Positions 1 to 64,000 of a stretch of 64,000 bases of DNA are shown piece after piece; positions within the stretch are counted from its first letter, which is position 1, and every line of letters begins with the position of its first letter. The stretch spans positions 1,550,001 to 1,614,000 of the forward strand of contig NZ_CP093313.1 of assembly GCF_025264625.1 (NCBI RefSeq), in the 5' to 3' direction. The stretch is from Occallatibacter riparius. GTDB taxonomy: Bacteria > Acidobacteriota > Terriglobia > Terriglobales > Acidobacteriaceae. The notes under the pieces were generated by a model. It saw only the letters and a list, made by a program, of their open reading frames with translations. It did no database searches and was not told the DNA's origin. Both the position numbers and the translations under genes were made by a program.

Positions 1-1645
1 CCTGGAGCAAGAGATCATCTTTGCTTGCGGCATTCACGTTCGCACGGGCGAGGGTCTTCCCAGTCACAGCATCGATTGCTTGGACCGAGAGTGCGTAGCC
101 GCTGCCTTCCTTGTTCAGAGTTCCGGTAACAATCGCGGAGATCCCTTGTTTGACCGCCACCAGCCGTGCAGTCTGTTCATCGAGTGTTTGGGATGGCTTG
201 GGGAGTCCTGCCGCGGCTTCGCGCGCACTGCCGCGGTTGTAGGCGCTGATGAATCTTGCGCCTTCCAAGGCGACGTTAAACATGGGCTCGAGAGTGTTCT
301 CGAAAAGGGTATCCCCGGTGTTGTTCTGGAAATCGCCTACCAGAACGGTGATCGGGTTGTGCGGCGCTTTGGCCGCTCGCTGCCGAGCGATGACATACCA
401 CGCAACTCCGGCGGCCGTGAGTACGATCAGGAGGCCTGTACCTGCGACTCGCGTCCATGGCAGTTCGCGAATTCGATTCATCCAGAAGGCCGCTGACGAA
501 GCGGAAACTTTAGCGGCGCCGCTCTTCCCCTGCCAGACGCGAAGATCCGCAAGGAGTTCCTCCGCAGTTTGGTAACGGCGCGAAGGATCCTTCTCGAGAC
601 ACTTGGAAACGATATTGCTCAGAACGCCCGGAATGCTCTTGTCAATTTCCGACAGGGGGATGGCGCGTTCGCGAGTACGCTTCAGGAGACTGGCAATCAC
701 GCTTTCGGCGTGGAAAGGCGTCTTTCCCGACAACAGTTCATAAAGGATCAAGCCGGTCGTGAAAATATCTGAGCTGGCCTTTAGTTCAGTGCTCTGTGCC
801 TGCTCTGGAGACATGTATTCGATCGTCCCCAGCATGGCGCCGGTCTGCGTCAATCCATCGCCGCTCAATGTACGAGCCAATCCGAAGTCCATGACTACGA
901 CCCTGCCGTTTCGGTCGCGCATGATGTTGCCGGGTTTCAGATCGCGGTGGATGATCCCTTCACGATGGGCAACGGCGAGACCGCTGGCCACCTGCTCCAT
1001 GACGTCTACGGCTTCCGCGACTTCAAGTTTGCCTCGCTGTCGCAGAATCTGGTGGAGGCTCTCGCCGTCCACATATTCCATCGTAATGAACTTGATCTTG
1101 CCCGCTTCCCCTAGATCGAAAATCCGGATCACGTTCCGGTCGGTGACCTGCCGCGCAAGGATCAATTCCTGCTTGAAACGATGCAGAATCTCGGGGTTGT
1201 TGGCCAACTCAGGGCGAATGACCTTGAGTGCGATTTCTCGTTCCAACTCCATGTCTCGCGCTTTGTAGACAGCGCCCATGCCGCCTTCGCCGAGGACCTT
1301 GATGATTTCGTAACGGTTCGCGAGAACGGTTCCCGGCTGCAGCAGCATTCCGTTCGGTAAACCGCTTCGAGGCTCGTGGTCGTTTGAAACCGTGGCGGTG
1401 AGCGCCGCAGGGGACACGAGATAGTCGAGAGTGGCCGGACCTGCGGGTGTTTTGGGCCACGGCGGCGCTGCAATTTCTAGAACGGTTTGAGCTTCGGAAC
1501 CCCCACCGGAGTCCTTCGCCGTGGCCGGCACGGGGGTTTGTACACCGGCAGCAGTCTGTTCCGTTGGACGGCCACTCGGAACATGAGTATCCGGTATGGG
1601 CGTCAGGACTTCGTGCTCGCTGTTTCGGTGATTTGGATCTTTCAT
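1..1645 (-). CDS. Transmembrane Ser/Thr protein kinase, 3' end outside window
   Basis: Eukaryotic-type (PknB-like) protein kinase that would phosphorylate Ser/Thr residues of partner proteins. About 110 Pro/Thr-rich residues precede the kinase domain. The glycine loop GEGGMGAVYKARD lies near residues 115-128, followed by the ALKVI lysine, the catalytic loop HRDLKPGN and DFGLAR, so the active site is intact. A hydrophobic segment, GTGLLIVLTAAGVAWYVI, lies after the kinase domain and gives a cytoplasmic kinase with an outer C-terminal part. That part (ITVLVGDFQNNTGD...) resembles the FlgO/TolB-like regions found behind acidobacterial kinases. The reading frame is still open at base 1, so the end is missing. 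I chose the ATG at 1645; an in-frame GTG four codons upstream is possible. The substrate cannot be seen from the sequence. Confidence 0.93.
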   Translation of the reverse strand, partial: MKDPNHRNSEHEVLTPIPDTHVPSGRPTEQTAAGVQTPVPATAKDSGGGSEAQTVLEIAAPPWPKTPAGPATLDYLVSPAALTATVSNDHEPRSGLPNGMLLQPGTVLANRYEIIKVLGEGGMGAVYKARDMELEREIALKVIRPELANNPEILHRFKQELILARQVTDRNVIRIFDLGEAGKIKFITMEYVDGESLHQILRQRGKLEVAEAVDVMEQVASGLAVAHREGIIHRDLKPGNIMRDRNGRVVVMDFGLARTLSGDGLTQTGAMLGTIEYMSPEQAQSTELKASSDIFTTGLILYELLSGKTPFHAESVIASLLKRTRERAIPLSEIDKSIPGVLSNIVSKCLEKDPSRRYQTAEELLADLRVWQGKSGAAKVSASSAAFWMNRIRELPWTRVAGTGLLIVLTAAGVAWYVIARQRAAKAPHNPITVLVGDFQNNTGDTLFENTLEPMFNVALEGARFISAYNRGSAREAAAGLPKPSQTLDEQTARLVAVKQGISAIVTGTLNKEGSGYALSVQAIDAVTGKTLARANVNAASKDDLLLQ

Positions 1646-2130
1646 GCCGTAATCCACCCCAGGCTGAGGCCCGGGTCTGTGATTCGGTTGTGATGGCCCT
1701 TAAGCTACTCTCACCGAAATCTAGGGAAACGAGGGGGATAGTGTGAATATCCCCTATATAGTACATACGGCTGCATTCTGTGCATAGGAATTCGTGCGCA
1801 GCGAAGGGAAGCCACGTCGATTGGTTCCGCGAATGAGGCTCGCCTGCTCGACCAGTTCGTGGAGAGTCGAGGGGATCCGATTCAGTCGAGAACTGCTGCG
1901 CGGTCGTACTCGATTAGGGTGCTGAGGCTTCAAAATGACGCACTTTGTACGCTTTCCAGCGTCAGGCCGCAATTGAATCAATAAGTTACCCGATTCGATC
2001 AATTCAGCGAGACAAGGTCGTCTGTTCCAATTCAATCGTTTCCAAGAAGTCGAAGAGACTACGGAACCCCTTGAAAGAAACGGCGGCTTTTCATCTGTTC
2101 CGCTCGGCAGTGCCCTTCGTTGTGTGGGGC
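1646..2130. other. Non-coding region, about 485 bp
   Basis: This stretch lies between the kinase start and the 3' end of the epimerase gene. Open frames here have no recognisable product and no convincing start. Apart from the inverted repeat at 1734-1754 I see nothing assignable. It presumably carries the kinase promoter. Confidence 0.5.
1734..1754. promoter_or_regulatory. Perfect inverted repeat upstream of the kinase
   Basis: GGGGATA (1734-1740) is separated by GTGTGAA from its exact reverse complement TATCCCC (1748-1754). It lies about 90 bases upstream of the kinase start. No T-tract follows on either strand, which fits an operator or leader hairpin better than a terminator. The function is inferred only from position. 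Confidence 0.4.
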
Positions 2131-3126
2131 TCATTCGAGGGCGCCGAAGCGCCTATGGTAGCGAAGGCGCACACGCTCGCGAACCCAGGAATCGAAGGCC
2201 TTCTCGGTGTCGTATCGAAAGCTCAGACTCATTTGCCTCTCGAGCTTTTCACTACTGACCCACCAATATCCTTCCAGAGAGCTGATTGCGCTCGACGGCC
2301 AATTTGTAAGCCATCGTGCTCGCAAGGCCCAGCCGACATCGTTGCAAGCATGGAGGAGACGCTGCGGCAAGAGGATTGCCCTGCCATGGAGACGTTGAAC
2401 CATCTGCAACGGACTCAAGGCACCAGGTGCTCCCAGGTTGTAATTCTCGTTCGGCCGGCGCTCAAGGACCCGAAGCACAGCGGCGCATAAATCGTCGATA
2501 TGTGTGAGCTGCAGCGACGACATACGGGAGGGGAGAAATACAAACCGCCGTGACAGATGCTCATAAAGAGGATTGTCGCTTTCGCCTCCGATGATGAACG
2601 ATGGCCGAAAGACGGTAATGGTCTCAATCGAGCTCTGGTTCCGCGTTTCCTGAACAAGACGGTCCCCCTCGGCCTTGTGCTCGGCGTAGGTGAAACCTGG
2701 CTCAGGATTCAGCGAATCGGTTTCTACAAAGGGCATAGTCTGGTGCGGGAGGAAACCGTAAACCGACGCTGAGCTGAGGTGAAGCAGATGCGATACACCG
2801 CAGGCCGAACATGCGCGCAGGATCTGACGCGTACCCTCGACGTTTGTGCGCCGCATGCGGCGCAGATCGTGCGACGGACGGAGCACAAAGGCCGCGTGAA
2901 GCACGGTATCGATCTTGTATTCCCGGAGCAGATGATCGATAGGGTCAGCAACATCTGCAACGATCAAGCGCAGCCGGGGATCGCCGAGTTGCGTAAGCGC
3001 GGCGGACGAACGAATGTCAACCCCGATAAGGACTTCCAAATCCGCCTGCGTGAGCAGCGTGCGAATGATCGCGCGGCCGAGATATCCAGATGAGCCTGTT
3101 ATTAAAATGCGGCGGCCGCTTGTCAC
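2131..3126 (-). CDS. NAD-dependent epimerase/dehydratase (extended SDR)
   Basis: A 331-residue extended short-chain dehydrogenase. The N-terminal Rossmann motif is TGSSGYLGRAI (TGxxGxxG). An SSASVYG segment supplies the Ser, and YAEHK near residue 148 gives the catalytic YxxxK. Such enzymes act on nucleotide sugars or on hydroxysteroid- or isoprenoid-like alcohols; the substrate is not readable here. It is the last gene of an operon. Its ATG overlaps the stop of the upstream monooxygenase by four bases, which suggests translational coupling and a shared pathway with the monooxygenase and the FabZ-like dehydratase. Family assignment is secure, the substrate is open. Confidence 0.88.
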   Translation of the reverse strand: MTSGRRILITGSSGYLGRAIIRTLLTQADLEVLIGVDIRSSAALTQLGDPRLRLIVADVADPIDHLLREYKIDTVLHAAFVLRPSHDLRRMRRTNVEGTRQILRACSACGVSHLLHLSSASVYGFLPHQTMPFVETDSLNPEPGFTYAEHKAEGDRLVQETRNQSSIETITVFRPSFIIGGESDNPLYEHLSRRFVFLPSRMSSLQLTHIDDLCAAVLRVLERRPNENYNLGAPGALSPLQMVQRLHGRAILLPQRLLHACNDVGWALRARWLTNWPSSAISSLEGYWWVSSEKLERQMSLSFRYDTEKAFDSWVRERVRLRYHRRFGALE

Positions 3127-4451
3127 TGGAGGGCTCCGCCGCGTGCAGATACGAGCGCGAGCAATGCGCGCTCATAATCTTCCCCGTTGACTTCCAGGAT
3201 GTGGCGCGGCGATGGAACAAAGCGATCGCGGCAGTCGCTCGCCGCCGGTTCAATCGTGGGCGGTTGCACCTCTCCGGTCAGGTGTGCGGCGACGAACTTC
3301 GCCTGAGCGTCTGCTACGGGCCAGAGAGATCCGGAGGGCTGAAGCAGCCCAACGAAATAGAGCCCTTTCATCGTCTTGTGCACCAGGCGCAGGTGCAGTC
3401 GCTCGACAAGGGCATCGGTGCTGCCTCCGGTGATGGAATCTTCAAGGAAGGGATGCGACACTTCGTACCCGGTGCAAGCGATGATCGTGTCAAATTCACT
3501 TTGAGCTGCACCGCACCGCCTTCGTTGATTCGGAAACGAGCCAAAGCAGATCTCGGCACCGCGAACGTTCCCGATAGGGCCGACAACCTGAACGCCAGCT
3601 TTCCGGATGCACGGCAGCAGCTCAGAGTTGACGAGCGGGTGTGTGGCAAAAAGAGGATGGTTTGGTTCGGGCAGTTTGTCTCCGACGACATAGTGGCGAT
3701 ACGCCGTCAAAAGGAGTTCGGCGAGCGGGCGAAGAACACGATCGGGAAGCACACGCCGCAGTCGCGAATAGAGCACATCGGAGGGCATACCGAAGAGGAA
3801 TCTCGGCACAATGTGATAGCCACGCCGAAGGCTGAGGAATACCTGGCAGCCGTGACGAGCGAGGTCGACTGCAATATCTGCGCCTGAGTTTCCGCAGCCG
3901 ATGACCAGAACACGCTGCCCAGCAAAGCGTGAACAATCTCTATATTCATGCGCATGGACGATGTTGCCGGAGAATTTGCCGGGAAGATCAGGATAGAGAG
4001 GCTTCCAGTGATGACCGCTGCAGATGCAAACGGCGTCGAAGTACTCTGGCGGGTTGCCTTCGGTTTCCACACGCCACCCCTTCTCAGGTGAAGGAACAAT
4101 GGAGACGACGTGGGTGTTGAATCGGATCAGCCGTTCCAGATCAAAACGTGCGGGAAACCGCTGCAGGTAGAGCAGCATGTCGGTTCGCGTGGGATAAATA
4201 CCGACCGTCGACGAGAATGGAACGCCCTCAAACGCGGTCATGTCGCGCGAACTGATCGATCGCACGGTGTCATAGATGCTGCTATGCCCGGAAGCATCTG
4301 CCCAGGTCCAGTTACCGCCGACAGTCGACTGGCGCTCGAGAATCACGACATCGCGAATGCCCGCCTCGAGCAGACGCCGTGCTGTCGCGAGGCCGGAGGG
4401 GCCAGCACCGATGATGCAGACTTTCACTGCCGCTCTACTTTGCGGCGACAC
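3123..4451 (-). CDS. Flavin-containing monooxygenase (FMO/BVMO family)
   Basis: A 442-residue FAD- and NADPH-dependent oxygenase. The FAD-binding motif GAGPSG lies at the N-terminus and is followed by the ERQSTVGGNW segment typical of FMOs. The family fingerprint FSGNIVHAHEYRD fits FxGxxxHxxxY, and a second nucleotide site VIGCGNSGAD binds NADPH. Family members oxygenate N or S heteroatoms or carry out Baeyer-Villiger oxidation of ketones. It overlaps the FabZ-like gene upstream by 17 bases and the epimerase downstream by 4. The company of a dehydratase and an SDR suggests a tailoring step on an acyl or terpenoid chain, which is inference. Confidence 0.9.
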   Translation of the reverse strand: MSPQSRAAVKVCIIGAGPSGLATARRLLEAGIRDVVILERQSTVGGNWTWADASGHSSIYDTVRSISSRDMTAFEGVPFSSTVGIYPTRTDMLLYLQRFPARFDLERLIRFNTHVVSIVPSPEKGWRVETEGNPPEYFDAVCICSGHHWKPLYPDLPGKFSGNIVHAHEYRDCSRFAGQRVLVIGCGNSGADIAVDLARHGCQVFLSLRRGYHIVPRFLFGMPSDVLYSRLRRVLPDRVLRPLAELLLTAYRHYVVGDKLPEPNHPLFATHPLVNSELLPCIRKAGVQVVGPIGNVRGAEICFGSFPNQRRRCGAAQSEFDTIIACTGYEVSHPFLEDSITGGSTDALVERLHLRLVHKTMKGLYFVGLLQPSGSLWPVADAQAKFVAAHLTGEVQPPTIEPAASDCRDRFVPSPRHILEVNGEDYERALLALVSARGGALQ

Positions 4452-4941
4452 GAACGTCTCCAGGAGGAAACCCTATGAGGCCGAGGCGCAAAAACTCCGC
4501 TTGCTCGTGAGCCACCAAAAGCGTCCGATCATACTGAGCGGCTTCTTCTTCCGGAAGGAATGTCATCATCAGAGTCATCGAGGCAACACGATCTTCCTCA
4601 CTGAGAACGCGCGTTCGGCAGATCGCGGAGAATGCCTCGAGTTCTTCGATCTCGGTTTCAATGCGAAGCTGGACATTCGGACCGACGAACTTGCGAAATT
4701 TTGCTTCTCGCACCATAGATAGAAAGGGGAGACGCAAGATCTGATCCCGTTGCGAGGCTGTAACCGCAATCAGGCAGCCCGTGAGTTGGGCAGCCATCTC
4801 GATCAATAGAACACCCGGTGTGACTGGAATACCGGGAAAGTGGTCATTAAACAAAGCATCGGGGAAATTCGTGGACGCGAGAGCGATCGCATTCGTGCCG
4901 GGGTTCAACTCGACAATCTGATCCAGGAGCAGCCAGCGCAT
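4435..4941 (-). CDS. FabZ/FabA-like 3-hydroxyacyl-ACP dehydratase
   Basis: A 168-residue hotdog-fold protein. The diagnostic FabZ segment NDHFPGIPVTPGVLLIE carries both the catalytic His and the downstream Glu. FabZ removes water from 3-hydroxyacyl-ACP in chain elongation. It is about 20 residues longer at the C-terminus than standalone FabZ. It is the first gene of the dehydratase-monooxygenase-SDR operon and is divergent from the gene at 5034. No dehydratase is found in the KS/FabG/FabL operon at 19-29 kb, so this protein is a natural candidate to complete that set. That link is inference; housekeeping fatty acid synthesis is the alternative. Confidence 0.85.
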   Translation of the reverse strand: MRWLLLDQIVELNPGTNAIALASTNFPDALFNDHFPGIPVTPGVLLIEMAAQLTGCLIAVTASQRDQILRLPFLSMVREAKFRKFVGPNVQLRIETEIEELEAFSAICRTRVLSEEDRVASMTLMMTFLPEEEAAQYDRTLLVAHEQAEFLRLGLIGFPPGDVRVAAK

Positions 4942-5033
4942 GGTGACACCTAGGTTAAACTATGTGCGAGTCAGCGCATAGAAACAACCGAAGGTGCGAC
5001 TTCGATTCATAACATCGCTGATGGAGAGAGATA

Positions 5034-6053
5034 TTGCAAGCCAGAGTCGCAGCCATTCGTTCCGTCCGCAGCCTCGGATATGCGGCGACAGGTAGGGGCA
5101 ACGACTGGCGCCTGATAGGACAGGATGGCGGCCAGAGTATCGCTCTCAATGATGGCCGTTCGCTCTTCCTCTTCTCCGACACCTTGCTTGCGCCGCTCTC
5201 TCCTACAGGTGCTGAGTCAAAGGGATTCTTCCTTTCAAACTGTGCCGCATTCAGTCCGGCCTCAAGCGCCCCATTGAGGAACGCGATGGCATCGTTGAGC
5301 TATATCGTGGACGATTGGAACAAACCGCGCGAGCTTTTATGCGGTTCGAATGCGGAACAAGCCTTGAGCGTGCGCTTCTGGCCGGAGCATGGAATCCAAG
5401 TGGAGAACGAGGTCATCTTCTTCTATTTGGGGATACAGCAGGCAGAGCGGGGTACGTGGGGATTTGTCGAAACCGGCAATGGCCTCGCGAAGCTCGACCT
5501 ACGGACGGGTGTTTGTTCACGATGGTCGCGTGATGGAGACTGGCGGCCATGGCCGCAACTGCCTGTAGATTGCCATTGCGGGGTTCAGTTGCTGTCAAAG
5601 GACGGTTACGTCTTCGTCTTTTCCACCCGTCCGGCGGGCTTGGAATACGAAGCCTTCCTGGCCAGGGTAACGCCGGAAGCTATCGAAGAACCGGAGAGCT
5701 ACTCTTTCTTCACGGGGGAGCGAGGCTGGTCAGCAGTTATGACCTCTGCAGCGCCGATAGCGAGATGTGGCTCGGAATTCTCCGTGGCTTACAACGAATA
5801 TCTCGGCTGCTTTGTGATGACCTACATCGAACCCCACGCTAAGCAGCTATGCCTGCGCACTGCACCTGAACCCTGGGGACCGTACAGCGATGCGATACGC
5901 GCCGGGATCGTCCCCCATCATCCCGAGGCGACCCTCGTCTCTCTTGGGTTTCAGCACCCGCAATTCGACGTGGATGGCGGTCGAACCATCTATATCTCCT
6001 ACTCGCAACCACACTTCGCGCAGAATGCAATGATCGAGTTGTGTTTTCGCTAG
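5034..6053 (+). CDS. DUF4185-like beta-propeller protein
   Basis: A 339-residue protein with the pattern of DUF4185-type, glycosidase-like five-bladed propellers. An early DGRSLFLFSDTLL segment resembles the GDT motif of that family, and it ends with repeated blade motifs such as DGGRTIYISYS. No signal peptide is evident, which would place it in the cytoplasm. I chose the TTG at 5034 because GGAGAGAG lies directly upstream at 5024-5031; the ATG at 5021 is in another frame. It is divergent from the FabZ-like operon and its end overlaps the glycosyltransferase on the other strand by four bases. A role in sugar recognition or hydrolysis is possible but not shown. Confidence 0.65.
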   Translation: MQARVAAIRSVRSLGYAATGRGNDWRLIGQDGGQSIALNDGRSLFLFSDTLLAPLSPTGAESKGFFLSNCAAFSPASSAPLRNAMASLSYIVDDWNKPRELLCGSNAEQALSVRFWPEHGIQVENEVIFFYLGIQQAERGTWGFVETGNGLAKLDLRTGVCSRWSRDGDWRPWPQLPVDCHCGVQLLSKDGYVFVFSTRPAGLEYEAFLARVTPEAIEEPESYSFFTGERGWSAVMTSAAPIARCGSEFSVAYNEYLGCFVMTYIEPHAKQLCLRTAPEPWGPYSDAIRAGIVPHHPEATLVSLGFQHPQFDVDGGRTIYISYSQPHFAQNAMIELCFR

Positions 6054-7282
6054 CTTTCCAGCAGGGTGCAGAGCAGATTCGACCAGGTCTCCCCGATCGA
6101 TTTCCATTGGAAGCGCTCGTCCGTAGCAAGCCTGTAGGCTGACAGGGACATTTCATATCGAGCAGATTTATTCTGATAGAGCATTTCCAGTGCTTCACTT
6201 ACAGAGTCGATGCGTACATCACCCTCGAATTGCGGATCTTCCTTAGATTTATGCTGCTCCGTATCGAGCATCAGCGCGCTGCCAGGCCACAACTCGGCTC
6301 CAGCGGAGTGATTGGGAACCATCTGCGGCGCCCCTGTGGCAGCGTGCTCAAAGCTGACCAATCCCCAGCCTTCCCGCTGAGAGGTGTTCATTCCGATATC
6401 ACACGCGTTATAGAGAAGGTTGAGCCAGCGGTCATCAGCATGTGGATGCTTTTCAGGGAGTTCTTTTGGCAAGATGCGGTCGCGGAGGCCCAATCGATCA
6501 ACGAGTGTAACCTCGTCCGGTAGCGCAGGCCTTGTGGCCAGGTGCAGATACATCCGCACGTTCGGTGGCTTTCCCTGCGCGAAGCGAGCGAATCCCTCAA
6601 GTGCGAGATCGATCCTTTTGAACGGTTGGTTACGGTTGGCATTCAACACGATCAAGCCATCAGCAAGTTCGGGGCGATCCGCGAACAGGAGTTGGCGAGC
6701 GTGACGGACGCGGTCGGGCGACGGGTCGCCGTTCTGCCTTCTGATGAGGGGATAAAAGGCCTGCGTGTCGACGCCATGAGGGATTGTGGCGAATTGCGGG
6801 CTCTCGCCTCCGGCTTCCAGCGCGTCACGAAGCAATCGCTCTGCTTGAGGGGTGAAAGCGACAAGGCGGTCCGCTGCACCGAGTTGTGTGGCAATAGCCG
6901 GAGGGAGCGAATCTCGGCCGTGAATCGCAACGTATAGAACGGTGCGTATCTCCGGATGGAGGGTGAACGCAGTCATGAGCCGGGCGCACGCCCATGGCTC
7001 GTCCATCATTAGAACGACATCAGGATGAAGTGATTCGATAATTGCCGCTAATTCCGCGGCATTATGGAGGTCGCCGGGGGCCGGGTTGCAGATAACCGGG
7101 CAAGGCCAGTCAGGAATTGGCGAGTCAGGCACAAGATTGATAGCGAAGTGATGCAGCTCGAACCCGGCATCGCGCAGCGCTATAACGATCTGGCGCAAAA
7201 CACGGCTGAAACCAGTTGGAATGCCGCAGTGGCCGACGACAACGATGACGGGCCGGATGCGATCCTCCCACTGGTTCAACAA
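6050..7282 (-). CDS. GT4-family glycosyltransferase
   Basis: A 410-residue GT-B glycosyltransferase. The N-terminal domain opens with a Rossmann-like VIVVVGHCGIPTGFSRV. The C-terminal domain has LNANRNQPFKRIDLALEGF and the donor-site region SQREGWGLVSFEHAATGAP, the EX7E-type motif of group 1 transferases. Such enzymes move a sugar from a nucleotide donor to a lipid, glycan or small-molecule acceptor in the cytoplasm. It is the last gene of an operon with three large unrecognised proteins and starts 13 bases after the 305-residue one. Two TTG codons stand at the likely start; the first is taken. The acceptor is unknown. Confidence 0.86.
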   Translation of the reverse strand: MLNQWEDRIRPVIVVVGHCGIPTGFSRVLRQIVIALRDAGFELHHFAINLVPDSPIPDWPCPVICNPAPGDLHNAAELAAIIESLHPDVVLMMDEPWACARLMTAFTLHPEIRTVLYVAIHGRDSLPPAIATQLGAADRLVAFTPQAERLLRDALEAGGESPQFATIPHGVDTQAFYPLIRRQNGDPSPDRVRHARQLLFADRPELADGLIVLNANRNQPFKRIDLALEGFARFAQGKPPNVRMYLHLATRPALPDEVTLVDRLGLRDRILPKELPEKHPHADDRWLNLLYNACDIGMNTSQREGWGLVSFEHAATGAPQMVPNHSAGAELWPGSALMLDTEQHKSKEDPQFEGDVRIDSVSEALEMLYQNKSARYEMSLSAYRLATDERFQWKSIGETWSNLLCTLLES

Positions 7283-7295
7283 GACTCAGGCAACG

Positions 7296-8213
7296 CTAAG
7301 CAATGGCCAGGTATGAACCGTCAAAAGGATACTGATGCGTAGACTTCAGATAGCCATCGATCACATTCGTCAGCGCGGTGCCCATAAAATTGAGCTGCGA
7401 TGGATCGTTCAAGACCACGTTGATCTGCTGAACCAACTGTTTCAAACCATCCGCGCTGTTGAATGCCGCCATGGCCAGGTTATTGTAGGCGTCCTTCTTA
7501 CTTCCTTTGGGGATGCTCTGGATGTCGATCGCAATGTCGATTTGGGCATCATTTGGCCAGGTTGAGCTAGGAACAAAGTTGATGCTGCTAACTGCGATGT
7601 TTAGCACGCCAGGGCTAAGAGCGGTGATGTTGAAACCGATCGTAATCGTAGGCGTCGAGTTGAAAGTGGCGGTAAATGTGCCTGTTCCCACCTCAGGAAC
7701 GGGAGGCCCCGCACAAACCGTGTTGTCAGCGCTGCAACAGCAGTATTGAGTGAAGGTGAAATTACCGGTGACGATGAGATTCTTCTGGTAGTTGGGCAGT
7801 GTGGAAAGCAGCATGACGGCTTGCAACTTGAGCGCGTTATCCTGATTGGATGTCATCGACTGCATGTAAGCGTTCCGAGCTCCGGAAACCACCAGCCCGC
7901 CTGGTGTAGGGCTGCCCAAAGTGAGGCTTGGATAGGCATTCGGTACGCCAATGAACGATTGAATTCCAGGGCACGGTGAGCTCTGAATGTCGATAGTGGG
8001 GCAAATGGCGTTGGCCTGATTCACAATCGTCGGATCAGTTATCGAAAGGTTCCATTGCAATACCTGGCTCTGACCATAGGGGTCGTAGCCGTTCGCCTGG
8101 ATCCAATCCGGGAAGTAATACGGGTTCGGGTTCCCCTGACCTCCCGGCGTATTAATCATGCCCATCACCTGCTGGAGCATCTTCTGGATGATTGGAGCTA
8201 AAGGATCCGCCAT
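7296..8213 (-). CDS. Unrecognised beta-rich protein, operon member
   Basis: A 305-residue protein I do not recognise. It starts with an amphipathic stretch, has no obvious signal peptide and is rich in Thr, Asn, Pro and aromatic residues. A Cys cluster, QYCCCSADNTVC, lies near residues 157-168. The middle has alternating hydrophobic/polar strands such as TGTFTATFNSTPTITIGF, suggesting a beta-sandwich. The C-terminal third is more helical. AGGAGG stands a few bases upstream of the ATG. It is third in the operon 12363-6050. Its neighbours are the 911-residue beta-rich protein upstream and a glycosyltransferase downstream, so it may act on a glycosylated product or be glycosylated. That is a guess. 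Confidence 0.8.
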   Translation of the reverse strand: MADPLAPIIQKMLQQVMGMINTPGGQGNPNPYYFPDWIQANGYDPYGQSQVLQWNLSITDPTIVNQANAICPTIDIQSSPCPGIQSFIGVPNAYPSLTLGSPTPGGLVVSGARNAYMQSMTSNQDNALKLQAVMLLSTLPNYQKNLIVTGNFTFTQYCCCSADNTVCAGPPVPEVGTGTFTATFNSTPTITIGFNITALSPGVLNIAVSSINFVPSSTWPNDAQIDIAIDIQSIPKGSKKDAYNNLAMAAFNSADGLKQLVQQINVVLNDPSQLNFMGTALTNVIDGYLKSTHQYPFDGSYLAIA

Positions 8214-8261
8214 GAGCCTCCTGCTTTCCGGGAAACTGGATTGCTTACCGCGTTGTACTCG

Positions 8262-10997
8262 TTACTTAGCGTGGATAATCTCGAGCAGTTCATCGTAGGT
8301 CTTGTCCCGGTATGGTTCCAGTCCTTCGATGACTTCTTTGGCGGACGCCTGGAAGTCTGGACTGGCAGCCGCCGCGGTTGTCCGAATGATGTCTATCGCC
8401 AGGGGGAGATATTTACCTGCTGCAAACTCGGGTGTCCCCCTGTACATGCGAAGAATGTCATCGGATACAAGCCGCACATTGGTGTTGTAGCGAAGAATCC
8501 GCTCGGCCTCTTCGCGATGCGAATAGTAGTGGAACAGAAGCGCATCGCCCTTCGGAGTATTCATCAAATCGGAGAGTACCGCGGGGACGGTGTGCACAGC
8601 CGGATGTATGCCGGATGGGACAGCCGCCATGGCAGTCATGTGGCCGGTAGCCGTTACCATCGAAGACGAAGCACCCATTGCATCGTTGCCGGTGACCACT
8701 GCGCAAGCTTCCTGAAGACCATCCCAGATTTCGCCGGCTAGCTTGTATGCGTCTTCGAAGAGGATGCCCAGTTGCTGCGCCACCAGACCGGCGACGTAGG
8801 AAACCAGGTCGACAATGCCCTCGATGATCTGCAGCAGGAGCTTGGTCAGAAGCTCGGCGCTTTGCAGAATGAAATCGAGCACGAGCTTGGCATTGTTTGC
8901 CAGCCAATTAACGATGAATGATCCAAAGTCGCTTAGCGCATTCGTCACCTGGTTAACATCGAGCGAAACCGTAAGGTCGAAGTCGATTCCCACGAAGCTG
9001 AAATGCAGGTCGAAGTGGAAATACGGAGCCGACGTCGGCATGTACTGATCCTGGCAGATCGGCGACGATGGAACGATGGTGCCGAGGCCGAGGCAGACAG
9101 AGAGTTTTGGAGTCGGAATGGTGAACTGTGGGATAACACCCCAGGGTCCCAGTGTGATATCCGGCGGCGAGAAGTCCGCGTCGAGCGAGCCGGCAAAGCC
9201 GCCCGAACTGGGCTGGAAGAGGACGTGTATCTGCTCGGAGAAAATGCCGCCTGCGCCAAGGTCCATGTCGAACTCGAAGACATCCTTGGTGGCGAGAGCA
9301 ACGATTGAGACGCCAACCAAGCCGAGGAGAGTCACCTTTGCGTTGATGGCGAAGTATGCGCCCGGCTGCGAGGCGATGGAGTTGCAGTATCCACTGCCGC
9401 TGGTATCAATGCAGGCCGAGGCTCCGGAAGTTCCATCCGCGCTTGAGATTGTGAGCCACGTGATGCCGCCGCCGCTGATGACAATGGGCCCGCCGTTATA
9501 GCTGATGATGCCCATGGCTTGGACGGCGGTTGTCGGACTGGTGATGAGATTAAATCCAAAGTCCAGCGTGTAGCCGAAGAAAGAAATCTCACCGGAACAC
9601 CCGATGCCCGGATTGTATGTTTTCCCGAGAATCTTGACGGTATTGGCAATCGCCCAGAATTGAAGGTCCTTGAACGTGATGTCTTTGAGCAGCGGGAAGC
9701 TGTTAAAGTCCAGGACCGGCAGGAAGTCAGTGATGAGTTGTCCCAGGGTAACTGACTGGTCCTTCTGCTCGGCTGAGAGTTCTGCCGCAACGTAATCCGG
9801 CACCTCGAAATCCAGGAATCCCGCTCCGGCGGTGAGCAGGACCGGGTTCGTCTGCCCGGTGCCTATCTCGATGGTCCCAGCCATTGCAATCCCGATGCCC
9901 TCTTCATTCAGGGTGAAAGCAAAAGCAACGGTCTGGATGGTTAGGTTCGGTATTCCGAAGGGATGAAGCCAGCCGCCTTCGGCTGTGAGCTGGAGGGAAA
10001 GCTCGAGACTGGGCGTTGTTCCATAGATAAAGGTACCTGCCCCGGTGATAACGAAGCTTTCCTTGCTCGAAATGTTGACCGTACATGTCACGCTGAGCGA
10101 AATCGATCCGGAATCGGCAGAGGTCGATTGCCACTCGAGCGAGAAGTCATTGAACGCGAACGCGTTGGTCGAAGCACCCTCAGACAGGTCCGCTTTGACG
10201 CTGGCCTTGGACAGTCCGCCGTCCTTGGGGACGATAGCCGTAAGTTCGAGCTTCGTGTCGGGTAGGAAGTCCTTGATCGGCGATAGTGCGCCGTCCAATT
10301 CGAGCAGTCCGATTACGGTCAGGCCGGCGGAAACTTCCTCTGGCGGGAAAGGGAAGCCCGAGAAGGCGCTAAGATCAGTGGCATCGACGCTTGCGAAGAA
10401 GGCGCCAAACTCACCGGAAATCGTAAGGCCGCTAAGAACCGGAAAATCGGAGAACGGAGTCCACGACCCCGTAACCATGAACCCGCCGACAAAGCCGAGC
10501 GTCGCACCGTCGTAGCTGACTTCAAGCAGGCCGGTGCCGAGAGGGTTGTTTTCAAAGCTGATCGTCGGGGTGACGACCATGTCGATGGTTGTGGCGCCCG
10601 GATCAACATCGAGTTTGAGACCGCCACCGGTGAGCGCGAGCTGGTTGAACGGGAAGAAATTCAGTTGGGACGGCCATGCATCTGAGAGCAGGACCGTCGA
10701 TTGAAGCGTCCCGGTAAAGTTCAGCGTCACATCGTTTTCGGTCGCAGTGAAGACGGCAACCACTTTGACTGACTGCACCAACGGGGCCTTGGATCCCTCG
10801 CCCGAGATCGTGGCCACTGCAGAGTCGCCGGTAAGACTGAAATTCGCCCCGTTGACATTAATCCCGCCGCTAAAGAGCTGCGTGACCGCATTCCCAATCG
10901 CTGGTCCGAAGACAGAGGAAATGTCCGGAGTGATACTGATCGATTTGCCATCACTGGCCAGGTACTTCTTGACTATCGCGAGGACATCCACAGCCAT
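8262..10997 (-). CDS. Large unrecognised beta-repeat protein with helical C-terminal region
   Basis: A 911-residue protein with no family I can name. Residues 1 to about 670 consist of alternating amphipathic strands with recurring Gly/Thr/Asp turns (for example TVIGLLELDGALSPIKDFLP), which looks like an elongated repetitive beta structure. Residues 680-765 are strongly helical and hydrophobic (LVLDFILQSAELLTKLLLQ and onwards), possibly a membrane- or lipid-binding bundle. The last 100 residues are a separate helical domain. It lacks a Sec signal peptide and catalytic signatures. AGGAGG stands eight bases before the ATG. It is second in a four-gene operon. The amphipathic character would suit binding of a hydrophobic product made by the neighbouring lipid/isoprenoid genes, which is inference. 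Confidence 0.82.
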   Translation of the reverse strand: MAVDVLAIVKKYLASDGKSISITPDISSVFGPAIGNAVTQLFSGGINVNGANFSLTGDSAVATISGEGSKAPLVQSVKVVAVFTATENDVTLNFTGTLQSTVLLSDAWPSQLNFFPFNQLALTGGGLKLDVDPGATTIDMVVTPTISFENNPLGTGLLEVSYDGATLGFVGGFMVTGSWTPFSDFPVLSGLTISGEFGAFFASVDATDLSAFSGFPFPPEEVSAGLTVIGLLELDGALSPIKDFLPDTKLELTAIVPKDGGLSKASVKADLSEGASTNAFAFNDFSLEWQSTSADSGSISLSVTCTVNISSKESFVITGAGTFIYGTTPSLELSLQLTAEGGWLHPFGIPNLTIQTVAFAFTLNEEGIGIAMAGTIEIGTGQTNPVLLTAGAGFLDFEVPDYVAAELSAEQKDQSVTLGQLITDFLPVLDFNSFPLLKDITFKDLQFWAIANTVKILGKTYNPGIGCSGEISFFGYTLDFGFNLITSPTTAVQAMGIISYNGGPIVISGGGITWLTISSADGTSGASACIDTSGSGYCNSIASQPGAYFAINAKVTLLGLVGVSIVALATKDVFEFDMDLGAGGIFSEQIHVLFQPSSGGFAGSLDADFSPPDITLGPWGVIPQFTIPTPKLSVCLGLGTIVPSSPICQDQYMPTSAPYFHFDLHFSFVGIDFDLTVSLDVNQVTNALSDFGSFIVNWLANNAKLVLDFILQSAELLTKLLLQIIEGIVDLVSYVAGLVAQQLGILFEDAYKLAGEIWDGLQEACAVVTGNDAMGASSSMVTATGHMTAMAAVPSGIHPAVHTVPAVLSDLMNTPKGDALLFHYYSHREEAERILRYNTNVRLVSDDILRMYRGTPEFAAGKYLPLAIDIIRTTAAAASPDFQASAKEVIEGLEPYRDKTYDELLEIIHAK

Positions 10998-11037
10998 CGA
11001 AACGCCTCCTGCACTGCTCCGGGATAAGCGAAAGAGC

Positions 11038-12363
11038 CTAAACCTTCTTTGTACCGGCGTGCTCAGCCAGCGCCAGAGTCATGAGCCTGCTCATCAAAGT
11101 CAGCAGCCCCGAAGATTGGACAGTAGAGGCTACGCGCTTGCCCAGGAACGACTTCAGGAAGCGAGCCTTGTCGACCGCCGCAGTGAGTTCACCATGAAGC
11201 TTGCCCGGAAATGCGCCTAGCCGAACGGACACTTCGGGGAAAGTGCATTGCGCGGACGTAAACGTCACGGTGTGCGCGGATCCATCCGCCGACCGTGTAA
11301 CCTTTCCGTGCAACGTGAGGGATGGCACTGCAAAGTAGGAGTTGAACTGTCCGTCGATCGGCGCCCCGGTCTCTTCCTTCAAAAGGATGCCGCGGGCCAT
11401 ATCATCCTTTGCCTTCTCAATTTCCTGGACATGGTCAGCAAGTTCGTTACGGAGCTGGGTCCGCCACAAGGGCTCAGCATGAACGAACTTAGCTGCGGAC
11501 AAGGCCGAAGCCTGAGGAGGGGGCGACGTCTTAACAATATTCATGACGCTGTCGACAGTCTGCGAGTCCTGGGCAGGCCCCTTGGTCACGCCATCAAACT
11601 GAGTTGCCGCTGTGGCAGCCTCCACGTCGGTCACTGCGGCAACCAGAAACATCTGCATCGTGAGAGCGTGGCGGTTATACGCCGACGCTCCGCCGCCGCT
11701 GTTTACTGATACGCTCCCAGTATTTCCGGGCGTAGCTGCCGTGTGGGTCTGCTGTGCGTAATAGGAGGTTGTCTGACCATCGGTTGGGTAAGAAGCCCAG
11801 CGCTGAGCGAACTTAGGATTGTCGAACGCGTCGCTATAGGCGCTGTTATGGCGATAGTACGTGTTGAGCATCAAGTTGCCATTCGGCCCCGTGTCTGTAG
11901 CTAGCTGGTCTTGGTAACTCTTCGCGAGAGAAAGCGAATCGTTCGGGTCGGCAGCAGCAGCAAGCGGGCTGCCGCTCTTCATTTGCTTGCTCGCAACCTT
12001 GAGAGCCGATCCCGTCGCACGGGTACGGCGAGCCTCGTAATTCCCCGCGTACTTTAGCTCGTGAAACTTGACAGTGGCAGTAATATCGCCCGTGGCCGCA
12101 TTGTGAGTGAAGCTGACAGGATGGATCGTGTCCAACTGCGAGACGGCTGCACCCTTTAGATTCAGGGTTACAGCGCCCCATGGCTCGCTATTTAAAACCA
12201 CAACTGGACCTGTGTCCGGCAAAGTAAGTTTGCTCGGAGGACGTAGCCAGGCTAGGCCGATGCGGCGCCGGCCCTTGAGTGCGCGCTTCAACTCATATGT
12301 CCCGTAGGGTTTCCAAAGCTCGTGCCACGACGCATCTACTGCAGAACCGTTATGTTCAGACAT
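11038..12363 (-). CDS. Unrecognised protein, first gene of four-gene operon
   Basis: A 441-residue protein without a motif I recognise. The N-terminal 140 residues look like short beta segments. The centre (about 150-260) is Ser/Thr/Asn/Gly-rich, with a stretch like GNTGSVSVNSGGGASAYN. Residues 330-400 return to beta character and the end is an Ala/Leu-rich helix. No signal peptide is visible. It heads the operon and is followed after 40 bases by the 911-residue protein. It shares the low-complexity, beta-rich style of its two partners, which suggests that the three form one assembly. The promoter should lie in the 316-bp gap shared with the divergent polyprenyl synthase gene. Confidence 0.8.
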   Translation of the reverse strand: MSEHNGSAVDASWHELWKPYGTYELKRALKGRRRIGLAWLRPPSKLTLPDTGPVVVLNSEPWGAVTLNLKGAAVSQLDTIHPVSFTHNAATGDITATVKFHELKYAGNYEARRTRATGSALKVASKQMKSGSPLAAAADPNDSLSLAKSYQDQLATDTGPNGNLMLNTYYRHNSAYSDAFDNPKFAQRWASYPTDGQTTSYYAQQTHTAATPGNTGSVSVNSGGGASAYNRHALTMQMFLVAAVTDVEAATAATQFDGVTKGPAQDSQTVDSVMNIVKTSPPPQASALSAAKFVHAEPLWRTQLRNELADHVQEIEKAKDDMARGILLKEETGAPIDGQFNSYFAVPSLTLHGKVTRSADGSAHTVTFTSAQCTFPEVSVRLGAFPGKLHGELTAAVDKARFLKSFLGKRVASTVQSSGLLTLMSRLMTLALAEHAGTKKV

Positions 12364-12679
12364 AGCACCCTTCGACGGAGCGCGGTACCGCGCTCTCGGC
12401 TGGAAATCGAATAGCTGGGCAAGGCTTTTGACGAGCCGCTGTGGGCAGAAGCGGTCTAGTTAGTTGTCTGATGGAAATTCAGAGCAGTCGGGGATGGTTT
12501 TGTTCAGCGCCCGAATCATAGCACGGCTTCCACCTGAGATTGCAAATGGAAAAAGTGATTTTCACGTTTCTTTGTTATCCAGGAGAGACGTTGACTTTGC
12601 CGGGGCGGGAACGACACACTAAGTTCGTCCCCATGCAATCTCACAAAACTCATCCTCCTGCGCTAAAGGTCGTCTCCCT
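12364..12679. other. Divergent intergenic region, 316 bp
   Basis: It separates the unknown four-gene operon (minus strand) from the polyprenyl synthase gene (plus strand) and must hold both promoters. It is more AT-rich than the flanks around 12530-12590. A TTGACT at about 12591 could be a -35 element for the plus strand, but I find no good -10. An ATG at 12633 opens only 16 codons in another frame. No repeat or RNA is visible. Confidence 0.5.
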
Positions 12680-13696
12680 TTGAAAGATCCGATAAGTCGT
12701 GCCAGAGAGCTGATCCATGCCGACGTCATTCGTTTTCAAAACACTTTAGAGGAAACTCTCAAGCCGCAAGCCGATTACCTGACCGAGACCGAGTACGAGA
12801 CGTATCGCCGCGGCAAAAAGCTACGCCCCATCATGCTTATGCTGGCGGCGAGAATGGTCCTGCCCGAAGGAGAGACAGATCTGCCCCAGAAAGTCATCCA
12901 GGCTGCTGTCTCGCTGGAGATGCTGCACGTAGCAACGCTCATCCACGATGACATCGTCGACTTTGCTCCCACGCGGCGCGGTCTGAAGACTGTGTACTCC
13001 GAACGGGGTACCGAAATGGCAGTCCTTGTCGGCGACATGCAGTTCATCCAGGCGATTCGATGCTTCGTTGAAGGCATCAACGTGCAGCAGGATATGTACC
13101 TGGTGAAGATGGTCCTGGATGTGGGCTTCGACATTTGCCGTGGCGAGATGGATGAAATCATGACAGATGCCCATTCCGACCCCGTGCATTTGCGCGAGCG
13201 CTACTACCGCACCATCGACCGAAAAACGGCAACACTCTTCGCGCTCGCCTGCGAATCTGGCTGCATGTTGGCGGGGGGCACCAGGCGCCAGGCCTTTTAT
13301 CTGAGCCGGTACGGAAGGCGCTTTGGGATGGCCTTTCAGATCATGGACGATATCTTCGACCTCGTTCGCCCCGAACATCTCGCTGGCAAATCCCCCGGAA
13401 TCGATATCGAACAGGGCCGGCTTTCGCTGCCGATCCTCTACGCGCTCGAAGAAGCTGGTGAAGATGACATGCTGCGGAAGATCCTCAGGAAAGAACCGCA
13501 CACGGCCGAAGATCTGTCCCAAGCGATTGAGAGTGTCGGTCTTTCCTCGGCGACCATGAAGGCCTACTCGCAGGCACGGCAGTGTGCACTTGAGGCGGTG
13601 GACTTTCTTATGGAGTTCCCTGTCTCTGTTTACAGAGATGCCCTGCAGGAGATTGCGAGTTACGTTGTAGATCGCGATTTCATGGAGCCGGACTGA
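12680..13696 (+). CDS. Trans-polyprenyl diphosphate synthase (octaprenyl/heptaprenyl type)
   Basis: A 338-residue class I isoprenyl diphosphate synthase. The first Asp-rich motif is LIHDDIVDFAPTRRG (DDxxD followed by RRG), the second is FQIMDDIFDL, and the C-terminal GIDIEQGRLSLPILYAL corresponds to the KSPGxDxxxGxxTLP region. It condenses isopentenyl diphosphate onto an allylic diphosphate using Mg2+. The start is TTG at 12680, preceded by AAAGG. It could be the housekeeping quinone side-chain synthase, but it lies against a second, unusual isoprenoid-synthase gene whose 3' end it overlaps by 17 bases. It may therefore supply that enzyme. Chain length cannot be read with confidence. Confidence 0.92.
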   Translation: MKDPISRARELIHADVIRFQNTLEETLKPQADYLTETEYETYRRGKKLRPIMLMLAARMVLPEGETDLPQKVIQAAVSLEMLHVATLIHDDIVDFAPTRRGLKTVYSERGTEMAVLVGDMQFIQAIRCFVEGINVQQDMYLVKMVLDVGFDICRGEMDEIMTDAHSDPVHLRERYYRTIDRKTATLFALACESGCMLAGGTRRQAFYLSRYGRRFGMAFQIMDDIFDLVRPEHLAGKSPGIDIEQGRLSLPILYALEEAGEDDMLRKILRKEPHTAEDLSQAIESVGLSSATMKAYSQARQCALEAVDFLMEFPVSVYRDALQEIASYVVDRDFMEPD

Positions 13697-15563
13697 GTTC
13701 GCTTGCGCCTTTGCGGCGGGCCAGAATGGCTAATTCGCCCGATTCGTCGCCTCCAAGCGATCGGAACATTCGCATCCACCGTTCCACCCCCGGTCCCGTC
13801 AAAGTCGGAGATGGGATCCGCGCGACGAACTCCAGCCCGCAGCCCTCGATGAGATGGCGAAGCGAACGCTCGTTGAAGAATTGCGGATGCAGAATGGGGT
13901 GCACCGCATCCCAAAGCCGCCCGAAGATCCTGAACTGCAGCGCCTCGCTGTCCGGTACTGCTACGTACAGGAACGCACCCGGTTGTAGCGCCTCCGCAAC
14001 TGCGGATATAGATACGGCCGGCTCCGCGAGATGCTCAAGTACATGGCTCATCACAATGTGATCGAAGCTTCCCCAAGGAAGACGGCGCGCCGGCAATCGG
14101 AGTTGCTGCACATGATCTCCAAACACCGGGCGAAGAGAGGCGCAATTGTTTTCATCGCTATCGATGCCGTGCACCTGAAAGCCATACGCGCGGGCAGCAA
14201 GCATAAGGTGTCCGCGGCCGTGGCCGATATCGAGCAGCCGCCGTCCGATACTCCTGGCGCTGAGCAGCCGGCAGATGTGGTCGACGTAGATGCTCTGGGA
14301 CTCAAGAAAGGGATCGGGAGCCTCGCCGGATTGTTCCTGATTCATTTGCTGGATGATGTCATCGCGCAGACGCGGGCTGACAAATATGTGAGTGCAACCG
14401 CTACACCGGTTGTACTGGAAGCCCTGTTTGCGAAAGATTGCGGCTGAAGCATTGAGATGGCAGACAGGACAGCTAGTGGTTTCGATCGCGTCAATGCCGT
14501 ATCGCTGGACAAATTCGTCCACAGTGGCGTGCCACGCCAGGCCACCCCGATGAACCCCCACCGCCAGATGCTCCGGCTGTTCTGGACCGAAAACGCCGAG
14601 CTTTTCCATCTCGCTTCGTGAGTGGCCGAGAAGTTTGAGGGCTGCCAACTTCTCCAACTCGGACAACTGACGCGCTTCGCCATACAACTGCAGAAGGTCC
14701 GCAGTCACTGAAGCAGCAACACTGGGAAGCACACGTGCAAGCGACCGCCCGGAATCCGCTTGGGACCGGAAAACTGAAACGATGTTGGGGCGGCCTTGTG
14801 ACTCGTCGCGAGCCGCATCCTCCAGATCATTCAACTTTTGAGCTAGCGCGTAATAGCCGCAGAGTAATTGGTACAGTTTTGACGAACGCTTTGGATCCAA
14901 CGCGTCGTACAGGATGCGCCAGTAATCGACGTTCTTAAGCTCAATGAGGTGCTCGTAGAATTCCTCGGACCAGTGTTGAGGTTCGCTGCAGTCCATCAGA
15001 ATTCCGGTCACCAGACGACGAAGCGAAGTGATGACCTGTCTCATCACATCGTCCGCTCCACGTGGCAATTGCTCCAGGCCCTCCAGGGTAAGAAGCAACG
15101 CAAGGAGCACGGTGAGCGCTTCACTCTCCGCTCCTGTACCTCGCCGCTGGGCGAGCGAGCCCAGCAGAGTGACCCTGCGCCCCCGATAAAGATGATGGCG
15201 GTCAAGAAAATCGTCAAGAACACGGCCCGCAAAATAGACGAGGGCACAGGGACCAATGCGTTGTGAAACTAACTCCGGATTTGCCTCAATGGCGATGGCA
15301 AAAATCGGTATGTCACCGAGGGCCCACTGCATCCACTCGACATAGTCCGCGGTCAACTCAGCTAGGAGCTGACAAAGTGCGTTGCCGCGCGAGGTGCGGG
15401 AGACATTAGCCTGAAATTGTTCGATAGAGCGATGAAATGAATCCTGCACCACCGATTGCCACAACCGAAGCGCGGCAACATGGTCGTGATCGAGTTGCGC
15501 TGCCGCGTCTGCGGCGTCAAGCCGGAGGGCGTCGATTCCCTGGAACTGCTCGGCCGTCAACAT
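13680..15563 (-). CDS. Class 1 isoprenoid-synthase domain fused to zinc-ribbon SAM methyltransferase
   Basis: A 627-residue two-part protein. The N-terminal helical half carries VLDDFLD (residues 117-121) and LNDLEDAARDESQGRPN (NDLED at 245-249), the pair of acidic motifs of class I isoprenoid synthases that bind Mg-diphosphate. After a linker there is a Cys4 zinc ribbon (C365, C368, C387, C390). It is followed by a class I methyltransferase with motif I LLDIGHGRG near 443-451 and MSHVLEHLAEP downstream. A prenyl transfer or cyclisation linked to methylation is inferred. The ATG at 15563 is chosen because GGGAGG lies eight bases upstream; it overlaps the preceding stop. It is last in the operon 18957-13680. 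The fusion itself is the odd feature. Confidence 0.85.
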   Translation of the reverse strand: MLTAEQFQGIDALRLDAADAAAQLDHDHVAALRLWQSVVQDSFHRSIEQFQANVSRTSRGNALCQLLAELTADYVEWMQWALGDIPIFAIAIEANPELVSQRIGPCALVYFAGRVLDDFLDRHHLYRGRRVTLLGSLAQRRGTGAESEALTVLLALLLTLEGLEQLPRGADDVMRQVITSLRRLVTGILMDCSEPQHWSEEFYEHLIELKNVDYWRILYDALDPKRSSKLYQLLCGYYALAQKLNDLEDAARDESQGRPNIVSVFRSQADSGRSLARVLPSVAASVTADLLQLYGEARQLSELEKLAALKLLGHSRSEMEKLGVFGPEQPEHLAVGVHRGGLAWHATVDEFVQRYGIDAIETTSCPVCHLNASAAIFRKQGFQYNRCSGCTHIFVSPRLRDDIIQQMNQEQSGEAPDPFLESQSIYVDHICRLLSARSIGRRLLDIGHGRGHLMLAARAYGFQVHGIDSDENNCASLRPVFGDHVQQLRLPARRLPWGSFDHIVMSHVLEHLAEPAVSISAVAEALQPGAFLYVAVPDSEALQFRIFGRLWDAVHPILHPQFFNERSLRHLIEGCGLEFVARIPSPTLTGPGVERWMRMFRSLGGDESGELAILARRKGASELSPAP

Positions 15564-16492
15564 GAAAATGCGCCTCCCTCGAGGCTCTTGGCGATGGCAC
15601 TTACCAGAAGCACAACGTTGAACGAAGGACAACAGACATCGTCATGGAATGGCTCTAACTTCCATTCCCAGGGAGCGATCGGATCGAGAAGCAGTGGTGC
15701 GAAGAGGTCTTCGATTTCTTCACCACGGTAGTGCAGCGTGAGGAGTGTCTGGAGAGCAAGTGTTCGATCCAGCGGAGCGCAAGCCCAAGGTTCGGCAACC
15801 AGCTTCAGCACCTCCGCGATGAGGGCCTGGCGGACCTCCGCAGAGGCCGGACTGGCTATATGCTCATGGCAGAGCGAGAGCATCCAGCAGGCCGCAAGTC
15901 GTGCCACTGTTGGTTGTCCGCTTCGGTTCAGGATCTGCTGTACACGGTCTAGGACATCGATTCCTGAACATGCCCACAAATAGCAGACAGCGGCTTCGGA
16001 TACCGGACCCGAACCAGGCAGTGCGTCAAGATGTGCCGCCATCGCCCGGGCAGCGTCGATACGCGCTCCTCGATCATCGAAGAGAGCGGCCGTGGCAAAT
16101 GCTGTTGTTACTGAGTCGGTGGGACTGTCCCCCTCTCTTCCGTAAAGGCGCCATGTACCGTCGCTCGCCTGTTGCGAAACAATGTAGTTCCTGAGTCGCC
16201 AGCGCATTGTCAAAACAGTAGCCGTAAGATACTTGCGCTCGCCTGCCGGGATAGCGTCGTAAAGCTGCCGTGAGAAACCGCTCGTCTGCGGAGCCGCGCA
16301 TCCCAGCAATTCCATTGCAAGAACGGAATACAAGGGGCACGGCCAGCACTGGCCTATTTCTTGAACTCTCTTGTACGCTGCAAGCTCCCCCGTGGGCAGC
16401 TGTTGGCTCGCAATCCAGCGCAATGCTGAGACCACAAGTCGGCTGGCATATAGGCGCACGCCGGTCGGAGCGATCAAGGCAGATCGAGTCAT
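15557..16492 (-). CDS. Squalene-cyclase/prenyltransferase-like alpha-barrel protein
   Basis: A 311-residue, mostly helical protein resembling half of a terpene-cyclase alpha/alpha barrel. QQASDGTWRLYG (residues 107-118) fits the QW repeat QxxxGxW, with a weaker one at QQLPTGELAAY (30-40). The segment TDSVTTAFATAAL aligns with the class II catalytic DxDDTA region, but the acid motif reads DSVT (126-129), so a proton-donating Asp is missing. It is therefore a degenerate cyclase, a non-catalytic barrel, or a protein with another role. It overlaps the GT9-like gene by four bases and the isoprenoid-synthase fusion by seven, and so is translationally coupled to both. Association with a terpenoid pathway is strongly suggested by context. 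Confidence 0.68.
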   Translation of the reverse strand: MTRSALIAPTGVRLYASRLVVSALRWIASQQLPTGELAAYKRVQEIGQCWPCPLYSVLAMELLGCAAPQTSGFSRQLYDAIPAGERKYLTATVLTMRWRLRNYIVSQQASDGTWRLYGREGDSPTDSVTTAFATAALFDDRGARIDAARAMAAHLDALPGSGPVSEAAVCYLWACSGIDVLDRVQQILNRSGQPTVARLAACWMLSLCHEHIASPASAEVRQALIAEVLKLVAEPWACAPLDRTLALQTLLTLHYRGEEIEDLFAPLLLDPIAPWEWKLEPFHDDVCCPSFNVVLLVSAIAKSLEGGAFSC

Positions 16493-18165
16493 CCTGTCGT
16501 CTCAAAGCCTGGCCAACAGGCATATTTCAACAAATTGCTGTTTCGCCACTCTGCGGCTCGGCAGCGTAAGTGGAGGAGCGAAGCGGCCGACGCCAGATCT
16601 CCCGCAGGCAGTACCGGCAACAGGTTGAGATAGTCGTTATCGGCCAGCAAGACGGCATAACATCCCGGCCAATCTTTTGCTTGCATCACGACCTCCAACG
16701 TGGCCTCGCGACAATCTGTCCAACGTGTTCTCAGGGTCTGGCTATCGATTTCTGCATCAGCCCGGTTAAGAGCGCAATGAAGACTGTGGGCAGAACGCCG
16801 CAACGCTTGCATGGAAGGCGCGTAGGCAACGCTGGCTTCGACGACACACGTCTCTCCAAGGTCGCCGAGAAGCACACGGGTCTGGGCAATCAGTTCTGCG
16901 ATGGGTGCACCGGCCCGCAGGTAGAAGTTCCCCGGCGCCGGAGCCCTCCAATTTTCAACTCCTTCGCGCGCCAGCACCAGTGTGAGTTTTCCATAGAGCT
17001 GACCGGCATGTGCCGGAAATGAGTCGGAGGTCACCACGATATCGGTCTTCGCGATGCGCTGCATGGCATCGGCAAGACTCAGCAGGCTTCCGGCAACTCC
17101 GATCGTTGACGCTGCTCGCGCACTCACGCCGGCGCGGCCTGCCTTGTCGATAGACTCGGCAAGCTCGCGGGAGAAGGCGCGCGTTGCATAGTTAGCGCCG
17201 GAGTCAATTGCAAATTGAACAGTCACGCCCGGCGGCAGTTCTTCAGGAAGCATTGACAGGAGCAACTCCGACCAGAACTGCTGCGAGGGATCCTCTTTTG
17301 AGGTGAACGGGCTGACATAGATAGCAATCTCCCGGCCAGCGGGGGTCTTTGGGGCCACTGCCTCCGGAAGATGACTCGGGCGTTCCTCTCCATCCCCAAG
17401 CCATTCCTTCATTCGATCCATGTGGTGATAAAAGTTGGCGTAGTAAGGATCGGGGTGTTCCAGCTTCCACACGCGGCCCCCGGTCTTGTCCAAAGCGGAG
17501 AGTTCGCGCAAACCCATGGCAAGCTCGATATAGCGAGTCACTCCCGGCTCTCTGCAGAGGGTACTCAGCAGTCCAGGTCGTTCAAAATCGACCATAGCCA
17601 CGAGGTCGTAATCACCGCAGCGAATCCTCTCGACTAGCTCGCCGAGGCCGTCGTAGAGTCCCTGCGAGTCAACACCCTCAACGTCGCGCCACAGGTCCCG
17701 GTAGCTCGATAGAACGAATAGCGAGGCGCCGGCCGGCATGCGGCGGCGCAGCGAGCCCGCAAGCGGGAAGGTCAGAATCTCGTCTCCGATTCCGATTCCT
17801 TGCCCCAGAATGATCACCGCGCGCTTCACCCCGCTGAAAAATTCTGGCGGAGGCGGGCTATTGCAGACAACGATATTGCGAGGAAGTTCAGGCTCTTTAT
17901 AGCGGTGAAGCCCGCGAAGAATCTGCGGCGCAAAGCGGGCCAGATTCGTCGTAGTCAAGGCGCGCAACATCCCCACGCAGTCCTCAATGGACTCGACTCC
18001 GCTTGACGAAAGAAACGGCGCGAGCGTCTGCAGGCTGGCGATGCGGCCCGTTTTGAAATGAAGATTGCTGCCGCTGATTGGTCGGCGGGAAAGGAAATGC
18101 AGATAGTTCTTGAGCAGCAGAATCGGAAGAAGTGGTGTCGGCTGCAACGATTCGGACTGGGTCAT
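16489..18165 (-). CDS. GT9-like (heptosyltransferase-type) glycosyltransferase
   Basis: A 558-residue protein. After an N-terminal extension of about 120 residues comes a GT9-like core: VIILGQGIGIGDEILTFPLA resembles the first strand-loop of ADP-heptose:LPS heptosyltransferases. The second lobe has IAIYVSPFTSKEDP and IVVTSDSFPAHAGQLYGK, the latter matching the TxDSGPxHxA donor loop with Phe in place of Gly. GT9 enzymes transfer heptose or related sugars. The protein is longer than a normal heptosyltransferase because of extra N- and C-terminal segments. I chose the ATG at 18165 rather than an upstream in-frame one at 18264. It is second in an isoprenoid-related operon, so its acceptor may be a lipid. 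ADP-heptose could come from the hld genes 13 kb away. Confidence 0.7.
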   Translation of the reverse strand: MTQSESLQPTPLLPILLLKNYLHFLSRRPISGSNLHFKTGRIASLQTLAPFLSSSGVESIEDCVGMLRALTTTNLARFAPQILRGLHRYKEPELPRNIVVCNSPPPPEFFSGVKRAVIILGQGIGIGDEILTFPLAGSLRRRMPAGASLFVLSSYRDLWRDVEGVDSQGLYDGLGELVERIRCGDYDLVAMVDFERPGLLSTLCREPGVTRYIELAMGLRELSALDKTGGRVWKLEHPDPYYANFYHHMDRMKEWLGDGEERPSHLPEAVAPKTPAGREIAIYVSPFTSKEDPSQQFWSELLLSMLPEELPPGVTVQFAIDSGANYATRAFSRELAESIDKAGRAGVSARAASTIGVAGSLLSLADAMQRIAKTDIVVTSDSFPAHAGQLYGKLTLVLAREGVENWRAPAPGNFYLRAGAPIAELIAQTRVLLGDLGETCVVEASVAYAPSMQALRRSAHSLHCALNRADAEIDSQTLRTRWTDCREATLEVVMQAKDWPGCYAVLLADNDYLNLLPVLPAGDLASAASLLHLRCRAAEWRNSNLLKYACWPGFETTG

Positions 18166-18297
18166 CTGTGCCTGTCGATACCACCTTGCGGATGGTGCTG
18201 AAAAACATTGTCGTGCCGGGGAAGAGATACTAGCACGGCGCCCCCGAGCTTGTGGAAAGACCACACTGAACTTGCCTAACTCATGCGGGCCGATAAC

Positions 18298-18957
18298 TTA
18301 GTCCACCACGGAAAGAGAGCGAATCAGCCAGAGATTCTCCCGGTCTTCCGTGAACCATACAACGTAACTCAGGAGGCTCGTAAGGAGAGAACTACTGTTT
18401 TTGTCTCGATGATCCACCTGCAGTACAGCTCTGATGAGAATGCCGTTGAGATGAAATACAGGATCGGGAATCTCCGTGAGGGCGATGCGCAACTCTGGCC
18501 CGCGCCAGGAGTCTATCATGGCATCGAGTCGCAGACGGAGTGCGTCTCGGTCCACATCGATATCGTTCAGCATGGTGTGATAGTTCGCGGAGACGCATTC
18601 CATAGCCAGATCGACATCCATCGACTCGATCGCGCGGATAAAACGAAACAGCGTGTCGACCGCAATGGATGCCGCCGCAGTGCTCCATGGCTCCTTCGCG
18701 GGGGTCGCATGCTGCGAAGGAGTCGCAGCCCGTTGCACGGGCACACCTGCATGCTGGAAATACCGGTTCCAATCCGCGCTCTGTGGCGCGCCTACTGGGA
18801 TGGCTACTTCGGGATGCCAGGCGATCAAGAGGTCTGTGGCGCTGGCCAGCCAAGGCTGCTCGGTGATATCGCCTTCCGCCTCATACCAGGGCTTGGGAGC
18901 CAGAGTTGGTGAGGTGTCTTCGGTAAGAACTGGCTGCTCGATTTCTTCCCTGCGCAT
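18298..18957 (-). CDS. NTF2/SnoaL-like domain protein
   Basis: A 219-residue protein with a poorly conserved, Pro/Ala-rich N-terminal 95 residues. A cone-like domain follows, visible as FIRAIESMDVDLAMECVSAN and a strand-rich end with Trp residues. The pattern is that of SnoaL/NTF2-like small-molecule binding domains, which include polyketide cyclases and isomerases. No catalytic dyad can be named. It is the first gene of the operon that continues with the GT9-like protein after 132 bases, and is divergent from the GT4 gene at 19114. A role in product cyclisation or binding is possible but unproven. Confidence 0.62.
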   Translation of the reverse strand: MRREEIEQPVLTEDTSPTLAPKPWYEAEGDITEQPWLASATDLLIAWHPEVAIPVGAPQSADWNRYFQHAGVPVQRAATPSQHATPAKEPWSTAAASIAVDTLFRFIRAIESMDVDLAMECVSANYHTMLNDIDVDRDALRLRLDAMIDSWRGPELRIALTEIPDPVFHLNGILIRAVLQVDHRDKNSSSLLTSLLSYVVWFTEDRENLWLIRSLSVVD

Positions 18958-19113
18958 TCCGAGTCTGCTCCGTAGTTTCTGACTTCGCTCTTCAGCACCG
19001 AGTTACATTCTGTTCAATTTCCGCGCGTAACGCCAGCATAATCGCTAAACAGTCTTTCTTGACTTGGGAGAGACCCGACTCTAGGATGGTTAAACCGAAA
19101 CACCGGATTCCCC

Positions 19114-20262
19114 ATGAAGGCTCCACTCAGCAGCCCACTGCATTACTCGTCCTCCGGGTTCGGCCACAGCTTGCGGCTTGCAGTATTTGTCTCCCGTCTT
19201 CCTCCTATCTCGCGTTCCGGCATTGGTGTGAGCGTCTCTGCAGAATGCCATTCGTTGGCAAAGGCGGGGTGCTCGGTTCATGTCTTTACGGCTTCAGAAG
19301 CTGCTTTGAGCGTCCCAGAGGTGGTTCTCAAACCGCTCGCGCGCGATGTTTTTCCCAAGGAGTTGCCTGATTGCGACATTCTTCATTTGCATTCGCTCGG
19401 GATGGCAACCGTAGCGCTCGAAGCAGCGCAACGGCTGCAATTACCACTGGTTTACACGGCTCACTCTTTAATTGAGCGCGAACTCCCGCAGGCACAGGAA
19501 TGGATCCGGGTTCAACATCGTGTTATGGCAGCGGCGCACCACGTTTTCTTCTTGAACAGAATGGAACAAGCGTACTCTCAAATGCACATCGCTTCCCTGA
19601 GAGGGAAGAGTTCGGTGAGATCTCACGGCAGCGTGTCAGCCGCCTCTGAACCTGGCGCCCGTCAGCGCAAGCCTCTGATCGTCATAGCTGGACGACTGTG
19701 CAAAAACAAAGGAACGGATCTTGCGGTGGCGGCATTGAGGCTCGTGATGCGAGCCGAACCGTCTGTCTCCGCGCTCTTCGCGGGTCCCCAGGGTGACGAG
19801 GATTGCGAGGCCGCGGTCGCCGATCTCATCGCCGAATTTCCCCGACGTGTTGAGCGCAGCGGTTGGCTCGAGCGAGGCGATCTGATGAAGACGCTCCGCC
19901 ACGCGCGAATGGCTCTTTGCCCATCGCGCTATGAGCCATTCGGTCTACTGCCGATCGAGGCGTTGCAACTTGGAACGCCGGTTCTCGCCGCTGCTTCCGA
20001 AGGCGCCTGCGAGACCCTGCCCGGCGCACCTGGAGTCGCCCTCCTTCAGTCCGACGATGCTCCTGCCTGGTCCAGGGCAATTCTTCACGAATGGCGGTCG
20101 GGCGCCCTCCTCGCGGACGCGCAACGATCGGGAGCCGCATGGATTGCTGAGCGATTTGATCCAGAGCGGCAAACGAACCTGCTCATTCGCACGCTGCAAA
20201 ACGTCCAAAGCGGCTTCCACGTTGGGGCGCGCAAAGCGCAGGTGCCCTGTCATGTGGCTTGA
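19114..20262 (+). CDS. GT4-family glycosyltransferase heading the KS-CLF operon
   Basis: A 382-residue GT-B glycosyltransferase. The N-terminus shows LAVFVSRLPPISRSGIGVSV, and HSL-type motifs sit in the acceptor domain. The C-terminal domain has VIAGRLCKNKGTDLAVAAL and the donor motif PSRYEPFGLLPIEALQLGTP with both Glu residues. It transfers a sugar from a nucleotide donor in the cytoplasm. It is the first gene of an eight-gene plus-strand operon and overlaps the enoyl reductase gene by 11 bases. The acceptor is therefore probably the acyl or polyketide product of that operon, or a carrier lipid. The promoter should lie in the 156-bp divergent gap before it. Confidence 0.9.
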   Translation: MKAPLSSPLHYSSSGFGHSLRLAVFVSRLPPISRSGIGVSVSAECHSLAKAGCSVHVFTASEAALSVPEVVLKPLARDVFPKELPDCDILHLHSLGMATVALEAAQRLQLPLVYTAHSLIERELPQAQEWIRVQHRVMAAAHHVFFLNRMEQAYSQMHIASLRGKSSVRSHGSVSAASEPGARQRKPLIVIAGRLCKNKGTDLAVAALRLVMRAEPSVSALFAGPQGDEDCEAAVADLIAEFPRRVERSGWLERGDLMKTLRHARMALCPSRYEPFGLLPIEALQLGTPVLAAASEGACETLPGAPGVALLQSDDAPAWSRAILHEWRSGALLADAQRSGAAWIAERFDPERQTNLLIRTLQNVQSGFHVGARKAQVPCHVA

Positions 20263-21004
20263 AGGACGCGTCGCATTCGTCACAGGAGGATCTCGCGGAA
20301 TCGGTCGCGCAACCGCGCTCCGGCTGGCCGCTCACCGGCCTGCGCACATCGCCGTCGGCTATGTGCTGGATCACGAGGCCGCTCGGAATACCGTAGCCGA
20401 AATTGAACAACTCGGCGTTCCGGCCTCGGCACACTGCGCCGATGTGAGCGACGAGTCCGCATTTCGCAATGTCTTTTCCAAGATTGAAAGCCGCCACGGC
20501 CGACTCGATCTCCTGGTATCAGCTGCGGCTCGCGCCTCCTTTGGTCCGCTTCTGGATGCCTCGCCGCGCAGTTGGCAGCGTGTTATGGACCTGAACGCGC
20601 GCGCCTTTCTGCTTGGCGCTCAACTCGCCGCGCCCCTAATGGTTGAAGGTGGGCGGATATTGGGCATCAGCAGCCTGGGAGGGCGCGCCTTTCTTCGGAA
20701 TTATGGTTTGCTGGGTGCTGCAAAGGCGGCGATCGAGAACCTCACGCGATATCTTGCGGTTGAGCTCGCCGGGCGGTCTATCCGCGTGAATTCTGTTTGT
20801 GGTGGCTTCGTCGACACCGACAGCACGCGCATGTTGCCGGAGTTCGAGCAGGCCGCAAGTGCTGTTGCAAGCAAGACCCCGTTGGCTCGCGTTGGCAAGC
20901 CGGAGGACATTGCGGCCGTACTCGCATTCCTTTGCAGTTCAGATTCAGATTGGATCACCGGCCAGACAATCGTGGCCGACGGAGGGCTGTCGCTAGGACT
21001 CTGA
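20252..21004 (+). CDS. fabL: FabL-type enoyl-ACP reductase (SDR)
   Basis: A 250-residue SDR that by key features is an enoyl-[ACP] reductase of the FabL (ENR III) kind rather than a ketoreductase. The cofactor motif is TGGSRGIGRA. The active-site Tyr and Lys are spaced Y151-x6-K158 in RNYGLLGAAKAAIE, the spacing of FabI/FabL, whereas FabG uses Y-x3-K. The flanking ENLTRYLAVELA and the GGFVDTDS and ITGQTIVADGG segments closely follow FabL as I know it. It would reduce trans-2-enoyl-ACP with NAD(P)H, giving saturated chain steps. The start is the ATG at 20252, overlapping the glycosyltransferase stop. Longer upstream starts in this frame fall inside that gene. Confidence 0.82.
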   Translation: MWLEGRVAFVTGGSRGIGRATALRLAAHRPAHIAVGYVLDHEAARNTVAEIEQLGVPASAHCADVSDESAFRNVFSKIESRHGRLDLLVSAAARASFGPLLDASPRSWQRVMDLNARAFLLGAQLAAPLMVEGGRILGISSLGGRAFLRNYGLLGAAKAAIENLTRYLAVELAGRSIRVNSVCGGFVDTDSTRMLPEFEQAASAVASKTPLARVGKPEDIAAVLAFLCSSDSDWITGQTIVADGGLSLGL

Positions 21005-21008
21005 GCCA

Positions 21009-21758
21009 ATGAGCGAGCTTCTTAAAGGACAAATCGCCGTCGTAACCGGCGGATCGCGCGGCATTGGAGCGGCCATCGCAGCTCTGTTTGCTGCTGAGGG
21101 CGCCATCGTGGCGGTGAACTTTCGCGCCGACCAGGAAAGTGCCGGCAAGGTAGTCGAAGCGATCGTCGGGGCCGGCGGAACCGCAACAGCCCACCAGGCC
21201 AACATTGCGGATGAAGCAGAGGTTCACCGCATGGTCGATGAAGTCCTGCAAAAACACGGCAGGATCGATACAGTGGTTTGCAATGCCGGCATCGTGCGCG
21301 ACAATCTCGCCGCATCAATGCCTCTCGAAGACTACGACCAGGTGCTGCAAGTGAATCTGCGCGGGCCTTTTCTGGTGATTCGAGAGGCCCTGCCCTCAAT
21401 GATCCGCGCGCGCTCGGGCTCCATCGTGAATTTGAGTTCAGTGCGGGCAGACACGGGCGGACGCGGGCAATGTAATTATGCCGTCGCCAAGGCGGGCTTA
21501 CAGGCCTTGACTCGTTCTCTCGCCCTCGAACTCGCGCCCAGAAATATTCGCGTGAATGCCATCGCTCCCGGCCTCATTGAGACTGATATGACTCGGGCCA
21601 TTCGCGAGATGGGGTCGGAAGAACTGACTCGTGAAATTCCCATGCGGCGCTACGGTCAACCAATCGATGTGGCTCACGCAGCTGCATTCCTTTGCTCTCC
21701 GCGCGCAGCGTACATTACCGGTGCGGTTCTGAGCGTGGCTGGTGGACTTGGACTTTAG
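21009..21758 (+). CDS. fabG: 3-oxoacyl-ACP reductase FabG
   Basis: A 249-residue classical SDR. The cofactor motif TGGSRGIGAA lies at residues 13-22, VNLRGPF carries the structural Asn116, LSS supplies the catalytic Ser, and NYAVAKAG gives Y157-x3-K161. The C-terminal AFLCSPRAAYITGAVLSVAGG is typical of FabG. It reduces 3-oxoacyl-ACP to 3-hydroxyacyl-ACP with NADPH. It starts four bases after the enoyl reductase stop. Pairing with a FabL-type enzyme, an ACP and a ketosynthase pair makes a dedicated reducing elongation set likely, rather than the housekeeping fatty acid synthase. Confidence 0.93.
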   Translation: MSELLKGQIAVVTGGSRGIGAAIAALFAAEGAIVAVNFRADQESAGKVVEAIVGAGGTATAHQANIADEAEVHRMVDEVLQKHGRIDTVVCNAGIVRDNLAASMPLEDYDQVLQVNLRGPFLVIREALPSMIRARSGSIVNLSSVRADTGGRGQCNYAVAKAGLQALTRSLALELAPRNIRVNAIAPGLIETDMTRAIREMGSEELTREIPMRRYGQPIDVAHAAAFLCSPRAAYITGAVLSVAGGLGL

Positions 21759-21778
21759 TACTCGACAGGAGAAGTGGC

Positions 21779-22435
21779 ATGGAGATACCCCAACAGGAGT
21801 TGGCTTCCGCGTCGGACCCATTTCGCGCAGCGCTTGCCATGGACCTGTCGCAAGTGCAGGAGCGCGCAATTTCAGTCGTCGCCCGATGCCTGGATCGGAA
21901 GCCAGGCGAAGTAAAGCTTAAATCGACCCTGTGGGGAGACCTTGATGCTGAATCGCTCGACATGCTTGACATCGTCTACAGCCTGGAGCGCACATTCATC
22001 ATTCGCATGCCTCGGCTGAATATTCTGCAGAGAGCGACAGACTTGTTTGGCGAGAGCGCCATCGTGCAGGGTGCAATCATCACTCCCACTGGCCTTGCGA
22101 TTCTCAAGGCGTCGATGCCCGAGGTCCCTGCGTCCTTCTTTCAGCCGAACATGCGGCTTAATGAGTTTCGCAGGGGAATCTCAGTTGAATCGCTTGTGCG
22201 CGTGGTGCTCCGTTGTCTGGGCGCCAATGCGGCTTTGCGTTGCGCTGCTTGCCAGGGCGAGCCGCAGCAGGTGCCGAATTCTCCGATGGAGATTCGTTGC
22301 TCACAGTGCGGCGCGGAAATGGTGCTGCCCTCGGGCGACGAGTTGGTGATCGAGGATCTCTTGCGTGTGGGAGCCGAACTCGGAATTCCTAAAGTCGCAG
22401 ATCCCACACCAGAGAATCGCGACCATGAGTCATAA
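21779..22435 (+). CDS. Acyl carrier protein fused to a C-terminal zinc ribbon
   Basis: A 218-residue protein. Residues 20-100 form an acyl carrier domain. The phosphopantetheine site is in DLDAESLDMLDIVYSLE, with Ser59 in an ESLD context instead of the usual DSLD. After a linker, Cys155-x2-Cys158 and Cys174-x2-Cys177 make a zinc ribbon. The carrier tethers the growing chain; the ribbon could dock partners or bind nucleic acid. The start is the ATG at 21779 with GGAG upstream; a frame open further upstream only shadows fabG. It overlaps the KS-CLF gene by 11 bases. Standalone ACPs are 75-100 residues, so both the size and the ribbon are unusual. Confidence 0.82.
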   Translation: MEIPQQELASASDPFRAALAMDLSQVQERAISVVARCLDRKPGEVKLKSTLWGDLDAESLDMLDIVYSLERTFIIRMPRLNILQRATDLFGESAIVQGAIITPTGLAILKASMPEVPASFFQPNMRLNEFRRGISVESLVRVVLRCLGANAALRCAACQGEPQQVPNSPMEIRCSQCGAEMVLPSGDELVIEDLLRVGAELGIPKVADPTPENRDHES

Positions 22436-24902
22436 TGGCGCGCATCGTCGCGTTGTCGTAACAGGAATGGGCGCGGTAACCCCCTTGGGCCCCACGCTCG
22501 ATTCAACGTGGACGGCTATCCTGCAAGGCATGAGCGGAATTCGTCTGATTCGCCAGTATGGCGAATTGACTCCGCCAACGCACATCGCCGGACAGGTCTC
22601 GATTGATGATCTGCCGCTGCTTGAGCCGCGCTTTAGCCATCGAGAGAACGAGATGGACTCTCTGCCTTTGGGCCGCGCCGCGATCTTCGCGCTCCACGCG
22701 GCCGAACAGGCATGGCGCGATGCGCGACTCGACGAACTCCCAGCCTTAGGCAGAAGCGCAGGCGTTTGCATTGGTGCCTCCACGTTTCCCATCATCGAAG
22801 ACCGCCTGCCTTATATCGCCGAACTGATCGATGGCAACCGATGGAACCCCGTCCGATATGCGGACCTATGCAACAGGCAGCGCTGGTTGTTGACTCAAAG
22901 TGACGCGGCGAAGATCGCCTCTGACCTGTCGATTCGCTGCGGGTTCTCCGGACCTTCGATTACCGCGCAGGCAGCGTGCACCTCCGCCACACAGGCCCTC
23001 GGCCACGCCTTCCAAAGTATCCGAACCGGCGAAACGCAACTGATGCTCACCGGCGGAACAGACAGCATGGTATCCATGATGTGCGTTACGGGCTTCTCGC
23101 TTCTGGGCAGCCTCTCGCAGCGATGGACCGAACCTGAACGCGCTTCCAGACCCTTCGATCGCACCCGAGATGGCTTCGTCTTGTCCGAAGGTTCGGCCAT
23201 GCTCATTCTTGAGGAACTGGACCATGCGCTCAACCGGGGTGCCACTATCTACGCGGAGTTGGTGGGATATGGATCATCGTGCGACGCCTATCGATTCACT
23301 GACATGATCCCGGAGGGCGCAGGCGGCACCATGGCCATGCGCTCTGCGCTCCACGATGCAGGCATCGCAATGGAGCGCGTTGGATACATCAATGCCCACG
23401 GCACTTCCACGCCGCTCAACGACAGCACCGAAACCACCGCCATTCGGCGCGCGTTCGGCCCCCATGCGGACAAGCTTGCGGTCAGTTCCACCAAGTCCCA
23501 GCTAGGACACCTGCTTTGCGCCGCTGGCGCTATTGAACTCGCCATCACAGCGTTGGCCTTGCAGAATGGCATCATGCCGCCGACCATCAATCTCGACTAT
23601 CCCGACCCAGCGTGCGATCTCGACTACGTTCCATGGAAGCCGCGTCCGGCGGATCTCTCCGTGGCAATCTCTAACTCCTTCGGCTTCGGAGGCCAGAACG
23701 GATGCCTCGTGTTGCGGAGGTGGGATTCAGAATCCGCTGCAGATCGAACCACCGTTTACTTTCCGGAGGCGCCGCGGCGGGTAGTGATTACTGGCATCGG
23801 TGTTGTCTCTCCGCTTGGCCTGGATGCAGACAGTCATTTCGCCAACGCCCACGCCTCTGCGTATTCGCGAACCGCGTCGGAAGCTATGGCCGACCTCGGC
23901 ATTCCCTACGCATGCCCAGTGACGGGATTCGATGCCCCCGGTCAGATTCGCAATCGAATGTTGCGCAAGATACTCACTCGCGCTGCAAGCTTTGCCGTCT
24001 CTGCAGCTGGACAGGCGCTTGATTTTGCCGCATTGGACCCAGAAGAAGTCGAGAGCGCCTCTGTATTTGTCGGCTCGCTCGGAGTCGATCAGGATCTCGA
24101 TCTTTTCGTCGAAGCCTTGAAGGCATCGTGCGACTCCAGCATCAATTTTTCCTATGAACGATACAGCCGTTGCGGCACGGCCTTGATTGATCCCTTGTTC
24201 CTGGTCAGGTCGTTGCCGAACGCCGGACTGTGCGGCGCGGCAATTGAACATCAGATCAAGGGACCGAATCTGAACATCATGAGCGGCCCAGCTTCCGGCC
24301 TGCTGGCGTTAATCGCTGCTTGCCGGCACATTCAGTGCGGAGCGGCCCCTGTGGCGCTCGTCGGGGGATACGATTCGACGCTGCAATTGGAATCGGTGGT
24401 TGTTCACCTGTTGGAAGGGCGCGCCGCTAGAGAAACAGGAGCGGGCGCCGGCTACGTGCTCGGCGAAGGCGCGGCCTTCTTCGTCATTGAGGACGCGGCA
24501 CATGCCGAAGCGCGAAAGGCGAAGGTTTACGCGGAAATTGTCGGCCTGGCTCATGTCCACTCCGCGCCCGAGGATGCAGCCAAGGGTCTTTATCAGGTCG
24601 CAATGGAGGCATCAGCCAGCGGCGCCACTGATGTAGTCTTTGGCGATGGTCTCAACCTGCCCGAAGAGGATGCGATCGAACAGCAAACGCTCCAGCGGCT
24701 TGGGCCGGAACTGACCCTCCGCACACAAACTCAGAGGACTGGCTTCTGCGGCGTTGCATCTCCCCTTTTTTCACTGCTCGAGGCAACGCGCGCGACCGCA
24801 GCGCGTGAGGTCGCACGCCCCTTGGTTTGGACCAGCGATCATGGACGCCATCACGTGGCGGTTGCGCTACAAGCCGCGTCATGCGGGGATCGCGCCGGAT
24901 GA
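22425..24902 (+). CDS. Single-chain ketosynthase - chain-length-factor-like fusion (FabF x 2)
   Basis: An 825-residue protein made of two thiolase-fold ketosynthase units. Unit 1 (about 1-430) is an intact FabF/KS: Cys185 in AQAACTSATQ, His325 in NAHGTSTPLND and His362 in SQLGHLLCAAG. Unit 2 starts again with RRVVITGIGVVSPLG near residue 448 and keeps the fold, but all three catalytic residues are gone: the Cys position is Pro622 in NIMSGPASG, and neither His motif survives. This is the relationship between KS-alpha and KS-beta (chain length factor) of type II polyketide synthases, which are normally two genes. The start is the ATG at 22425, overlapping the ACP stop. It is predicted to do decarboxylative condensation on the neighbouring ACP. 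Confidence 0.9.
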   Translation: MSHNGAHRRVVVTGMGAVTPLGPTLDSTWTAILQGMSGIRLIRQYGELTPPTHIAGQVSIDDLPLLEPRFSHRENEMDSLPLGRAAIFALHAAEQAWRDARLDELPALGRSAGVCIGASTFPIIEDRLPYIAELIDGNRWNPVRYADLCNRQRWLLTQSDAAKIASDLSIRCGFSGPSITAQAACTSATQALGHAFQSIRTGETQLMLTGGTDSMVSMMCVTGFSLLGSLSQRWTEPERASRPFDRTRDGFVLSEGSAMLILEELDHALNRGATIYAELVGYGSSCDAYRFTDMIPEGAGGTMAMRSALHDAGIAMERVGYINAHGTSTPLNDSTETTAIRRAFGPHADKLAVSSTKSQLGHLLCAAGAIELAITALALQNGIMPPTINLDYPDPACDLDYVPWKPRPADLSVAISNSFGFGGQNGCLVLRRWDSESAADRTTVYFPEAPRRVVITGIGVVSPLGLDADSHFANAHASAYSRTASEAMADLGIPYACPVTGFDAPGQIRNRMLRKILTRAASFAVSAAGQALDFAALDPEEVESASVFVGSLGVDQDLDLFVEALKASCDSSINFSYERYSRCGTALIDPLFLVRSLPNAGLCGAAIEHQIKGPNLNIMSGPASGLLALIAACRHIQCGAAPVALVGGYDSTLQLESVVVHLLEGRAARETGAGAGYVLGEGAAFFVIEDAAHAEARKAKVYAEIVGLAHVHSAPEDAAKGLYQVAMEASASGATDVVFGDGLNLPEEDAIEQQTLQRLGPELTLRTQTQRTGFCGVASPLFSLLEATRATAAREVARPLVWTSDHGRHHVAVALQAASCGDRAG

Positions 24903-26740
24903 CCGAATCACCCACCTTGCAGGATTGGCTTTCCTCCCTCACTCGCTTCGGAAACAAGCGTGCCGTTGGGCTCCGTTCGAATTTCGGGACACGATGGTGG
25001 GACTTCAGCCGGCTCTACCGCGGAATGCTCTACGCGGCCCACCTGCTCGCGGAATGCAAGTTGAAAGCAGGCGATCGCGTTCTGCTTTACGCGCCTCCCT
25101 CTCCGGAGTGGCTCGCGCTCCTGCTCGGTTGCACGTGGCGTGGCCTGGTTCCCGTCACGCTCGACTCCACTGCATCCCTCGAAGGGTTGGCGGACATGGT
25201 GCGCGGCCTATCCGTCAGACTCGTCGTCTTCACCGCAGGGCAGCCAATCGAAGCCGTGAATTGTCCCTTGCTGCGCATTCAGAATCTGGACCCTTCCGCA
25301 GATTGGAATCCAGACGCGGCGCAACTGCGCGTTCCTGCCAGCATAGACGATACAGGCATCGAGTTCGCTGAAGACAGCGCACCGCGGCCGGCTGCGACTT
25401 CGTCGCACAAAGATCTCCTGAAGCAGATCCTCACGTTGGAACGATCCACAGGAAGCACTTCCGCACTCACGTTCGTACCACCTTCCCCGCATCCAACGCC
25501 CTTCTGGGTTGCAGCTTTGCTGTGTTCACTGCAGGCCGGCGCGCCGGTGCTGTTTATTCGGTCAGACGCCCCGTATCATCTGCTGCGCGTCGCAAGGTCC
25601 GCGGCGAAATCGAAGCTACTTGCGTCAAACGCCCAGTTGCACTCGCTCGAACAATTCATAGTGAAACAAGCGTCAGGTTCGAGCCATGCAGTACGCAGAC
25701 TTCCCGGATCGCTGCAAATGCTCCTCGTCTGTGGCCGCCCTCTTTCGGAATCGTCGATCCAATTCTGGGAACGCCTCGGTATGCGAATTGTGCAATGCGG
25801 AGATTTCTCCGCTCTCGTGGGGAAGGAGGTCGATACCAGACCTCCTTCACTCGACGAAATCCTTCAAAGCGGGGACTCCCCCGTCAAGGCAACGCAACTC
25901 GCTGCGTATATCGAATGCAATCTTTCTTTTGCTCCACTTGCAGATGTGCGTCAGTTCTTGCGATCGTTGCCGCTCGACTCCATCGAACAGGCAGAAGTCA
26001 TGGCCCTGTTCCTCTCGTCGCCCGCGATTGATGCCGAAGCGGCCTTAAACGCGGAAGATGGCTTCGAAAGCCGCTCCCGATGGAAGCACAGGGCCCCCGC
26101 ATGGCAAAGGTTACATGCAGCGGCCGTTCTGCGCGGAATCGTCTCTCCCATATTTCGCCGACTGATTCTCGGAGTGGTTGCTCGCGTGCGTGTCACCGGC
26201 CTCGATCGCCTCGATGGCCTGAAGGGGCCGATCTTCTTCGCATCGCGCCGCAGCGACCGACGCCATCCCGTGGAGTTCCTGGGAGTCGTCAGAGCTTTGC
26301 CGCCACGCTTAGCCCGCCGAGTCATGGTCGGGGTGAGCGACCGCCCCTTCCTTGAGAGTCACTTCTATCGGCGCCCCGGAGACTCCCTGCCTTATCGGCT
26401 TTTGATCAGTTGGGTGGCAATCTTCGGACTGCCCAGTGTGATGCCCTACGCGCTGCTTGAATCCGCTCTCTCCCATGGCTTCGCGGAGATATGCGACTGG
26501 GCCGCCCGCGGATATCATCCGCTCGTCACATGGTCGCCGGCGATGGCCCTCCTCGCTACCGAAGTCCAGGCCACAGTAATTCCGGTGCGCCTGCGCGGCC
26601 GCTCGCGAGGATGGTGGAACACCGAGGTATTCGTTCAGTTCGGCATTCCACGCCAGATTCTTCCTTTTGCCGATCCTGGATTCACTTACCTCGATGTTGA
26701 GACTGGACTGCGAGCGCCATTGCAGGAGGTGGCCTTATGA
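24899..26740 (+). CDS. Degenerate adenylation domain fused to degenerate PlsC-like acyltransferase
   Basis: A 613-residue protein with the layout of AMP-binding/1-acylglycerol-phosphate acyltransferase fusions. The N-terminal part reads like an acyl-CoA ligase (AGDRVLLYAPPSPEWLALLL; LLVCGRPLSESSIQFWERLG). It lacks the SGTTGxPKG phosphate loop, the YGxTE motif (CGDFSAL instead) and the C-terminal Lys subdomain. The second part (about 440-613) follows PlsC (VRVTGLDRLDGLKGPIFFAS), but the NHxSxxD site reads SRRSDRRHP and FPEG reads TWSP. It is probably non-catalytic, acting as a scaffold or binding protein, or it has changed chemistry. ATGA overlaps with the genes on both sides show strict co-translation. 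Confidence 0.78.
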   Translation: MTESPTLQDWLSSLTRFGNKRAVGLRSNFGTRWWDFSRLYRGMLYAAHLLAECKLKAGDRVLLYAPPSPEWLALLLGCTWRGLVPVTLDSTASLEGLADMVRGLSVRLVVFTAGQPIEAVNCPLLRIQNLDPSADWNPDAAQLRVPASIDDTGIEFAEDSAPRPAATSSHKDLLKQILTLERSTGSTSALTFVPPSPHPTPFWVAALLCSLQAGAPVLFIRSDAPYHLLRVARSAAKSKLLASNAQLHSLEQFIVKQASGSSHAVRRLPGSLQMLLVCGRPLSESSIQFWERLGMRIVQCGDFSALVGKEVDTRPPSLDEILQSGDSPVKATQLAAYIECNLSFAPLADVRQFLRSLPLDSIEQAEVMALFLSSPAIDAEAALNAEDGFESRSRWKHRAPAWQRLHAAAVLRGIVSPIFRRLILGVVARVRVTGLDRLDGLKGPIFFASRRSDRRHPVEFLGVVRALPPRLARRVMVGVSDRPFLESHFYRRPGDSLPYRLLISWVAIFGLPSVMPYALLESALSHGFAEICDWAARGYHPLVTWSPAMALLATEVQATVIPVRLRGRSRGWWNTEVFVQFGIPRQILPFADPGFTYLDVETGLRAPLQEVAL

Positions 26741-28593
26741 CAACCTCAAGGTCGTGGGGATCGCTTCTCCTCCGCGGAGCCGGGATGTTCCAGCCGGATC
26801 GCAAGTTGCATAACTTCCTCCGACGGGTTCGCCACCGCCGCCGGCCCGATGGCTCTTACAACATCCTGGGAATCTGTTCGACCGGTCATGGCGCGAGCTT
26901 CGCTCTCATCTCGTCGCGTTACGGAGTTCGCGCTCTCAACTTTGAGCGATTCGTCGCCAAAAAGTATGCCCTGCTGATGGCGCGCGAAGAACTCCGCGAA
27001 CTCCACGAATGCGATCGGGGCATCCCGGCTAACATCCGTTTTCTGCTCACCAACCGCGATGGTTCCCTTCCACCGATCTCTGTCTTTGAGGATTTCTGGG
27101 AGCCCTTTCTGGCCCACCTGTTGCGGGGCCTTCCACTTAGCGCCAGAGACATCGATGTCGTTGCAGGTAGCGAATCACATTTCGCGATTAATCGCGCATG
27201 GCTGGGGCGAGCCCTAGGGTCGTTCTTCCCCAACGCGGAAGTCCATACCGATCTTGAGCACCATCTCGTCCATCGAGCGCAGGCTTTCTACTCCAGCAGC
27301 TTCAATGACGCGGCCATCCTCACCGCCGACGCCTGCGGTGAGCCCCTCGCGCGCCTCGGAGGGAAATCGCTCGCCATGACGCTCGCGCACGGCAACGGCG
27401 ATTCGATTCAAGTCTTCACCGAACATGCCGCGCCCGAGTCCAGCACCGGCGAACTCTACAGCTTCATCAACGACTACCTGGGCTTCGAGCACGGCGAGGA
27501 GGGCAAAACCATGGGTTTGTCTTCGTTCGGCAGAGATACGTGCTATCGAGCCCTGCGGCCTCATCTCTCTCTCCTTGGAGATGGCTCGTTTCGCTTTCTC
27601 GATCGGGGCGCTCTCACCACCGCAGTCCAGGCGCTCGAAATTCAGCGTCGAGAACCCAAAGAGCCCATCACTCCGGCGCATGAGGACCTCGCGTGCGCCA
27701 TCCAGATGCTGCTCAACGAGATCATGGTGAACGCCGTCCATGTGCTCGCACGCAACTCTGCTTCCACCAACTTGTGCATCGCGGGAGGCACGGCCCTCAA
27801 CAGTATCGCCAATGAGACTGCCTTTCGAGCCTCCCGCTTCAACGCCGTCCACATCATGCCCAACGCCGGCGACTGCGGTCACGCACTCGGATGCGCGCTG
27901 CACGCCGAACGAAACCTGCGCCCGCGGCGAACTTCGCCCCCCGCATCGCCGGGTCTGCACCTCACTGATGCGCTGGGTCCGCTCTACACCGATGACGAAA
28001 TCGAGTTTGCACTCACGCGCTCCGGCCTGCCCTTTCGTCGAGTCGAAGCCATCCACGAATACGCAGCGGCCAGCATTGAGAAGGGACGAATCGTCGGCTG
28101 GTTCCAGGGCGGTTCGGAGTACGGACCGCGTTCCCTGGGGCAGCGCAGCATTCTCGCCGATCCGCGTTCGCCCACAATGAAGGATCATCTCAACCATCGC
28201 GTGAAGCATCGCGAGCCCTTTCGCCCCTTCGCTCCGGCAGTATTGGAAGAACGCGCCTCGGAATTCTTCGACCTCACCGGCCCCAGCCCCTTCATGCTGC
28301 GCGTCGTCAACGTGCTGCCCGACAAGAGATCGCTCATATCGGCCGTCACACATGTGGATGGAACCGCACGCGTGCAGACCGTTTCCGCTGCTACTCATCC
28401 GCGCTTCCATGCCCTCATTGAAGCCTTTGCACAGCGTACCGGTGTGCCCGTCATCCTCAACACTTCTTTCAACGTTGCCGGCAAACCGATCGTTGAGACT
28501 CCAGACGATGCTATAGACTGCTTCCGTTCCACCCACATCGATGTTGTGGTGCTGCACGACTACGTCCTGGAGAAAGAAGGCCTGGATGGCTAG
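26737..28593 (+). CDS. NodU/CmcH/TobZ-family carbamoyltransferase
   Basis: A 618-residue carbamoyltransferase. The N-terminal ASKHA-like part opens with NILGICSTGHGASFALI and has the metal-site motif HTDLEHHLVHRAQAFY. ILTADACGE and GGTALNSIANE follow. The C-terminal YrdC-like domain has WFQGGSEYGPRSLGQRSILADPR and ends with VILNTSFNVAGKPIVETP. Family members make carbamoyl-adenylate from carbamoyl phosphate and ATP and transfer the carbamoyl group to a hydroxyl of a sugar or natural product. It overlaps the previous gene by four bases (ATGA) and the PPTase gene by eight. The likely acceptor is the operon product or a sugar added by the GT4 enzyme; that is inference. Confidence 0.93.
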   Translation: MTTSRSWGSLLLRGAGMFQPDRKLHNFLRRVRHRRRPDGSYNILGICSTGHGASFALISSRYGVRALNFERFVAKKYALLMAREELRELHECDRGIPANIRFLLTNRDGSLPPISVFEDFWEPFLAHLLRGLPLSARDIDVVAGSESHFAINRAWLGRALGSFFPNAEVHTDLEHHLVHRAQAFYSSSFNDAAILTADACGEPLARLGGKSLAMTLAHGNGDSIQVFTEHAAPESSTGELYSFINDYLGFEHGEEGKTMGLSSFGRDTCYRALRPHLSLLGDGSFRFLDRGALTTAVQALEIQRREPKEPITPAHEDLACAIQMLLNEIMVNAVHVLARNSASTNLCIAGGTALNSIANETAFRASRFNAVHIMPNAGDCGHALGCALHAERNLRPRRTSPPASPGLHLTDALGPLYTDDEIEFALTRSGLPFRRVEAIHEYAAASIEKGRIVGWFQGGSEYGPRSLGQRSILADPRSPTMKDHLNHRVKHREPFRPFAPAVLEERASEFFDLTGPSPFMLRVVNVLPDKRSLISAVTHVDGTARVQTVSAATHPRFHALIEAFAQRTGVPVILNTSFNVAGKPIVETPDDAIDCFRSTHIDVVVLHDYVLEKEGLDG

Positions 28594-29398
28594 CGACGAC
28601 CGGTCACAGCCGCGTGCCTTCTCCGACCACATTCAGGTGATTCCTGTCCGGCTGCTGCCGGCTGGCGCAAATGAACTTGAAGACTGGCTGGCGAAGCTCC
28701 CATCTGATGAGATCTCGGATGCCCAGCGCATGCGCAACGCGGAGGCGAGACACCGCTTCATTCAATGCCGGTTGATACTCCGCTTGCTTCTCGGAAAACT
28801 TATGGGCGATAACTGGTACGCCCCTCCGTTTGAATATGGGGCAGGCGGCAAACCCACCCTCTCCGCGCCGAGCCCGGTTCAGTTCAACATCGCGCACTCC
28901 GGTGACCTCGCTCTATTCGCAGTTTCGCACTCCGCCGGTCTTCCAATCCAAATTGGCGTCGACATCGAATGTATCCGTTCGAGACCCAACAGCATGAAGC
29001 TCGCGCGACGCTTCTTTCATCCCAATGAAATCGCACACCTGGAATCCTTGCCCGATGATCGCCGAGGTCCGGAGTTCCTGCGAATATGGGTTTGCAAGGA
29101 AGCCTGCCTCAAGGCCATCGGCTCTGGAATTGCCGGAAACCTGGCAAGCTTCTCTGCAATCGGAGCCTCCGGCCATGTGATCCTCCCGAATAGCCAACCC
29201 GCTTGCTACCAGGAACTCAGTATCGCGATCCGCGGATACGCCGCCGTGGCCTCGACCAGGCCCCTGCCCCCGATATTCATAGACCCCCTGCGAAATGCAC
29301 GGGACTTTTTTGACCGTCTCCGCGATCCGGATCATGGCTCAGGCGCATGCAATTCGTCTGGCTCCTCTTCCAGCCATAGCGTCGCATCCTGCGACTGA
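28586..29398 (+). CDS. Sfp-type 4'-phosphopantetheinyl transferase
   Basis: A 270-residue Sfp/AcpT-type enzyme that loads the phosphopantetheine arm from CoA onto carrier proteins. Diagnostic segments are QFNIAHSGDLALFAV, GVDIECIRSRP with the metal-binding Asp and Glu, and RIWVCKEACLKAIGSGI (WxxKEAxxKxxG). The start is the ATG at 28586 within the end of the carbamoyltransferase gene. It closes the eight-gene operon and most simply activates the ACP at 21779. The C-terminal Ser-rich tail overlaps the convergent glycosyltransferase gene by 67 bases, so the last residues may be dispensable. Confidence 0.92.
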   Translation: MASDDRSQPRAFSDHIQVIPVRLLPAGANELEDWLAKLPSDEISDAQRMRNAEARHRFIQCRLILRLLLGKLMGDNWYAPPFEYGAGGKPTLSAPSPVQFNIAHSGDLALFAVSHSAGLPIQIGVDIECIRSRPNSMKLARRFFHPNEIAHLESLPDDRRGPEFLRIWVCKEACLKAIGSGIAGNLASFSAIGASGHVILPNSQPACYQELSIAIRGYAAVASTRPLPPIFIDPLRNARDFFDRLRDPDHGSGACNSSGSSSSHSVASCD

Positions 29399-30786
29399 AA
29401 CCATATGCTTCGCGACGGGTCTGCAACTGCCTTGGCTCGCTGCCCCGCCTCGGGGTTTGCAAAGCGTATACCCTGCAGAGCCACAATCTGCCTGCGAGCA
29501 CCGCTGCGACAACCTGCGATCACCATGTCGATCTTCGCGTCTCTTGAGTCCCACATGGGAGACACCCGCACCCACTCCACCTCAGGGCGATGCTTTGGAT
29601 GCCTCGCCTGCAGTGCATGCTGCAAACGCTCCGTTGTATAACCGAGTCCAGCTGAGTCCTCGGTGACTCCGTCGCGCAGTCTGCCGGCCGTCTTCTCAAG
29701 GAACTCACAGACCGTTACCAATCCATCGAAACTGGCGCTGTGCACGGGCTGCATGACGCGCTTTCCGATGTAAAGCAGGCGTATCAGTCTCAAGCAGACG
29801 GAAAGGGTGGCCTTCGTAGAGGACGTCTGCCCCACGTACCGAAGCGTATGGAAGGGAAGCGCCCAGACTGGACAACAGCCACGGTAGTAGATCCCCAGGA
29901 ACGGAACCTGCAGGCATATGGATTCGCTTATCTGCATGAATCCCATTTTCCCCATCACCAGGTTTGAGCGGCGCATGGCTTCAAACAGGCTCTCTTCGTC
30001 GGGCAACGCCGTCACGATGAACTTCGCCCGAATCCTCTTTGGAAGTGTCTCCAGCCGCGCTTGCGTAGCGGGAATATTGTTGGAGATGACAACCACCCGG
30101 CATGGCACGAATGGCACGGCGCGCATAAGGGCGATCGCGAGTTCCTGTGCCTTCTGTTCATACCCGAGGACGGTGATCACTCGCCGTGATCGTGGCCACC
30201 AGTCGCCGAGCCTCTGCGCCACGCCCTCGCTCGCGCGCTTGATGAAAGGGGGAATGCCGCAATAGTGCGGGGGCGGGTCCTTCATTTGGAACGAGCTCGG
30301 CCCCATCAGCGCAATCCCATCCGCAATCGCCCCATGATCGTTCAAGAATTTGGCTGCAAGGCTGGGCTTGCTGGCGTTGTCAAGAATGACAGTCGGAATT
30401 CGTAACTCCACGGCCGACACGGCTGCATCCAGAAGAATCCCGCGCATGGGGACTTCGCCTACCACCACAACATCAGGAGCGAACGCGCGGACCGCCTTGC
30501 GTACGCAGCGCCGCTTGTAACGAGCCGACGAGTGAAAATACGCTCGAAGAGGCAGTTCGATAAATCGGATCCGCCCCTGGGCAGCACTCACCGTTTCGTC
30601 TCGCAATTCGCCGCGGCCCGGACAGATGATTGCAACCTCATGTCCCCGTCGGTGAAGCTCCAGACCGATCCGAAGACAGCGTTTATAGACTCCGATCAGC
30701 GAATCCCCACGCGCGTTGTTCACCATGCAATATGCCGCTAGAAGGAATCTCACCCTAGGTCCCCAATAAGCCGAATCATCTCGCAC
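29332..30786 (-). CDS. GT-B glycosyltransferase-like protein (MurG/GT28-like)
   Basis: A 484-residue protein with a two-lobed GT-B pattern. VRFLLAAYCMVNNARGDSLI begins the first lobe, and EVAIICPGRGEL and AFAPDVVVVGEVPMRG follow. The second lobe starts near RRVITVLGYEQKAQELAIAL and contains SNLVMGKMGFMQISESICLQVPF, similar to the donor loop of MurG/MGT enzymes. The substrate is unknown. It lies on the minus strand downstream of hldE with a 41-base gap and probably shares its transcript. The GTG at 30786 gives the longest frame; a GTG eleven codons further in is a plausible alternative start. The 3' end overlaps the convergent PPTase gene. Confidence 0.7.
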   Translation of the reverse strand: MRDDSAYWGPRVRFLLAAYCMVNNARGDSLIGVYKRCLRIGLELHRRGHEVAIICPGRGELRDETVSAAQGRIRFIELPLRAYFHSSARYKRRCVRKAVRAFAPDVVVVGEVPMRGILLDAAVSAVELRIPTVILDNASKPSLAAKFLNDHGAIADGIALMGPSSFQMKDPPPHYCGIPPFIKRASEGVAQRLGDWWPRSRRVITVLGYEQKAQELAIALMRAVPFVPCRVVVISNNIPATQARLETLPKRIRAKFIVTALPDEESLFEAMRRSNLVMGKMGFMQISESICLQVPFLGIYYRGCCPVWALPFHTLRYVGQTSSTKATLSVCLRLIRLLYIGKRVMQPVHSASFDGLVTVCEFLEKTAGRLRDGVTEDSAGLGYTTERLQHALQARHPKHRPEVEWVRVSPMWDSRDAKIDMVIAGCRSGARRQIVALQGIRFANPEAGQRAKAVADPSRSIWFQSQDATLWLEEEPDELHAPEP

Positions 30787-30827
30787 GCACTATCATTTAA
30801 CCGCAACAGCCAGTGACCTCAAGCAAC

Positions 30828-32318
30828 TTAATCAGTCGCAGCAAACAGCCTCTCGATCACTCCCGTGGTCGAATGTCCCTCGACAATAGGCACAATCACG
30901 ACTTTTCCGCCCCACATTTCTGCCTCTCCCGCCCCCACCACGGAGCTCTCGTCGTAGTCGCCGCCCTTCACGATTACATCAGGCCGCGTAGCGAGGATCA
31001 GCTCCAGTGGCGTCGCATCATCAAAAACAATTACGGCATCCACAGACGTAAGAGCGGCTAGTATCCGTGCACGGCTTCTTTCGTCCACAACTGGCCGATT
31101 CGATCCCTTAAGCGCTGCGACGGAAGCATCGCTGTTGACCGCTACGATCAATCTTTCCCCGTGGTCGCGCGCTTCCTCCAGCAGGACGATATGTCCGACA
31201 TGCAAAAGGTCGAAGCATCCGTTTGTGAATACGATTCGCTCTGCATTAGCCCGCCACCTATCGACGCGTCTAACCAGTTCGTCAAGCGCGGGCACCAGTT
31301 TGCTTTCCGCGTTCAACGCAACTGCAGGACCCAGCGAGTTCAGAAGTTCCTGCTTCTCGATCGGTGCTGTTCCCACCTTGCCGACTACAACTCCTGCTGC
31401 TGAATTGGCCAGTTGCATCGACTCTTCCGTTCCTACGTTGGAAGCCATGCACAATGCCAGCACAGAAATGACAGTGTCCCCTGCCCCGGAAACGTCGAAT
31501 ACCTGCTTCGCATTGGCCGCGGCGAATAGCTTCGCCCCGCGCTTCACCACAGCGATCCCTCGTTCGCCGAGAGTCACCGTCAGATGCGACAGTTCGAGTT
31601 CCTCGGCCATCCGTTCCGCGGCATCCAGTAGCGTGTCCAAATCACGAGACTCCTCGTGCAAGGCAGCAGCCAGCTCATTCAAATTGGGGCAGATCGTTGT
31701 CGCCCCCTTGTACCGCGCGAAGTCATCTGCCTTGGGATCCACCAGCACTGGAATGCTGAGCCGCTTCGCCTCCTGAATCACCGCCTGGCAGATGTTCGGT
31801 ACCAGCACGCCTTTGGCATAGTCAGACAGCACCACCACGTCAACCGTCGGCAGCATTCCGATCGCCAACTCCAACAATCGCTCATAGTCACCTTCGGTCC
31901 TGCATGCCAGATTCTCTCGATCGAATCGGATCATCTGCTGTCGTCCACACACGACGCGCGTTTTGCTGATCGTCGGGAACCCGTAGCAGGAAACCAAATG
32001 AGGTTCGATATCGTTGGCTCGGAGAGACTGAAGCAACAACTCTTTGTCTTCATCGGTGCCCGTGAAGCCAACCAGTGTTACTGCAGCGCCCAGCTTGGCA
32101 ATATTCATGGCCACATTGGCCGCGCCACCCGGCTGCACGGTCTCCTGCGTTGTCTGGACAACCGGAATCGGCGCCTCGGGCGAGATCCGGCTTACTTCAC
32201 CCCAGATGTACCTGTCGAGCATCACATCGCCGACAACCAGGACTCGCTTCCTCGGCCAATCGTGCTCTATCTTTGCTGCAATCTCGCGCAGAGACGCGCG
32301 GCTCACGCTGATCGTCAC
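30828..32318 (-). CDS. hldE: Bifunctional heptose-7-phosphate kinase / heptose-1-phosphate adenylyltransferase
   Basis: A 496-residue fusion. Residues 1 to about 335 are a PfkB/ribokinase-type kinase: GDVMLDRYIWGEVSRISPEAP, then the NPGGAANVA-type motif and the catalytic DVSGAGDTVIS. The C-terminal 150 residues are a nucleotidyltransferase with TNGCFDLLHVGHI (HxGH) and a GGDYDESSV loop. HldE phosphorylates D-glycero-D-manno-heptose 7-phosphate and later adenylylates the 1-phosphate to give ADP-heptose, the LPS inner-core precursor. It is divergent from gmhB with an 84-base gap and close to hldD, so the pathway is clustered here. Confidence 0.96.
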   Translation of the reverse strand: MTISVSRASLREIAAKIEHDWPRKRVLVVGDVMLDRYIWGEVSRISPEAPIPVVQTTQETVQPGGAANVAMNIAKLGAAVTLVGFTGTDEDKELLLQSLRANDIEPHLVSCYGFPTISKTRVVCGRQQMIRFDRENLACRTEGDYERLLELAIGMLPTVDVVVLSDYAKGVLVPNICQAVIQEAKRLSIPVLVDPKADDFARYKGATTICPNLNELAAALHEESRDLDTLLDAAERMAEELELSHLTVTLGERGIAVVKRGAKLFAAANAKQVFDVSGAGDTVISVLALCMASNVGTEESMQLANSAAGVVVGKVGTAPIEKQELLNSLGPAVALNAESKLVPALDELVRRVDRWRANAERIVFTNGCFDLLHVGHIVLLEEARDHGERLIVAVNSDASVAALKGSNRPVVDERSRARILAALTSVDAVIVFDDATPLELILATRPDVIVKGGDYDESSVVGAGEAEMWGGKVVIVPIVEGHSTTGVIERLFAATD

Positions 32319-32402
32319 ACATCCTCCGCAGGGAGGGCTAAGTCGCCCGTTGCCACCGCATATTCAGAAGAGGGGAAGGAAGGCAGTTGTTACCATGATC
32401 GA

Positions 32403-32990
32403 GTGAGTCGACACATCTCTTCCGTGCTTGCCGTATTTATCGACCGCGACGGGGTGATCAATCGTAAGATGCCGGAGGGGCAGTACGTCAAGAGTTGGAG
32501 TGATTTTCATCTGCTGCCTGGAGCGGCTGAAGCCATCGTAAGACTCAAGCGTGCCGGCCTGTTTGTCATTGTGGTGACTAACCAGCGGGGAATTGCTCTG
32601 GGGCGTTATAACTCCGTGGATGTCGATCGGATACACGCCCAGTTACAAAGTGAGCTTGCAGCCCAAAACGCACAGGTCGACGGATTCTACATCTGCCCGC
32701 ACGACCGCGACACTTGCAATTGCCGCAAACCGCTGACGGGGCTTTTCGACCAAGCTAAAGCCGCATTCCCGATTCTCCAACCCGGAACGAGCGTGCTGGT
32801 CGGCGATTCGCTCTCCGATATCGAATTCGGCCGCAGACTGGGCATGGCCACCATCTTTATCGAGGGCGATCTGATAGATGGCGAAGAAAGGATTCTCGAT
32901 AATGAGAACGCGGCTCAACTCGCCGACTTTCGCTTTCCTTCCCTGGCGGAAGCGGTCGATGCTGTGCTGGATACCGGGACCGCTCGATGA
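32403..32990 (+). CDS. gmhB: Heptose 1,7-bisphosphate 7-phosphatase
   Basis: A 195-residue HAD phosphatase. FIDRDGVINRK is HAD motif I (DxD), VIVVTNQRGIALG is motif II, and the zinc-binding loop CPHDRDTCNCRKP is diagnostic of GmhB. GDSLSDIEFGRR is motif IV. It removes the 7-phosphate from D-glycero-beta-D-manno-heptose 1,7-bisphosphate between the two HldE steps. I chose the GTG at 32403. The frame is open far upstream, but that part lies antisense in hldE. It sits between hldE and hldD, both on the other strand, with seven bases between its stop and the end of hldD. Confidence 0.94.
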   Translation: MSRHISSVLAVFIDRDGVINRKMPEGQYVKSWSDFHLLPGAAEAIVRLKRAGLFVIVVTNQRGIALGRYNSVDVDRIHAQLQSELAAQNAQVDGFYICPHDRDTCNCRKPLTGLFDQAKAAFPILQPGTSVLVGDSLSDIEFGRRLGMATIFIEGDLIDGEERILDNENAAQLADFRFPSLAEAVDAVLDTGTAR

Positions 32991-32997
32991 AAACGCC

Positions 32998-33996
32998 TCA
33001 ACTTGCTGCGGAGTTACATGTCTCGTGCATGTCTGCGAGTCCCTCTTCCAGAGTCATCATGGTTCCGTGATAACCGAGTTCGCGCAATGACGATAGGTCT
33101 GCTTCGGTGAAATGTTGGTATCTTCCCTCCAGATCCGGCGGGAAAGGCAGGTAGTCCACTGGGCAGTCACCATGCAGGTTCATCAGGGCGCGCGCAACAT
33201 CGTTGAAGCTACGGCTGACCCCAGAGCCCGCATTGGCCAGACCGTGGTAGACCTTGGCTGGCTCATTTCTGCCTGGAGCATAAGGCCCTATCTGCGCGAA
33301 AAACATGTTCAGCCTGGCAAGATCGCGAACATAGACGAAATCACGCCGCTGTTGGCCGTCCCCATAGCCCCCAGATCCTTTGAAGATGCGGATGCGCCCA
33401 TGCTCCGCCATCTGTTTGCGAAACTGGTGGACAACCGACGCCATTCTGCCCTTATGTCCCTCACGCGCGCCGTAAACATTGAAATAGCGCAGCCCCACGG
33501 CCGTGCACTGTAGTGCCCCCGATGCCAATAGGCCGCGAAAGTAATTGTCAAACATGAGCTTTGAGTGCCCATACATGTTCAGGGGATGCTCATTTTCCGC
33601 GCGGAGCGCGAACCGGCCCGGGCCGCCTGCTCCATAGACGGCGGCGGTTGAGGCAAACACGAATGGAGCACCCAAATCTGCTGCAAATCGGAGCACATCT
33701 TTGCTGTACTCGCAGTTGTTGTCCATCAGGTAGGCGTCGTCATCTTCGAGCGTATTGCTGCATGCGCCCTGGTGCAGAATAGCTTCTACGCGATCGGTAC
33801 CCAGGGACCTTTCGCGGATCGCCCGACGAAACGCGCTCTTATCCATCAGTTCGACATACTGTGCGCCTTCAAGGTTCTCGAGCTTCCTCCGGTCGGCGAC
33901 GCTGTCAACGATGAGAATGTCTCGCGTGCCATGCGAGTTGAGTTCATGCACCAGATTGCTGCCGATGAACCCCGCACCGCCAGTAACGATGTACAA
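32998..33996 (-). CDS. hldD: ADP-L-glycero-D-manno-heptose 6-epimerase
   Basis: A 332-residue extended SDR that inverts C6 of ADP-D-glycero-D-manno-heptose. It begins YIVTGGAGFIGSNLVHEL. ILHQGACSNT and STAAVYG are characteristic, and NMYGHSKLMFD carries the catalytic YxxxK. RYFNVYGAREGHKGRMASV is typical of HldD. I propose the TTG at 33996 as start because GAGGAG lies eight bases before it and the product then begins MYIVTGG as in other HldD proteins. A GTG at 34005 is too close to that site, and longer frames up to 34227 look artificial. It completes the local ADP-heptose set. Confidence 0.93.
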   Translation of the reverse strand: MYIVTGGAGFIGSNLVHELNSHGTRDILIVDSVADRRKLENLEGAQYVELMDKSAFRRAIRERSLGTDRVEAILHQGACSNTLEDDDAYLMDNNCEYSKDVLRFAADLGAPFVFASTAAVYGAGGPGRFALRAENEHPLNMYGHSKLMFDNYFRGLLASGALQCTAVGLRYFNVYGAREGHKGRMASVVHQFRKQMAEHGRIRIFKGSGGYGDGQQRRDFVYVRDLARLNMFFAQIGPYAPGRNEPAKVYHGLANAGSGVSRSFNDVARALMNLHGDCPVDYLPFPPDLEGRYQHFTEADLSSLRELGYHGTMMTLEEGLADMHETCNSAAS

Positions 33997-34245
33997 GAGC
34001 CTCACTCCTCGATGGACTATTCTGCAGACCTTATCTGCTTCTGCCAGCTTCACGATATTAGCCGAAAATGATGCTCGCTCCATGCCGTTCAATACGATCA
34101 CAAAACGCGCTTGGCTGATGATGCCCTGGTGGATCAGCACAGTAGGCCCTGCCTGCGGGCTCGCCCATAGTCGAGCTAACTCGACGCTTTCGCGAGTGGG
34201 ATCACTCCTCACCGGGCGGCGACGCAACGCGAAAGCCCAAGAGCC

Positions 34246-35175
34246 TCAAAGCGATTCAAATACCGTCACTCGTTCAGAATGCACCGACGTGATCGCCCTG
34301 AGCCAAGTCCGATTTTGCAGAATGTGGGTACAGGGCCCGAGAGAGCAGATCCGAATGTGCCTATCTTTGCTCTCGGTGAGTAGCCGGTTCAATACATGGC
34401 TCAAGATGGAGCCATTGAACGGTGAAAACAGGTAGAACACAGTGCCAGTCGATATATCCGCCTGCCTGGCATCTCCGGCTGCAAATTGGACGTGCTCCAG
34501 ATTGAGGAATTTGGCACATTCCTGCGCACTCGCAACATAGCCCAGCTGGACCTCGATCCCAAGAGCGCGACTCCCCGTCAGTATCGATGCCAGCAGCGGC
34601 ACATGGCCTAAGCCCGATCCTAAATCGACTAGAGTGTCGTCGCCAGACAACCCGCTCCATGCGATGAGGTCGAGGATATGGCGCGTCGGTGTGGGCTGAT
34701 AAGCAATCATCTCCGGAGAGTGCTGCGGGCCCACCCCGTCTGGCTCGTGGAGTTGGAGGACACCATTGACGATTTCATCGAGAGCATCGAAACCGAAACC
34801 TGCCCGTGACCATTTGTGATCGTTATCAACGAACGAATCTGTGAGAAGGCTTCGAAGCGCAAGTGCGTTGCCTCGGAGGACAATCTCGGAGCGAACAGCT
34901 GCATAGAGTTTCGCGTTGGCCGCTTCTAGCTCGGCCATGAGGTCCTGCACACGTTCCATGATCCGGGAATCTGAGCAGGTTCCGAGTTCCTCCGGAGTGA
35001 GACCCCCAAAGAGCAAATCGAGTTCATCCAACACAGCCAGACGCTGTGCCAGTTGCCTTGGCCGAAGCAAATGCGACAGATCGCCTAGACCATCGAATAG
35101 TCGCCACAGGTGAGCGCAGGAATTGGCCGAGGATACTGGAGCGAAACCGGAGGAAATAGTTGACACATCAACCAC
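34246..35175 (-). CDS. SAM-dependent methyltransferase (class I)
   Basis: A 309-residue protein. The C-terminal half is a Rossmann methyltransferase: TLVDLGSGLGHVPLLASIL is motif I, with GIEVQLGYVASAQE and FAAGDARQADI downstream. The N-terminal 140 residues are helical and may bind the substrate; QPTPTRHILDLI precedes motif I. The substrate is unknown. The frame begins with a GTG at 35175 inside the inverted repeat 35160-35202, so the true start could lie downstream. It is divergent from a MarR regulator, which probably represses it through that repeat. Confidence 0.85.
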   Translation of the reverse strand: MVDVSTISSGFAPVSSANSCAHLWRLFDGLGDLSHLLRPRQLAQRLAVLDELDLLFGGLTPEELGTCSDSRIMERVQDLMAELEAANAKLYAAVRSEIVLRGNALALRSLLTDSFVDNDHKWSRAGFGFDALDEIVNGVLQLHEPDGVGPQHSPEMIAYQPTPTRHILDLIAWSGLSGDDTLVDLGSGLGHVPLLASILTGSRALGIEVQLGYVASAQECAKFLNLEHVQFAAGDARQADISTGTVFYLFSPFNGSILSHVLNRLLTESKDRHIRICSLGPCTHILQNRTWLRAITSVHSERVTVFESL

Positions 35176-35202
35176 AGTAGAACGTCACGGTTGTCATGTC
35201 AA
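35160..35202. promoter_or_regulatory. MarR-type operator: 14-nt imperfect inverted repeat
   Basis: TTGACACATCAACC (35160-35173) and GGTTGTCATGTCAA (35189-35202) are inverted copies matching at 11 of 14 positions, separated by 15 bases. The repeat lies between the divergent methyltransferase and MarR genes. The left arm overlaps the nominal methyltransferase start and the right arm ends 29 bases before the MarR ATG. This is the expected place for an autoregulated MarR operator; binding itself is inferred. Confidence 0.55.
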
Positions 35203-35230
35203 CCCGAGGCCTGCTAGGCTCTACTCTAAC

Positions 35231-35668
35231 ATGATTCCAAAGCTGCTGTCCCCACGCGAACTTCGTATCTGGCATGCCTTCATGCTTATGAACCAGGATG
35301 TGCTGGGGCGGGTTGACCGCGATATCGCGCAAGCAACGGGTCTTTCAGGACCGGAATTTGGCGTGCTCTCGCGGCTCGCCGGATGTGGCAAAGGTGAAAT
35401 GCGGCAGCAGGGTCTTGCCAGCCTGATGGGCTGGGAAAAAAGCCGCCTTTCTCATCAACTGACTCGTATGCAGGAACGTGGGCTCATCCAACGCAAGGTA
35501 GTTGAGCGCGCCACTCACGTGGTACTTACCCAGACAGGGCGCGAGAAGCTGGAATCCGCTCGTCCAATCCACGCTGAATCCGTCAGACGCAATCTCCTAT
35601 CGCGACTCTCAGCAGAGCAAATCGATACGCTCGTGCGAGTGAGCAACATTCTTGGTGATGAGGAGTAG
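35231..35668 (+). CDS. MarR-family transcriptional regulator
   Basis: A 145-residue winged-helix regulator. RIWHAFMLMNQDVLGRVDRD forms the N-terminal dimer helix. LSGPEFGVLSRLAG and MRQQGLASLMGWEKSRLSHQ give the recognition helix, RMQERGLIQRKV the wing, and a C-terminal dimer helix follows. The start is the ATG at 35231. A TTG upstream in frame would place coding sequence across the operator and is less likely. It is divergent from the methyltransferase gene, its probable target. The ligand is unknown. Confidence 0.9.
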   Translation: MIPKLLSPRELRIWHAFMLMNQDVLGRVDRDIAQATGLSGPEFGVLSRLAGCGKGEMRQQGLASLMGWEKSRLSHQLTRMQERGLIQRKVVERATHVVLTQTGREKLESARPIHAESVRRNLLSRLSAEQIDTLVRVSNILGDEE

Positions 35669-35743
35669 GCGGGTCGATTCCCTCTCGGGTGCTTCATAAG
35701 GCCATGCGATCGCGGGGGATGGGGTAATGATTCATCAGATTAC

Positions 35744-36331
35744 TCACACCAGAGCAGAACGAGCCGTCTCACTCCGAGCCAAACGAGCGAGATCGAGAAC
35801 CTCGTCCAGCGACCATTGGTCGTAGGCGTGTGAGCCATACTTGCATGCGAGGATCATGCCGCTCGGTGCAATCAGAAAATCAGCGGGTAATCCGAAGCGC
35901 CCTCCGCCTGGATTGAGACTTGGCATAGGCATTTGCTTGCGCAGGACTTGACCAAAGCTGCGGATCACTCCTTGAAGGATTCGAACCCAGACACCAGGAT
36001 GGAACAGTGCGCGCAATTCTGATTGCACATCAAATTGAGCGTACAGCCGCTTCTCGGGGTCCGCGATTACCTCGAATGGCAACCCTGCACAAAACTTGAG
36101 AAGTTCGTCTTTGGAGGAGTGAAACACAATTACTTCCCGAACAGAGGCTGCTGCGAGTTCGCGGTGCCTCGCGGCAAAGGAATGCAAGTGCAGGTCGCAG
36201 ATTGGGCAACCTGCAAATCTTCTGAACTGGAGATGGACGAGTGCTTCCGAATCCGGGATCGCGACTTCCGCGGAACGGATGGAATTCAATCGCCGCTCCT
36301 TGACGACGGAACCCGCTTCTAACCGAGTCAT
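35744..36331 (-). CDS. Peroxiredoxin-like (AhpC/TSA family 2) protein
   Basis: A 195-residue thioredoxin-fold protein of the PRXL2/AhpC-TSA_2 type. The motif FRRFAGCPICDLHL places a CxxC pair at the N-terminus of the first helix, and VREVIVFHSSKDEL and GLPFEVIADPEKRLYAQF follow the peroxiredoxin pattern. FGLPADFLIAPSGMI is the cis-Pro region. It would reduce peroxides or act as a disulfide reductase in the cytoplasm. It is divergent from a TetR gene, and the palindrome at 36363-36378 lies between the two starts, so TetR control is likely. Confidence 0.85.
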   Translation of the reverse strand: MTRLEAGSVVKERRLNSIRSAEVAIPDSEALVHLQFRRFAGCPICDLHLHSFAARHRELAAASVREVIVFHSSKDELLKFCAGLPFEVIADPEKRLYAQFDVQSELRALFHPGVWVRILQGVIRSFGQVLRKQMPMPSLNPGGGRFGLPADFLIAPSGMILACKYGSHAYDQWSLDEVLDLARLARSETARSALV

Positions 36332-36362
36332 TGCACAGCCTCCGAATATCTACCGAACACGG

Positions 36363-36378
36363 TGTCCAGTTCTGGACA
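36363..36378. promoter_or_regulatory. Operator palindrome TGTCCA-N4-TGGACA
   Basis: TGTCCA (36363-36368) and TGGACA (36373-36378) are perfect inverted half-sites around GTTC. A third copy, TGTCC, follows at 36381. It lies between the divergent peroxiredoxin-like and TetR genes. The same half-sites with the same 4-base spacing occur at 44395-44410, before the ABC operon. I infer that the TetR protein binds both. Confidence 0.6.
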
Positions 36379-36458
36379 TCTGTCCGGGCACTTCATAAGA
36401 TCAATTCGGGAGCAAGATGCTTTAGACAAATGCGGGTAAGCTGTGCGCTATTGAACAA

Positions 36459-37115
36459 ATGAAGGCAAATCGTCCAGGACTCGGTCGCAATGGCAGAAAC
36501 GCGGATCGGCGCGTCGCGCGAACCCGCGAGCTTCTGGAACAAGCTCTTCTTTCCCTGATCAAAGAAAAGCCTTTCGAATCCATCTCGGTGCAGGACATCA
36601 TCCAACGCGCAAATGTCGGCCGAGCTACGTTTTACCTTCATTACGACAATAAGGAAGACCTGTTGGGCAGCGGCTTTTCTGGCCTGCAGGCGGAGCTACG
36701 GGAACGCCAGAAAGCACTAAGAGAGCGCGGGGGCGAATTCGACGAAAGACTCTTCGCATTCAGCTACCATCTTCTCGAACACGCTCACAAGCATCGCGAA
36801 GTGATCCCCGCAATGGTCGGTAAGCGAGGAGGTGCGGCAATTCAGCACGTCCTGCGGAAACTCCTCGCCGACTTGATGCGCGAAGAAGTAAAGGCAATGA
36901 TCCACGAAAAGGGACCCGGATCCGTACCTGCGGAAGCAACTGTTGAGTTTCTATCGAGCGGCCTGTTTGGACTTCTCGTCTGGTGGCTGAACGGCAGAAT
37001 GCGTCTTTCTGTGGAGGAGATGAACGAGGCTTTTCGAAAACTCGCCATTCCCGCGTTGAAGGCGTCTGCCGATCGACGCAGCAGAATTGACCGGCAAGGA
37101 AATGCACGGCCATAA
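36459..37115 (+). CDS. TetR/AcrR-family transcriptional regulator
   Basis: A 218-residue repressor. The N-terminal helix-turn-helix is clear: TRELLEQALLSLIKEKPFES, ISVQDIIQRANVGRATFYLH and YDNKEDLL. The remainder is the helical ligand and dimer domain. It starts at an ATG 81 bases after the palindrome at 36363-36378 and is divergent from the peroxiredoxin-like gene. A methyltransferase gene follows after 46 bases, probably on the same transcript. An identical-half-site palindrome before the ABC operon at 44.5 kb suggests a wider regulon. The ligand is unknown. Confidence 0.93.
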   Translation: MKANRPGLGRNGRNADRRVARTRELLEQALLSLIKEKPFESISVQDIIQRANVGRATFYLHYDNKEDLLGSGFSGLQAELRERQKALRERGGEFDERLFAFSYHLLEHAHKHREVIPAMVGKRGGAAIQHVLRKLLADLMREEVKAMIHEKGPGSVPAEATVEFLSSGLFGLLVWWLNGRMRLSVEEMNEAFRKLAIPALKASADRRSRIDRQGNARP

Positions 37116-37161
37116 TTCCGATTCAACCTGCAACCAGTTGCATCTTTTAAAGGACTGACAA

Positions 37162-37962
37162 ATGGAAGAAGGGCTCAAGCAACGTCAGTTCGGGCGGCAG
37201 GCCTTCGGCCTCGATCCCGCTGGCTACGATACAGCGCGGCCTGCATATCCGGCTTGGGTATTCGATTTCCTGTGCGAGCATTGTGGCCTTGCGCCGCAGA
37301 CGGCAACATTCGAAATCGGCGCGGGCACAGGGACGGCAACCCGCCAATTGTTGAAATTGGGCGCAAGCCCTCTAATCGCAATTGAGCCAGACATTCGTCT
37401 GGCGACTTTCCTGCGGCGCACAAATCCGGACGCAGGGCTGAGTATCGTCAACATGCCGTTTGAAGATGCGCCGCTGCCGGAGTGCAGCTTCGATCTCGGG
37501 CTGAGTGCCACGGCCTTCCATTGGCTCGACGAAGATCTCTCCCTTGCAAAGGTCGCAAGGCTGCTCCGTCCGACCGCCTGGTGGGCGATGCTTTGGAATG
37601 TATTTGGCGATCACGATTATCCCGATCCCTTTCACGAAGCAACGAAATCACTTCTGGGGCCGCCATTGGGCCCCTCCGGCGGCACAAACGGAATGCCATT
37701 CGCACTCGATGTTGAAGCGAGGCTGACCGCCATGAAGCGAATTGACGCGTTTGACAGTATCGAACATCGGACGAGCAAATGGACCCTTGATCTTGATACC
37801 GAGCAGACATTAGAGCTCTACGCCACATACTCCAACATCAATATCCGCCCTGACCGGAACGAAGTACTCGATCATTTGCGTCGTATTGTGGTCGACGAAT
37901 TCCAGGGCCGCGTCACCAGACATATGATCACCAGTTTGTACGTCGCTCGGCGAAGCAGATAG
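37162..37962 (+). CDS. Class I SAM-dependent methyltransferase
   Basis: A 266-residue methyltransferase. Motif I is TFEIGAGTGTATRQLLKLG, then IAIEPDIRLATFL (acidic end of strand 2) and a FHWLDEDLSLAKVARLLRP segment typical of Methyltransf_11/25 proteins with an AFHW motif. DTARPAYPAWVFDFL near the N-terminus is common in this subgroup. The substrate cannot be seen. It follows the TetR gene by 46 bases and may share its promoter and control. Confidence 0.9.
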   Translation: MEEGLKQRQFGRQAFGLDPAGYDTARPAYPAWVFDFLCEHCGLAPQTATFEIGAGTGTATRQLLKLGASPLIAIEPDIRLATFLRRTNPDAGLSIVNMPFEDAPLPECSFDLGLSATAFHWLDEDLSLAKVARLLRPTAWWAMLWNVFGDHDYPDPFHEATKSLLGPPLGPSGGTNGMPFALDVEARLTAMKRIDAFDSIEHRTSKWTLDLDTEQTLELYATYSNINIRPDRNEVLDHLRRIVVDEFQGRVTRHMITSLYVARRSR

Positions 37963-38165
37963 AACCCGCAATCGGACGGATCTCCGATTTGAATGAGCGC
38001 CGCTGCCCCAGCATTCCCAAATGGTCCAAAGAAGACTCTACAAAATGGCTCTACAAAGCATGCCAATTGCGAAGGTACTCTGTCCCCTAATAAACTTCGG
38101 CGGAATCGGCATCGCCCAATTCCTGTGCCCGCCCTACAAACTGCAAAGGAAACCCTGGAAGGCTG

Positions 38166-39371
38166 ATGGAATCGATCGCTTCGAAAAAGACGCAGAATGT
38201 CCGTCTGACTAGCATCGATATGCTGCGGGGTCTGGTTATGGTGGTCATGGCCCTGGACCACACACGAGACTTCTTTCACCGTGAAGCCGCGCTGTTCTCG
38301 CCCACAGACCTCACCAGAACCTCGCCCGGACTGTTCCTCACCCGGTGGGTAACACACTTCTGCCTGCCGGTTTTCATGTTCTGTGCCGGAATAGGAGTGT
38401 TCTTATGGAAGCAGCGTGGACATACCAGCGGTGAGCTCTCCCGATACCTTTGTACCCGTGGCGTCTGGTTCGTGCTGCTTGAGCTCACCGTCATGCAGTT
38501 CGCCTACGACTTCAACTTCTCGATTCCGCCTCTGATCCTCTTGCTGATTTTGTGGATTTTTGGCATTTGCATGCTCGCCATGGCCGCGCTGGTTCATCTC
38601 CCGCTTCGACCGCTGCTCATCTTGAGTCTTGCCATCATCTGCCTGCACAATCTGCTCGACTCGGTTAACCCTTCGAGATTCGCCTCCGCCGTCTGGATCT
38701 GGAATCTTCTCCACAGGCCGGGCGTGATCCCCTTCGCAGGGCATCAGGCACTAATCACATACACGGTTTTGCCATGGATCGGCGTCATGGCAGCAGGGTT
38801 CTGCTTCGGCCAGCTCTACACGCTTGAACCAGCAATGAGGCAGAAGATCATGACGAGGATCGGTCTTGGAGCCTCGGTTGCATTCTTGGTGCTCCGGATG
38901 TTCAATCACTACGGTGATCCAGCGCCGTGGTCGGCCCAAAAGACGATCGGGCTGACGATTCTCTCTTTCCTGAATTGCACAAAGTACCCAGCCTCACTCG
39001 ATTTCGTGCTGATGACCCTGGGCCCTGCCATCATGCTCCTCGCGTGTCTTGAACGATTCACCCCATCCGCTGTGAGCCCACTCGTCATTTTCGGGCGCGT
39101 TCCCCTTTTCTACTTCGTTTTGCATTTCTACCTGATTCATGGTTTGCTGGCTCTGATGTCGTTTGTTCGTTATGGTTCGGCGGCATCCCGATTTGTATTC
39201 AATCGACCGCCGTCGATGGGTGGCCCGGCGGTGTTCCCCACCGGCTTCGGTTACAGCCTGTTGGTTGTCTATTCCGTCTGGCTGGGCTTGTTGCTCGTGC
39301 TGTATCCGCTGTGCCGATGGTTTGCAGGAGTACGGTCGCGACGGCAAGTGTGGTGGATGAGTTACCTCTAG
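38166..39371 (+). CDS. DUF1624/HGSNAT-like multi-pass membrane protein
   Basis: A 401-residue inner-membrane protein with about ten hydrophobic segments. RLTSIDMLRGLVMVVMALDH and RDFFH at the N-terminus are the signature of the heparan-alpha-glucosaminide acetyltransferase-like DUF1624 family. RVPLFYFVLHFYLIHGL near the end is also typical. Family members are thought to move acyl groups across the membrane onto glycans. It begins at an ATG after a 200-base gap and appears to be transcribed alone. The direct substrate is not inferable. Confidence 0.85.
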   Translation: MESIASKKTQNVRLTSIDMLRGLVMVVMALDHTRDFFHREAALFSPTDLTRTSPGLFLTRWVTHFCLPVFMFCAGIGVFLWKQRGHTSGELSRYLCTRGVWFVLLELTVMQFAYDFNFSIPPLILLLILWIFGICMLAMAALVHLPLRPLLILSLAIICLHNLLDSVNPSRFASAVWIWNLLHRPGVIPFAGHQALITYTVLPWIGVMAAGFCFGQLYTLEPAMRQKIMTRIGLGASVAFLVLRMFNHYGDPAPWSAQKTIGLTILSFLNCTKYPASLDFVLMTLGPAIMLLACLERFTPSAVSPLVIFGRVPLFYFVLHFYLIHGLLALMSFVRYGSAASRFVFNRPPSMGGPAVFPTGFGYSLLVVYSVWLGLLLVLYPLCRWFAGVRSRRQVWWMSYL

Positions 39372-39604
39372 ATGCGGGCCAATGGGCTGCGGCCTGGCGC
39401 GAATCGGCAACATGGATATCCGCTTCAACGGCTGGAAATCCGGTTCACCACAGGATTGACGGAAGGTTCTGCCACTACGAAACAATCACGAATAGGATGG
39501 GTTTGTGAAGACTTGAATCGGAGGGAATGATTGAAAGCAGGTTGTCTCATGTGTTGATGGTTCGAGATCTCTGCACTGACGCATCCTGAGAAGAGATAAA
39601 GAAT

Positions 39605-40108
39605 ATGAATGAACTTCCAGCGGTCGCGACTCTTTTCATAGCGCTGGTCCTGGGCTTGCAGCTACCTGCTCAAAGCAACGTGAAGCTCAATCATCAGCAG
39701 GCTGAGGATGCGATTGCACAACTGCGGGCAGCCTATGCAGCGTTCAACAGAGGTGATATCGATTCGGCGGTGCGGTTCCTTGACCCCCGTATTGAATGGA
39801 TAGAACCGGCCGAATTTCCAGGCGGCGGAACCTATCTCGGTTTGGAGGGCGCCAAGCAATATCTCACGCAATCAAGAGCAGGCGCCGCGCAAGTGATCAG
39901 CGAGCCAGAACAGTTCATCACCTCGAAAGATCGCATCGTTGTCTTTGTGCATGCCAGAGTGTTGCCGAAAGGGAGCTCTACCTGGAGCGAGGCACGGCTT
40001 GCCGATGTCTACACATTTCGCGACGGACGCGCAACAAATATGCGCGCGTTCGCAAAAAGAGAGGATGCCCTCCGCTGGGCCGGCGTGACAGCATCGTCGA
40101 AACCGTAG
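39605..40108 (+). CDS. Secreted SnoaL/NTF2-like protein
   Basis: A 167-residue protein. The first 24 residues (ATLFIALVLGLQLPAQS) form a likely signal peptide. A SnoaL-like cone fold follows: QLRAAYAAFNRGDIDSAVRF, LDPRIEWIEPAEFPGGGTYL and LADVYTFRDGRATNMRAFAK. These domains bind or transform small hydrophobic molecules; some are ketosteroid isomerase-like. It is 125 bases upstream of a RibD/DHFR-type gene in the same direction, possibly in one operon. No specific reaction can be assigned. Confidence 0.8.
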   Translation: MNELPAVATLFIALVLGLQLPAQSNVKLNHQQAEDAIAQLRAAYAAFNRGDIDSAVRFLDPRIEWIEPAEFPGGGTYLGLEGAKQYLTQSRAGAAQVISEPEQFITSKDRIVVFVHARVLPKGSSTWSEARLADVYTFRDGRATNMRAFAKREDALRWAGVTASSKP

Positions 40109-40232
40109 CTCCTCTGGCGAAACCTAAAGTCACCGCGAAAGAGCAGCACTCTGACGCGACAGAAGAGTCGCAACATAACCGCTGAGGAACAAAACTCGCC
40201 CCACAATACAACTCATCACCAGGGAGATAAGA

Positions 40233-40880
40233 ATGTCGAAGGTTCGTGTCGCAGGGTTTGGCGTTACTTTGGATGGCTTCAGTGCGGGAGTTGACCAGAG
40301 CTTGGAGGATCCGTTGGGCAAGCGCGGACCCGAGATTTTCCAATGGTTCTTCCATACGAATACCTTCCGTTCTATGCATGGCGGAGATGGTGGATCAGTT
40401 GGCGACATCGATGATCAATTTGCCCATGCGGCGATGGACAATTTCGGAGCGTTCATCCTCGGCCGGAACATGTTTGGTCCGGTACGTGGTCAATGGCCCG
40501 ACGAATCCTGGAGAGGATGGTGGGGTGATAATCCGCCATACCACGCACCAACTTTCGTTCTCACTCATCACGAGCGAGCCCCGTTGGTAATGGAGGGCGG
40601 AACGACATTCTATTTTGTGACTGGAGGAATCGAAGAAGCATTGCAGCGCGCGAAGGAAGCCGCAGGCAGCAAAGACGTGAAGATCGGTGGTGGCGTTTCT
40701 ACCGTGCGTCAGTATCTTAAGGCTGGTTTGATCGATTCCCTGCACCTTGCGTCAGTTCCGGTTCTACTCGGCCAGGGCGAAGCCTTGTTCCAGGGCTTGG
40801 ATCTGTGTGCGCTCGGATTCCGGGTTACCGCCTCCAAGGCTTCGGAGTACGCGACTCACCTCACGCTCGAGAAGGTTTGA
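40233..40880 (+). CDS. RibD C-terminal/dihydrofolate reductase-family protein
   Basis: A 215-residue protein of the DHFR/RibD-C fold. VAGFGVTLDGFSAG opens the fold, AFILGRNMFGPVRGQW follows, and VKIGGGVSTVRQYLKAGLID with HLASVPVLLGQGEALF is the typical NADPH-binding and closing region. Stand-alone members are reductases of unknown substrate and are not true folate enzymes. It has a good AGGGAGA site before the ATG. It lies after the secreted NTF2-like gene. Confidence 0.87.
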   Translation: MSKVRVAGFGVTLDGFSAGVDQSLEDPLGKRGPEIFQWFFHTNTFRSMHGGDGGSVGDIDDQFAHAAMDNFGAFILGRNMFGPVRGQWPDESWRGWWGDNPPYHAPTFVLTHHERAPLVMEGGTTFYFVTGGIEEALQRAKEAAGSKDVKIGGGVSTVRQYLKAGLIDSLHLASVPVLLGQGEALFQGLDLCALGFRVTASKASEYATHLTLEKV

Positions 40881-40991
40881 GAATTCTACGTGGGCCGACG
40901 TCTTTTGCGGATCTCAAGAACTGAATGAGAACCTGTGAGAGCGTCGGCCGACTGGTCCCTGATCGCGCGACATTTCATCCGAGGCGCCTGC

Positions 40992-41687
40992 TCATTGTGT
41001 TGCATCGCTCTGAGAACGCCACCCAATCATGGCTCCCAGGCCAGAACTCAGCAGCAGCACTCCGACATGCCACACCAGCAGATGCGCAGTTTGAAAGTTC
41101 GGGCAATGCAATTCCAGCATGGTCACGCCAGCGAGCCCTGCTAGCGTGCCGCTGACCAGGCCCGTAGTGCGCGCGTCCGTTGCAAAACCACGCCGGAGTG
41201 CAACCCGGGCCAGTAACGCGGCGAAAATTCCAGTGCCGGTTCCAAGTGCGAGGCACACTATACCCGCACGCCAGAAATGGGTCGTATGAAAGTCGCGGAA
41301 AAACAGAAACAGCACCGCCGCAATTGCGACCGCCGCTATTCCCAGCAGCGTGCCGGACGAGAAACGCCGCCGGGCCCCCGGGATGATCGTGCGCACCAGT
41401 TCCGGAGCCGCAACCAGCACGAGGATCGCCAGCACGGAGAACACTCCTGCGCGCGCCGCAGTATCCATGTGCCTCACACCAGGGAAGCCCAGCGAAGCCG
41501 CTGCTGCCACCGCCACTACCGCGTAGACAAAAACCAGTCGCGCAGCGAGTAGCCACATAGGAGGCAGCGGGCGCACCGGCCGCATCGATCCAGCCACCGA
41601 GTGGGCAATCCGCGAGAGTGTCTCCGCTCCCGGACCTTCCGGGACCTTGGCGTCGTGCAGTAATCGATCGAGTTCGCGGTCGTTCAA
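40992..41687 (-). CDS. NrsF/DUF1109-like membrane anti-sigma factor
   Basis: A 231-residue protein with a short cytoplasmic N-terminus (RELDRLLHDAKVPEG) and six hydrophobic segments, starting at WLLAARLVFVYAVVAVAA and ending at LLVWHVGVLLLSSGLGAMIG. This layout matches NrsF/DUF1109 negative regulators of ECF sigma factors. The Cys in LELHCPNF lies in the last extracytoplasmic loop and may sense redox state or metal. Its start overlaps the ECF sigma gene stop by four bases, so the pair is co-translated, as expected for a sigma/anti-sigma pair. Confidence 0.82.
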   Translation of the reverse strand: MNDRELDRLLHDAKVPEGPGAETLSRIAHSVAGSMRPVRPLPPMWLLAARLVFVYAVVAVAAAASLGFPGVRHMDTAARAGVFSVLAILVLVAAPELVRTIIPGARRRFSSGTLLGIAAVAIAAVLFLFFRDFHTTHFWRAGIVCLALGTGTGIFAALLARVALRRGFATDARTTGLVSGTLAGLAGVTMLELHCPNFQTAHLLVWHVGVLLLSSGLGAMIGWRSQSDATQ

Positions 41688-42238
41688 CGTGACGCCTCCG
41701 TTTTATTCCCACTGAAGCCGAATGCCTGCCTCAGCTTCTTGTAAGCCCGATGCGCCTTCTGTTTCACCGACCCGACCGTCGCGGATGTCGCTCTGGCCAC
41801 TTCTTCCAGCGAGAGGCCTTCCACCTTTAACATCTGCACAACTTCGCGTTCACCCGTGGAGAGCGGCGCAAGAAGCGCCTCAAGCCCGAACTCCTCCACC
41901 CGTCCCCCTGAGGTGTTCGTCATTTCTACGCTCTCTTCCAACACATCCTCTTTGGCCGTTGTCCGTATCGCCTTCCTGTAATGATCTACCCGCACGTGGC
42001 GTGCAATCGCATAGAACCACGCGAGCGCGGGCTCACCCTGCCGATACGTGTGCCTCACCCGATGAATGCGCAGCCATGTCTCCTGCAAAAGATCATCGGC
42101 CTCAGCGCGACTGACCTCCTGCACAGCAAAGAACCGGTGAAGCCTCGGGCTGACTGCATGAATCAGCGTCGTTGCCGCACTCGTGTCGCCCTGCTGATAA
42201 AGGGCCATAAGCGTTTCGATGTTCTCTTGCGCGTCCAT
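41684..42238 (-). CDS. ECF RNA polymerase sigma factor
   Basis: A 184-residue sigma-70 family factor. Region 2 is visible as ADDLLQETWLRIHRVRHTYR and FYAIARHVRVDHYRK. Region 4 appears as LSTGEREVVQMLKVEGLSLE and EVARATSATVGSVKQKAHRA. It directs RNA polymerase to stress promoters and is held by the overlapping NrsF-like membrane protein downstream. It is divergent from the beta-propeller/DoxX pair, which may be its regulon. I cannot name its promoter motif from one locus. Confidence 0.93.
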   Translation of the reverse strand: MDAQENIETLMALYQQGDTSAATTLIHAVSPRLHRFFAVQEVSRAEADDLLQETWLRIHRVRHTYRQGEPALAWFYAIARHVRVDHYRKAIRTTAKEDVLEESVEMTNTSGGRVEEFGLEALLAPLSTGEREVVQMLKVEGLSLEEVARATSATVGSVKQKAHRAYKKLRQAFGFSGNKTEASR

Positions 42239-42522
42239 CTGCGGTGCCTTTGCAATCTCTACCAGTACCGGCGCCGCTGCCGCAAGGTGATACGCGTTTG
42301 ATCCCTTCTATTGGGATTCGTTCCGGAGCGCGAAAAAGTTACGGTTACCACCTCCAGCCTCTCTCCGTGCGACTACCCGGAATCTTTTTGGCGACCCACC
42401 GTAACTTTTCTCCCGCAGCAATCGAATCCTCATGCAGCAGACGTGCTCCGGGTCTCTGGCGACCTCATCAGGCGCCGCTCGGAGCGTCCCCACCTCACCT
42501 GCACCCTCGGAAGGAGATCCTC

Positions 42523-43605
42523 ATGTTTTCTGAAACACCCCGCAAGTTCCCGTGCTCTCGCAGCCGGAACGGCATCGTTGTCGCTGCGCTGGCGTTTGGC
42601 GCCGTTTCAATGGCTATGAGCCAGGAACGCAGTCCCCTGATCCTCACCAGCACAAACGATCCTGCAAACAACGCCGTCGTCGTCTTCAAACTCGACACGC
42701 ACGGAACCCCTTCCCTCTCCGCATCGCAAATCGTTCCGACGGGCGCGAAGGGCGGCGCATCCGGCAACGCCGGAATTCTGCAGTTCCAGGGCGAGTTCGG
42801 CGCCGTGGCCAACTTCGGCTCCAATTCCGTCACCCAACTCGTGCGTCGCGGCGATTGGGTCGCCCCCGCCCGAACCATCCAACTCGCCTCCGACTGCACC
42901 GGACCCGATTCCGTTGCGCTCAACCACGACGAAATGTATGTGGTGGGCGCCACTTGCGCCGAGAGCCATTCCTGGCCATCCGGACATCTGGACGGCGCCG
43001 TCGTGCCCCTCACCGACAACTCCGCCGGGCAGATCGTCGCGGGTAAAACCTGGGCGGCCGTCACCATGAAATCAGGAACCGTTCTGCAACTCGGATTGTC
43101 CGGCCATGAGCGCGAACTCAACGGATCCAGCAATGCCATCGATCTGCCCGCCGACGCAAACGACACGCCCCTGGGCGCGGCGTTCTGGGGTGACGTGCTC
43201 GGCTTCACCCCGGCCCACAGCCCGGACAGCTTTGCCATCGTCGATCCGGACCGCAATGTGTATCCGATTGCGGGCCCCTCGCCCGCGTTTCCCACCAACG
43301 CTCCCTGCTGGGTGGCCAAAGGCCCGAAGAGCCTCTGGTACACCGCGAACTCGCCGGGACATGCCATTTCCATCTTCTTCAGCGACAACAAAGGCGGCGC
43401 GTTCTACAAGTCCGTGCCAGTGCCGGGTGTTCCTACCGATATCACAGTCTCTCCTGACCAGAACTGGCTTGCTGTCATCTACACGGCATCAGGAGCAGCG
43501 CACGTGGCCGTATTCTCCATCGACAATTACGGCAACCTTGATCTCGCAGCCATTTCGCCGGCCGTCGGCGCAGCGCAGTTCAACGGTGTCGCCTTCAGCC
43601 AATAG
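42523..43605 (+). CDS. Exported lactonase-like beta-propeller protein
   Basis: A 360-residue protein. The N-terminus has a charged start and a hydrophobic core (GIVVAALAFGAVSMAMSQ), a likely signal peptide. The rest is repeated blades like PLILTSTNDPANNAVVVFKL and PTDITVSPDQNWLAVIYTAS, as in 6-phosphogluconolactonase-like seven-bladed propellers. No catalytic assignment is possible. I chose the ATG at 42523 with AAGGAG at 42511-42516; longer frames back to 42244 have no comparable site. It is divergent from the ECF sigma factor and precedes a DoxX gene, and so may be under that sigma factor. Confidence 0.8.
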   Translation: MFSETPRKFPCSRSRNGIVVAALAFGAVSMAMSQERSPLILTSTNDPANNAVVVFKLDTHGTPSLSASQIVPTGAKGGASGNAGILQFQGEFGAVANFGSNSVTQLVRRGDWVAPARTIQLASDCTGPDSVALNHDEMYVVGATCAESHSWPSGHLDGAVVPLTDNSAGQIVAGKTWAAVTMKSGTVLQLGLSGHERELNGSSNAIDLPADANDTPLGAAFWGDVLGFTPAHSPDSFAIVDPDRNVYPIAGPSPAFPTNAPCWVAKGPKSLWYTANSPGHAISIFFSDNKGGAFYKSVPVPGVPTDITVSPDQNWLAVIYTASGAAHVAVFSIDNYGNLDLAAISPAVGAAQFNGVAFSQ

Positions 43606-43663
43606 GAAGCGTGGCCGGTTTGCACGGTCTCAAGCAAACCGGCCCGCCCCTCGACTCCCACGA

Positions 43664-44158
43664 ATGGATGGAATGGATCTGAACATCGCTCATCGCGCCA
43701 CACTTCGCAATGGACTCTCCCGCTATGCCGTACTGCCGCTTCGATTGATGGTCGGTTACGGCTTTGTCGCCCACGGGCTGGCAAAACTGAACAAGGGCCC
43801 CGCGGGCTTCGCTGCTATTCTGCACGCCGCCGGCGTACCCGCTGCGCACCTGATGGCCTGGGTCACAATCGCGGTTGAAGTTATCGGCGGATTTGCTTTT
43901 TTGCTTGGAGCGTTTGTCCCGCTCGTAAGCATTCCGGCCATCATCCTGCTCGTGGTAGCCATCGGCACCGTTCACTGGCCCTACGGATTCAGCTCCATCA
44001 AGTTGCTCGGCTACACCTCGGGGAGAGCTCAGTTCGGTCCGCCGGGATACGAATGCGACCTGCTGTACATCGTCTGCATCCTCACGCTCGCGCTCAAAGG
44101 GCCTGGCCCGTTCTCAGTGGATCGGCTGCTTCATCGCAGGCAATCAGCACGTGCGTGA
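43664..44158 (+). CDS. DoxX-family membrane protein
   Basis: A 164-residue inner-membrane protein with four hydrophobic segments. YAVLPLRLMVGYGFVAHGLA with Lys following, then AGVPAAHLMAWVTIAVEVIG and GFAFLLGAFVPLVSI, follow the DoxX/MauE pattern. DoxX proteins often accompany ECF sigma factors and redox stress genes. It is 58 bases downstream of the propeller gene, likely in one operon. Two in-frame ATGs (43664 and 43673) compete; the first is used. The far larger frame beginning at 43106 is an artefact inside the propeller gene. Confidence 0.87.
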   Translation: MDGMDLNIAHRATLRNGLSRYAVLPLRLMVGYGFVAHGLAKLNKGPAGFAAILHAAGVPAAHLMAWVTIAVEVIGGFAFLLGAFVPLVSIPAIILLVVAIGTVHWPYGFSSIKLLGYTSGRAQFGPPGYECDLLYIVCILTLALKGPGPFSVDRLLHRRQSARA

Positions 44159-44218
44159 AGGCGGTGCGGAAGCGTAGGGGTTCTGGCCTGCCTGACACTG
44201 AAGCTGAGAACCCGACTC

Positions 44219-44320
44219 CGTTTTGAGACTCCGAAACAAACAACGCCGGAATATGTCACCGAGTGGCGAATGCAGAAGGCGATGCAGTTACTGGGAGACT
44301 CGGCTGGAGGCATCAGTTAG
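44219..44320 (+). pseudogene. Relic of an AraC-family regulator
   Basis: In one frame this segment reads RFETPKQTTPEYVTEWRMQK followed by AMQLLGDSAGG, then stops at TAG 44318-44320. TPxxYxxxWRMxxAxxLL is the linker between the two helix-turn-helix motifs of AraC proteins. No start, first HTH, effector domain or second HTH is present, so only about 33 codons survive. It lies just after the DoxX gene and before the ABC operon. It could be the scar of a recombination that brought the two loci together. Confidence 0.55.
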
Positions 44321-44394
44321 ACCTGGCACGCTTCCGACTTGGGGAAGATTCGATCTCCCTCGCGCACTAAGCACTCTCAGTGTGACGCTTGCCC

Positions 44395-44410
44395 TGTCCA
44401 AATATGGACA
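44395..44410. promoter_or_regulatory. Operator palindrome TGTCCA-N4-TGGACA before ABC operon
   Basis: TGTCCA (44395-44400), AATA and TGGACA (44405-44410) make a perfect inverted repeat 85 bases before the ABC permease start. Half-sites and spacing equal those at 36363-36378 next to the TetR gene, so regulation by that TetR protein is inferred. The rest of 44321-44494 shows nothing else. Confidence 0.55.
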
Positions 44411-44494
44411 CATCGACTCGAAACCGGACGCAAGAAGCTGGCGCACCTCTGTTCTGGCAAGGAAAAATGCAGCTCCTAGTGGACCCTGATTTGC

Positions 44495-47176
44495 ATGCTA
44501 CTCGGGGTGGTCTTGTCTCGAAGCCTTCCCCGAATCGGCAGGTCAGCGCGAGCCCTTGCTCGGGCGCCGGGACTGTCGTTCGCCCTTCTCCTCACCATTG
44601 CCCTTGGTGTGGGCAGCAATGCCGCCGTCTACGGATTTCTGCAGGGACTCACTCACCCCGATTCTCCGGTTCGCGGGGACCGGATCGTGTCGATCTTCAC
44701 GCAAGATCGTTTCCGTGCAGCCGGCCCCCTCTCCTCTGAGGAGTACCGGAATCTTCAGAGCACAAAGGGGCTGTTTGATTGGGTTGGCGCGGCGCGAATC
44801 GAGCCAGCCAGAGCTACAATCGATCACCGCTCGGGGATAAGGACTGTCGCCGCAGTTACCCCGAGTTTGGCCGCTGTGTTGGCCTTCCCGCTGAACAGCG
44901 GTGTGGTGATCAGTCACCGTATCTGGGAAAACGAGTTAGGCCGCAGACAAGATGCGGTTGGCTCAAGCATTCGTATCGACGATGCCGATCTCAGAATTGA
45001 TGGAGTCGCTCCGGAACGCCTGGATGGTTTCTATAACGACGAGCGTGTCGACCTCTGGATCGAATCAAGATCAGAGGACCCGCGGAGCGTCGGTGTTGGG
45101 CGGCACGATTTATGGGTTGTTGCGCGTCTTCGCCCCGGCGTTTCCGTGGCTAAGGCACAAGCCTCGCTTCGGTCAGGTTCTACCGGCCTTGGTAACGTGA
45201 GCGTCACTCTCTTCACGGGTATCGCGCCTGGCATGGCCCTCGGATTGGCGCGCGTCGGCATGTTTCTGAACTTCTCTGCGGCCGCAGTGTTCTTCATCGC
45301 TTGTATCAACGTTGCTTCGTTCCTCCTGGGCCGAGCGCTGAAACGAACCCATGAGACTTCTCTTCGCATTGCACTGGGCGCCACTCGATCAGAGCTGTTG
45401 GGGGACTTGTTCGCGGATAGCGCCATCCTCTCCATTGCTGGCGGCGCGATAGGTTTATGGTTGGGAATTCTGACCACCCACGCTCTTCCCGCTCTTCTCT
45501 TCAAAGAGGACGCAGAACAGCTCACCTTCGCCACCCATCTGCTCCCGATCTTCGCAGCCTCGTTGGCTTGCATCGGCATCACGATGGTCTGCGGAATGCT
45601 ACCGGTCGTGGGTACCGTAACCGATCGCCCCTGGACTGTGCTTCAGCGCGAAGCCGGTTCGCCCTCGAAAGCAATCCAGCGCTTGCGCTCGGCTCTGGTG
45701 GTTGGACAAATGACGGCCTGTTGCACGCTCGTCATCTGCACGGCGCTTCTTCTGGCCGGACTGCATGAAGCGTTCGAGACGAGCGCCGGACATCGCCTGG
45801 GCGATCCGATTCTCCTCACCGTGCAGGCGCCGACGCGGCCTGACGGCCCGGAGATTGACTTCGGCTATTTCGGCCGAGTTGAGCAGGGCGCAAAGTCTGT
45901 TCCTGGTTTGTCGCCACTGGCATGGGCTGCACGGGTTCCCGGCAATCGACCAACGTGGCGGACCTTCAGAATTCAGAAGTTCTCTCAAAAAGATCGCCAT
46001 GTTGCGATGGATATTTCCTGGCTTACACCGAGCTCTCTCCAATTGCTGACTAGCCCGCCGGCAGCCGGAAGGATGTTTGACCCAGCCGATCAGCGCGGCA
46101 GGGTTGCGATCGTAAACGAGGAGGCAGCCACTGAACTGTTCGGGCGGCAATCGGTTGGCGTAGCGATACGAGATTCCTCCGGATCGCAGATCGAGATCAT
46201 CGGTGTGGTCAAGAGAAAGTCAACGGAGACGAGACAGCAAAGACGCCCCACGATCTACTACGGATTCATCAATCAAACTGAGGAACCGAGCACGATCAGG
46301 AACGCGGATTTTCTCGTTGCGCTTGCGCCTCCTGTAACGGGTATCGAGCTAAGCGCGAATGTCGCTTCGGCCAATTATTTCCGTGCTCTGGACATGACCA
46401 CGATCGCTGGGCGGATCTTCAGTGACGATCGGATTGCCGGGCAGCCACGCGTGGCTGTGGTCAATCAGGAAGCAGCCGATCTCTACTTCGACCACAAGCC
46501 ACTCGGCGCCGGAGTCATCGATGAGAGTGGAGTGAGAACTGAAATCATCGGAGTTGTCCGTTCACAAGCGGTGGGAACTTTTGAGCGGCACGGGGAACCC
46601 GCAATCTACTTTCCCATGTGGCAAGACTATCCTCCGCGAATGACGCTGATGCTCAAACATTCGAAGTGGAACGACAGCATGGCGGCGGGTCTTCGCAGCA
46701 GGGTTGAAAATGTGCCCGGTAACACTTTCGCTCCCACCATCAAAACACTGGCCACGCAGTTGGCTCAATCTGGCCTGGCAGGGTTGCGCGTTGCCACTCT
46801 GATCGGAGGCGTATCGGCGGTGACAGGTCTGGTGCTCAGTCTGCTTGGTTTGCTGAGCGCCCAAAGCGATGCGGAACGTCAGCGACAACGCGACCGAGCG
46901 CTGTGCATGGCCCTTGGAGCTCAACGCTGGCGCATCGTTTTGATGGTTCTAAGCACTGCGGTCCGGCTCGCCATTTTCGGCACCGTGATCGGTACCGCAC
47001 TGTCTTTCGCACTCTTGAAATTCTTGATTGCTGGGATCACCGGAGTCGCGTCGCCGCCTGTCCAGGTTTGGCTGATCGCTCCGCTGTTGCCTGCAGCGGC
47101 GACAATGATAGCGAGCATGCTTCCCGCGCGACGCGCTTCCGTCCTCTCTCCTTCGGTGATCTTACGCGACAGTTGA
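44495..47176 (+). CDS. MacB/FtsX-type ABC permease with two permease units (ADOP)
   Basis: An 893-residue inner-membrane protein of the tandem MacB/FtsX kind abundant in Acidobacteria. The first unit has a membrane helix (SFALLLTIALGVGSNAAVYG), a periplasmic MacB-like domain and three further helices with the ETSLRIALGATRSELL coupling segment. The second unit repeats this and ends with RDRALCMALGAQRWRI and MLPARRASVLSPSVILR. MacB-type systems work as mechanotransducers in export of peptides, toxins or lipoproteins. An ATPase is encoded 120 bases downstream together with a second permease. A TetR-type palindrome precedes it. The substrate is unknown. Confidence 0.9.
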   Translation: MLLGVVLSRSLPRIGRSARALARAPGLSFALLLTIALGVGSNAAVYGFLQGLTHPDSPVRGDRIVSIFTQDRFRAAGPLSSEEYRNLQSTKGLFDWVGAARIEPARATIDHRSGIRTVAAVTPSLAAVLAFPLNSGVVISHRIWENELGRRQDAVGSSIRIDDADLRIDGVAPERLDGFYNDERVDLWIESRSEDPRSVGVGRHDLWVVARLRPGVSVAKAQASLRSGSTGLGNVSVTLFTGIAPGMALGLARVGMFLNFSAAAVFFIACINVASFLLGRALKRTHETSLRIALGATRSELLGDLFADSAILSIAGGAIGLWLGILTTHALPALLFKEDAEQLTFATHLLPIFAASLACIGITMVCGMLPVVGTVTDRPWTVLQREAGSPSKAIQRLRSALVVGQMTACCTLVICTALLLAGLHEAFETSAGHRLGDPILLTVQAPTRPDGPEIDFGYFGRVEQGAKSVPGLSPLAWAARVPGNRPTWRTFRIQKFSQKDRHVAMDISWLTPSSLQLLTSPPAAGRMFDPADQRGRVAIVNEEAATELFGRQSVGVAIRDSSGSQIEIIGVVKRKSTETRQQRRPTIYYGFINQTEEPSTIRNADFLVALAPPVTGIELSANVASANYFRALDMTTIAGRIFSDDRIAGQPRVAVVNQEAADLYFDHKPLGAGVIDESGVRTEIIGVVRSQAVGTFERHGEPAIYFPMWQDYPPRMTLMLKHSKWNDSMAAGLRSRVENVPGNTFAPTIKTLATQLAQSGLAGLRVATLIGGVSAVTGLVLSLLGLLSAQSDAERQRQRDRALCMALGAQRWRIVLMVLSTAVRLAIFGTVIGTALSFALLKFLIAGITGVASPPVQVWLIAPLLPAAATMIASMLPARRASVLSPSVILRDS

Positions 47177-47296
47177 CGACCGCCTCGGTAGCCCCACGCT
47201 CGCATTCCACTCGGTTCGCGAGTCCGGCGTCCAACCGCTCCAGATAGCCGAATGTGATGTTTTCGTATGGTTAACTGAGTAGTGGGGAGCAAGACA

Positions 47297-48028
47297 GTGA
47301 TCGACTGCAGAGCCGCGTCGAAGAGTTATGCCTCTCAGCCTGTTCTCCGAGGCATAGACCTGGTCGTAGAACCTGGCATTTGCGCCTTGTTAGGGGCTAA
47401 CGGTGCTGGCAAATCCACGCTGCTGCGCTTGCTCTCCGGGCTAGAAGAGCCAGACGACGGTTCCGTGTTCATCGATGGACTGGGTTTCCGAGATCATCCA
47501 GTTGAAATCCGGCGGAATTTAGGTGTATTGCCCGAGGGGCTCGGGCTGTTCGAGTCTTTAACCATCATCGAAAACCTGATGGCAATCGGACCTATTTATG
47601 GGCTCACGAAAAGCGAAACGGCAGCACGGGCAACGAACCTATTAGGACTATTCGAGCTTACCCAAGGACGCCACACGGTTGCGCGAAATTGTTCGTTCGG
47701 CATGCGGAAGAAGACCGCCTTGGCTATGGCCCTCCTGCACAGACCGAAGGTCCTTCTGCTTGACGAGCCGTTTGAAGGCATTGATCCCTCATCCTCCGCG
47801 GTCATTGAAATGCTGCTTGGCCAACTCTCCAGCGATGGCGCTACGATCTTGCTCACCTCTCACATTCTGTCAATCGTGCAAAAGATAGCCACCCGCGTAG
47901 TCATTCTTCGCCATGGTCGCATTGAATCGGATTTCAACCCACCCACGATAAACGAGGAAGTTGAGGAGGTATATTTCAACATCGTTGGCAAGCCGCAGCC
48001 GGAGGTCTTGGATTGGCTCGGTTCCTAG
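47297..48028 (+). CDS. ABC transporter ATP-binding protein
   Basis: A 243-residue ATPase. Walker A is GANGAGKST, the Q-loop region is VLPEGLGLFESLT, the signature is CSFGMRKKTAL (Cys for the first residue of LSGGQ), and Walker B is VLLLDEPFEGIDP, followed by the switch SHILS. It resembles ATPases of two-component exporters such as NatA/BcrA. I prefer the GTG at 47297 because GGGGAG lies eight bases before it; the GTG at 47282 is the alternative. Its stop overlaps the next permease gene by 16 bases, so those two form the transporter proper. Confidence 0.93.
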   Translation: MIDCRAASKSYASQPVLRGIDLVVEPGICALLGANGAGKSTLLRLLSGLEEPDDGSVFIDGLGFRDHPVEIRRNLGVLPEGLGLFESLTIIENLMAIGPIYGLTKSETAARATNLLGLFELTQGRHTVARNCSFGMRKKTALAMALLHRPKVLLLDEPFEGIDPSSSAVIEMLLGQLSSDGATILLTSHILSIVQKIATRVVILRHGRIESDFNPPTINEEVEEVYFNIVGKPQPEVLDWLGS

Positions 48029-49053
48029 CCCTCGGGGTTCTGTTGAAAAAACTGATGTTGAAGGAGCTGAGCAGCTTCTCCTCAGTACGCTTCAACAATC
48101 TTCTGTTCTGCATCGTTTTCATTATGTTCGCGAAAGGCGGAACTCCGAAAGTAGCATTCTGGAGCACGCTTTTCTTTCAAATCGTCCTTCTTGCGCCTTT
48201 GCTTGTTACTTTTTCCGTAGACACACAGCATAGGTTGCCCCCGGAGCGAGTCGCTACTTGGCCGCTGACCGGTACACAAACGCTCCTGCTCAGCTCAGTA
48301 AGTTTTGCATTCAATCCATTATTTATCGTGCTGTTTCTTGGCTACTTGTTCTGGATGGGCTTAGCCGCGGGTCTCTTTTTTCTTCTACTGGGACTCATCG
48401 TTCATGGGGCGGTATACGCCGTTGGCCGTCTCCCATTCAAAATAAGGACCCCTGCACACCTCAGCATTTCAAGGACGCCCTTGAAGGTCAGCGGAATCGC
48501 GCAAGCGACATGGCGGGAGATGCTGGGGACCCTCGACTTCTGGGCCGCGCTGTTGATAGCGGTTAGTGGAACTTTGTATCGACTGTTTGGGAGTGCACCA
48601 GAGCCCGAAGCATTTCCGATGCTCTCGTTATTCGTCGGTATTGCAATGAGCACGATCGGGCAACGCATGCTCCGCCTGGATGAAGGGCGCGCGTTGTTGC
48701 GCTATCGTCTCCTGCCGATAGCAGGTTGGAAGCTGCTCGTTACGCAGGACATGACTTTCCTGATCCCGCTTGCCATCATGGTTTCACTCCTGAGTCTACG
48801 AACAGGCGTTGCATTTGGCTTGGTCGCGATCGCAGTCGGACGATATCCATCGCTGAGACAGCGGTCCGGCCAACGTAGATGGCGTTTCGTTGGAGGAGAT
48901 CCACGTTTCGGCGTAGCACAGGTTTTCCTGGGCGGATTAGCTGGAATCGGAGCAGCAAGGGCGGGACTCTGGGTCGTGCTCGTCGCCTTCGCCATCTATG
49001 TGATTTCCATCTTCTGCGGCGAGCTGCTTTGGAAACGTACCCTGTCTCTATAG
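48013..49053 (+). CDS. ABC-type permease, uncharacterised
   Basis: A 346-residue membrane protein with about eight hydrophobic segments, for example WSTLFFQIVLLAPLLVTFSV and LFWMGLAAGLFFLLLGLIVH. It begins with a TTG inside the end of the ATPase gene, so translation is coupled. No conserved family signature beyond an ABC-2-like arrangement is apparent. Clear amphipathic joints such as TWREMLGTLDFWAALL may contact the ATPase. It presumably forms the channel with the upstream ATPase; the larger MacB-type protein may work with the same ATPase. Confidence 0.8.
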   Translation: MARFLALGVLLKKLMLKELSSFSSVRFNNLLFCIVFIMFAKGGTPKVAFWSTLFFQIVLLAPLLVTFSVDTQHRLPPERVATWPLTGTQTLLLSSVSFAFNPLFIVLFLGYLFWMGLAAGLFFLLLGLIVHGAVYAVGRLPFKIRTPAHLSISRTPLKVSGIAQATWREMLGTLDFWAALLIAVSGTLYRLFGSAPEPEAFPMLSLFVGIAMSTIGQRMLRLDEGRALLRYRLLPIAGWKLLVTQDMTFLIPLAIMVSLLSLRTGVAFGLVAIAVGRYPSLRQRSGQRRWRFVGGDPRFGVAQVFLGGLAGIGAARAGLWVVLVAFAIYVISIFCGELLWKRTLSL

Positions 49054-49763
49054 CCGAATAACACAATTCTGATAGAGCTGTTCCAGCAGCGCCGATGCGA
49101 GTGGAGCCCAAGGGGAGTATCTGTTCCCGGAGTGGCAGGCCAGGGCCCGGAACAAGCTCAAGAATTATCGAGCCCTTCAACCGAGTCCGTCCGCAGGTCC
49201 GCGCAGCGAGTGCCCACCACCCGTGATCACCATCACAGACTCAGCCCTCAAATTCGCTTAGCCTGCTTAGTGAGTCGTGGTGTGCCTGGCAGAAACGGGG
49301 AACCGAAGTGGAGTAACTAGTAAGTAAATGGGGTTACTAGAAAATTAGCTACCCCTCCCCCTGTTTTTACTTCTCCATATATTCGCCAATTTTGCCGCAA
49401 GATCCTATTAACAATAAGCTTAAGCAAATACAAGAAAGCATATCCTCAAAATCGCATGCTCCCTGAATATCACAGGGAGATTACGCATAAATAAACAGTC
49501 AACCCAGCCCGGAACCGGAACCCGGCCCGCTGAAGAGCAGTCTCGATGAATCGCCGGTCAGCCTTCGCTCGACTAAAACGAGCTTGCAAGTTGGCCGTCG
49601 AAGTGATGTGATATAAGTCACTCTGCAAACACCTTGAAAGACCTATAGTTTCACCCTGTGGGGGTCTGCACGCCTGCCCCGCAACAGCAACTTCAAACCC
49701 CGCTCAGGCAGCCGGGCCCTGGATTTCATCCGATATCCGCGTCCCCTCCCCTACGGAGACCAG
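49054..49763. other. Non-coding region of 710 bp, partly AT-rich
   Basis: No credible gene is present. From about 49320 to 49500 the base composition drops to clearly AT-rich against GC-rich surroundings. This part holds two hairpins: CTAGTAA...TTACTAG near 49317-49340 and a perfect stem at 49459-49479. The last 140 bases before the protease gene look like a structured leader, with a stem TGTGGGG/CCCCGCA (49657-49683). A promoter for the protease is expected here. Its atypical composition may mark an old insertion. Confidence 0.5.
49459..49479. terminator. Perfect 7-bp hairpin, possible terminator
   Basis: CTCCCTG (49459-49465), loop AATATCA, CAGGGAG (49473-49479). It is followed by TTACGCATAAATAAAC rather than a run of T. 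It could end the ABC transcript weakly or act as an operator. It lies 400 bases after the permease stop, so the assignment is uncertain. Confidence 0.35.
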
Positions 49764-51572
49764 ATGGAAAAGCTCAATAGAAACAGGTATTTTGCTGGAA
49801 TTATTCTCGCTTTCTTCTTGCTTGCTTCAGGCACATCGCTCTACCTCCGCAATCAGCTTGCCGCTTCCCAGGCCGCGCCCACCGTCGGCAAGGCCATCCA
49901 GCAAATGCGAGAGCATCCCTCGGACTGGAAGACCGAAAAGGACATCTCCGGCATGATGTCCGACCTCAAGACGGACAAGGTCGCTGCAATCGGTATCTCC
50001 TCGTCCGCAGTGCTGGTCACAACCCGCACCGGCGAGCGCTACTTCGTTCTGGATGAAGGCGGAAGGGTCTCCGGCCCGATTCTGTCTGCCTATGAGAACT
50101 CTGCCCACGCGAGCTTCCCGCTTGCCCTGCTCGCTTCCCAGTCGAAGTCGTTCGAGCCGAGCGCTCTCGAGGTCGCCGTGGACGCCGCGGCTGTTGGCCT
50201 CGGCCTGGCTCTGGTGTTCGGCACGTTCTTCAGGTTGCGACGGAAGAAGCGGCCCAATCTGACGTTCAACGACGTCATCGGCGCCGAAGAGGCGAAGCAG
50301 GCCTTTGATGATGTCGTCGATTACCTTCGCAATCCCCGACGGTATGCCGACTTCGGCGCCAAGCCTCCCAAAGGGATCCTTCTGGTCGGGCCTCCGGGAG
50401 TAGGCAAGACTCGCCTCGCGCAAGCTCTGGCCGGCGAATGCAACGCTTCCTTCATCGACATCACCGGCAGCGCGTTTTCATCGCCTCTCTACGGCATGGG
50501 CATCCGGCAGGTGAAAAGTGTCTTCCGGCAGGCAAGACGGAAGGCGCCCTGCATCCTGTTCATCGACGAAATCGACGGCATCGGCAAGCGCACCGCCGTC
50601 GAGCGAGCCAGCGATGCTGAGCCCAATCGGATCATCAATCAGCTGCTGACAGAGATGGATGGGTTCCACGCTGCCAACGGCGTCATCGTGATCGGCGCGA
50701 CCAACAAACCCGACGCTCTCGATGAAGCCATGCTGCGCGAAGGACGCTTCGATCGCAAAATCCACGTCGATCTTCCCGATCTCGAAGATCGTAAGGCGCT
50801 GTTCGAGCATTACACCGGAAAGATCGCGGCCACCGATTACCTGGACGTGGAGCAGCTTGCCAGGCTGACCACGGGACTTAGTCCGGCTGCGATCGCGGCA
50901 TCCGTCAACTCCGCCGCACTCGTCGCAGCCCGCACGGGATGCTCGTCGTTGGGCATGAAGCACCTCTGTGAAGCGATCGAGATCCAGAGCATGGGTGAAG
51001 CCTCTGGGAAGGTTCTTACCGAGGCGGAACGCCGGCGCATCGCCATTCACGAGGCGGGCCACGCCATTGTTTCCGCCCATACGAATACAGGTACTCTCGA
51101 AAAGGTCACGATCCTGCCACGGGGTCCGGCGCTCGGCGTCACCCTGGTCACTCCTAATAAGGAGACGGAACTCTATCTGCGTTCCGAGCTCGAAAACCGC
51201 ATTCAGATGTACTTGGGCGGCCGCATCGCCGAGAGGCTTGTCCTCGGTGACGTCTCATCGGGAGCAGCAAGCGACCTGACCGAGGCTTCGATCCTGGCCT
51301 TCAGGATGGTGGCCGAGATGGGCATGAGCAAGGACGGGAAGTTGTTCAGCCTCGGTGCATGCCAGAAACTCGGCCTGCACACTGATCATCTGTTCTACCT
51401 CGATCAGACGCAGGAGCTTCTGAACGAGATGGAATCGCGGTGCACGCAGATGCTCGAAGAGCTCAGGCCCGCGCTCGACGAACTGGTAGAGATGCTTCTC
51501 GAACGCGAGACGGTTCCTGGCGAAGAGGTGAAGGCTCTCGTGCTTAACCTCAGTGAACCTGTTCTGGTTTGA
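49764..51572 (+). CDS. FtsH-type membrane AAA+ zinc metalloprotease
   Basis: A 602-residue membrane protease. Helix 1 spans residues 10-27, a periplasmic domain follows, and helix 2 lies near 137-156. The AAA module has Walker A GPPGVGKT (209-216) and Walker B ILFIDEIDG, with the second region of homology ATNKPDALDEAMLREGRFDR. The zinc site is HEAGH (429-433), with a later Asp in SSGAASDLTEAS. It degrades misfolded and regulatory membrane proteins in an ATP-dependent hexamer. The pore motif is unusual: LYGMG where FtsH usually has FVGVG. It is probably a second, divergent FtsH paralogue. GGAG precedes the ATG, behind a long leader. Confidence 0.93.
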   Translation: MEKLNRNRYFAGIILAFFLLASGTSLYLRNQLAASQAAPTVGKAIQQMREHPSDWKTEKDISGMMSDLKTDKVAAIGISSSAVLVTTRTGERYFVLDEGGRVSGPILSAYENSAHASFPLALLASQSKSFEPSALEVAVDAAAVGLGLALVFGTFFRLRRKKRPNLTFNDVIGAEEAKQAFDDVVDYLRNPRRYADFGAKPPKGILLVGPPGVGKTRLAQALAGECNASFIDITGSAFSSPLYGMGIRQVKSVFRQARRKAPCILFIDEIDGIGKRTAVERASDAEPNRIINQLLTEMDGFHAANGVIVIGATNKPDALDEAMLREGRFDRKIHVDLPDLEDRKALFEHYTGKIAATDYLDVEQLARLTTGLSPAAIAASVNSAALVAARTGCSSLGMKHLCEAIEIQSMGEASGKVLTEAERRRIAIHEAGHAIVSAHTNTGTLEKVTILPRGPALGVTLVTPNKETELYLRSELENRIQMYLGGRIAERLVLGDVSSGAASDLTEASILAFRMVAEMGMSKDGKLFSLGACQKLGLHTDHLFYLDQTQELLNEMESRCTQMLEELRPALDELVEMLLERETVPGEEVKALVLNLSEPVLV

Positions 51573-52364
51573 CTAAACTGCCAGGATCTTCACTCCACTG
51601 GCTGCAAACGTTCGTGCTGTCTCTTCACTGATGCCGTTATCGGTGATCAGCAGGTCGATCTCCACCGGAGCACACACCACCGCGGGGCTGACCAGGCCCA
51701 TTTTGCTTGAGTCAGCCACTACGATCAGCTGTCGCGCCTGACGGGCCATGACCCGAAAGACCGCTGCCTCGTCCGGCTGGATGAGAGTAGCCCCGCGTTC
51801 AGCATCGACACCTGTTGCGCTGAGGAATAAGCGATCCATAACCACATGCGCAAGTGACTCGATGGCCGTTGGGCCTACGAGCGAGAATGCACCGGCCCAG
51901 CGCAGCGTTCCGCCTGTCAGGGTAGTGTGAAGCTTGTTGCTGGAACTCAGTTCCATGCCAATGTTCACGGCATTTGTAATGACGTTGATGTTCTTCCGGT
52001 GCAACAGCTGACGGGCTACCAATGTTGTGGTGGTTCCTGCGGAGAAGCCAATGGTTTCGTTTTCCTGCACCAGCGCCGCGGCCGCGCGCGCAATCCGCTG
52101 CTTCTCGGATGCAAACCGGTCTTCGCGCACTTGGAAGGAAGCATCGAAGCGGAACGGCTCATACACGGGATTTCCATTGCCGGCCAGCATCGCACCGCCA
52201 AGCGTGCGGTGCACCAGCCCCCGCGCCTCTAGGCGAACGAGGTCCCGGCGAATACTAGCCGGAGACGTACCAAGTGCGGATGTCAGTTCCTCGACTGAGG
52301 CTCTTCCGTGGCTCAGCAGCAGCCGCAGAATCTCCTTGGCGCGTTTGTCCGTATTGATAGACAT
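51573..52364 (-). CDS. DeoR/GlpR-family transcriptional repressor
   Basis: A 263-residue sugar-metabolism regulator. The N-terminal HTH is VEELTSALGTSPASIRRDLV, followed by RLEARGLVHRTLGGA, the DeoR signature. The C-terminal sugar-phosphate domain has TIGFSAGTTTTLVARQL and TDNGISEETARTF. It probably responds to a phosphorylated sugar. It is last in the operon TonB receptor - CutC - regulator, 65 bases after cutC, and likely controls that operon and the divergent amidase. Its stop abuts the convergent protease gene with no gap. Confidence 0.93.
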   Translation of the reverse strand: MSINTDKRAKEILRLLLSHGRASVEELTSALGTSPASIRRDLVRLEARGLVHRTLGGAMLAGNGNPVYEPFRFDASFQVREDRFASEKQRIARAAAALVQENETIGFSAGTTTTLVARQLLHRKNINVITNAVNIGMELSSSNKLHTTLTGGTLRWAGAFSLVGPTAIESLAHVVMDRLFLSATGVDAERGATLIQPDEAAVFRVMARQARQLIVVADSSKMGLVSPAVVCAPVEIDLLITDNGISEETARTFAASGVKILAV

Positions 52365-52429
52365 AACCCTGAATGGCGCTCTCTATTTCGGGCTGTTTTT
52401 CAGAACATCCTACTATACGGCGCGCATGC

Positions 52430-53167
52430 TCAGCTTCGCACCGAGATTTCGCGGAGTGCAGATCGAAACGCTTCCACGTCACTCTGCTTCACCACGTAGT
52501 ATCCGGCGTCGCGCACGGTATCGGGGCCGCCGCCGCCATCGAATCCCGAGTCCTGGCCCTTCGAATTAAGCGACGTATGCATCTCGGCAATCCCGGTTCG
52601 CAAAGCGATTTCGCGCACGTTTCCAATGCGAATACCGCCGCCCGCCATGATCCGAATGCGGCCGGCCGCCTGAGCTTGCAGCGCAGCGAGAGAATCCAGA
52701 TTGTTCATCGCATCTGAGGGGCCGCCCGCGGTGAGCAGCCGATCGGCCCCGCATGCGATCACATCTTCAAGCGCGTCGGAGAGGTTTTGCGAGGCGTCGA
52801 ATGCGCGATGAAATGTCACTTCCATCGGACGCGCCAGTTCGATGAGTTCGGTGGTATGCGGCCGGTCGATCGTGCCGTCTTCATTCAACAGCCCAAGAAC
52901 CACGCCATTCACGCCCCGAGTCTTCGCTGCGGAGATATCGCTGCGCATGACTTCCAGTTCAGGTTCGGAATAGACGAACGAGCCGCCGCGAGGGCGAATG
53001 ATTACGAAGACGTCGATATCCACGCATCTTCTTACGATGTCGATGAGACCTACACTCGGCGTGATCCCATCTTCACTCAATGCGCTGCAGAGTTCGATCC
53101 GCTCCGCGCCTCCTTTGGCAGCAGCGATCGATGACTCGACGGAATCCACACATACTTCGAGTTTCAT
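52430..53167 (-). CDS. cutC: CutC family protein
   Basis: A 245-residue TIM-barrel protein of the CutC family. LEVCVDSVESSIAAAKGGAE and RIELCSALSEDGITPS at the N-terminus, VFVIIRPRGGSFVYS, VTFHRAFDASQNL and ADRLLTAGGPSDAM are the family blocks. It was named for copper tolerance, but that role is disputed; in sugar operons it often sits with glycan-degradation genes. It is 63 bases downstream of a TonB-dependent receptor and upstream of a DeoR regulator. A role in glycan handling therefore seems at least as likely as copper homeostasis. Confidence 0.93.
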   Translation of the reverse strand: MKLEVCVDSVESSIAAAKGGAERIELCSALSEDGITPSVGLIDIVRRCVDIDVFVIIRPRGGSFVYSEPELEVMRSDISAAKTRGVNGVVLGLLNEDGTIDRPHTTELIELARPMEVTFHRAFDASQNLSDALEDVIACGADRLLTAGGPSDAMNNLDSLAALQAQAAGRIRIMAGGGIRIGNVREIALRTGIAEMHTSLNSKGQDSGFDGGGGPDTVRDAGYYVVKQSDVEAFRSALREISVRS

Positions 53168-53230
53168 GACCGCTGCGCCTCGGGGGTCTTGGATGACGAC
53201 AGAGCGGACGAGCCACTCTGTCGATTCGGT

Positions 53231-56200
53231 TCAGAACGTGTAATGCGCCGAGAACTGCAGATGGCGTTCGTTAGAACGAATCGAATTCTGCTGCACGATC
53301 TGTCCAAAGGTCTTGTCGTCGATGCCGGTGGCAGGATTGCCGTAGCTCACGATGTTGAATGCGTTGAAAGCATCAAACCGGAAACCCAGATAGTGCTCAT
53401 GCACAATGCGGAAGTCCTTCATCATCGACATGTCCACGTTGTGGAAGCCCGGGCCTCGCACCGACCCGTTGCGGGATGTACCGAAGGTGTTCTGCGCCGG
53501 GGCACCGAAGGCGCACACGCCGTTGTCAGAACCGGCGGTCCTGCAGGGCTGCGCCGAAGGATCGTCGCCGAACCAGTTACTCAGCGTGCGGTGGCGAATG
53601 TGCAGCGGACGATACTGATTCGCGCGCTCTTGACCGTAGCTCAGGGTGTTGTTGCTGATCCCGGTCGTGACGGTCTGCGGGAAGCCGCTGTAGGACATGA
53701 CGGCCGTGGCGATTCTCCATCCTCCCGCAATCTCATCGATTACGCGGTTGGTGTTGGCGAGATAGCGTTTGCCGTGGCCGACCGGCAGGGCATATACAGC
53801 CGTGGCCGTGAGGTTATGCGTGAGGTCGTAGCCGGCCGGGCCGTAGTCCGCGCCGCTGTCGTAGTAATTCTGGAATGCACCGCTGTAGCCGTTGACGTTT
53901 AGCGCATAGTTGCCAAGGCTGTTCGTCATTGCCTTGCTGTAGGTGTAGTTGACCGTGTACTCAAGGCCGGTATCGGAGACGCGCTGGCGCAGGATGGCCT
54001 GGAGCGCGTTGTAGTTCATCATGGCGCGCGACTCAGTCACCAACAGAGGATTGGAGCAGATCTGCGTGGCAGCTGCCGTCTGGCATCCGATGTAGGCGTT
54101 GTTATAGTAGGGCGCCGAGGTCGCATCGCCCGGAATCCTGTACTGGTTAATGTTGCCGTAGTCTTCAATGTGCTGCCCGCTCTCACCCACATAGCCGGCC
54201 TGCAGCGACAGCAGATGCGTCAGTGCATATTCCAGCGTCAGGTTGTAGTTGTGGATGTAGGCCGGCTGCATGTTCTGCGGGTACACGTTGTAGGTACCGC
54301 CTGACTGTGCTGACTGCGCAAAGGCGTTCTGCGTGTTGAGCGGTTGCGTAATCGAGTCAGAAGTCGGCTGTATGATGCTCACGTTCATGGCCTGGATGAA
54401 GGGCGTGATCGACGTGAGGCGTTGGTTCGACGAGTTGCCTTCAAAGAAGCTGGTGGCGTTGTATCCGCCGCGCAAAACAGCTCGCGGATTAAATTGATAC
54501 GCGAAGCCAAATCGCGGCATGAACTGATGGAAGTTCCAGTCGTAACAGCCGGGGTTCTTGCAGACTCCGGATCCTGCCGGCGCCCCCGCTGGAACTGCGT
54601 GCGCGTAGATGACCTGTCCGGTCGCCTCGTCTATGTTCCCGGTCTTGTTGTTCATTTCCACCCACGGCTGATCAAGTTCGTACCGGAAGCCGTAGTTAAT
54701 GGTGAGCTCGGGAGTCAGCTTGAAGTCGTCGTTGAAGTAGATGCCGGTGCGCCACTGGCGCTGGCCTACGTTGACACTGGCGAAGGTAACGGCAGCTGCG
54801 CTGATGCGGTCGAGCACAAAATCGGCTCCGCCGTATCCGGACTCGGTGTTGGCGCCTGTCACGTCCTTGGTGAAGTTGCCGTTATAGGTGAGCTGCCCCA
54901 GGTAGCCGTTATTGTTGGCCGTCGGGTAGTTGTTCTGATAGCGAAGCATCGAGAGGCCGAAGGTGAAGTAGTGGCGGCTCTTCTGCCAGCTCAGTGCATC
55001 GATGTAGCTGTAGGTGTTGTCGATGAGGCCACCGCCATACACCGGATTGCCGCCGGCAAAGATACCGCCCGAGATGTTCTGGCCTGAGTAGCCAGGCAGC
55101 GTCTGATTCGGGAAGTTGATGCCGACCTTCTGATTGCCGCTGGTGCCAAACTGCCCCGTTGAATCGACTGAGAAGTTCTGCGCCCATTCCGTCCGCGTGA
55201 AGCCGATACGTAGCGAGTTGAGAAGATTGGGCGAGAAGGTGTGCACCCAGTTGGCGCCGCCGAGCTTCGTGGGATAGAGGTTCGGCCCACTGAAGCTGAT
55301 GGGCAGCACGGGCGTCGTTCCGTCATAGGCGGTAGAAATGGCAAAGAAGCTCGACAGCTTATCGCGCTGGCTGATCTGGTAATCGACCTTGATGTCCCCC
55401 TGGTTGTTGGCCTTGAAGCTGCGGGTGTGCGCCTGGTAGTTGTTCGCCGCGATCCCATCAGTGGGAGTCGCGTTCGGCTCAGGATAGAGATCCTGGTGGG
55501 CAATCAGGTATTGCGCCACTGGGTTGACAATCGGAACACCCATGTTGCCGGCATACGGCTGGTTGTTGTTCAACGGGTCATAGAGCTGAATGGGCTTGGT
55601 CCCGGTGAGGAGCTCAGAAAAATCTCCACTGCGCATTCTCTGCGTCAACACGCTTACCGTGCCGATGCCACCCGTGTGATAGCGGGAGCCAAGATAATCC
55701 ACGAAGAAGAAGAGCTTGTTGCGGAAGATGGGACCGCCGAAAGTGCCGCCAAACTGGTCCTGCGAGTAAGGATTGATAGGAACCACCGGCGTCTGGTTCC
55801 CGTTCTGCCAGCTGTTCGCATTCAATCGGTAGTCCTGCACATATCCATACGCCGAACCATGAAACTGGTTGGTGCCGCTCTTCAGTACGCTCACCACGCC
55901 CGCGCCATTCACGTTGCCAAACTCGGCCGGCGTGTTAGCTGTCAGCACTTTCACTTCGCCCAGAGCCGCTGGCGCCGGGCTATACGAGATCAGGTTGTTG
56001 AAGGTCTCGTTCATGTCGATGCCTTCAAGCGTGTAGTTATTGGCCTGCGCGCGGTTTCCGTTCATGTTCACGGAGTCGCTGTAATACGTGCTGCGCTCGA
56101 TGGAGTTTGTGCCCGTGTTGCCAAAGGTGCTGGCGGCACCGGGCACGTAGAGCGTGAGTGCGCTGAAGTCCAGGCTCTTGAGCGGGAAATTCGAGATCGT

Positions 56201-56653
56201 GTTCTCAGTGAAAGTGCCGCTCAACGTGTAGTCGCTGGTGTTCAGGATCGGGGTCGCAGCCGTGACCTCCATGGTGGTCGATTCAGCTCCGACGGACAAC
56301 TTGACGTTGAAGGTGGCCGTCTGCAGGGCCTCGAGCGTGAATGCCGGAATCGATGACTTGGCAAATCCCTGAGCCGTTATCGTCTCCACGTATTGCCCTA
56401 TCGGGAGATACTCGATTCGATAGGAGCCCGCATCGTTGGTGGTGGCCGATGTTTCGACGCCGGTGCTGAGGTTACGCGCGACGACATGAGCCCCATTGAT
56501 CACGGCGCCGCTGGGGTCGGTGACGGTGCCGGTGATCGAGGCAGTCACGGACTGCGCCATTGCAGCAGACAGGCTGAACAGAAGCGCCATGGCGGCTCCG
56601 ATCATCCTGAGAAGTTGACCTGCCTTCATTCGTCTCATTTGCGTTTGCCTCAC
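53231..56653 (-). CDS. TonB-dependent receptor with carboxypeptidase-like N-domain (Oar-like)
   Basis: A 1140-residue outer-membrane protein. A signal peptide (MIGAAMALLFSLSAAMAQ) is followed by a carboxypeptidase regulatory-like domain (ITGTVTDPSGAVINGAHVVA; AGSYRIEYLPIGQYVETIT). A plug region precedes a large beta-barrel with many aromatic-rich strands, ending in SAHYTF with a terminal Phe, as outer-membrane barrels do. Such Oar/SusC-like receptors import large glycans or peptides using TonB energy. It heads the receptor-cutC-deoR operon and is divergent from a secreted PNGase A-like amidase, so the substrate may be N-glycans or glycopeptides. An ATG a few codons downstream (MRRMKAG) is an alternative start. 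Confidence 0.93.
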   Translation of the reverse strand: MRQTQMRRMKAGQLLRMIGAAMALLFSLSAAMAQSVTASITGTVTDPSGAVINGAHVVARNLSTGVETSATTNDAGSYRIEYLPIGQYVETITAQGFAKSSIPAFTLEALQTATFNVKLSVGAESTTMEVTAATPILNTSDYTLSGTFTENTISNFPLKSLDFSALTLYVPGAASTFGNTGTNSIERSTYYSDSVNMNGNRAQANNYTLEGIDMNETFNNLISYSPAPAALGEVKVLTANTPAEFGNVNGAGVVSVLKSGTNQFHGSAYGYVQDYRLNANSWQNGNQTPVVPINPYSQDQFGGTFGGPIFRNKLFFFVDYLGSRYHTGGIGTVSVLTQRMRSGDFSELLTGTKPIQLYDPLNNNQPYAGNMGVPIVNPVAQYLIAHQDLYPEPNATPTDGIAANNYQAHTRSFKANNQGDIKVDYQISQRDKLSSFFAISTAYDGTTPVLPISFSGPNLYPTKLGGANWVHTFSPNLLNSLRIGFTRTEWAQNFSVDSTGQFGTSGNQKVGINFPNQTLPGYSGQNISGGIFAGGNPVYGGGLIDNTYSYIDALSWQKSRHYFTFGLSMLRYQNNYPTANNNGYLGQLTYNGNFTKDVTGANTESGYGGADFVLDRISAAAVTFASVNVGQRQWRTGIYFNDDFKLTPELTINYGFRYELDQPWVEMNNKTGNIDEATGQVIYAHAVPAGAPAGSGVCKNPGCYDWNFHQFMPRFGFAYQFNPRAVLRGGYNATSFFEGNSSNQRLTSITPFIQAMNVSIIQPTSDSITQPLNTQNAFAQSAQSGGTYNVYPQNMQPAYIHNYNLTLEYALTHLLSLQAGYVGESGQHIEDYGNINQYRIPGDATSAPYYNNAYIGCQTAAATQICSNPLLVTESRAMMNYNALQAILRQRVSDTGLEYTVNYTYSKAMTNSLGNYALNVNGYSGAFQNYYDSGADYGPAGYDLTHNLTATAVYALPVGHGKRYLANTNRVIDEIAGGWRIATAVMSYSGFPQTVTTGISNNTLSYGQERANQYRPLHIRHRTLSNWFGDDPSAQPCRTAGSDNGVCAFGAPAQNTFGTSRNGSVRGPGFHNVDMSMMKDFRIVHEHYLGFRFDAFNAFNIVSYGNPATGIDDKTFGQIVQQNSIRSNERHLQFSAHYTF

Positions 56654-57040
56654 TGAAATTGGTTTGACATTGGGGTCCGGCTCTGGGAACAGCCGTTAAG
56701 GTCTACGCGAGGCAGATTACGCTGCCAAGATCTGAATAGTCCATGAAAAAGTGATCAAGATAATCAATTTTGTGAACAGAACAAACAATGAAACCACCCT
56801 CCTTGGGGCAATGTAAGCCTCAGGACCTGCATGCGTTTGCGCCCACAGATTGGATCGAAGTAGCCGCGCTGACAATGACTGGAGCCAATTCTTCGATCAC
56901 GGTCAAGTGCGTTTAACTGCTAAGAATTTCGCGCACGGAATTCCAAAAACTGATTGAAATAATCATTTTTCTCGATACATCGAGCCTGCAAGTCATGTAT
57001 ATTGGGCGGCATCTTTGGAAGGCCCCGAAAGGAAATCGCC
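56654..57040. other. Divergent promoter region with a repeated 12-mer
   Basis: This 387-bp AT-rich gap separates the TonB receptor and amidase genes. ATAATCAATTTT (56760-56771) and ATAATCATTTTT (56959-56970) are near-identical 12-mers, one about 107 bases before the receptor start and one about 70 bases before the amidase start. They may be sites for the DeoR regulator. AAAGGA precedes the amidase ATG. Confidence 0.45.
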
Positions 57041-58759
57041 ATGACAGCAACGTCTTCCCCCAGGACATGGCTGGCCGGATTGGCCACCCTGCTCTCGTTT
57101 GCGTGCGCAACAGCGGCCCTCGCTCAAGTGGTAGTAGTGCCGCCAACCCCGCAGATCGGCTCGTCAAACCCCATCACCGCCGAACCGCCGGTTTCCCGTC
57201 CGCACACCACTCCGTGCGTCGTGCCGCTGTTCAACAATCTCGCCTTTGCCGATTTCACGCTGAAAACGTTCAGCTACGCGCCGCCGTCCGCATGTCCCGG
57301 CCCCTGGGCCAAGGTCGTCTTCACGGCCGATTTCACCGTAACCGCAGGCCGTCAGTTCGATCGCACCGCCGCCTTCTATCTGGGCCACGCCAACATCTAC
57401 TACGGCACCACCGCTGAACCGCGCAAAACCCTCAGCCCCTCATGGCATGTGGAAAGCGATGTGACCGACCTGTCCGCCATCTTCGCGTCTCCGCAGACCG
57501 GCGAAGCCAACATCGGCAACTTCGTAGGCGTTTCCGGTGGCGTGACCTACAACGGCATCATCTACGCCAACGCTGCGCTCGAGTTCTACCCGGCCGGCGG
57601 CGGTGCTGGGGCTCCCGTCACGCCCGACATCGTCGTCCCCGTCAATGGAGGCGGTGGAGATGCAGGCACGCTCAACACCACCTCCGATACCATCTCGCAG
57701 ACGCTGAACCTGCCCACGAATGTGGAGCGCGTCTATCTCGACGTAATCGCACAGAGCCAGTCCAACGATGAGTTCTGGTATTTCTGCGTGCCCAACGACC
57801 AGACCTCCAACCTGGAGAGCTGCGGCAACACCGCATTCCGCGAGACAGAAATCTGGATCGATGGACAGCCCGCCGGCGTTGCGCCTGTTTACCCGTGGAT
57901 CTACACCGGCGGCATCGATCCCTATCTATGGGAACCTATTCCCGGTGTGCAGACGCTTAACTTTAAGCCCTATCGAGTCGACCTTACGCCGTTCGCAGGT
58001 GTTCTCTCCGACGGCGGCACCCACACCGTCGCGGTCAGCGTGTATAACGCGAACAGCTACTTCCTCGCTACCGCCAACCTTCTCGCCTATTTGGATCACG
58101 GCATTGCGAAGGTCTCCGGCGGCTTGCTCAAGAACACTTTGAGCATGGCTCCTACGCCGACTGTAGATGAAGAGATCTCCACCGGCGCAGGCCCCACTTA
58201 CACGGGCACCGTCACCGTCGGCTCAAAACGAAACTTCGAGATCAGTGGCTACATCAACACCTCGCACGGCCGCGTCGAAACCACAATCAACCAGACCGTC
58301 GGCTTCCTGAGCAAGCAGCAGTTCGACGTCAACGCGAACACCGACATCCAGAACGCGCAACAACTCACGACCGTAGACTCGCGAACCAACGTACGCGGCG
58401 GTATCAACTCGGGCGTTGTGGAGCAACATTTCTCCTATCCGCTCGCCATCAACTACTCATTCCTCGTCAACGCAGACGGCAGCTTCAGCCAGACCACAAC
58501 CAGCGACCAGCAGGACCTCATTCGTGAGGTCAACAACACTGGCTGGGGTCCGGCATCCGTAAGGAACCTGAGCAACGAGGTTCACGCCACCGACACGCTC
58601 AAATGGGACTCAAGCGGGAGCTTCCTCGGACCGACAGGCAGCAAGACCACGCAGACCTACCGCCTTCAGACCTCGAAAGGCCAGTGCTGGGATCGCACAA
58701 TCACTGCGGCTGCTCAGGTGCTGACCTCCGTCACCGACGGCCCCGGCTGCAAACACTAG
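57041..58759 (+). CDS. Secreted PNGase A-like amidase (N-glycan releasing)
   Basis: A 572-residue exported protein with signal peptide WLAGLATLLSFACATAALAQ. It follows the plant/fungal peptide-N4-(N-acetyl-beta-glucosaminyl)asparagine amidase A pattern: KVVFTADFTVTAGRQFDRTA, then AFYLGHANIYYGTTAEP with LSPSWHVESDVTDLSAIF. NDEFWYFCVPND and RVDLTPFAGVLSDGGTHTV follow in the expected order. Such enzymes cut N-glycans from glycoproteins; an acid-active member is known from Terriglobus. The ATG at 57041 is chosen for its AAAGGA site and signal peptide. It is divergent from the TonB receptor operon, which suggests release and uptake of glycans. Catalytic residues cannot be assigned with certainty. 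Confidence 0.85.
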   Translation: MTATSSPRTWLAGLATLLSFACATAALAQVVVVPPTPQIGSSNPITAEPPVSRPHTTPCVVPLFNNLAFADFTLKTFSYAPPSACPGPWAKVVFTADFTVTAGRQFDRTAAFYLGHANIYYGTTAEPRKTLSPSWHVESDVTDLSAIFASPQTGEANIGNFVGVSGGVTYNGIIYANAALEFYPAGGGAGAPVTPDIVVPVNGGGGDAGTLNTTSDTISQTLNLPTNVERVYLDVIAQSQSNDEFWYFCVPNDQTSNLESCGNTAFRETEIWIDGQPAGVAPVYPWIYTGGIDPYLWEPIPGVQTLNFKPYRVDLTPFAGVLSDGGTHTVAVSVYNANSYFLATANLLAYLDHGIAKVSGGLLKNTLSMAPTPTVDEEISTGAGPTYTGTVTVGSKRNFEISGYINTSHGRVETTINQTVGFLSKQQFDVNANTDIQNAQQLTTVDSRTNVRGGINSGVVEQHFSYPLAINYSFLVNADGSFSQTTTSDQQDLIREVNNTGWGPASVRNLSNEVHATDTLKWDSSGSFLGPTGSKTTQTYRLQTSKGQCWDRTITAAAQVLTSVTDGPGCKH

Positions 58760-59378
58760 AACGAAAGCTAAGACAAATCGAGCTGCTCGGTGCGGGACGC
58801 CTTGGCATAATGCCACGGACCGCACCGCGGCACGACCAGCCCGGAAAAGGATGCCAAGTTGTGCGAGAACGATGCGGGCGGTAAAACTCGCCCTTCTGTT
58901 TTGCCGCCTATCGCGAAGCCGGGCAACTGAGCGCTTACACGCCGATCAGGTGCTTAGAGGGTAAAGCGAGCTGTTAAATACCTGATAATAATGACCCCAT
59001 GCAGAGGTTGGACATAGGAGAGGTCGTTGGTTCTAATCCAATCGGGCCCACCATTATTCAGAAGATGATTTGAGGGGCTAGGGTACCATTCGCTGCTCCC
59101 TAACCGTGAGAACCCCTCTATCTGATATCGACTCAACGGGGAGACCCACCAAACTCCTTGGCTGTCAGCGGGCTCATTCCTGGATTTGCTTACGAGGACT
59201 TTTCACCGTAACCTAAGGAAACTAAGACGCAGATTTTCGAATTTTGCGGCTACTCCAGGGCGCGTGTGCTTAGCCTTATGAATGTGGGCGCCTCGAACAT
59301 GGCTAGGCGAGCAGAATCGGCCGGTAGGTCTTTATACTTAATCTGCACCACCCGGGTGCACAGCAGGTTTTTCAATCG
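58760..59378. other. Non-coding region with tRNA remnant, 619 bp
   Basis: No credible gene lies between the amidase and the Wzz gene. It contains a tRNA 3' remnant (59001-59053). A palindrome CACCCGGGTG lies near 59350, just before the Wzz gene. Composition is mixed. The promoter for the polysaccharide operon should lie at 59200-59370. Short frames here are not convincing. Confidence 0.5.
59001..59053 (+). pseudogene. 3' end of a tRNA (T-arm, acceptor strand and CCA) without 5' half
   Basis: GTTGG-TTCTAAT-CCAAT (59026-59042) is a T-arm with stem and loop of correct size. CGGGCCC (59043-59049), discriminator A and encoded CCA follow at exact tRNA spacing. AGGTC before it fits the variable loop. 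The matching 5' acceptor strand GGGCCCG and a D-arm are absent upstream, and no proper anticodon arm forms. Such 3' fragments are left by integrases that use tRNA genes as attachment sites. Confidence 0.5.
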
Positions 59379-60641
59379 ATGGCAATTGACACATCTCGGT
59401 CTGACTTTGAAGCAAGTGTCAGCTATCCTCCTGCTGAGACCGTACTACAAAGCGAAAAGACTGATGGGCGGTTACTCGACCTGCTGGCGATTATCCTGGA
59501 GCGAAAGCGGATCATTCTGTGGATCATGGCAGGGTTCGCAATCGCGTCGATTGTCGTCTCTCTTCTCTTGCCCGCTCGGTACAGCGCTGAGGTCACGCTT
59601 CTTCCCCCTCAGCAGAATTCGTCCCTGGCTTCCCTACCCGCCGGATTGGCGAACCTGAGCGGCGTTGCCGCTATGGCAGGAAGCAGTCTGGGGTTAAAGA
59701 ATCCGAACGATACATTCGTTGCGATGCTGAAGAGCCGTACCGTCGAAGATGGGATGGTGCAGCATTTCCGGCTGATGGACGAGTATCACGCCCGTTATGC
59801 ATCCGACGCCCGAAAGAAGTTTGAAAAATACGCATCCGTAGACGGCAGCCGCAAGGATGGGCTGATCCACATCGTTGTGGAGGACCACGATCCGAAGCGC
59901 GCTGCGGAATTGGCTAATGGCTACGTTGAGCAGTTCCGCGGTCTTTCCAGCCATCTGGCCATCACCGAAGCGGCCCATCGGCGTGCGTTCTTCGAGCAGC
60001 AACTGGAGCAGGCCAAGAACAACCTTGCGAATGCCGAAGAAGCGATGAAGGTAACCGAACAGAAGACAGGCCTCATCGAGCTAAACAGCCAGGCCCGCGC
60101 CTTGATCGAGTCCGCAGCGGCGCTCCGAGCCCAAATCGCGGCGAAGGAAGTGCAAATTCGCGCATTGAGCACATTTGCCACCTCTGAAAATGCTCAGCTG
60201 AAACAGGCTCAGGAAGAACTGGCTGCTCTTCAGGCTCAGATGGCGCAGTTGGGCGGTTCAGCTGATGGAACGGATGGGGGCTTGCTGGTGCCGAAGGGAA
60301 AGGTGCCTGGGTCGAGCCTCGAATATGTTCGTAAACTGCGTGACGTCAAGTATTACGAGACTATCTTCGACATTCTGGCGCGTCAGTTCGAGATGGCGAA
60401 GCTGGATGAGGCGAAGGAAGGGCCACTGGTCCAGGTGGTCGATTCGGCCGTGCCGCCTGACAAGCGATCCTTCCCGCAGCGCAGCCTGATTGTAATTTCC
60501 GCTACCCTGGCAGGCTTGCTCATCGGCATATTGTTTGCGTTCTTCTCAGCGCTCTATCAGCACACTCAACTGGATCCGGTACTGTCGTCAAAGATGCGGA
60601 GAATCCGAGAATTGCTGTGGCTGCGGAAACTAGCGACGTAG
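59379..60641 (+). CDS. Wzz-type polysaccharide chain-length determinant
   Basis: A 420-residue polysaccharide copolymerase. An N-terminal membrane helix (IILWIMAGFAIASIVVSLLL) is followed by a PARYSAEVTLLPP motif and a long periplasmic coiled coil (about 190-290, rich in Ala, Gln and Glu). The second membrane segment, RSLIVISATLAGLLIGILFA, is preceded by the Pro-rich VDSAVPPDKRSFPQR, the Wzz signature. It sets chain length of O-antigen or exopolysaccharide together with Wzy. There is no tyrosine kinase domain. It is the first gene of the cluster that continues with Wzx- and Wzy-like proteins. Confidence 0.9.
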   Translation: MAIDTSRSDFEASVSYPPAETVLQSEKTDGRLLDLLAIILERKRIILWIMAGFAIASIVVSLLLPARYSAEVTLLPPQQNSSLASLPAGLANLSGVAAMAGSSLGLKNPNDTFVAMLKSRTVEDGMVQHFRLMDEYHARYASDARKKFEKYASVDGSRKDGLIHIVVEDHDPKRAAELANGYVEQFRGLSSHLAITEAAHRRAFFEQQLEQAKNNLANAEEAMKVTEQKTGLIELNSQARALIESAAALRAQIAAKEVQIRALSTFATSENAQLKQAQEELAALQAQMAQLGGSADGTDGGLLVPKGKVPGSSLEYVRKLRDVKYYETIFDILARQFEMAKLDEAKEGPLVQVVDSAVPPDKRSFPQRSLIVISATLAGLLIGILFAFFSALYQHTQLDPVLSSKMRRIRELLWLRKLAT

Positions 60642-60755
60642 CGCCGCTGAGATTCTTTTCGTTGGTCATGAGGGCATTTCGCGTTTCCGGACGCGAAGCA
60701 ATCGCGCCCCAAATTTTGAGCGTAAGATCCTGCCGAATTGCCATAAGGACATTGA

Positions 60756-62237
60756 ATGTTGCCGCACCTGGAAGCTGAACCGACTCCGAACGATCGCGCG
60801 GATGCGGGTCAGCTCGTTCCTGGTCGACCGCCGACCAAATCGCCGTTGCGGCGGCTGATTCATCTGATCGGCTTGGACCGCTCCATCGCCTATACAGTGC
60901 TCGCGCGGGTGATTCAGATTTTGGGGAGCACCGGTACAGTCCTGCTGATCGTCCGCTTCCTCACTCCGACGGAGCAAGGTTATTACTACACGCTTTACAG
61001 CCTCGTCAATTTAAACATCGTCTTCGAGCTTGGATTTTCATTCGTCATTCTGCAACTGGCCGCACATGAGACCGCATACCTCAAAATTCTCCCCAGCGGG
61101 CGAATTCGGGGGGGGCTGACTGCTTCCCGGCGTCTCGCCTCGATTCTGCAGAAAGTTCGCAGATGGTACAGCATCGCAGCAGTTTTGATGTTCTTCACCC
61201 TGACGCCAGTGGGCTGGCTGTTCTTCCAGCACCGGCATGCTGCGGGGGATTCGGTTCACTGGATGTTGCCATGCGTGTTGCTTGTCTTTATGGCCGCGCT
61301 CATGTTCCAGATTGATCCCTTCTTTTCCTTCCTGGAAGGATGCGGTGAAGTAGCGAACGTTGCTCGCCTGCGTGTTCGCCAGACCGGGACGGGCGTTATC
61401 CTCAGCTGGATTGCCCTCGTTTCAGGCCATGGACTGTATGCCCCCGCGGCTATGCTGACCGGCAATTTCCTCATGGGTGTGCTTTTCCTTTACCCGCGGC
61501 GCCGGTTCCTTCTTCTCCTGTTGCGCATGGATGCGTCAGGAGAGCGAATCCGCTGGCGCAGCGAGGTGTTGCCGTTTCAATCGAAGATCGCGGTTAGCTG
61601 GCTATGCAATTACTTCACCGCTCAGCAAATCCTCACACCCATTCTGTTCGCTTACTGTGGCGCCGTTGCTGCCGGCCAGATGGGAATGTCGATGAGCATT
61701 GTGGGGGCCCTCAGTCCGGTCGCTCTGGCATGGATGAGCACCAAATCCGCGCCATTCGGGGCAATGATCCAAAGAAGAGAATCGCAACAGCTCGACCGCG
61801 TATTCTTCAGGACGTTGTGGCAATCCACAATCCTTATTGCCGGTGGCGCCGCAGCACTGGTCGTTGGATTGAGCGTTCTGGGCATGGTCGCTCCAAGGCT
61901 CAGTACCAGGATGATCAGCCTCCCGTTATTTGCGCTTTTGGCGATCACTGCGATCTGTTCACACGTGGTGCAGAGCGAGGCCTTGTATCTGCGCGCGCAT
62001 AAGAAGGAGCCGTTCCTCATTCAGTCCGTTATGCTCGCATTGCTGGTGACTGGCGGAGCCTTCCTTCTGGCGCCTCATTTCGGAATAGCGGGAGTGACTT
62101 GGACGTACTTTGTGTCCATGGGCCTCATTTCTCTCGCTTCGGGAACGTTGATTTTCCGCAGCAAGCGCCGTGAATGGTATGGTGAGCGCGAACTTGTGGA
62201 CGCATCCAGCCTGCAGGAGACGCAAAATAATCCGTGA
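60756..62237 (+). CDS. Wzx-like oligosaccharide flippase
   Basis: A 493-residue protein with about twelve membrane segments in the MATE/MVF-like polysaccharide export pattern. IAYTVLARVIQILGSTGTVL and RFLTPTEQGYYYTLYSL open the first helices; a GYYYTLYS-type motif is common in Wzx/RfbX proteins. It would flip undecaprenyl-linked repeat units across the inner membrane. It starts 114 bases after the Wzz gene and overlaps the Wzy-like gene by four bases (GTGA). Confidence 0.82.
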   Translation: MLPHLEAEPTPNDRADAGQLVPGRPPTKSPLRRLIHLIGLDRSIAYTVLARVIQILGSTGTVLLIVRFLTPTEQGYYYTLYSLVNLNIVFELGFSFVILQLAAHETAYLKILPSGRIRGGLTASRRLASILQKVRRWYSIAAVLMFFTLTPVGWLFFQHRHAAGDSVHWMLPCVLLVFMAALMFQIDPFFSFLEGCGEVANVARLRVRQTGTGVILSWIALVSGHGLYAPAAMLTGNFLMGVLFLYPRRRFLLLLLRMDASGERIRWRSEVLPFQSKIAVSWLCNYFTAQQILTPILFAYCGAVAAGQMGMSMSIVGALSPVALAWMSTKSAPFGAMIQRRESQQLDRVFFRTLWQSTILIAGGAAALVVGLSVLGMVAPRLSTRMISLPLFALLAITAICSHVVQSEALYLRAHKKEPFLIQSVMLALLVTGGAFLLAPHFGIAGVTWTYFVSMGLISLASGTLIFRSKRREWYGERELVDASSLQETQNNP

Positions 62238-63628
62238 GCGGGAAAACTGAAATTTCGGTCGGTGAGAAACTGAGGCCGATCTCGGCAGCGATGGAGTGCT
62301 CGGCATGGTTGCTGCTGTTGGCCATTGGCTGCTTGCTGGTCGAGCTCGACATTCTCTCGCTGGTCTCAGCCTCGCTCGTCAGCATCGCTTTCATCGTCGG
62401 CCTGATTGCGGCCGCGTGGAAGAACTTCGATGGAGGACGGCACCCCTGCTTCCTGTTCCTTCTAATGCTGTTTGTATTTCAATGTGGCCGGCTGGTCGGT
62501 CTCTTCACTGGCTTTCCCACTGAACCCTTCGCCATCCAGGTGCAGACCGTCATCCCACTCTCTGTTCACCAGGAAACCGCGCAGATAACTCTGTTGCTGA
62601 TCTGCTTTTCCGCCGCCTGCGTCTACATTCCTTGCCGCCTGGCCTACCGGCCGATCATCTTCACCGCTGGCAAAGAAAGAAACTGGCTCAGGGACCTTTA
62701 CGGCGTTCTCGCCCTCTGCATCCCTTTTGCTGTGTACAAGAATCTCGTGTATTTCAGCTACATCCGCAGCCACGGCGGATACATGGCTGTTTACGTGGAC
62801 AACGGCGAGATTCTTCAAAGTGCAGGCACCTTGGTGCGGCTCATGGCATTGGTCGGAACTACCGCTTGCCTTCTTCTGTATTTATTTGAACGAAGACGTC
62901 GTTATGTCCGTTTCATTTTGGTTGTCTATCTCTCGGTGTCGATCATGGATCTGATGATTGGTTTCCGGGGAAAATTCTTTGTTCAACTCATCGTGCTCTG
63001 GTTCATCCACAACCTGAAGAACGGCAAAAGGTTCAACTTCGCGCCACTGTTTATTACTGCCGCCATCATCATGCTTGTTGCTGCGCCGCTGGCCGGATTC
63101 CGCGAGGAACGAGACATTGCCGTAACAGGGCCCTTGGCCGTTCTCGCCACCCAGGGCATTTCAATGAACGTGACAGAAGTGGCGGTTGAGAACCGGCCCT
63201 TGTTCGAAAAGAATAAGGCGAGGTACCTGTGGGGCGATCTGCGAGGGATGGTGTCTTCCAATGATGACAATCTCGCCTCCGACATCAGCATCTACCTCAG
63301 TCCTGAAGCGTTCCGGGAGGGGTTTGCAACGGGCTCGACATACCTCGCCGAGGCTTACATACTCGGCGGCTTCGCACTTGTGATGATCGCTTCGCTTGCG
63401 ATTGGCTGGGCGCTGTCGATGCTCCATCTTCACAGCCACTCATGGCCCGGCGCAGTACTGCTGCTGGCGTCCATTGGGCCTTTCATCTACATGCCTCGGG
63501 GCAGCCTGATGGACCCCCTCACGGGAACGTTCAAGTTCCTGACCGGAGCAGGGGTGGCGGCCTTGTTCGCCTTACTGGTCCGAGTCGCGCGCGGTTGCAT
63601 CAGACTCGCATCGAGGACGCATGCGTAA
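62234..63628 (+). CDS. Wzy-like O-antigen/polysaccharide polymerase
   Basis: A 464-residue membrane protein with about twelve hydrophobic segments and a large periplasmic loop (about 295-375), the expected arrangement for Wzy. Sequence identity in this family is low, so the call depends on topology and context between a Wzx-like protein and a glycosyltransferase. GFREERDIAVTGPLAVLATQ precedes the loop. It starts with GTG overlapping the flippase stop, and its stop overlaps the next gene by eight bases. It would polymerise lipid-linked repeats in the periplasm. Confidence 0.75.
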   Translation: MSGKTEISVGEKLRPISAAMECSAWLLLLAIGCLLVELDILSLVSASLVSIAFIVGLIAAAWKNFDGGRHPCFLFLLMLFVFQCGRLVGLFTGFPTEPFAIQVQTVIPLSVHQETAQITLLLICFSAACVYIPCRLAYRPIIFTAGKERNWLRDLYGVLALCIPFAVYKNLVYFSYIRSHGGYMAVYVDNGEILQSAGTLVRLMALVGTTACLLLYLFERRRRYVRFILVVYLSVSIMDLMIGFRGKFFVQLIVLWFIHNLKNGKRFNFAPLFITAAIIMLVAAPLAGFREERDIAVTGPLAVLATQGISMNVTEVAVENRPLFEKNKARYLWGDLRGMVSSNDDNLASDISIYLSPEAFREGFATGSTYLAEAYILGGFALVMIASLAIGWALSMLHLHSHSWPGAVLLLASIGPFIYMPRGSLMDPLTGTFKFLTGAGVAALFALLVRVARGCIRLASRTHA

Positions 63629-64000
63629 TCGGATCCTCCTCGTTAGCATCACTCCGTTTTTTGGTGGAGGCGAAGCCTACTATCTGAAGTTGGCTAAACT
63701 CCTCGGAGATCGCTATGAACTGGGGGCTGCCGTATCGAATGACCGTCTTCGCGAAGCGCTTTCTTCTATTGGAATCAGAACATGGCGGCTTGCATCCGAA
63801 GCTGGAACCATCTCTGGTTTACGGTACGCTAAGCTCTCTCTTCAGATAAGCCATGCTATTCGCAGCTTCAGCCCTGAGCTCGTTCACCTGAACGGTCAAG
63901 GCGAAAGCTATCTCGCCTCCGTGCCGCAGTGGTTCGGATTAAAGATCGTGAGCACCCGCCACACAGTCTTCGAGCCGAAAACCGCCTCCTTTCTGAAGCG
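63621..64000 (+). CDS. GT4-like glycosyltransferase, 3' end outside window
   Basis: At least 126 residues of an acceptor domain: RILLVSITPFFGGGEAYYLK is the usual GT4 start with a GGxE loop, and FSPELVHLNGQGESYLASVP and KIVSTRHTVFEP continue the Rossmann fold. The reading frame is open to the window end, so the donor domain is not visible. It starts at the ATG at 63621, overlapping the polymerase stop. It probably adds a sugar to the repeat unit of this cluster. Confidence 0.83.
   Translation, partial: MRNRILLVSITPFFGGGEAYYLKLAKLLGDRYELGAAVSNDRLREALSSIGIRTWRLASEAGTISGLRYAKLSLQISHAIRSFSPELVHLNGQGESYLASVPQWFGLKIVSTRHTVFEPKTASFLK

Follow-up and report, generated by a model that had tools for sequence, protein, structure and literature searches.

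The fusion gene and its product

The window analysed here (64,000 nucleotides, positions 1550001-1614000 of the 6.79-Mb single-contig genome of a soil acidobacterium) contains, on its minus strand, one unbroken reading frame that starts with an ATG at 15563, ends at a stop codon and, in translation, joins an isoprenoid-synthase-like domain to a zinc ribbon and a methyltransferase. The start codon is preceded by GGAGG and overlaps the 3' end of the preceding gene, and the plus strand of the same interval carries many stops. The protein consists of the following parts:

13680..15563, minus strand: fusion protein, 627 aa, with a class I isoprenoid-synthase-like domain, a Cys4 zinc ribbon and a class I SAM methyltransferase (translation, Pfam, six-member alignment, purifying selection)
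14568..15563, minus strand: N-domain, aa 1-332, all-helical, isoprenoid-synthase-like (hhalign against PF00348, AF2, Foldseek)
15201..15215, minus strand: first Asp-rich motif, DDFLD, aa 117-121 (D117, D118 and D121 invariant in six orthologues)
14817..14831, minus strand: second motif, NDLED, aa 245-249 (N245 and D246 invariant, D249 not; the motif is followed by the invariant D253-E254)
14394..14471, minus strand: Cys4 zinc ribbon, C365-C368...C387-C390 (four Cys invariant in 6/6)
13824..14270, minus strand: Methyltransf_23 domain, aa 432-580, SAM motif D445/G447/G449/G451 (Pfam E 3.3e-19; invariant residues)

DDFLD and NDLED lie exactly at the residues, 117-121 and 245-249, where an earlier, sequence-only reading of this DNA had placed them, and its claim that a Cys4 ribbon and a SAM methyltransferase share the same chain is borne out by the invariance of C365, C368, C387 and C390 and by the match to PF13489.

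Conservation of the fusion

The same fused frame is present in six genomes, namely, that of the window and those of five other Acidobacteria, at 35-74% identity. The closest orthologue is that of Acidobacteriales bacterium 59-55 (74%); Acidobacteriaceae bacterium KBS 96 encodes one with 45% identity, and three more (52, 47 and 35%) come from members of the window's family. Within the family, 5 of 398 genomes carry the fusion, and within the class 3 of 399, the window being counted in both; the contig scan for relatives used two peptide patterns only, with at least two matches. An unfused N-domain was not seen in the searches made of these genomes (398 of the family, 399 of the class), and no relatives were found among viral contigs and plasmids. 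The occurrence of the fused frame in six genomes rules out a sequencing error as its origin, so the single-chain fusion noticed in the sequence-only reading is real and conserved, with no split form in the searches made.

Comparison with the closest orthologue gives dS 2.15 and dN 0.224 for the N-half, and dS 1.42 and dN 0.128 for the methyltransferase half; with dN far below dS, both halves are under strong purifying selection. Eight of the 46 acidic residues of the N-half are invariant in the six orthologues (D84, D117, D118, D121, D223, D246, D253 and E254), and six of these eight fall within or next to the two metal motifs. The acids of motif 1 are invariant in all six proteins, where the motif appears as DDFLD, DDLID or DDAVD and is followed by Y(R/K)G. 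Because E248 varies and G takes the place of D249, the third acid of motif 2, in the KBS 96 orthologue, we restate this motif as N245-D246 together with D253-E254. The sequence-only reading had made its proposal depend on conservation of the acidic motifs; motif 1 is conserved, and so is the core of motif 2, though not D249. When the N-half is shuffled, both motifs turn up at separate sites in 0.44% of cases; conservation is the stronger evidence for them.

The N-terminal domain

When the N-half was compared with Pfam, NCBIfam and PDB sequences, both as a single sequence and as a profile, no recognised family was recovered; STING (E 0.05) and Rv2242 (0.7) were rejected as chance matches. The PF00348 HMM gave no match at E<=1 to any of the six members, and the PF00494 (squalene/phytoene synthase) HMM did not match the domain either. 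Identity with the class IB terpene synthases was dropped since the DUF2600 (PF10776) HMM matched nothing in the genome or in the six N-domains. The weak, short class-wide matches of the N-profile (E 0.02-0.1) look like chance. One match in G1026 (E 0.006), a possible link, is a DUF5685 protein aligned around motif 2 only.

A relationship to the trans-isoprenyl diphosphate synthases emerged from profile-profile comparison. Aligned by hhalign with a PF00348 profile built from 36 sequences found in genomes of this phylum, the six-member N-domain profile scores 34.7, with a single-comparison E of 5.9e-4 and a probability, by the program's own estimate, of only 29%; the best of 100 column shuffles scores 22.4 and the reversed profile 18.5, so that 0 of 100 shuffles reach the observed value. 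The alignment sets DDFLD on DDxxD, YRGRR on RRG and K210 on a conserved Lys and, on the side of motif 2, Q242..ND on Q..DD and QGRPN on the GK.TLP region. For squalene/phytoene synthases, the profile score of 26.1 hardly exceeds that of the best shuffle (25.7), and only the surroundings of motif 1 are aligned. The AF2 model of the domain, made with three sequences, is all-helical (pLDDT 70, pTM 0.71), its worst segments being those that follow the two motifs. Isoprenyl diphosphate synthases fill most of the top places in the Foldseek comparison of this model with the PDB, with terpene synthases and CrtM lower, all of these matches being weak (best E 0.043, TM about 0.3-0.4).

Measured against the sequence features of the PF00348 family, the N-domain has DDxxD followed by an RRG-like element. 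The second motif is not DDxxD, with N245-D246 invariant and the third acid lost in KBS 96, and, by inspection, the IPP-binding GGKxxRP upstream of DDxxD is absent, with no invariant K/R at that place in the six members; the neighbouring polyprenyl diphosphate synthase has GKKLRP. The absence of GGKxxRP makes chain elongation with IPP unlikely. Given these failures of the PF00348 HMM, the second DDxxD and GGKxxRP, and the lack of a DUF2600 or PF00494 match, we file the domain in no named family. Nevertheless, motifs, conservation, profile and fold all point the same way, even if no single line is conclusive, and the inference that the N-domain adopts a highly divergent class I isoprenoid synthase fold is well supported. 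The isoprenoid-synthase-like identity first proposed from sequence is supported by profile-profile alignment, fold and context but not by the family libraries, none of which recognises the domain. In the comparison of this half with chain elongases, suggested at the same time, the PF00348 profile aligns in register, but the IPP site and an HMM match are missing.

The methyltransferase half

The C-half matches PF13489 over aa 432-580 with 69.6 bits against a cut-off of 27, and D445, G447, G449 and G451 of the SAM motif are invariant in the six-member alignment; the Pfam ribbon match at C365-C390 is weak (E 0.018). METHYLTRANSFERASE is of the common type that combines a zinc ribbon with PF13489. 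The best standalone relatives in the class, at about 30% identity to the C-half, are found in loci that appear exopolysaccharide-like or next to a GT2-type glycosyltransferase, as judged by eye from ORF translations, and flippase-like and polymerase-like proteins are also among their neighbours. The PDB matches are miscellaneous methyltransferases, and no named prenyl methyltransferase is among them at E<=0.01. Since this half resembles enzymes of exopolysaccharide loci rather than known prenyl methyltransferases, a methylated terpenoid is a plausible but unproven product.

The conserved gene cluster

The fusion gene is one of about 22 genes that form a conserved cluster at about 2131-30786:

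2131..4941, minus strand: NAD epimerase-like, FMO-like monooxygenase and FabA-like dehydratase genes (conserved)
5034..6053, plus strand: DUF4185 protein (PF13810)
6050..12363, minus strand: GT4-like protein and three conserved proteins (305, 911 and 441 aa) with no Pfam family (conserved)
12680..13696, plus strand: polyprenyl diphosphate synthase, convergent to the fusion gene (PF00348 E 3.8e-58; adjacent in 5/6 genomes)
15557..16492, minus strand: class II terpene-cyclase-like protein, predicted alpha-alpha barrel, overlapping the fusion gene, no DxDD (AF2, Foldseek, weak PF13249)
16489..18264, minus strand: conserved 591-aa protein, no Pfam family, glycosyltransferase-like by eye only (conserved in genomes with that flank)
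18298..18957, minus strand: conserved 219-aa protein, no Pfam family (conservation)
19114..20262, plus strand: GT4-type glycosyltransferase (PF00534 E 3.8e-19)
20240..21758, plus strand: two SDR/ketoreductase-like genes (PF13561; first ORF listed from 19931)
21692..22435, plus strand: ACP-like protein with a Cys4 tail (NCBIfam ACP models, aa 54-107)
22365..24902, plus strand: ketosynthase fused to a second KS/CLF-like half (FabF TIGR03150 over cut-off; PRK06519 on 469-815)
24827..26740, plus strand: AMP-binding ligase (PF00501 E 1.5e-19)
26737..28593, plus strand: carbamoyltransferase (PF16861/PF02543)
28541..29398, plus strand: 4'-phosphopantetheinyl transferase (PF01648)
29332..30786, minus strand: glycosyltransferase, last conserved gene of the block (PF13439; conserved in G450 and G664)

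Gene order is kept throughout in Acidobacteriales 59-55, up to the carbamoyltransferase in G673 and to the end of the contig in G585; KBS 96 has the cluster in rearranged form, and G664 has a reduced version of it. The HldE/HldD-like ADP-heptose genes at 30828-34227 were rejected as part of the cluster, not being conserved with the block. The nearest solved structures of the polyprenyl diphosphate synthase, one of four PF00348 genes in the genome, are solanesyl and heptaprenyl diphosphate synthases, and the enzyme is predicted to make long chains.

The gene at 15557-16492 lies directly upstream of the fusion gene in 6/6 genomes. The AF2 model of its product (pTM 0.76) retrieves drimenyl-PP synthase and ent-copalyl-PP synthase first in Foldseek (prob 1.00 and 0.98), although weakly, with E of at least 0.047, and MstE lower in the list (TM 0.56). 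The PF13249 match is similarly weak (E 0.0025), QW-like features are present, and the DxDD catalytic motif is absent from all six partner proteins. The gene context is terpenoid, but it is equally polyketide and glycoside, and the cluster looks as if it were built for a new kind of glycosylated terpenoid-polyketide.

Proposed pathway and alternatives

The interpretation that we favour, and consider somewhat more probable than its negation, is that the protein is a two-enzyme fusion, in which a non-elongating class I domain is coupled to a methyltransferase, within a cluster for a glycosylated, carbamoylated terpenoid-polyketide hybrid. We infer the catalysis, the substrates and the order of steps as follows. 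The polyprenyl diphosphate synthase of the cluster would supply a prenyl diphosphate, which the class II-like partner would bind or pre-fold. The N-domain would bind Mg2+ via D117/D118/D121 and N245/D246, with D253/E254, ionise the prenyl diphosphate or the product of the partner, and cyclise or transfer the cation. The fused zinc-ribbon methyltransferase would then methylate the resulting intermediate, and the product would be attached to a reduced polyketide, with sugars and carbamate added as decoration. We counted against this explanation the missing sequence match of the N-domain, the mediocre AF2 model, the variability of D249, the partner without DxDD and a methyltransferase that is not tied to prenyl substrates. 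A bolder version, tentative and in our estimate rather doubtful, is that the N-domain represents a new class I family and that the single-chain enzyme takes up what a small class II-type cyclase makes from a long prenyl diphosphate, ionises or transfers it and passes it to its own zinc-ribbon methyltransferase, yielding a methylated terpenoid-polyketide glycoside of an undescribed class from Acidobacteria.

A serious competitor, against which we lean only slightly, accepts the N-domain as a class I enzyme but has the methyltransferase act on a hydroxyl or carboxyl of a sugar or polyketide, so that no methylated terpene skeleton is formed and the fusion merely holds two enzymes of the cluster together. 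It accords with the glycosyltransferases, flippase-like and polymerase-like proteins that adjoin the best standalone methyltransferase relatives, with the several glycosyltransferases, ACP and KS-CLF of the cluster itself and with the PDB matches of the C-half, which lack a prenyl methyltransferase at E<=0.01. However, the methyltransferase family is broad, about 30% identity is too low to reveal the substrate, and the domain to which it is fused is an isoprenoid one, not a glycosyltransferase.

It is also possible, if unlikely, that the N-domain is no cyclase but a prenyltransferase whose task is to attach a prenyl group to a polyketide, a sugar lipid or a second prenyl chain, in the manner of MoeN5. 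The MoeN5 cluster has glycosyltransferases and a carbamoyltransferase, as does the cluster described here, which additionally contains an epimerase and a ligase and, by the family matches of its genes, no other recognised prenyl-joining enzyme; we know of no KS-CLF in moenomycin clusters. MoeN5, from moenomycin biosynthesis, is a prenyltransferase of the class I fold that does not elongate chains, and it, too, resembles the trans-isoprenyl diphosphate synthases, the nearest profile family of the N-domain (PMC7839719). Unlike the N-domain, however, MoeN5 is unfused; neither it nor any other PDB prenyltransferase matches the N-domain in sequence, MoeN5 is not in the best 50 fold matches, and the presence of a class II cyclase-like partner speaks for cyclisation.

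That the N-domain is a non-catalytic remnant, used to scaffold the methyltransferase or to bind its substrate, we regard as improbable: the great divergence of the domain, the variable D249, the absence of an IPP site and the poorly modelled active-site loops would fit, but the invariance of 8 of 46 acids, six of them at the metal motifs, is the opposite of decay, and purifying selection on the N-half is strong. An ordinary prenyl chain elongase of odd sequence, as the hhalign alignment to PF00348 might suggest, is highly improbable, given that GGKxxRP is absent and that a full-motif elongase already adjoins in the cluster, in a genome with four PF00348 genes.

Relation to known systems

The trans-isoprenyl diphosphate synthases (PF00348) share with the N-domain the Asp-rich regions, the RRG-like element, the Lys in profile register and the top fold matches; the N-domain differs from them in the lack of an HMM match and of GGKxxRP, in ND for DD, in a shorter loop after motif 2 and in the methyltransferase fusion. 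We know of no methyltransferase fusion in the sesquarterpene pathway of Bacillus (heptaprenyl-PP synthase, YtpB and SqhC). That pathway, like the present cluster, brings together a long-chain prenyl-PP synthase with class I-type and class II-type enzymes (PMC7839719), but here there is no DUF2600 match, and the class II-like partner is small and without DxDD. Pathways of the 2-methylisoborneol and sodorifen type also combine a SAM methyltransferase with a class I isoprenoid enzyme. In these, however, the known methyltransferase and terpene synthase partners are separate proteins (PMC10881772, PMC13022886), and the methyltransferase of sodorifen-type pathways additionally carries out cyclisation (PMC13022886), whereas here a zinc-ribbon PF13489 methyltransferase is part of one chain; we treat the likeness as an analogy. 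Fungal prenyltransferase-cyclase chimeras and geosmin synthase are likewise multi-domain chains with a class I isoprenoid domain, but their second domain is isoprenoid, not a methyltransferase. A fusion of terpene synthase and methyltransferase was new to the earlier reader, and we found no published case in the open-access literature searched, which does not prove its absence.

Implications

Genome searches for terpene synthases rely on family HMMs, and none of the family libraries used here detects the N-domain, so the cluster could be overlooked or annotated simply as PKS-like. If active, this domain would constitute a new family in the class I superfamily and would link isoprenoid chemistry to SAM methylation within one chain. 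With its 22 conserved genes, the block points to a family of natural products in a phylum that has been little explored, and Acidobacteriaceae bacterium KBS 96 is a named strain with the cluster. The fusion and its cluster together offer a concrete target for an unknown enzyme and natural product.

Other proteins encoded in and around the block

The conserved proteins without a Pfam family include the following:

7296-8213, minus strand, 305-aa protein
8262-10997, minus strand, 911-aa protein
11038-12363, minus strand, 441-aa protein

A relative carries the gene for the 305-aa protein three times in tandem (L034:8261-11186). Another conserved protein without a Pfam family (16489-18264, minus strand; 591 aa) has a C-terminal half that, by eye, resembles a heptosyltransferase.

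The gene at 21692-22435 (plus strand) is conserved together with the block. Its product has an unusual architecture for an ACP: behind the ACP-like domain at aa 54-107 comes a Cys4 tail that resembles a zinc ribbon (CAAC...CSQC). The product of 22365-24902 (plus strand) joins a ketosynthase (KS) and a second, KS/CLF-like half in a single chain; in G664, a genome with a reduced version of the block, these halves look like separate genes (L036:15448-16731 and L036:17195-18463).

The genes for HldE-like (PfkB and cytidylyltransferase) and NAD-epimerase proteins that adjoin the cluster (30828-34227, minus strand) are not conserved with it and possibly function in ADP-heptose synthesis.

Relationships of the fusion protein

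In the fusion orthologue of Acidobacteriaceae bacterium KBS 96, the open frame extends far upstream, but the first ATG/GTG/TTG falls within the conserved region (observed at L024:1290-1520). The profile of the isoprenoid-synthase-like N-terminal domain matches a DUF5685 protein of another genome (G1026, L033:760-2355; E = 0.006) around motif 2 (LDALEDFAQDRRQGNFNAL). DUF5685 might have the class I isoprenoid fold as well.
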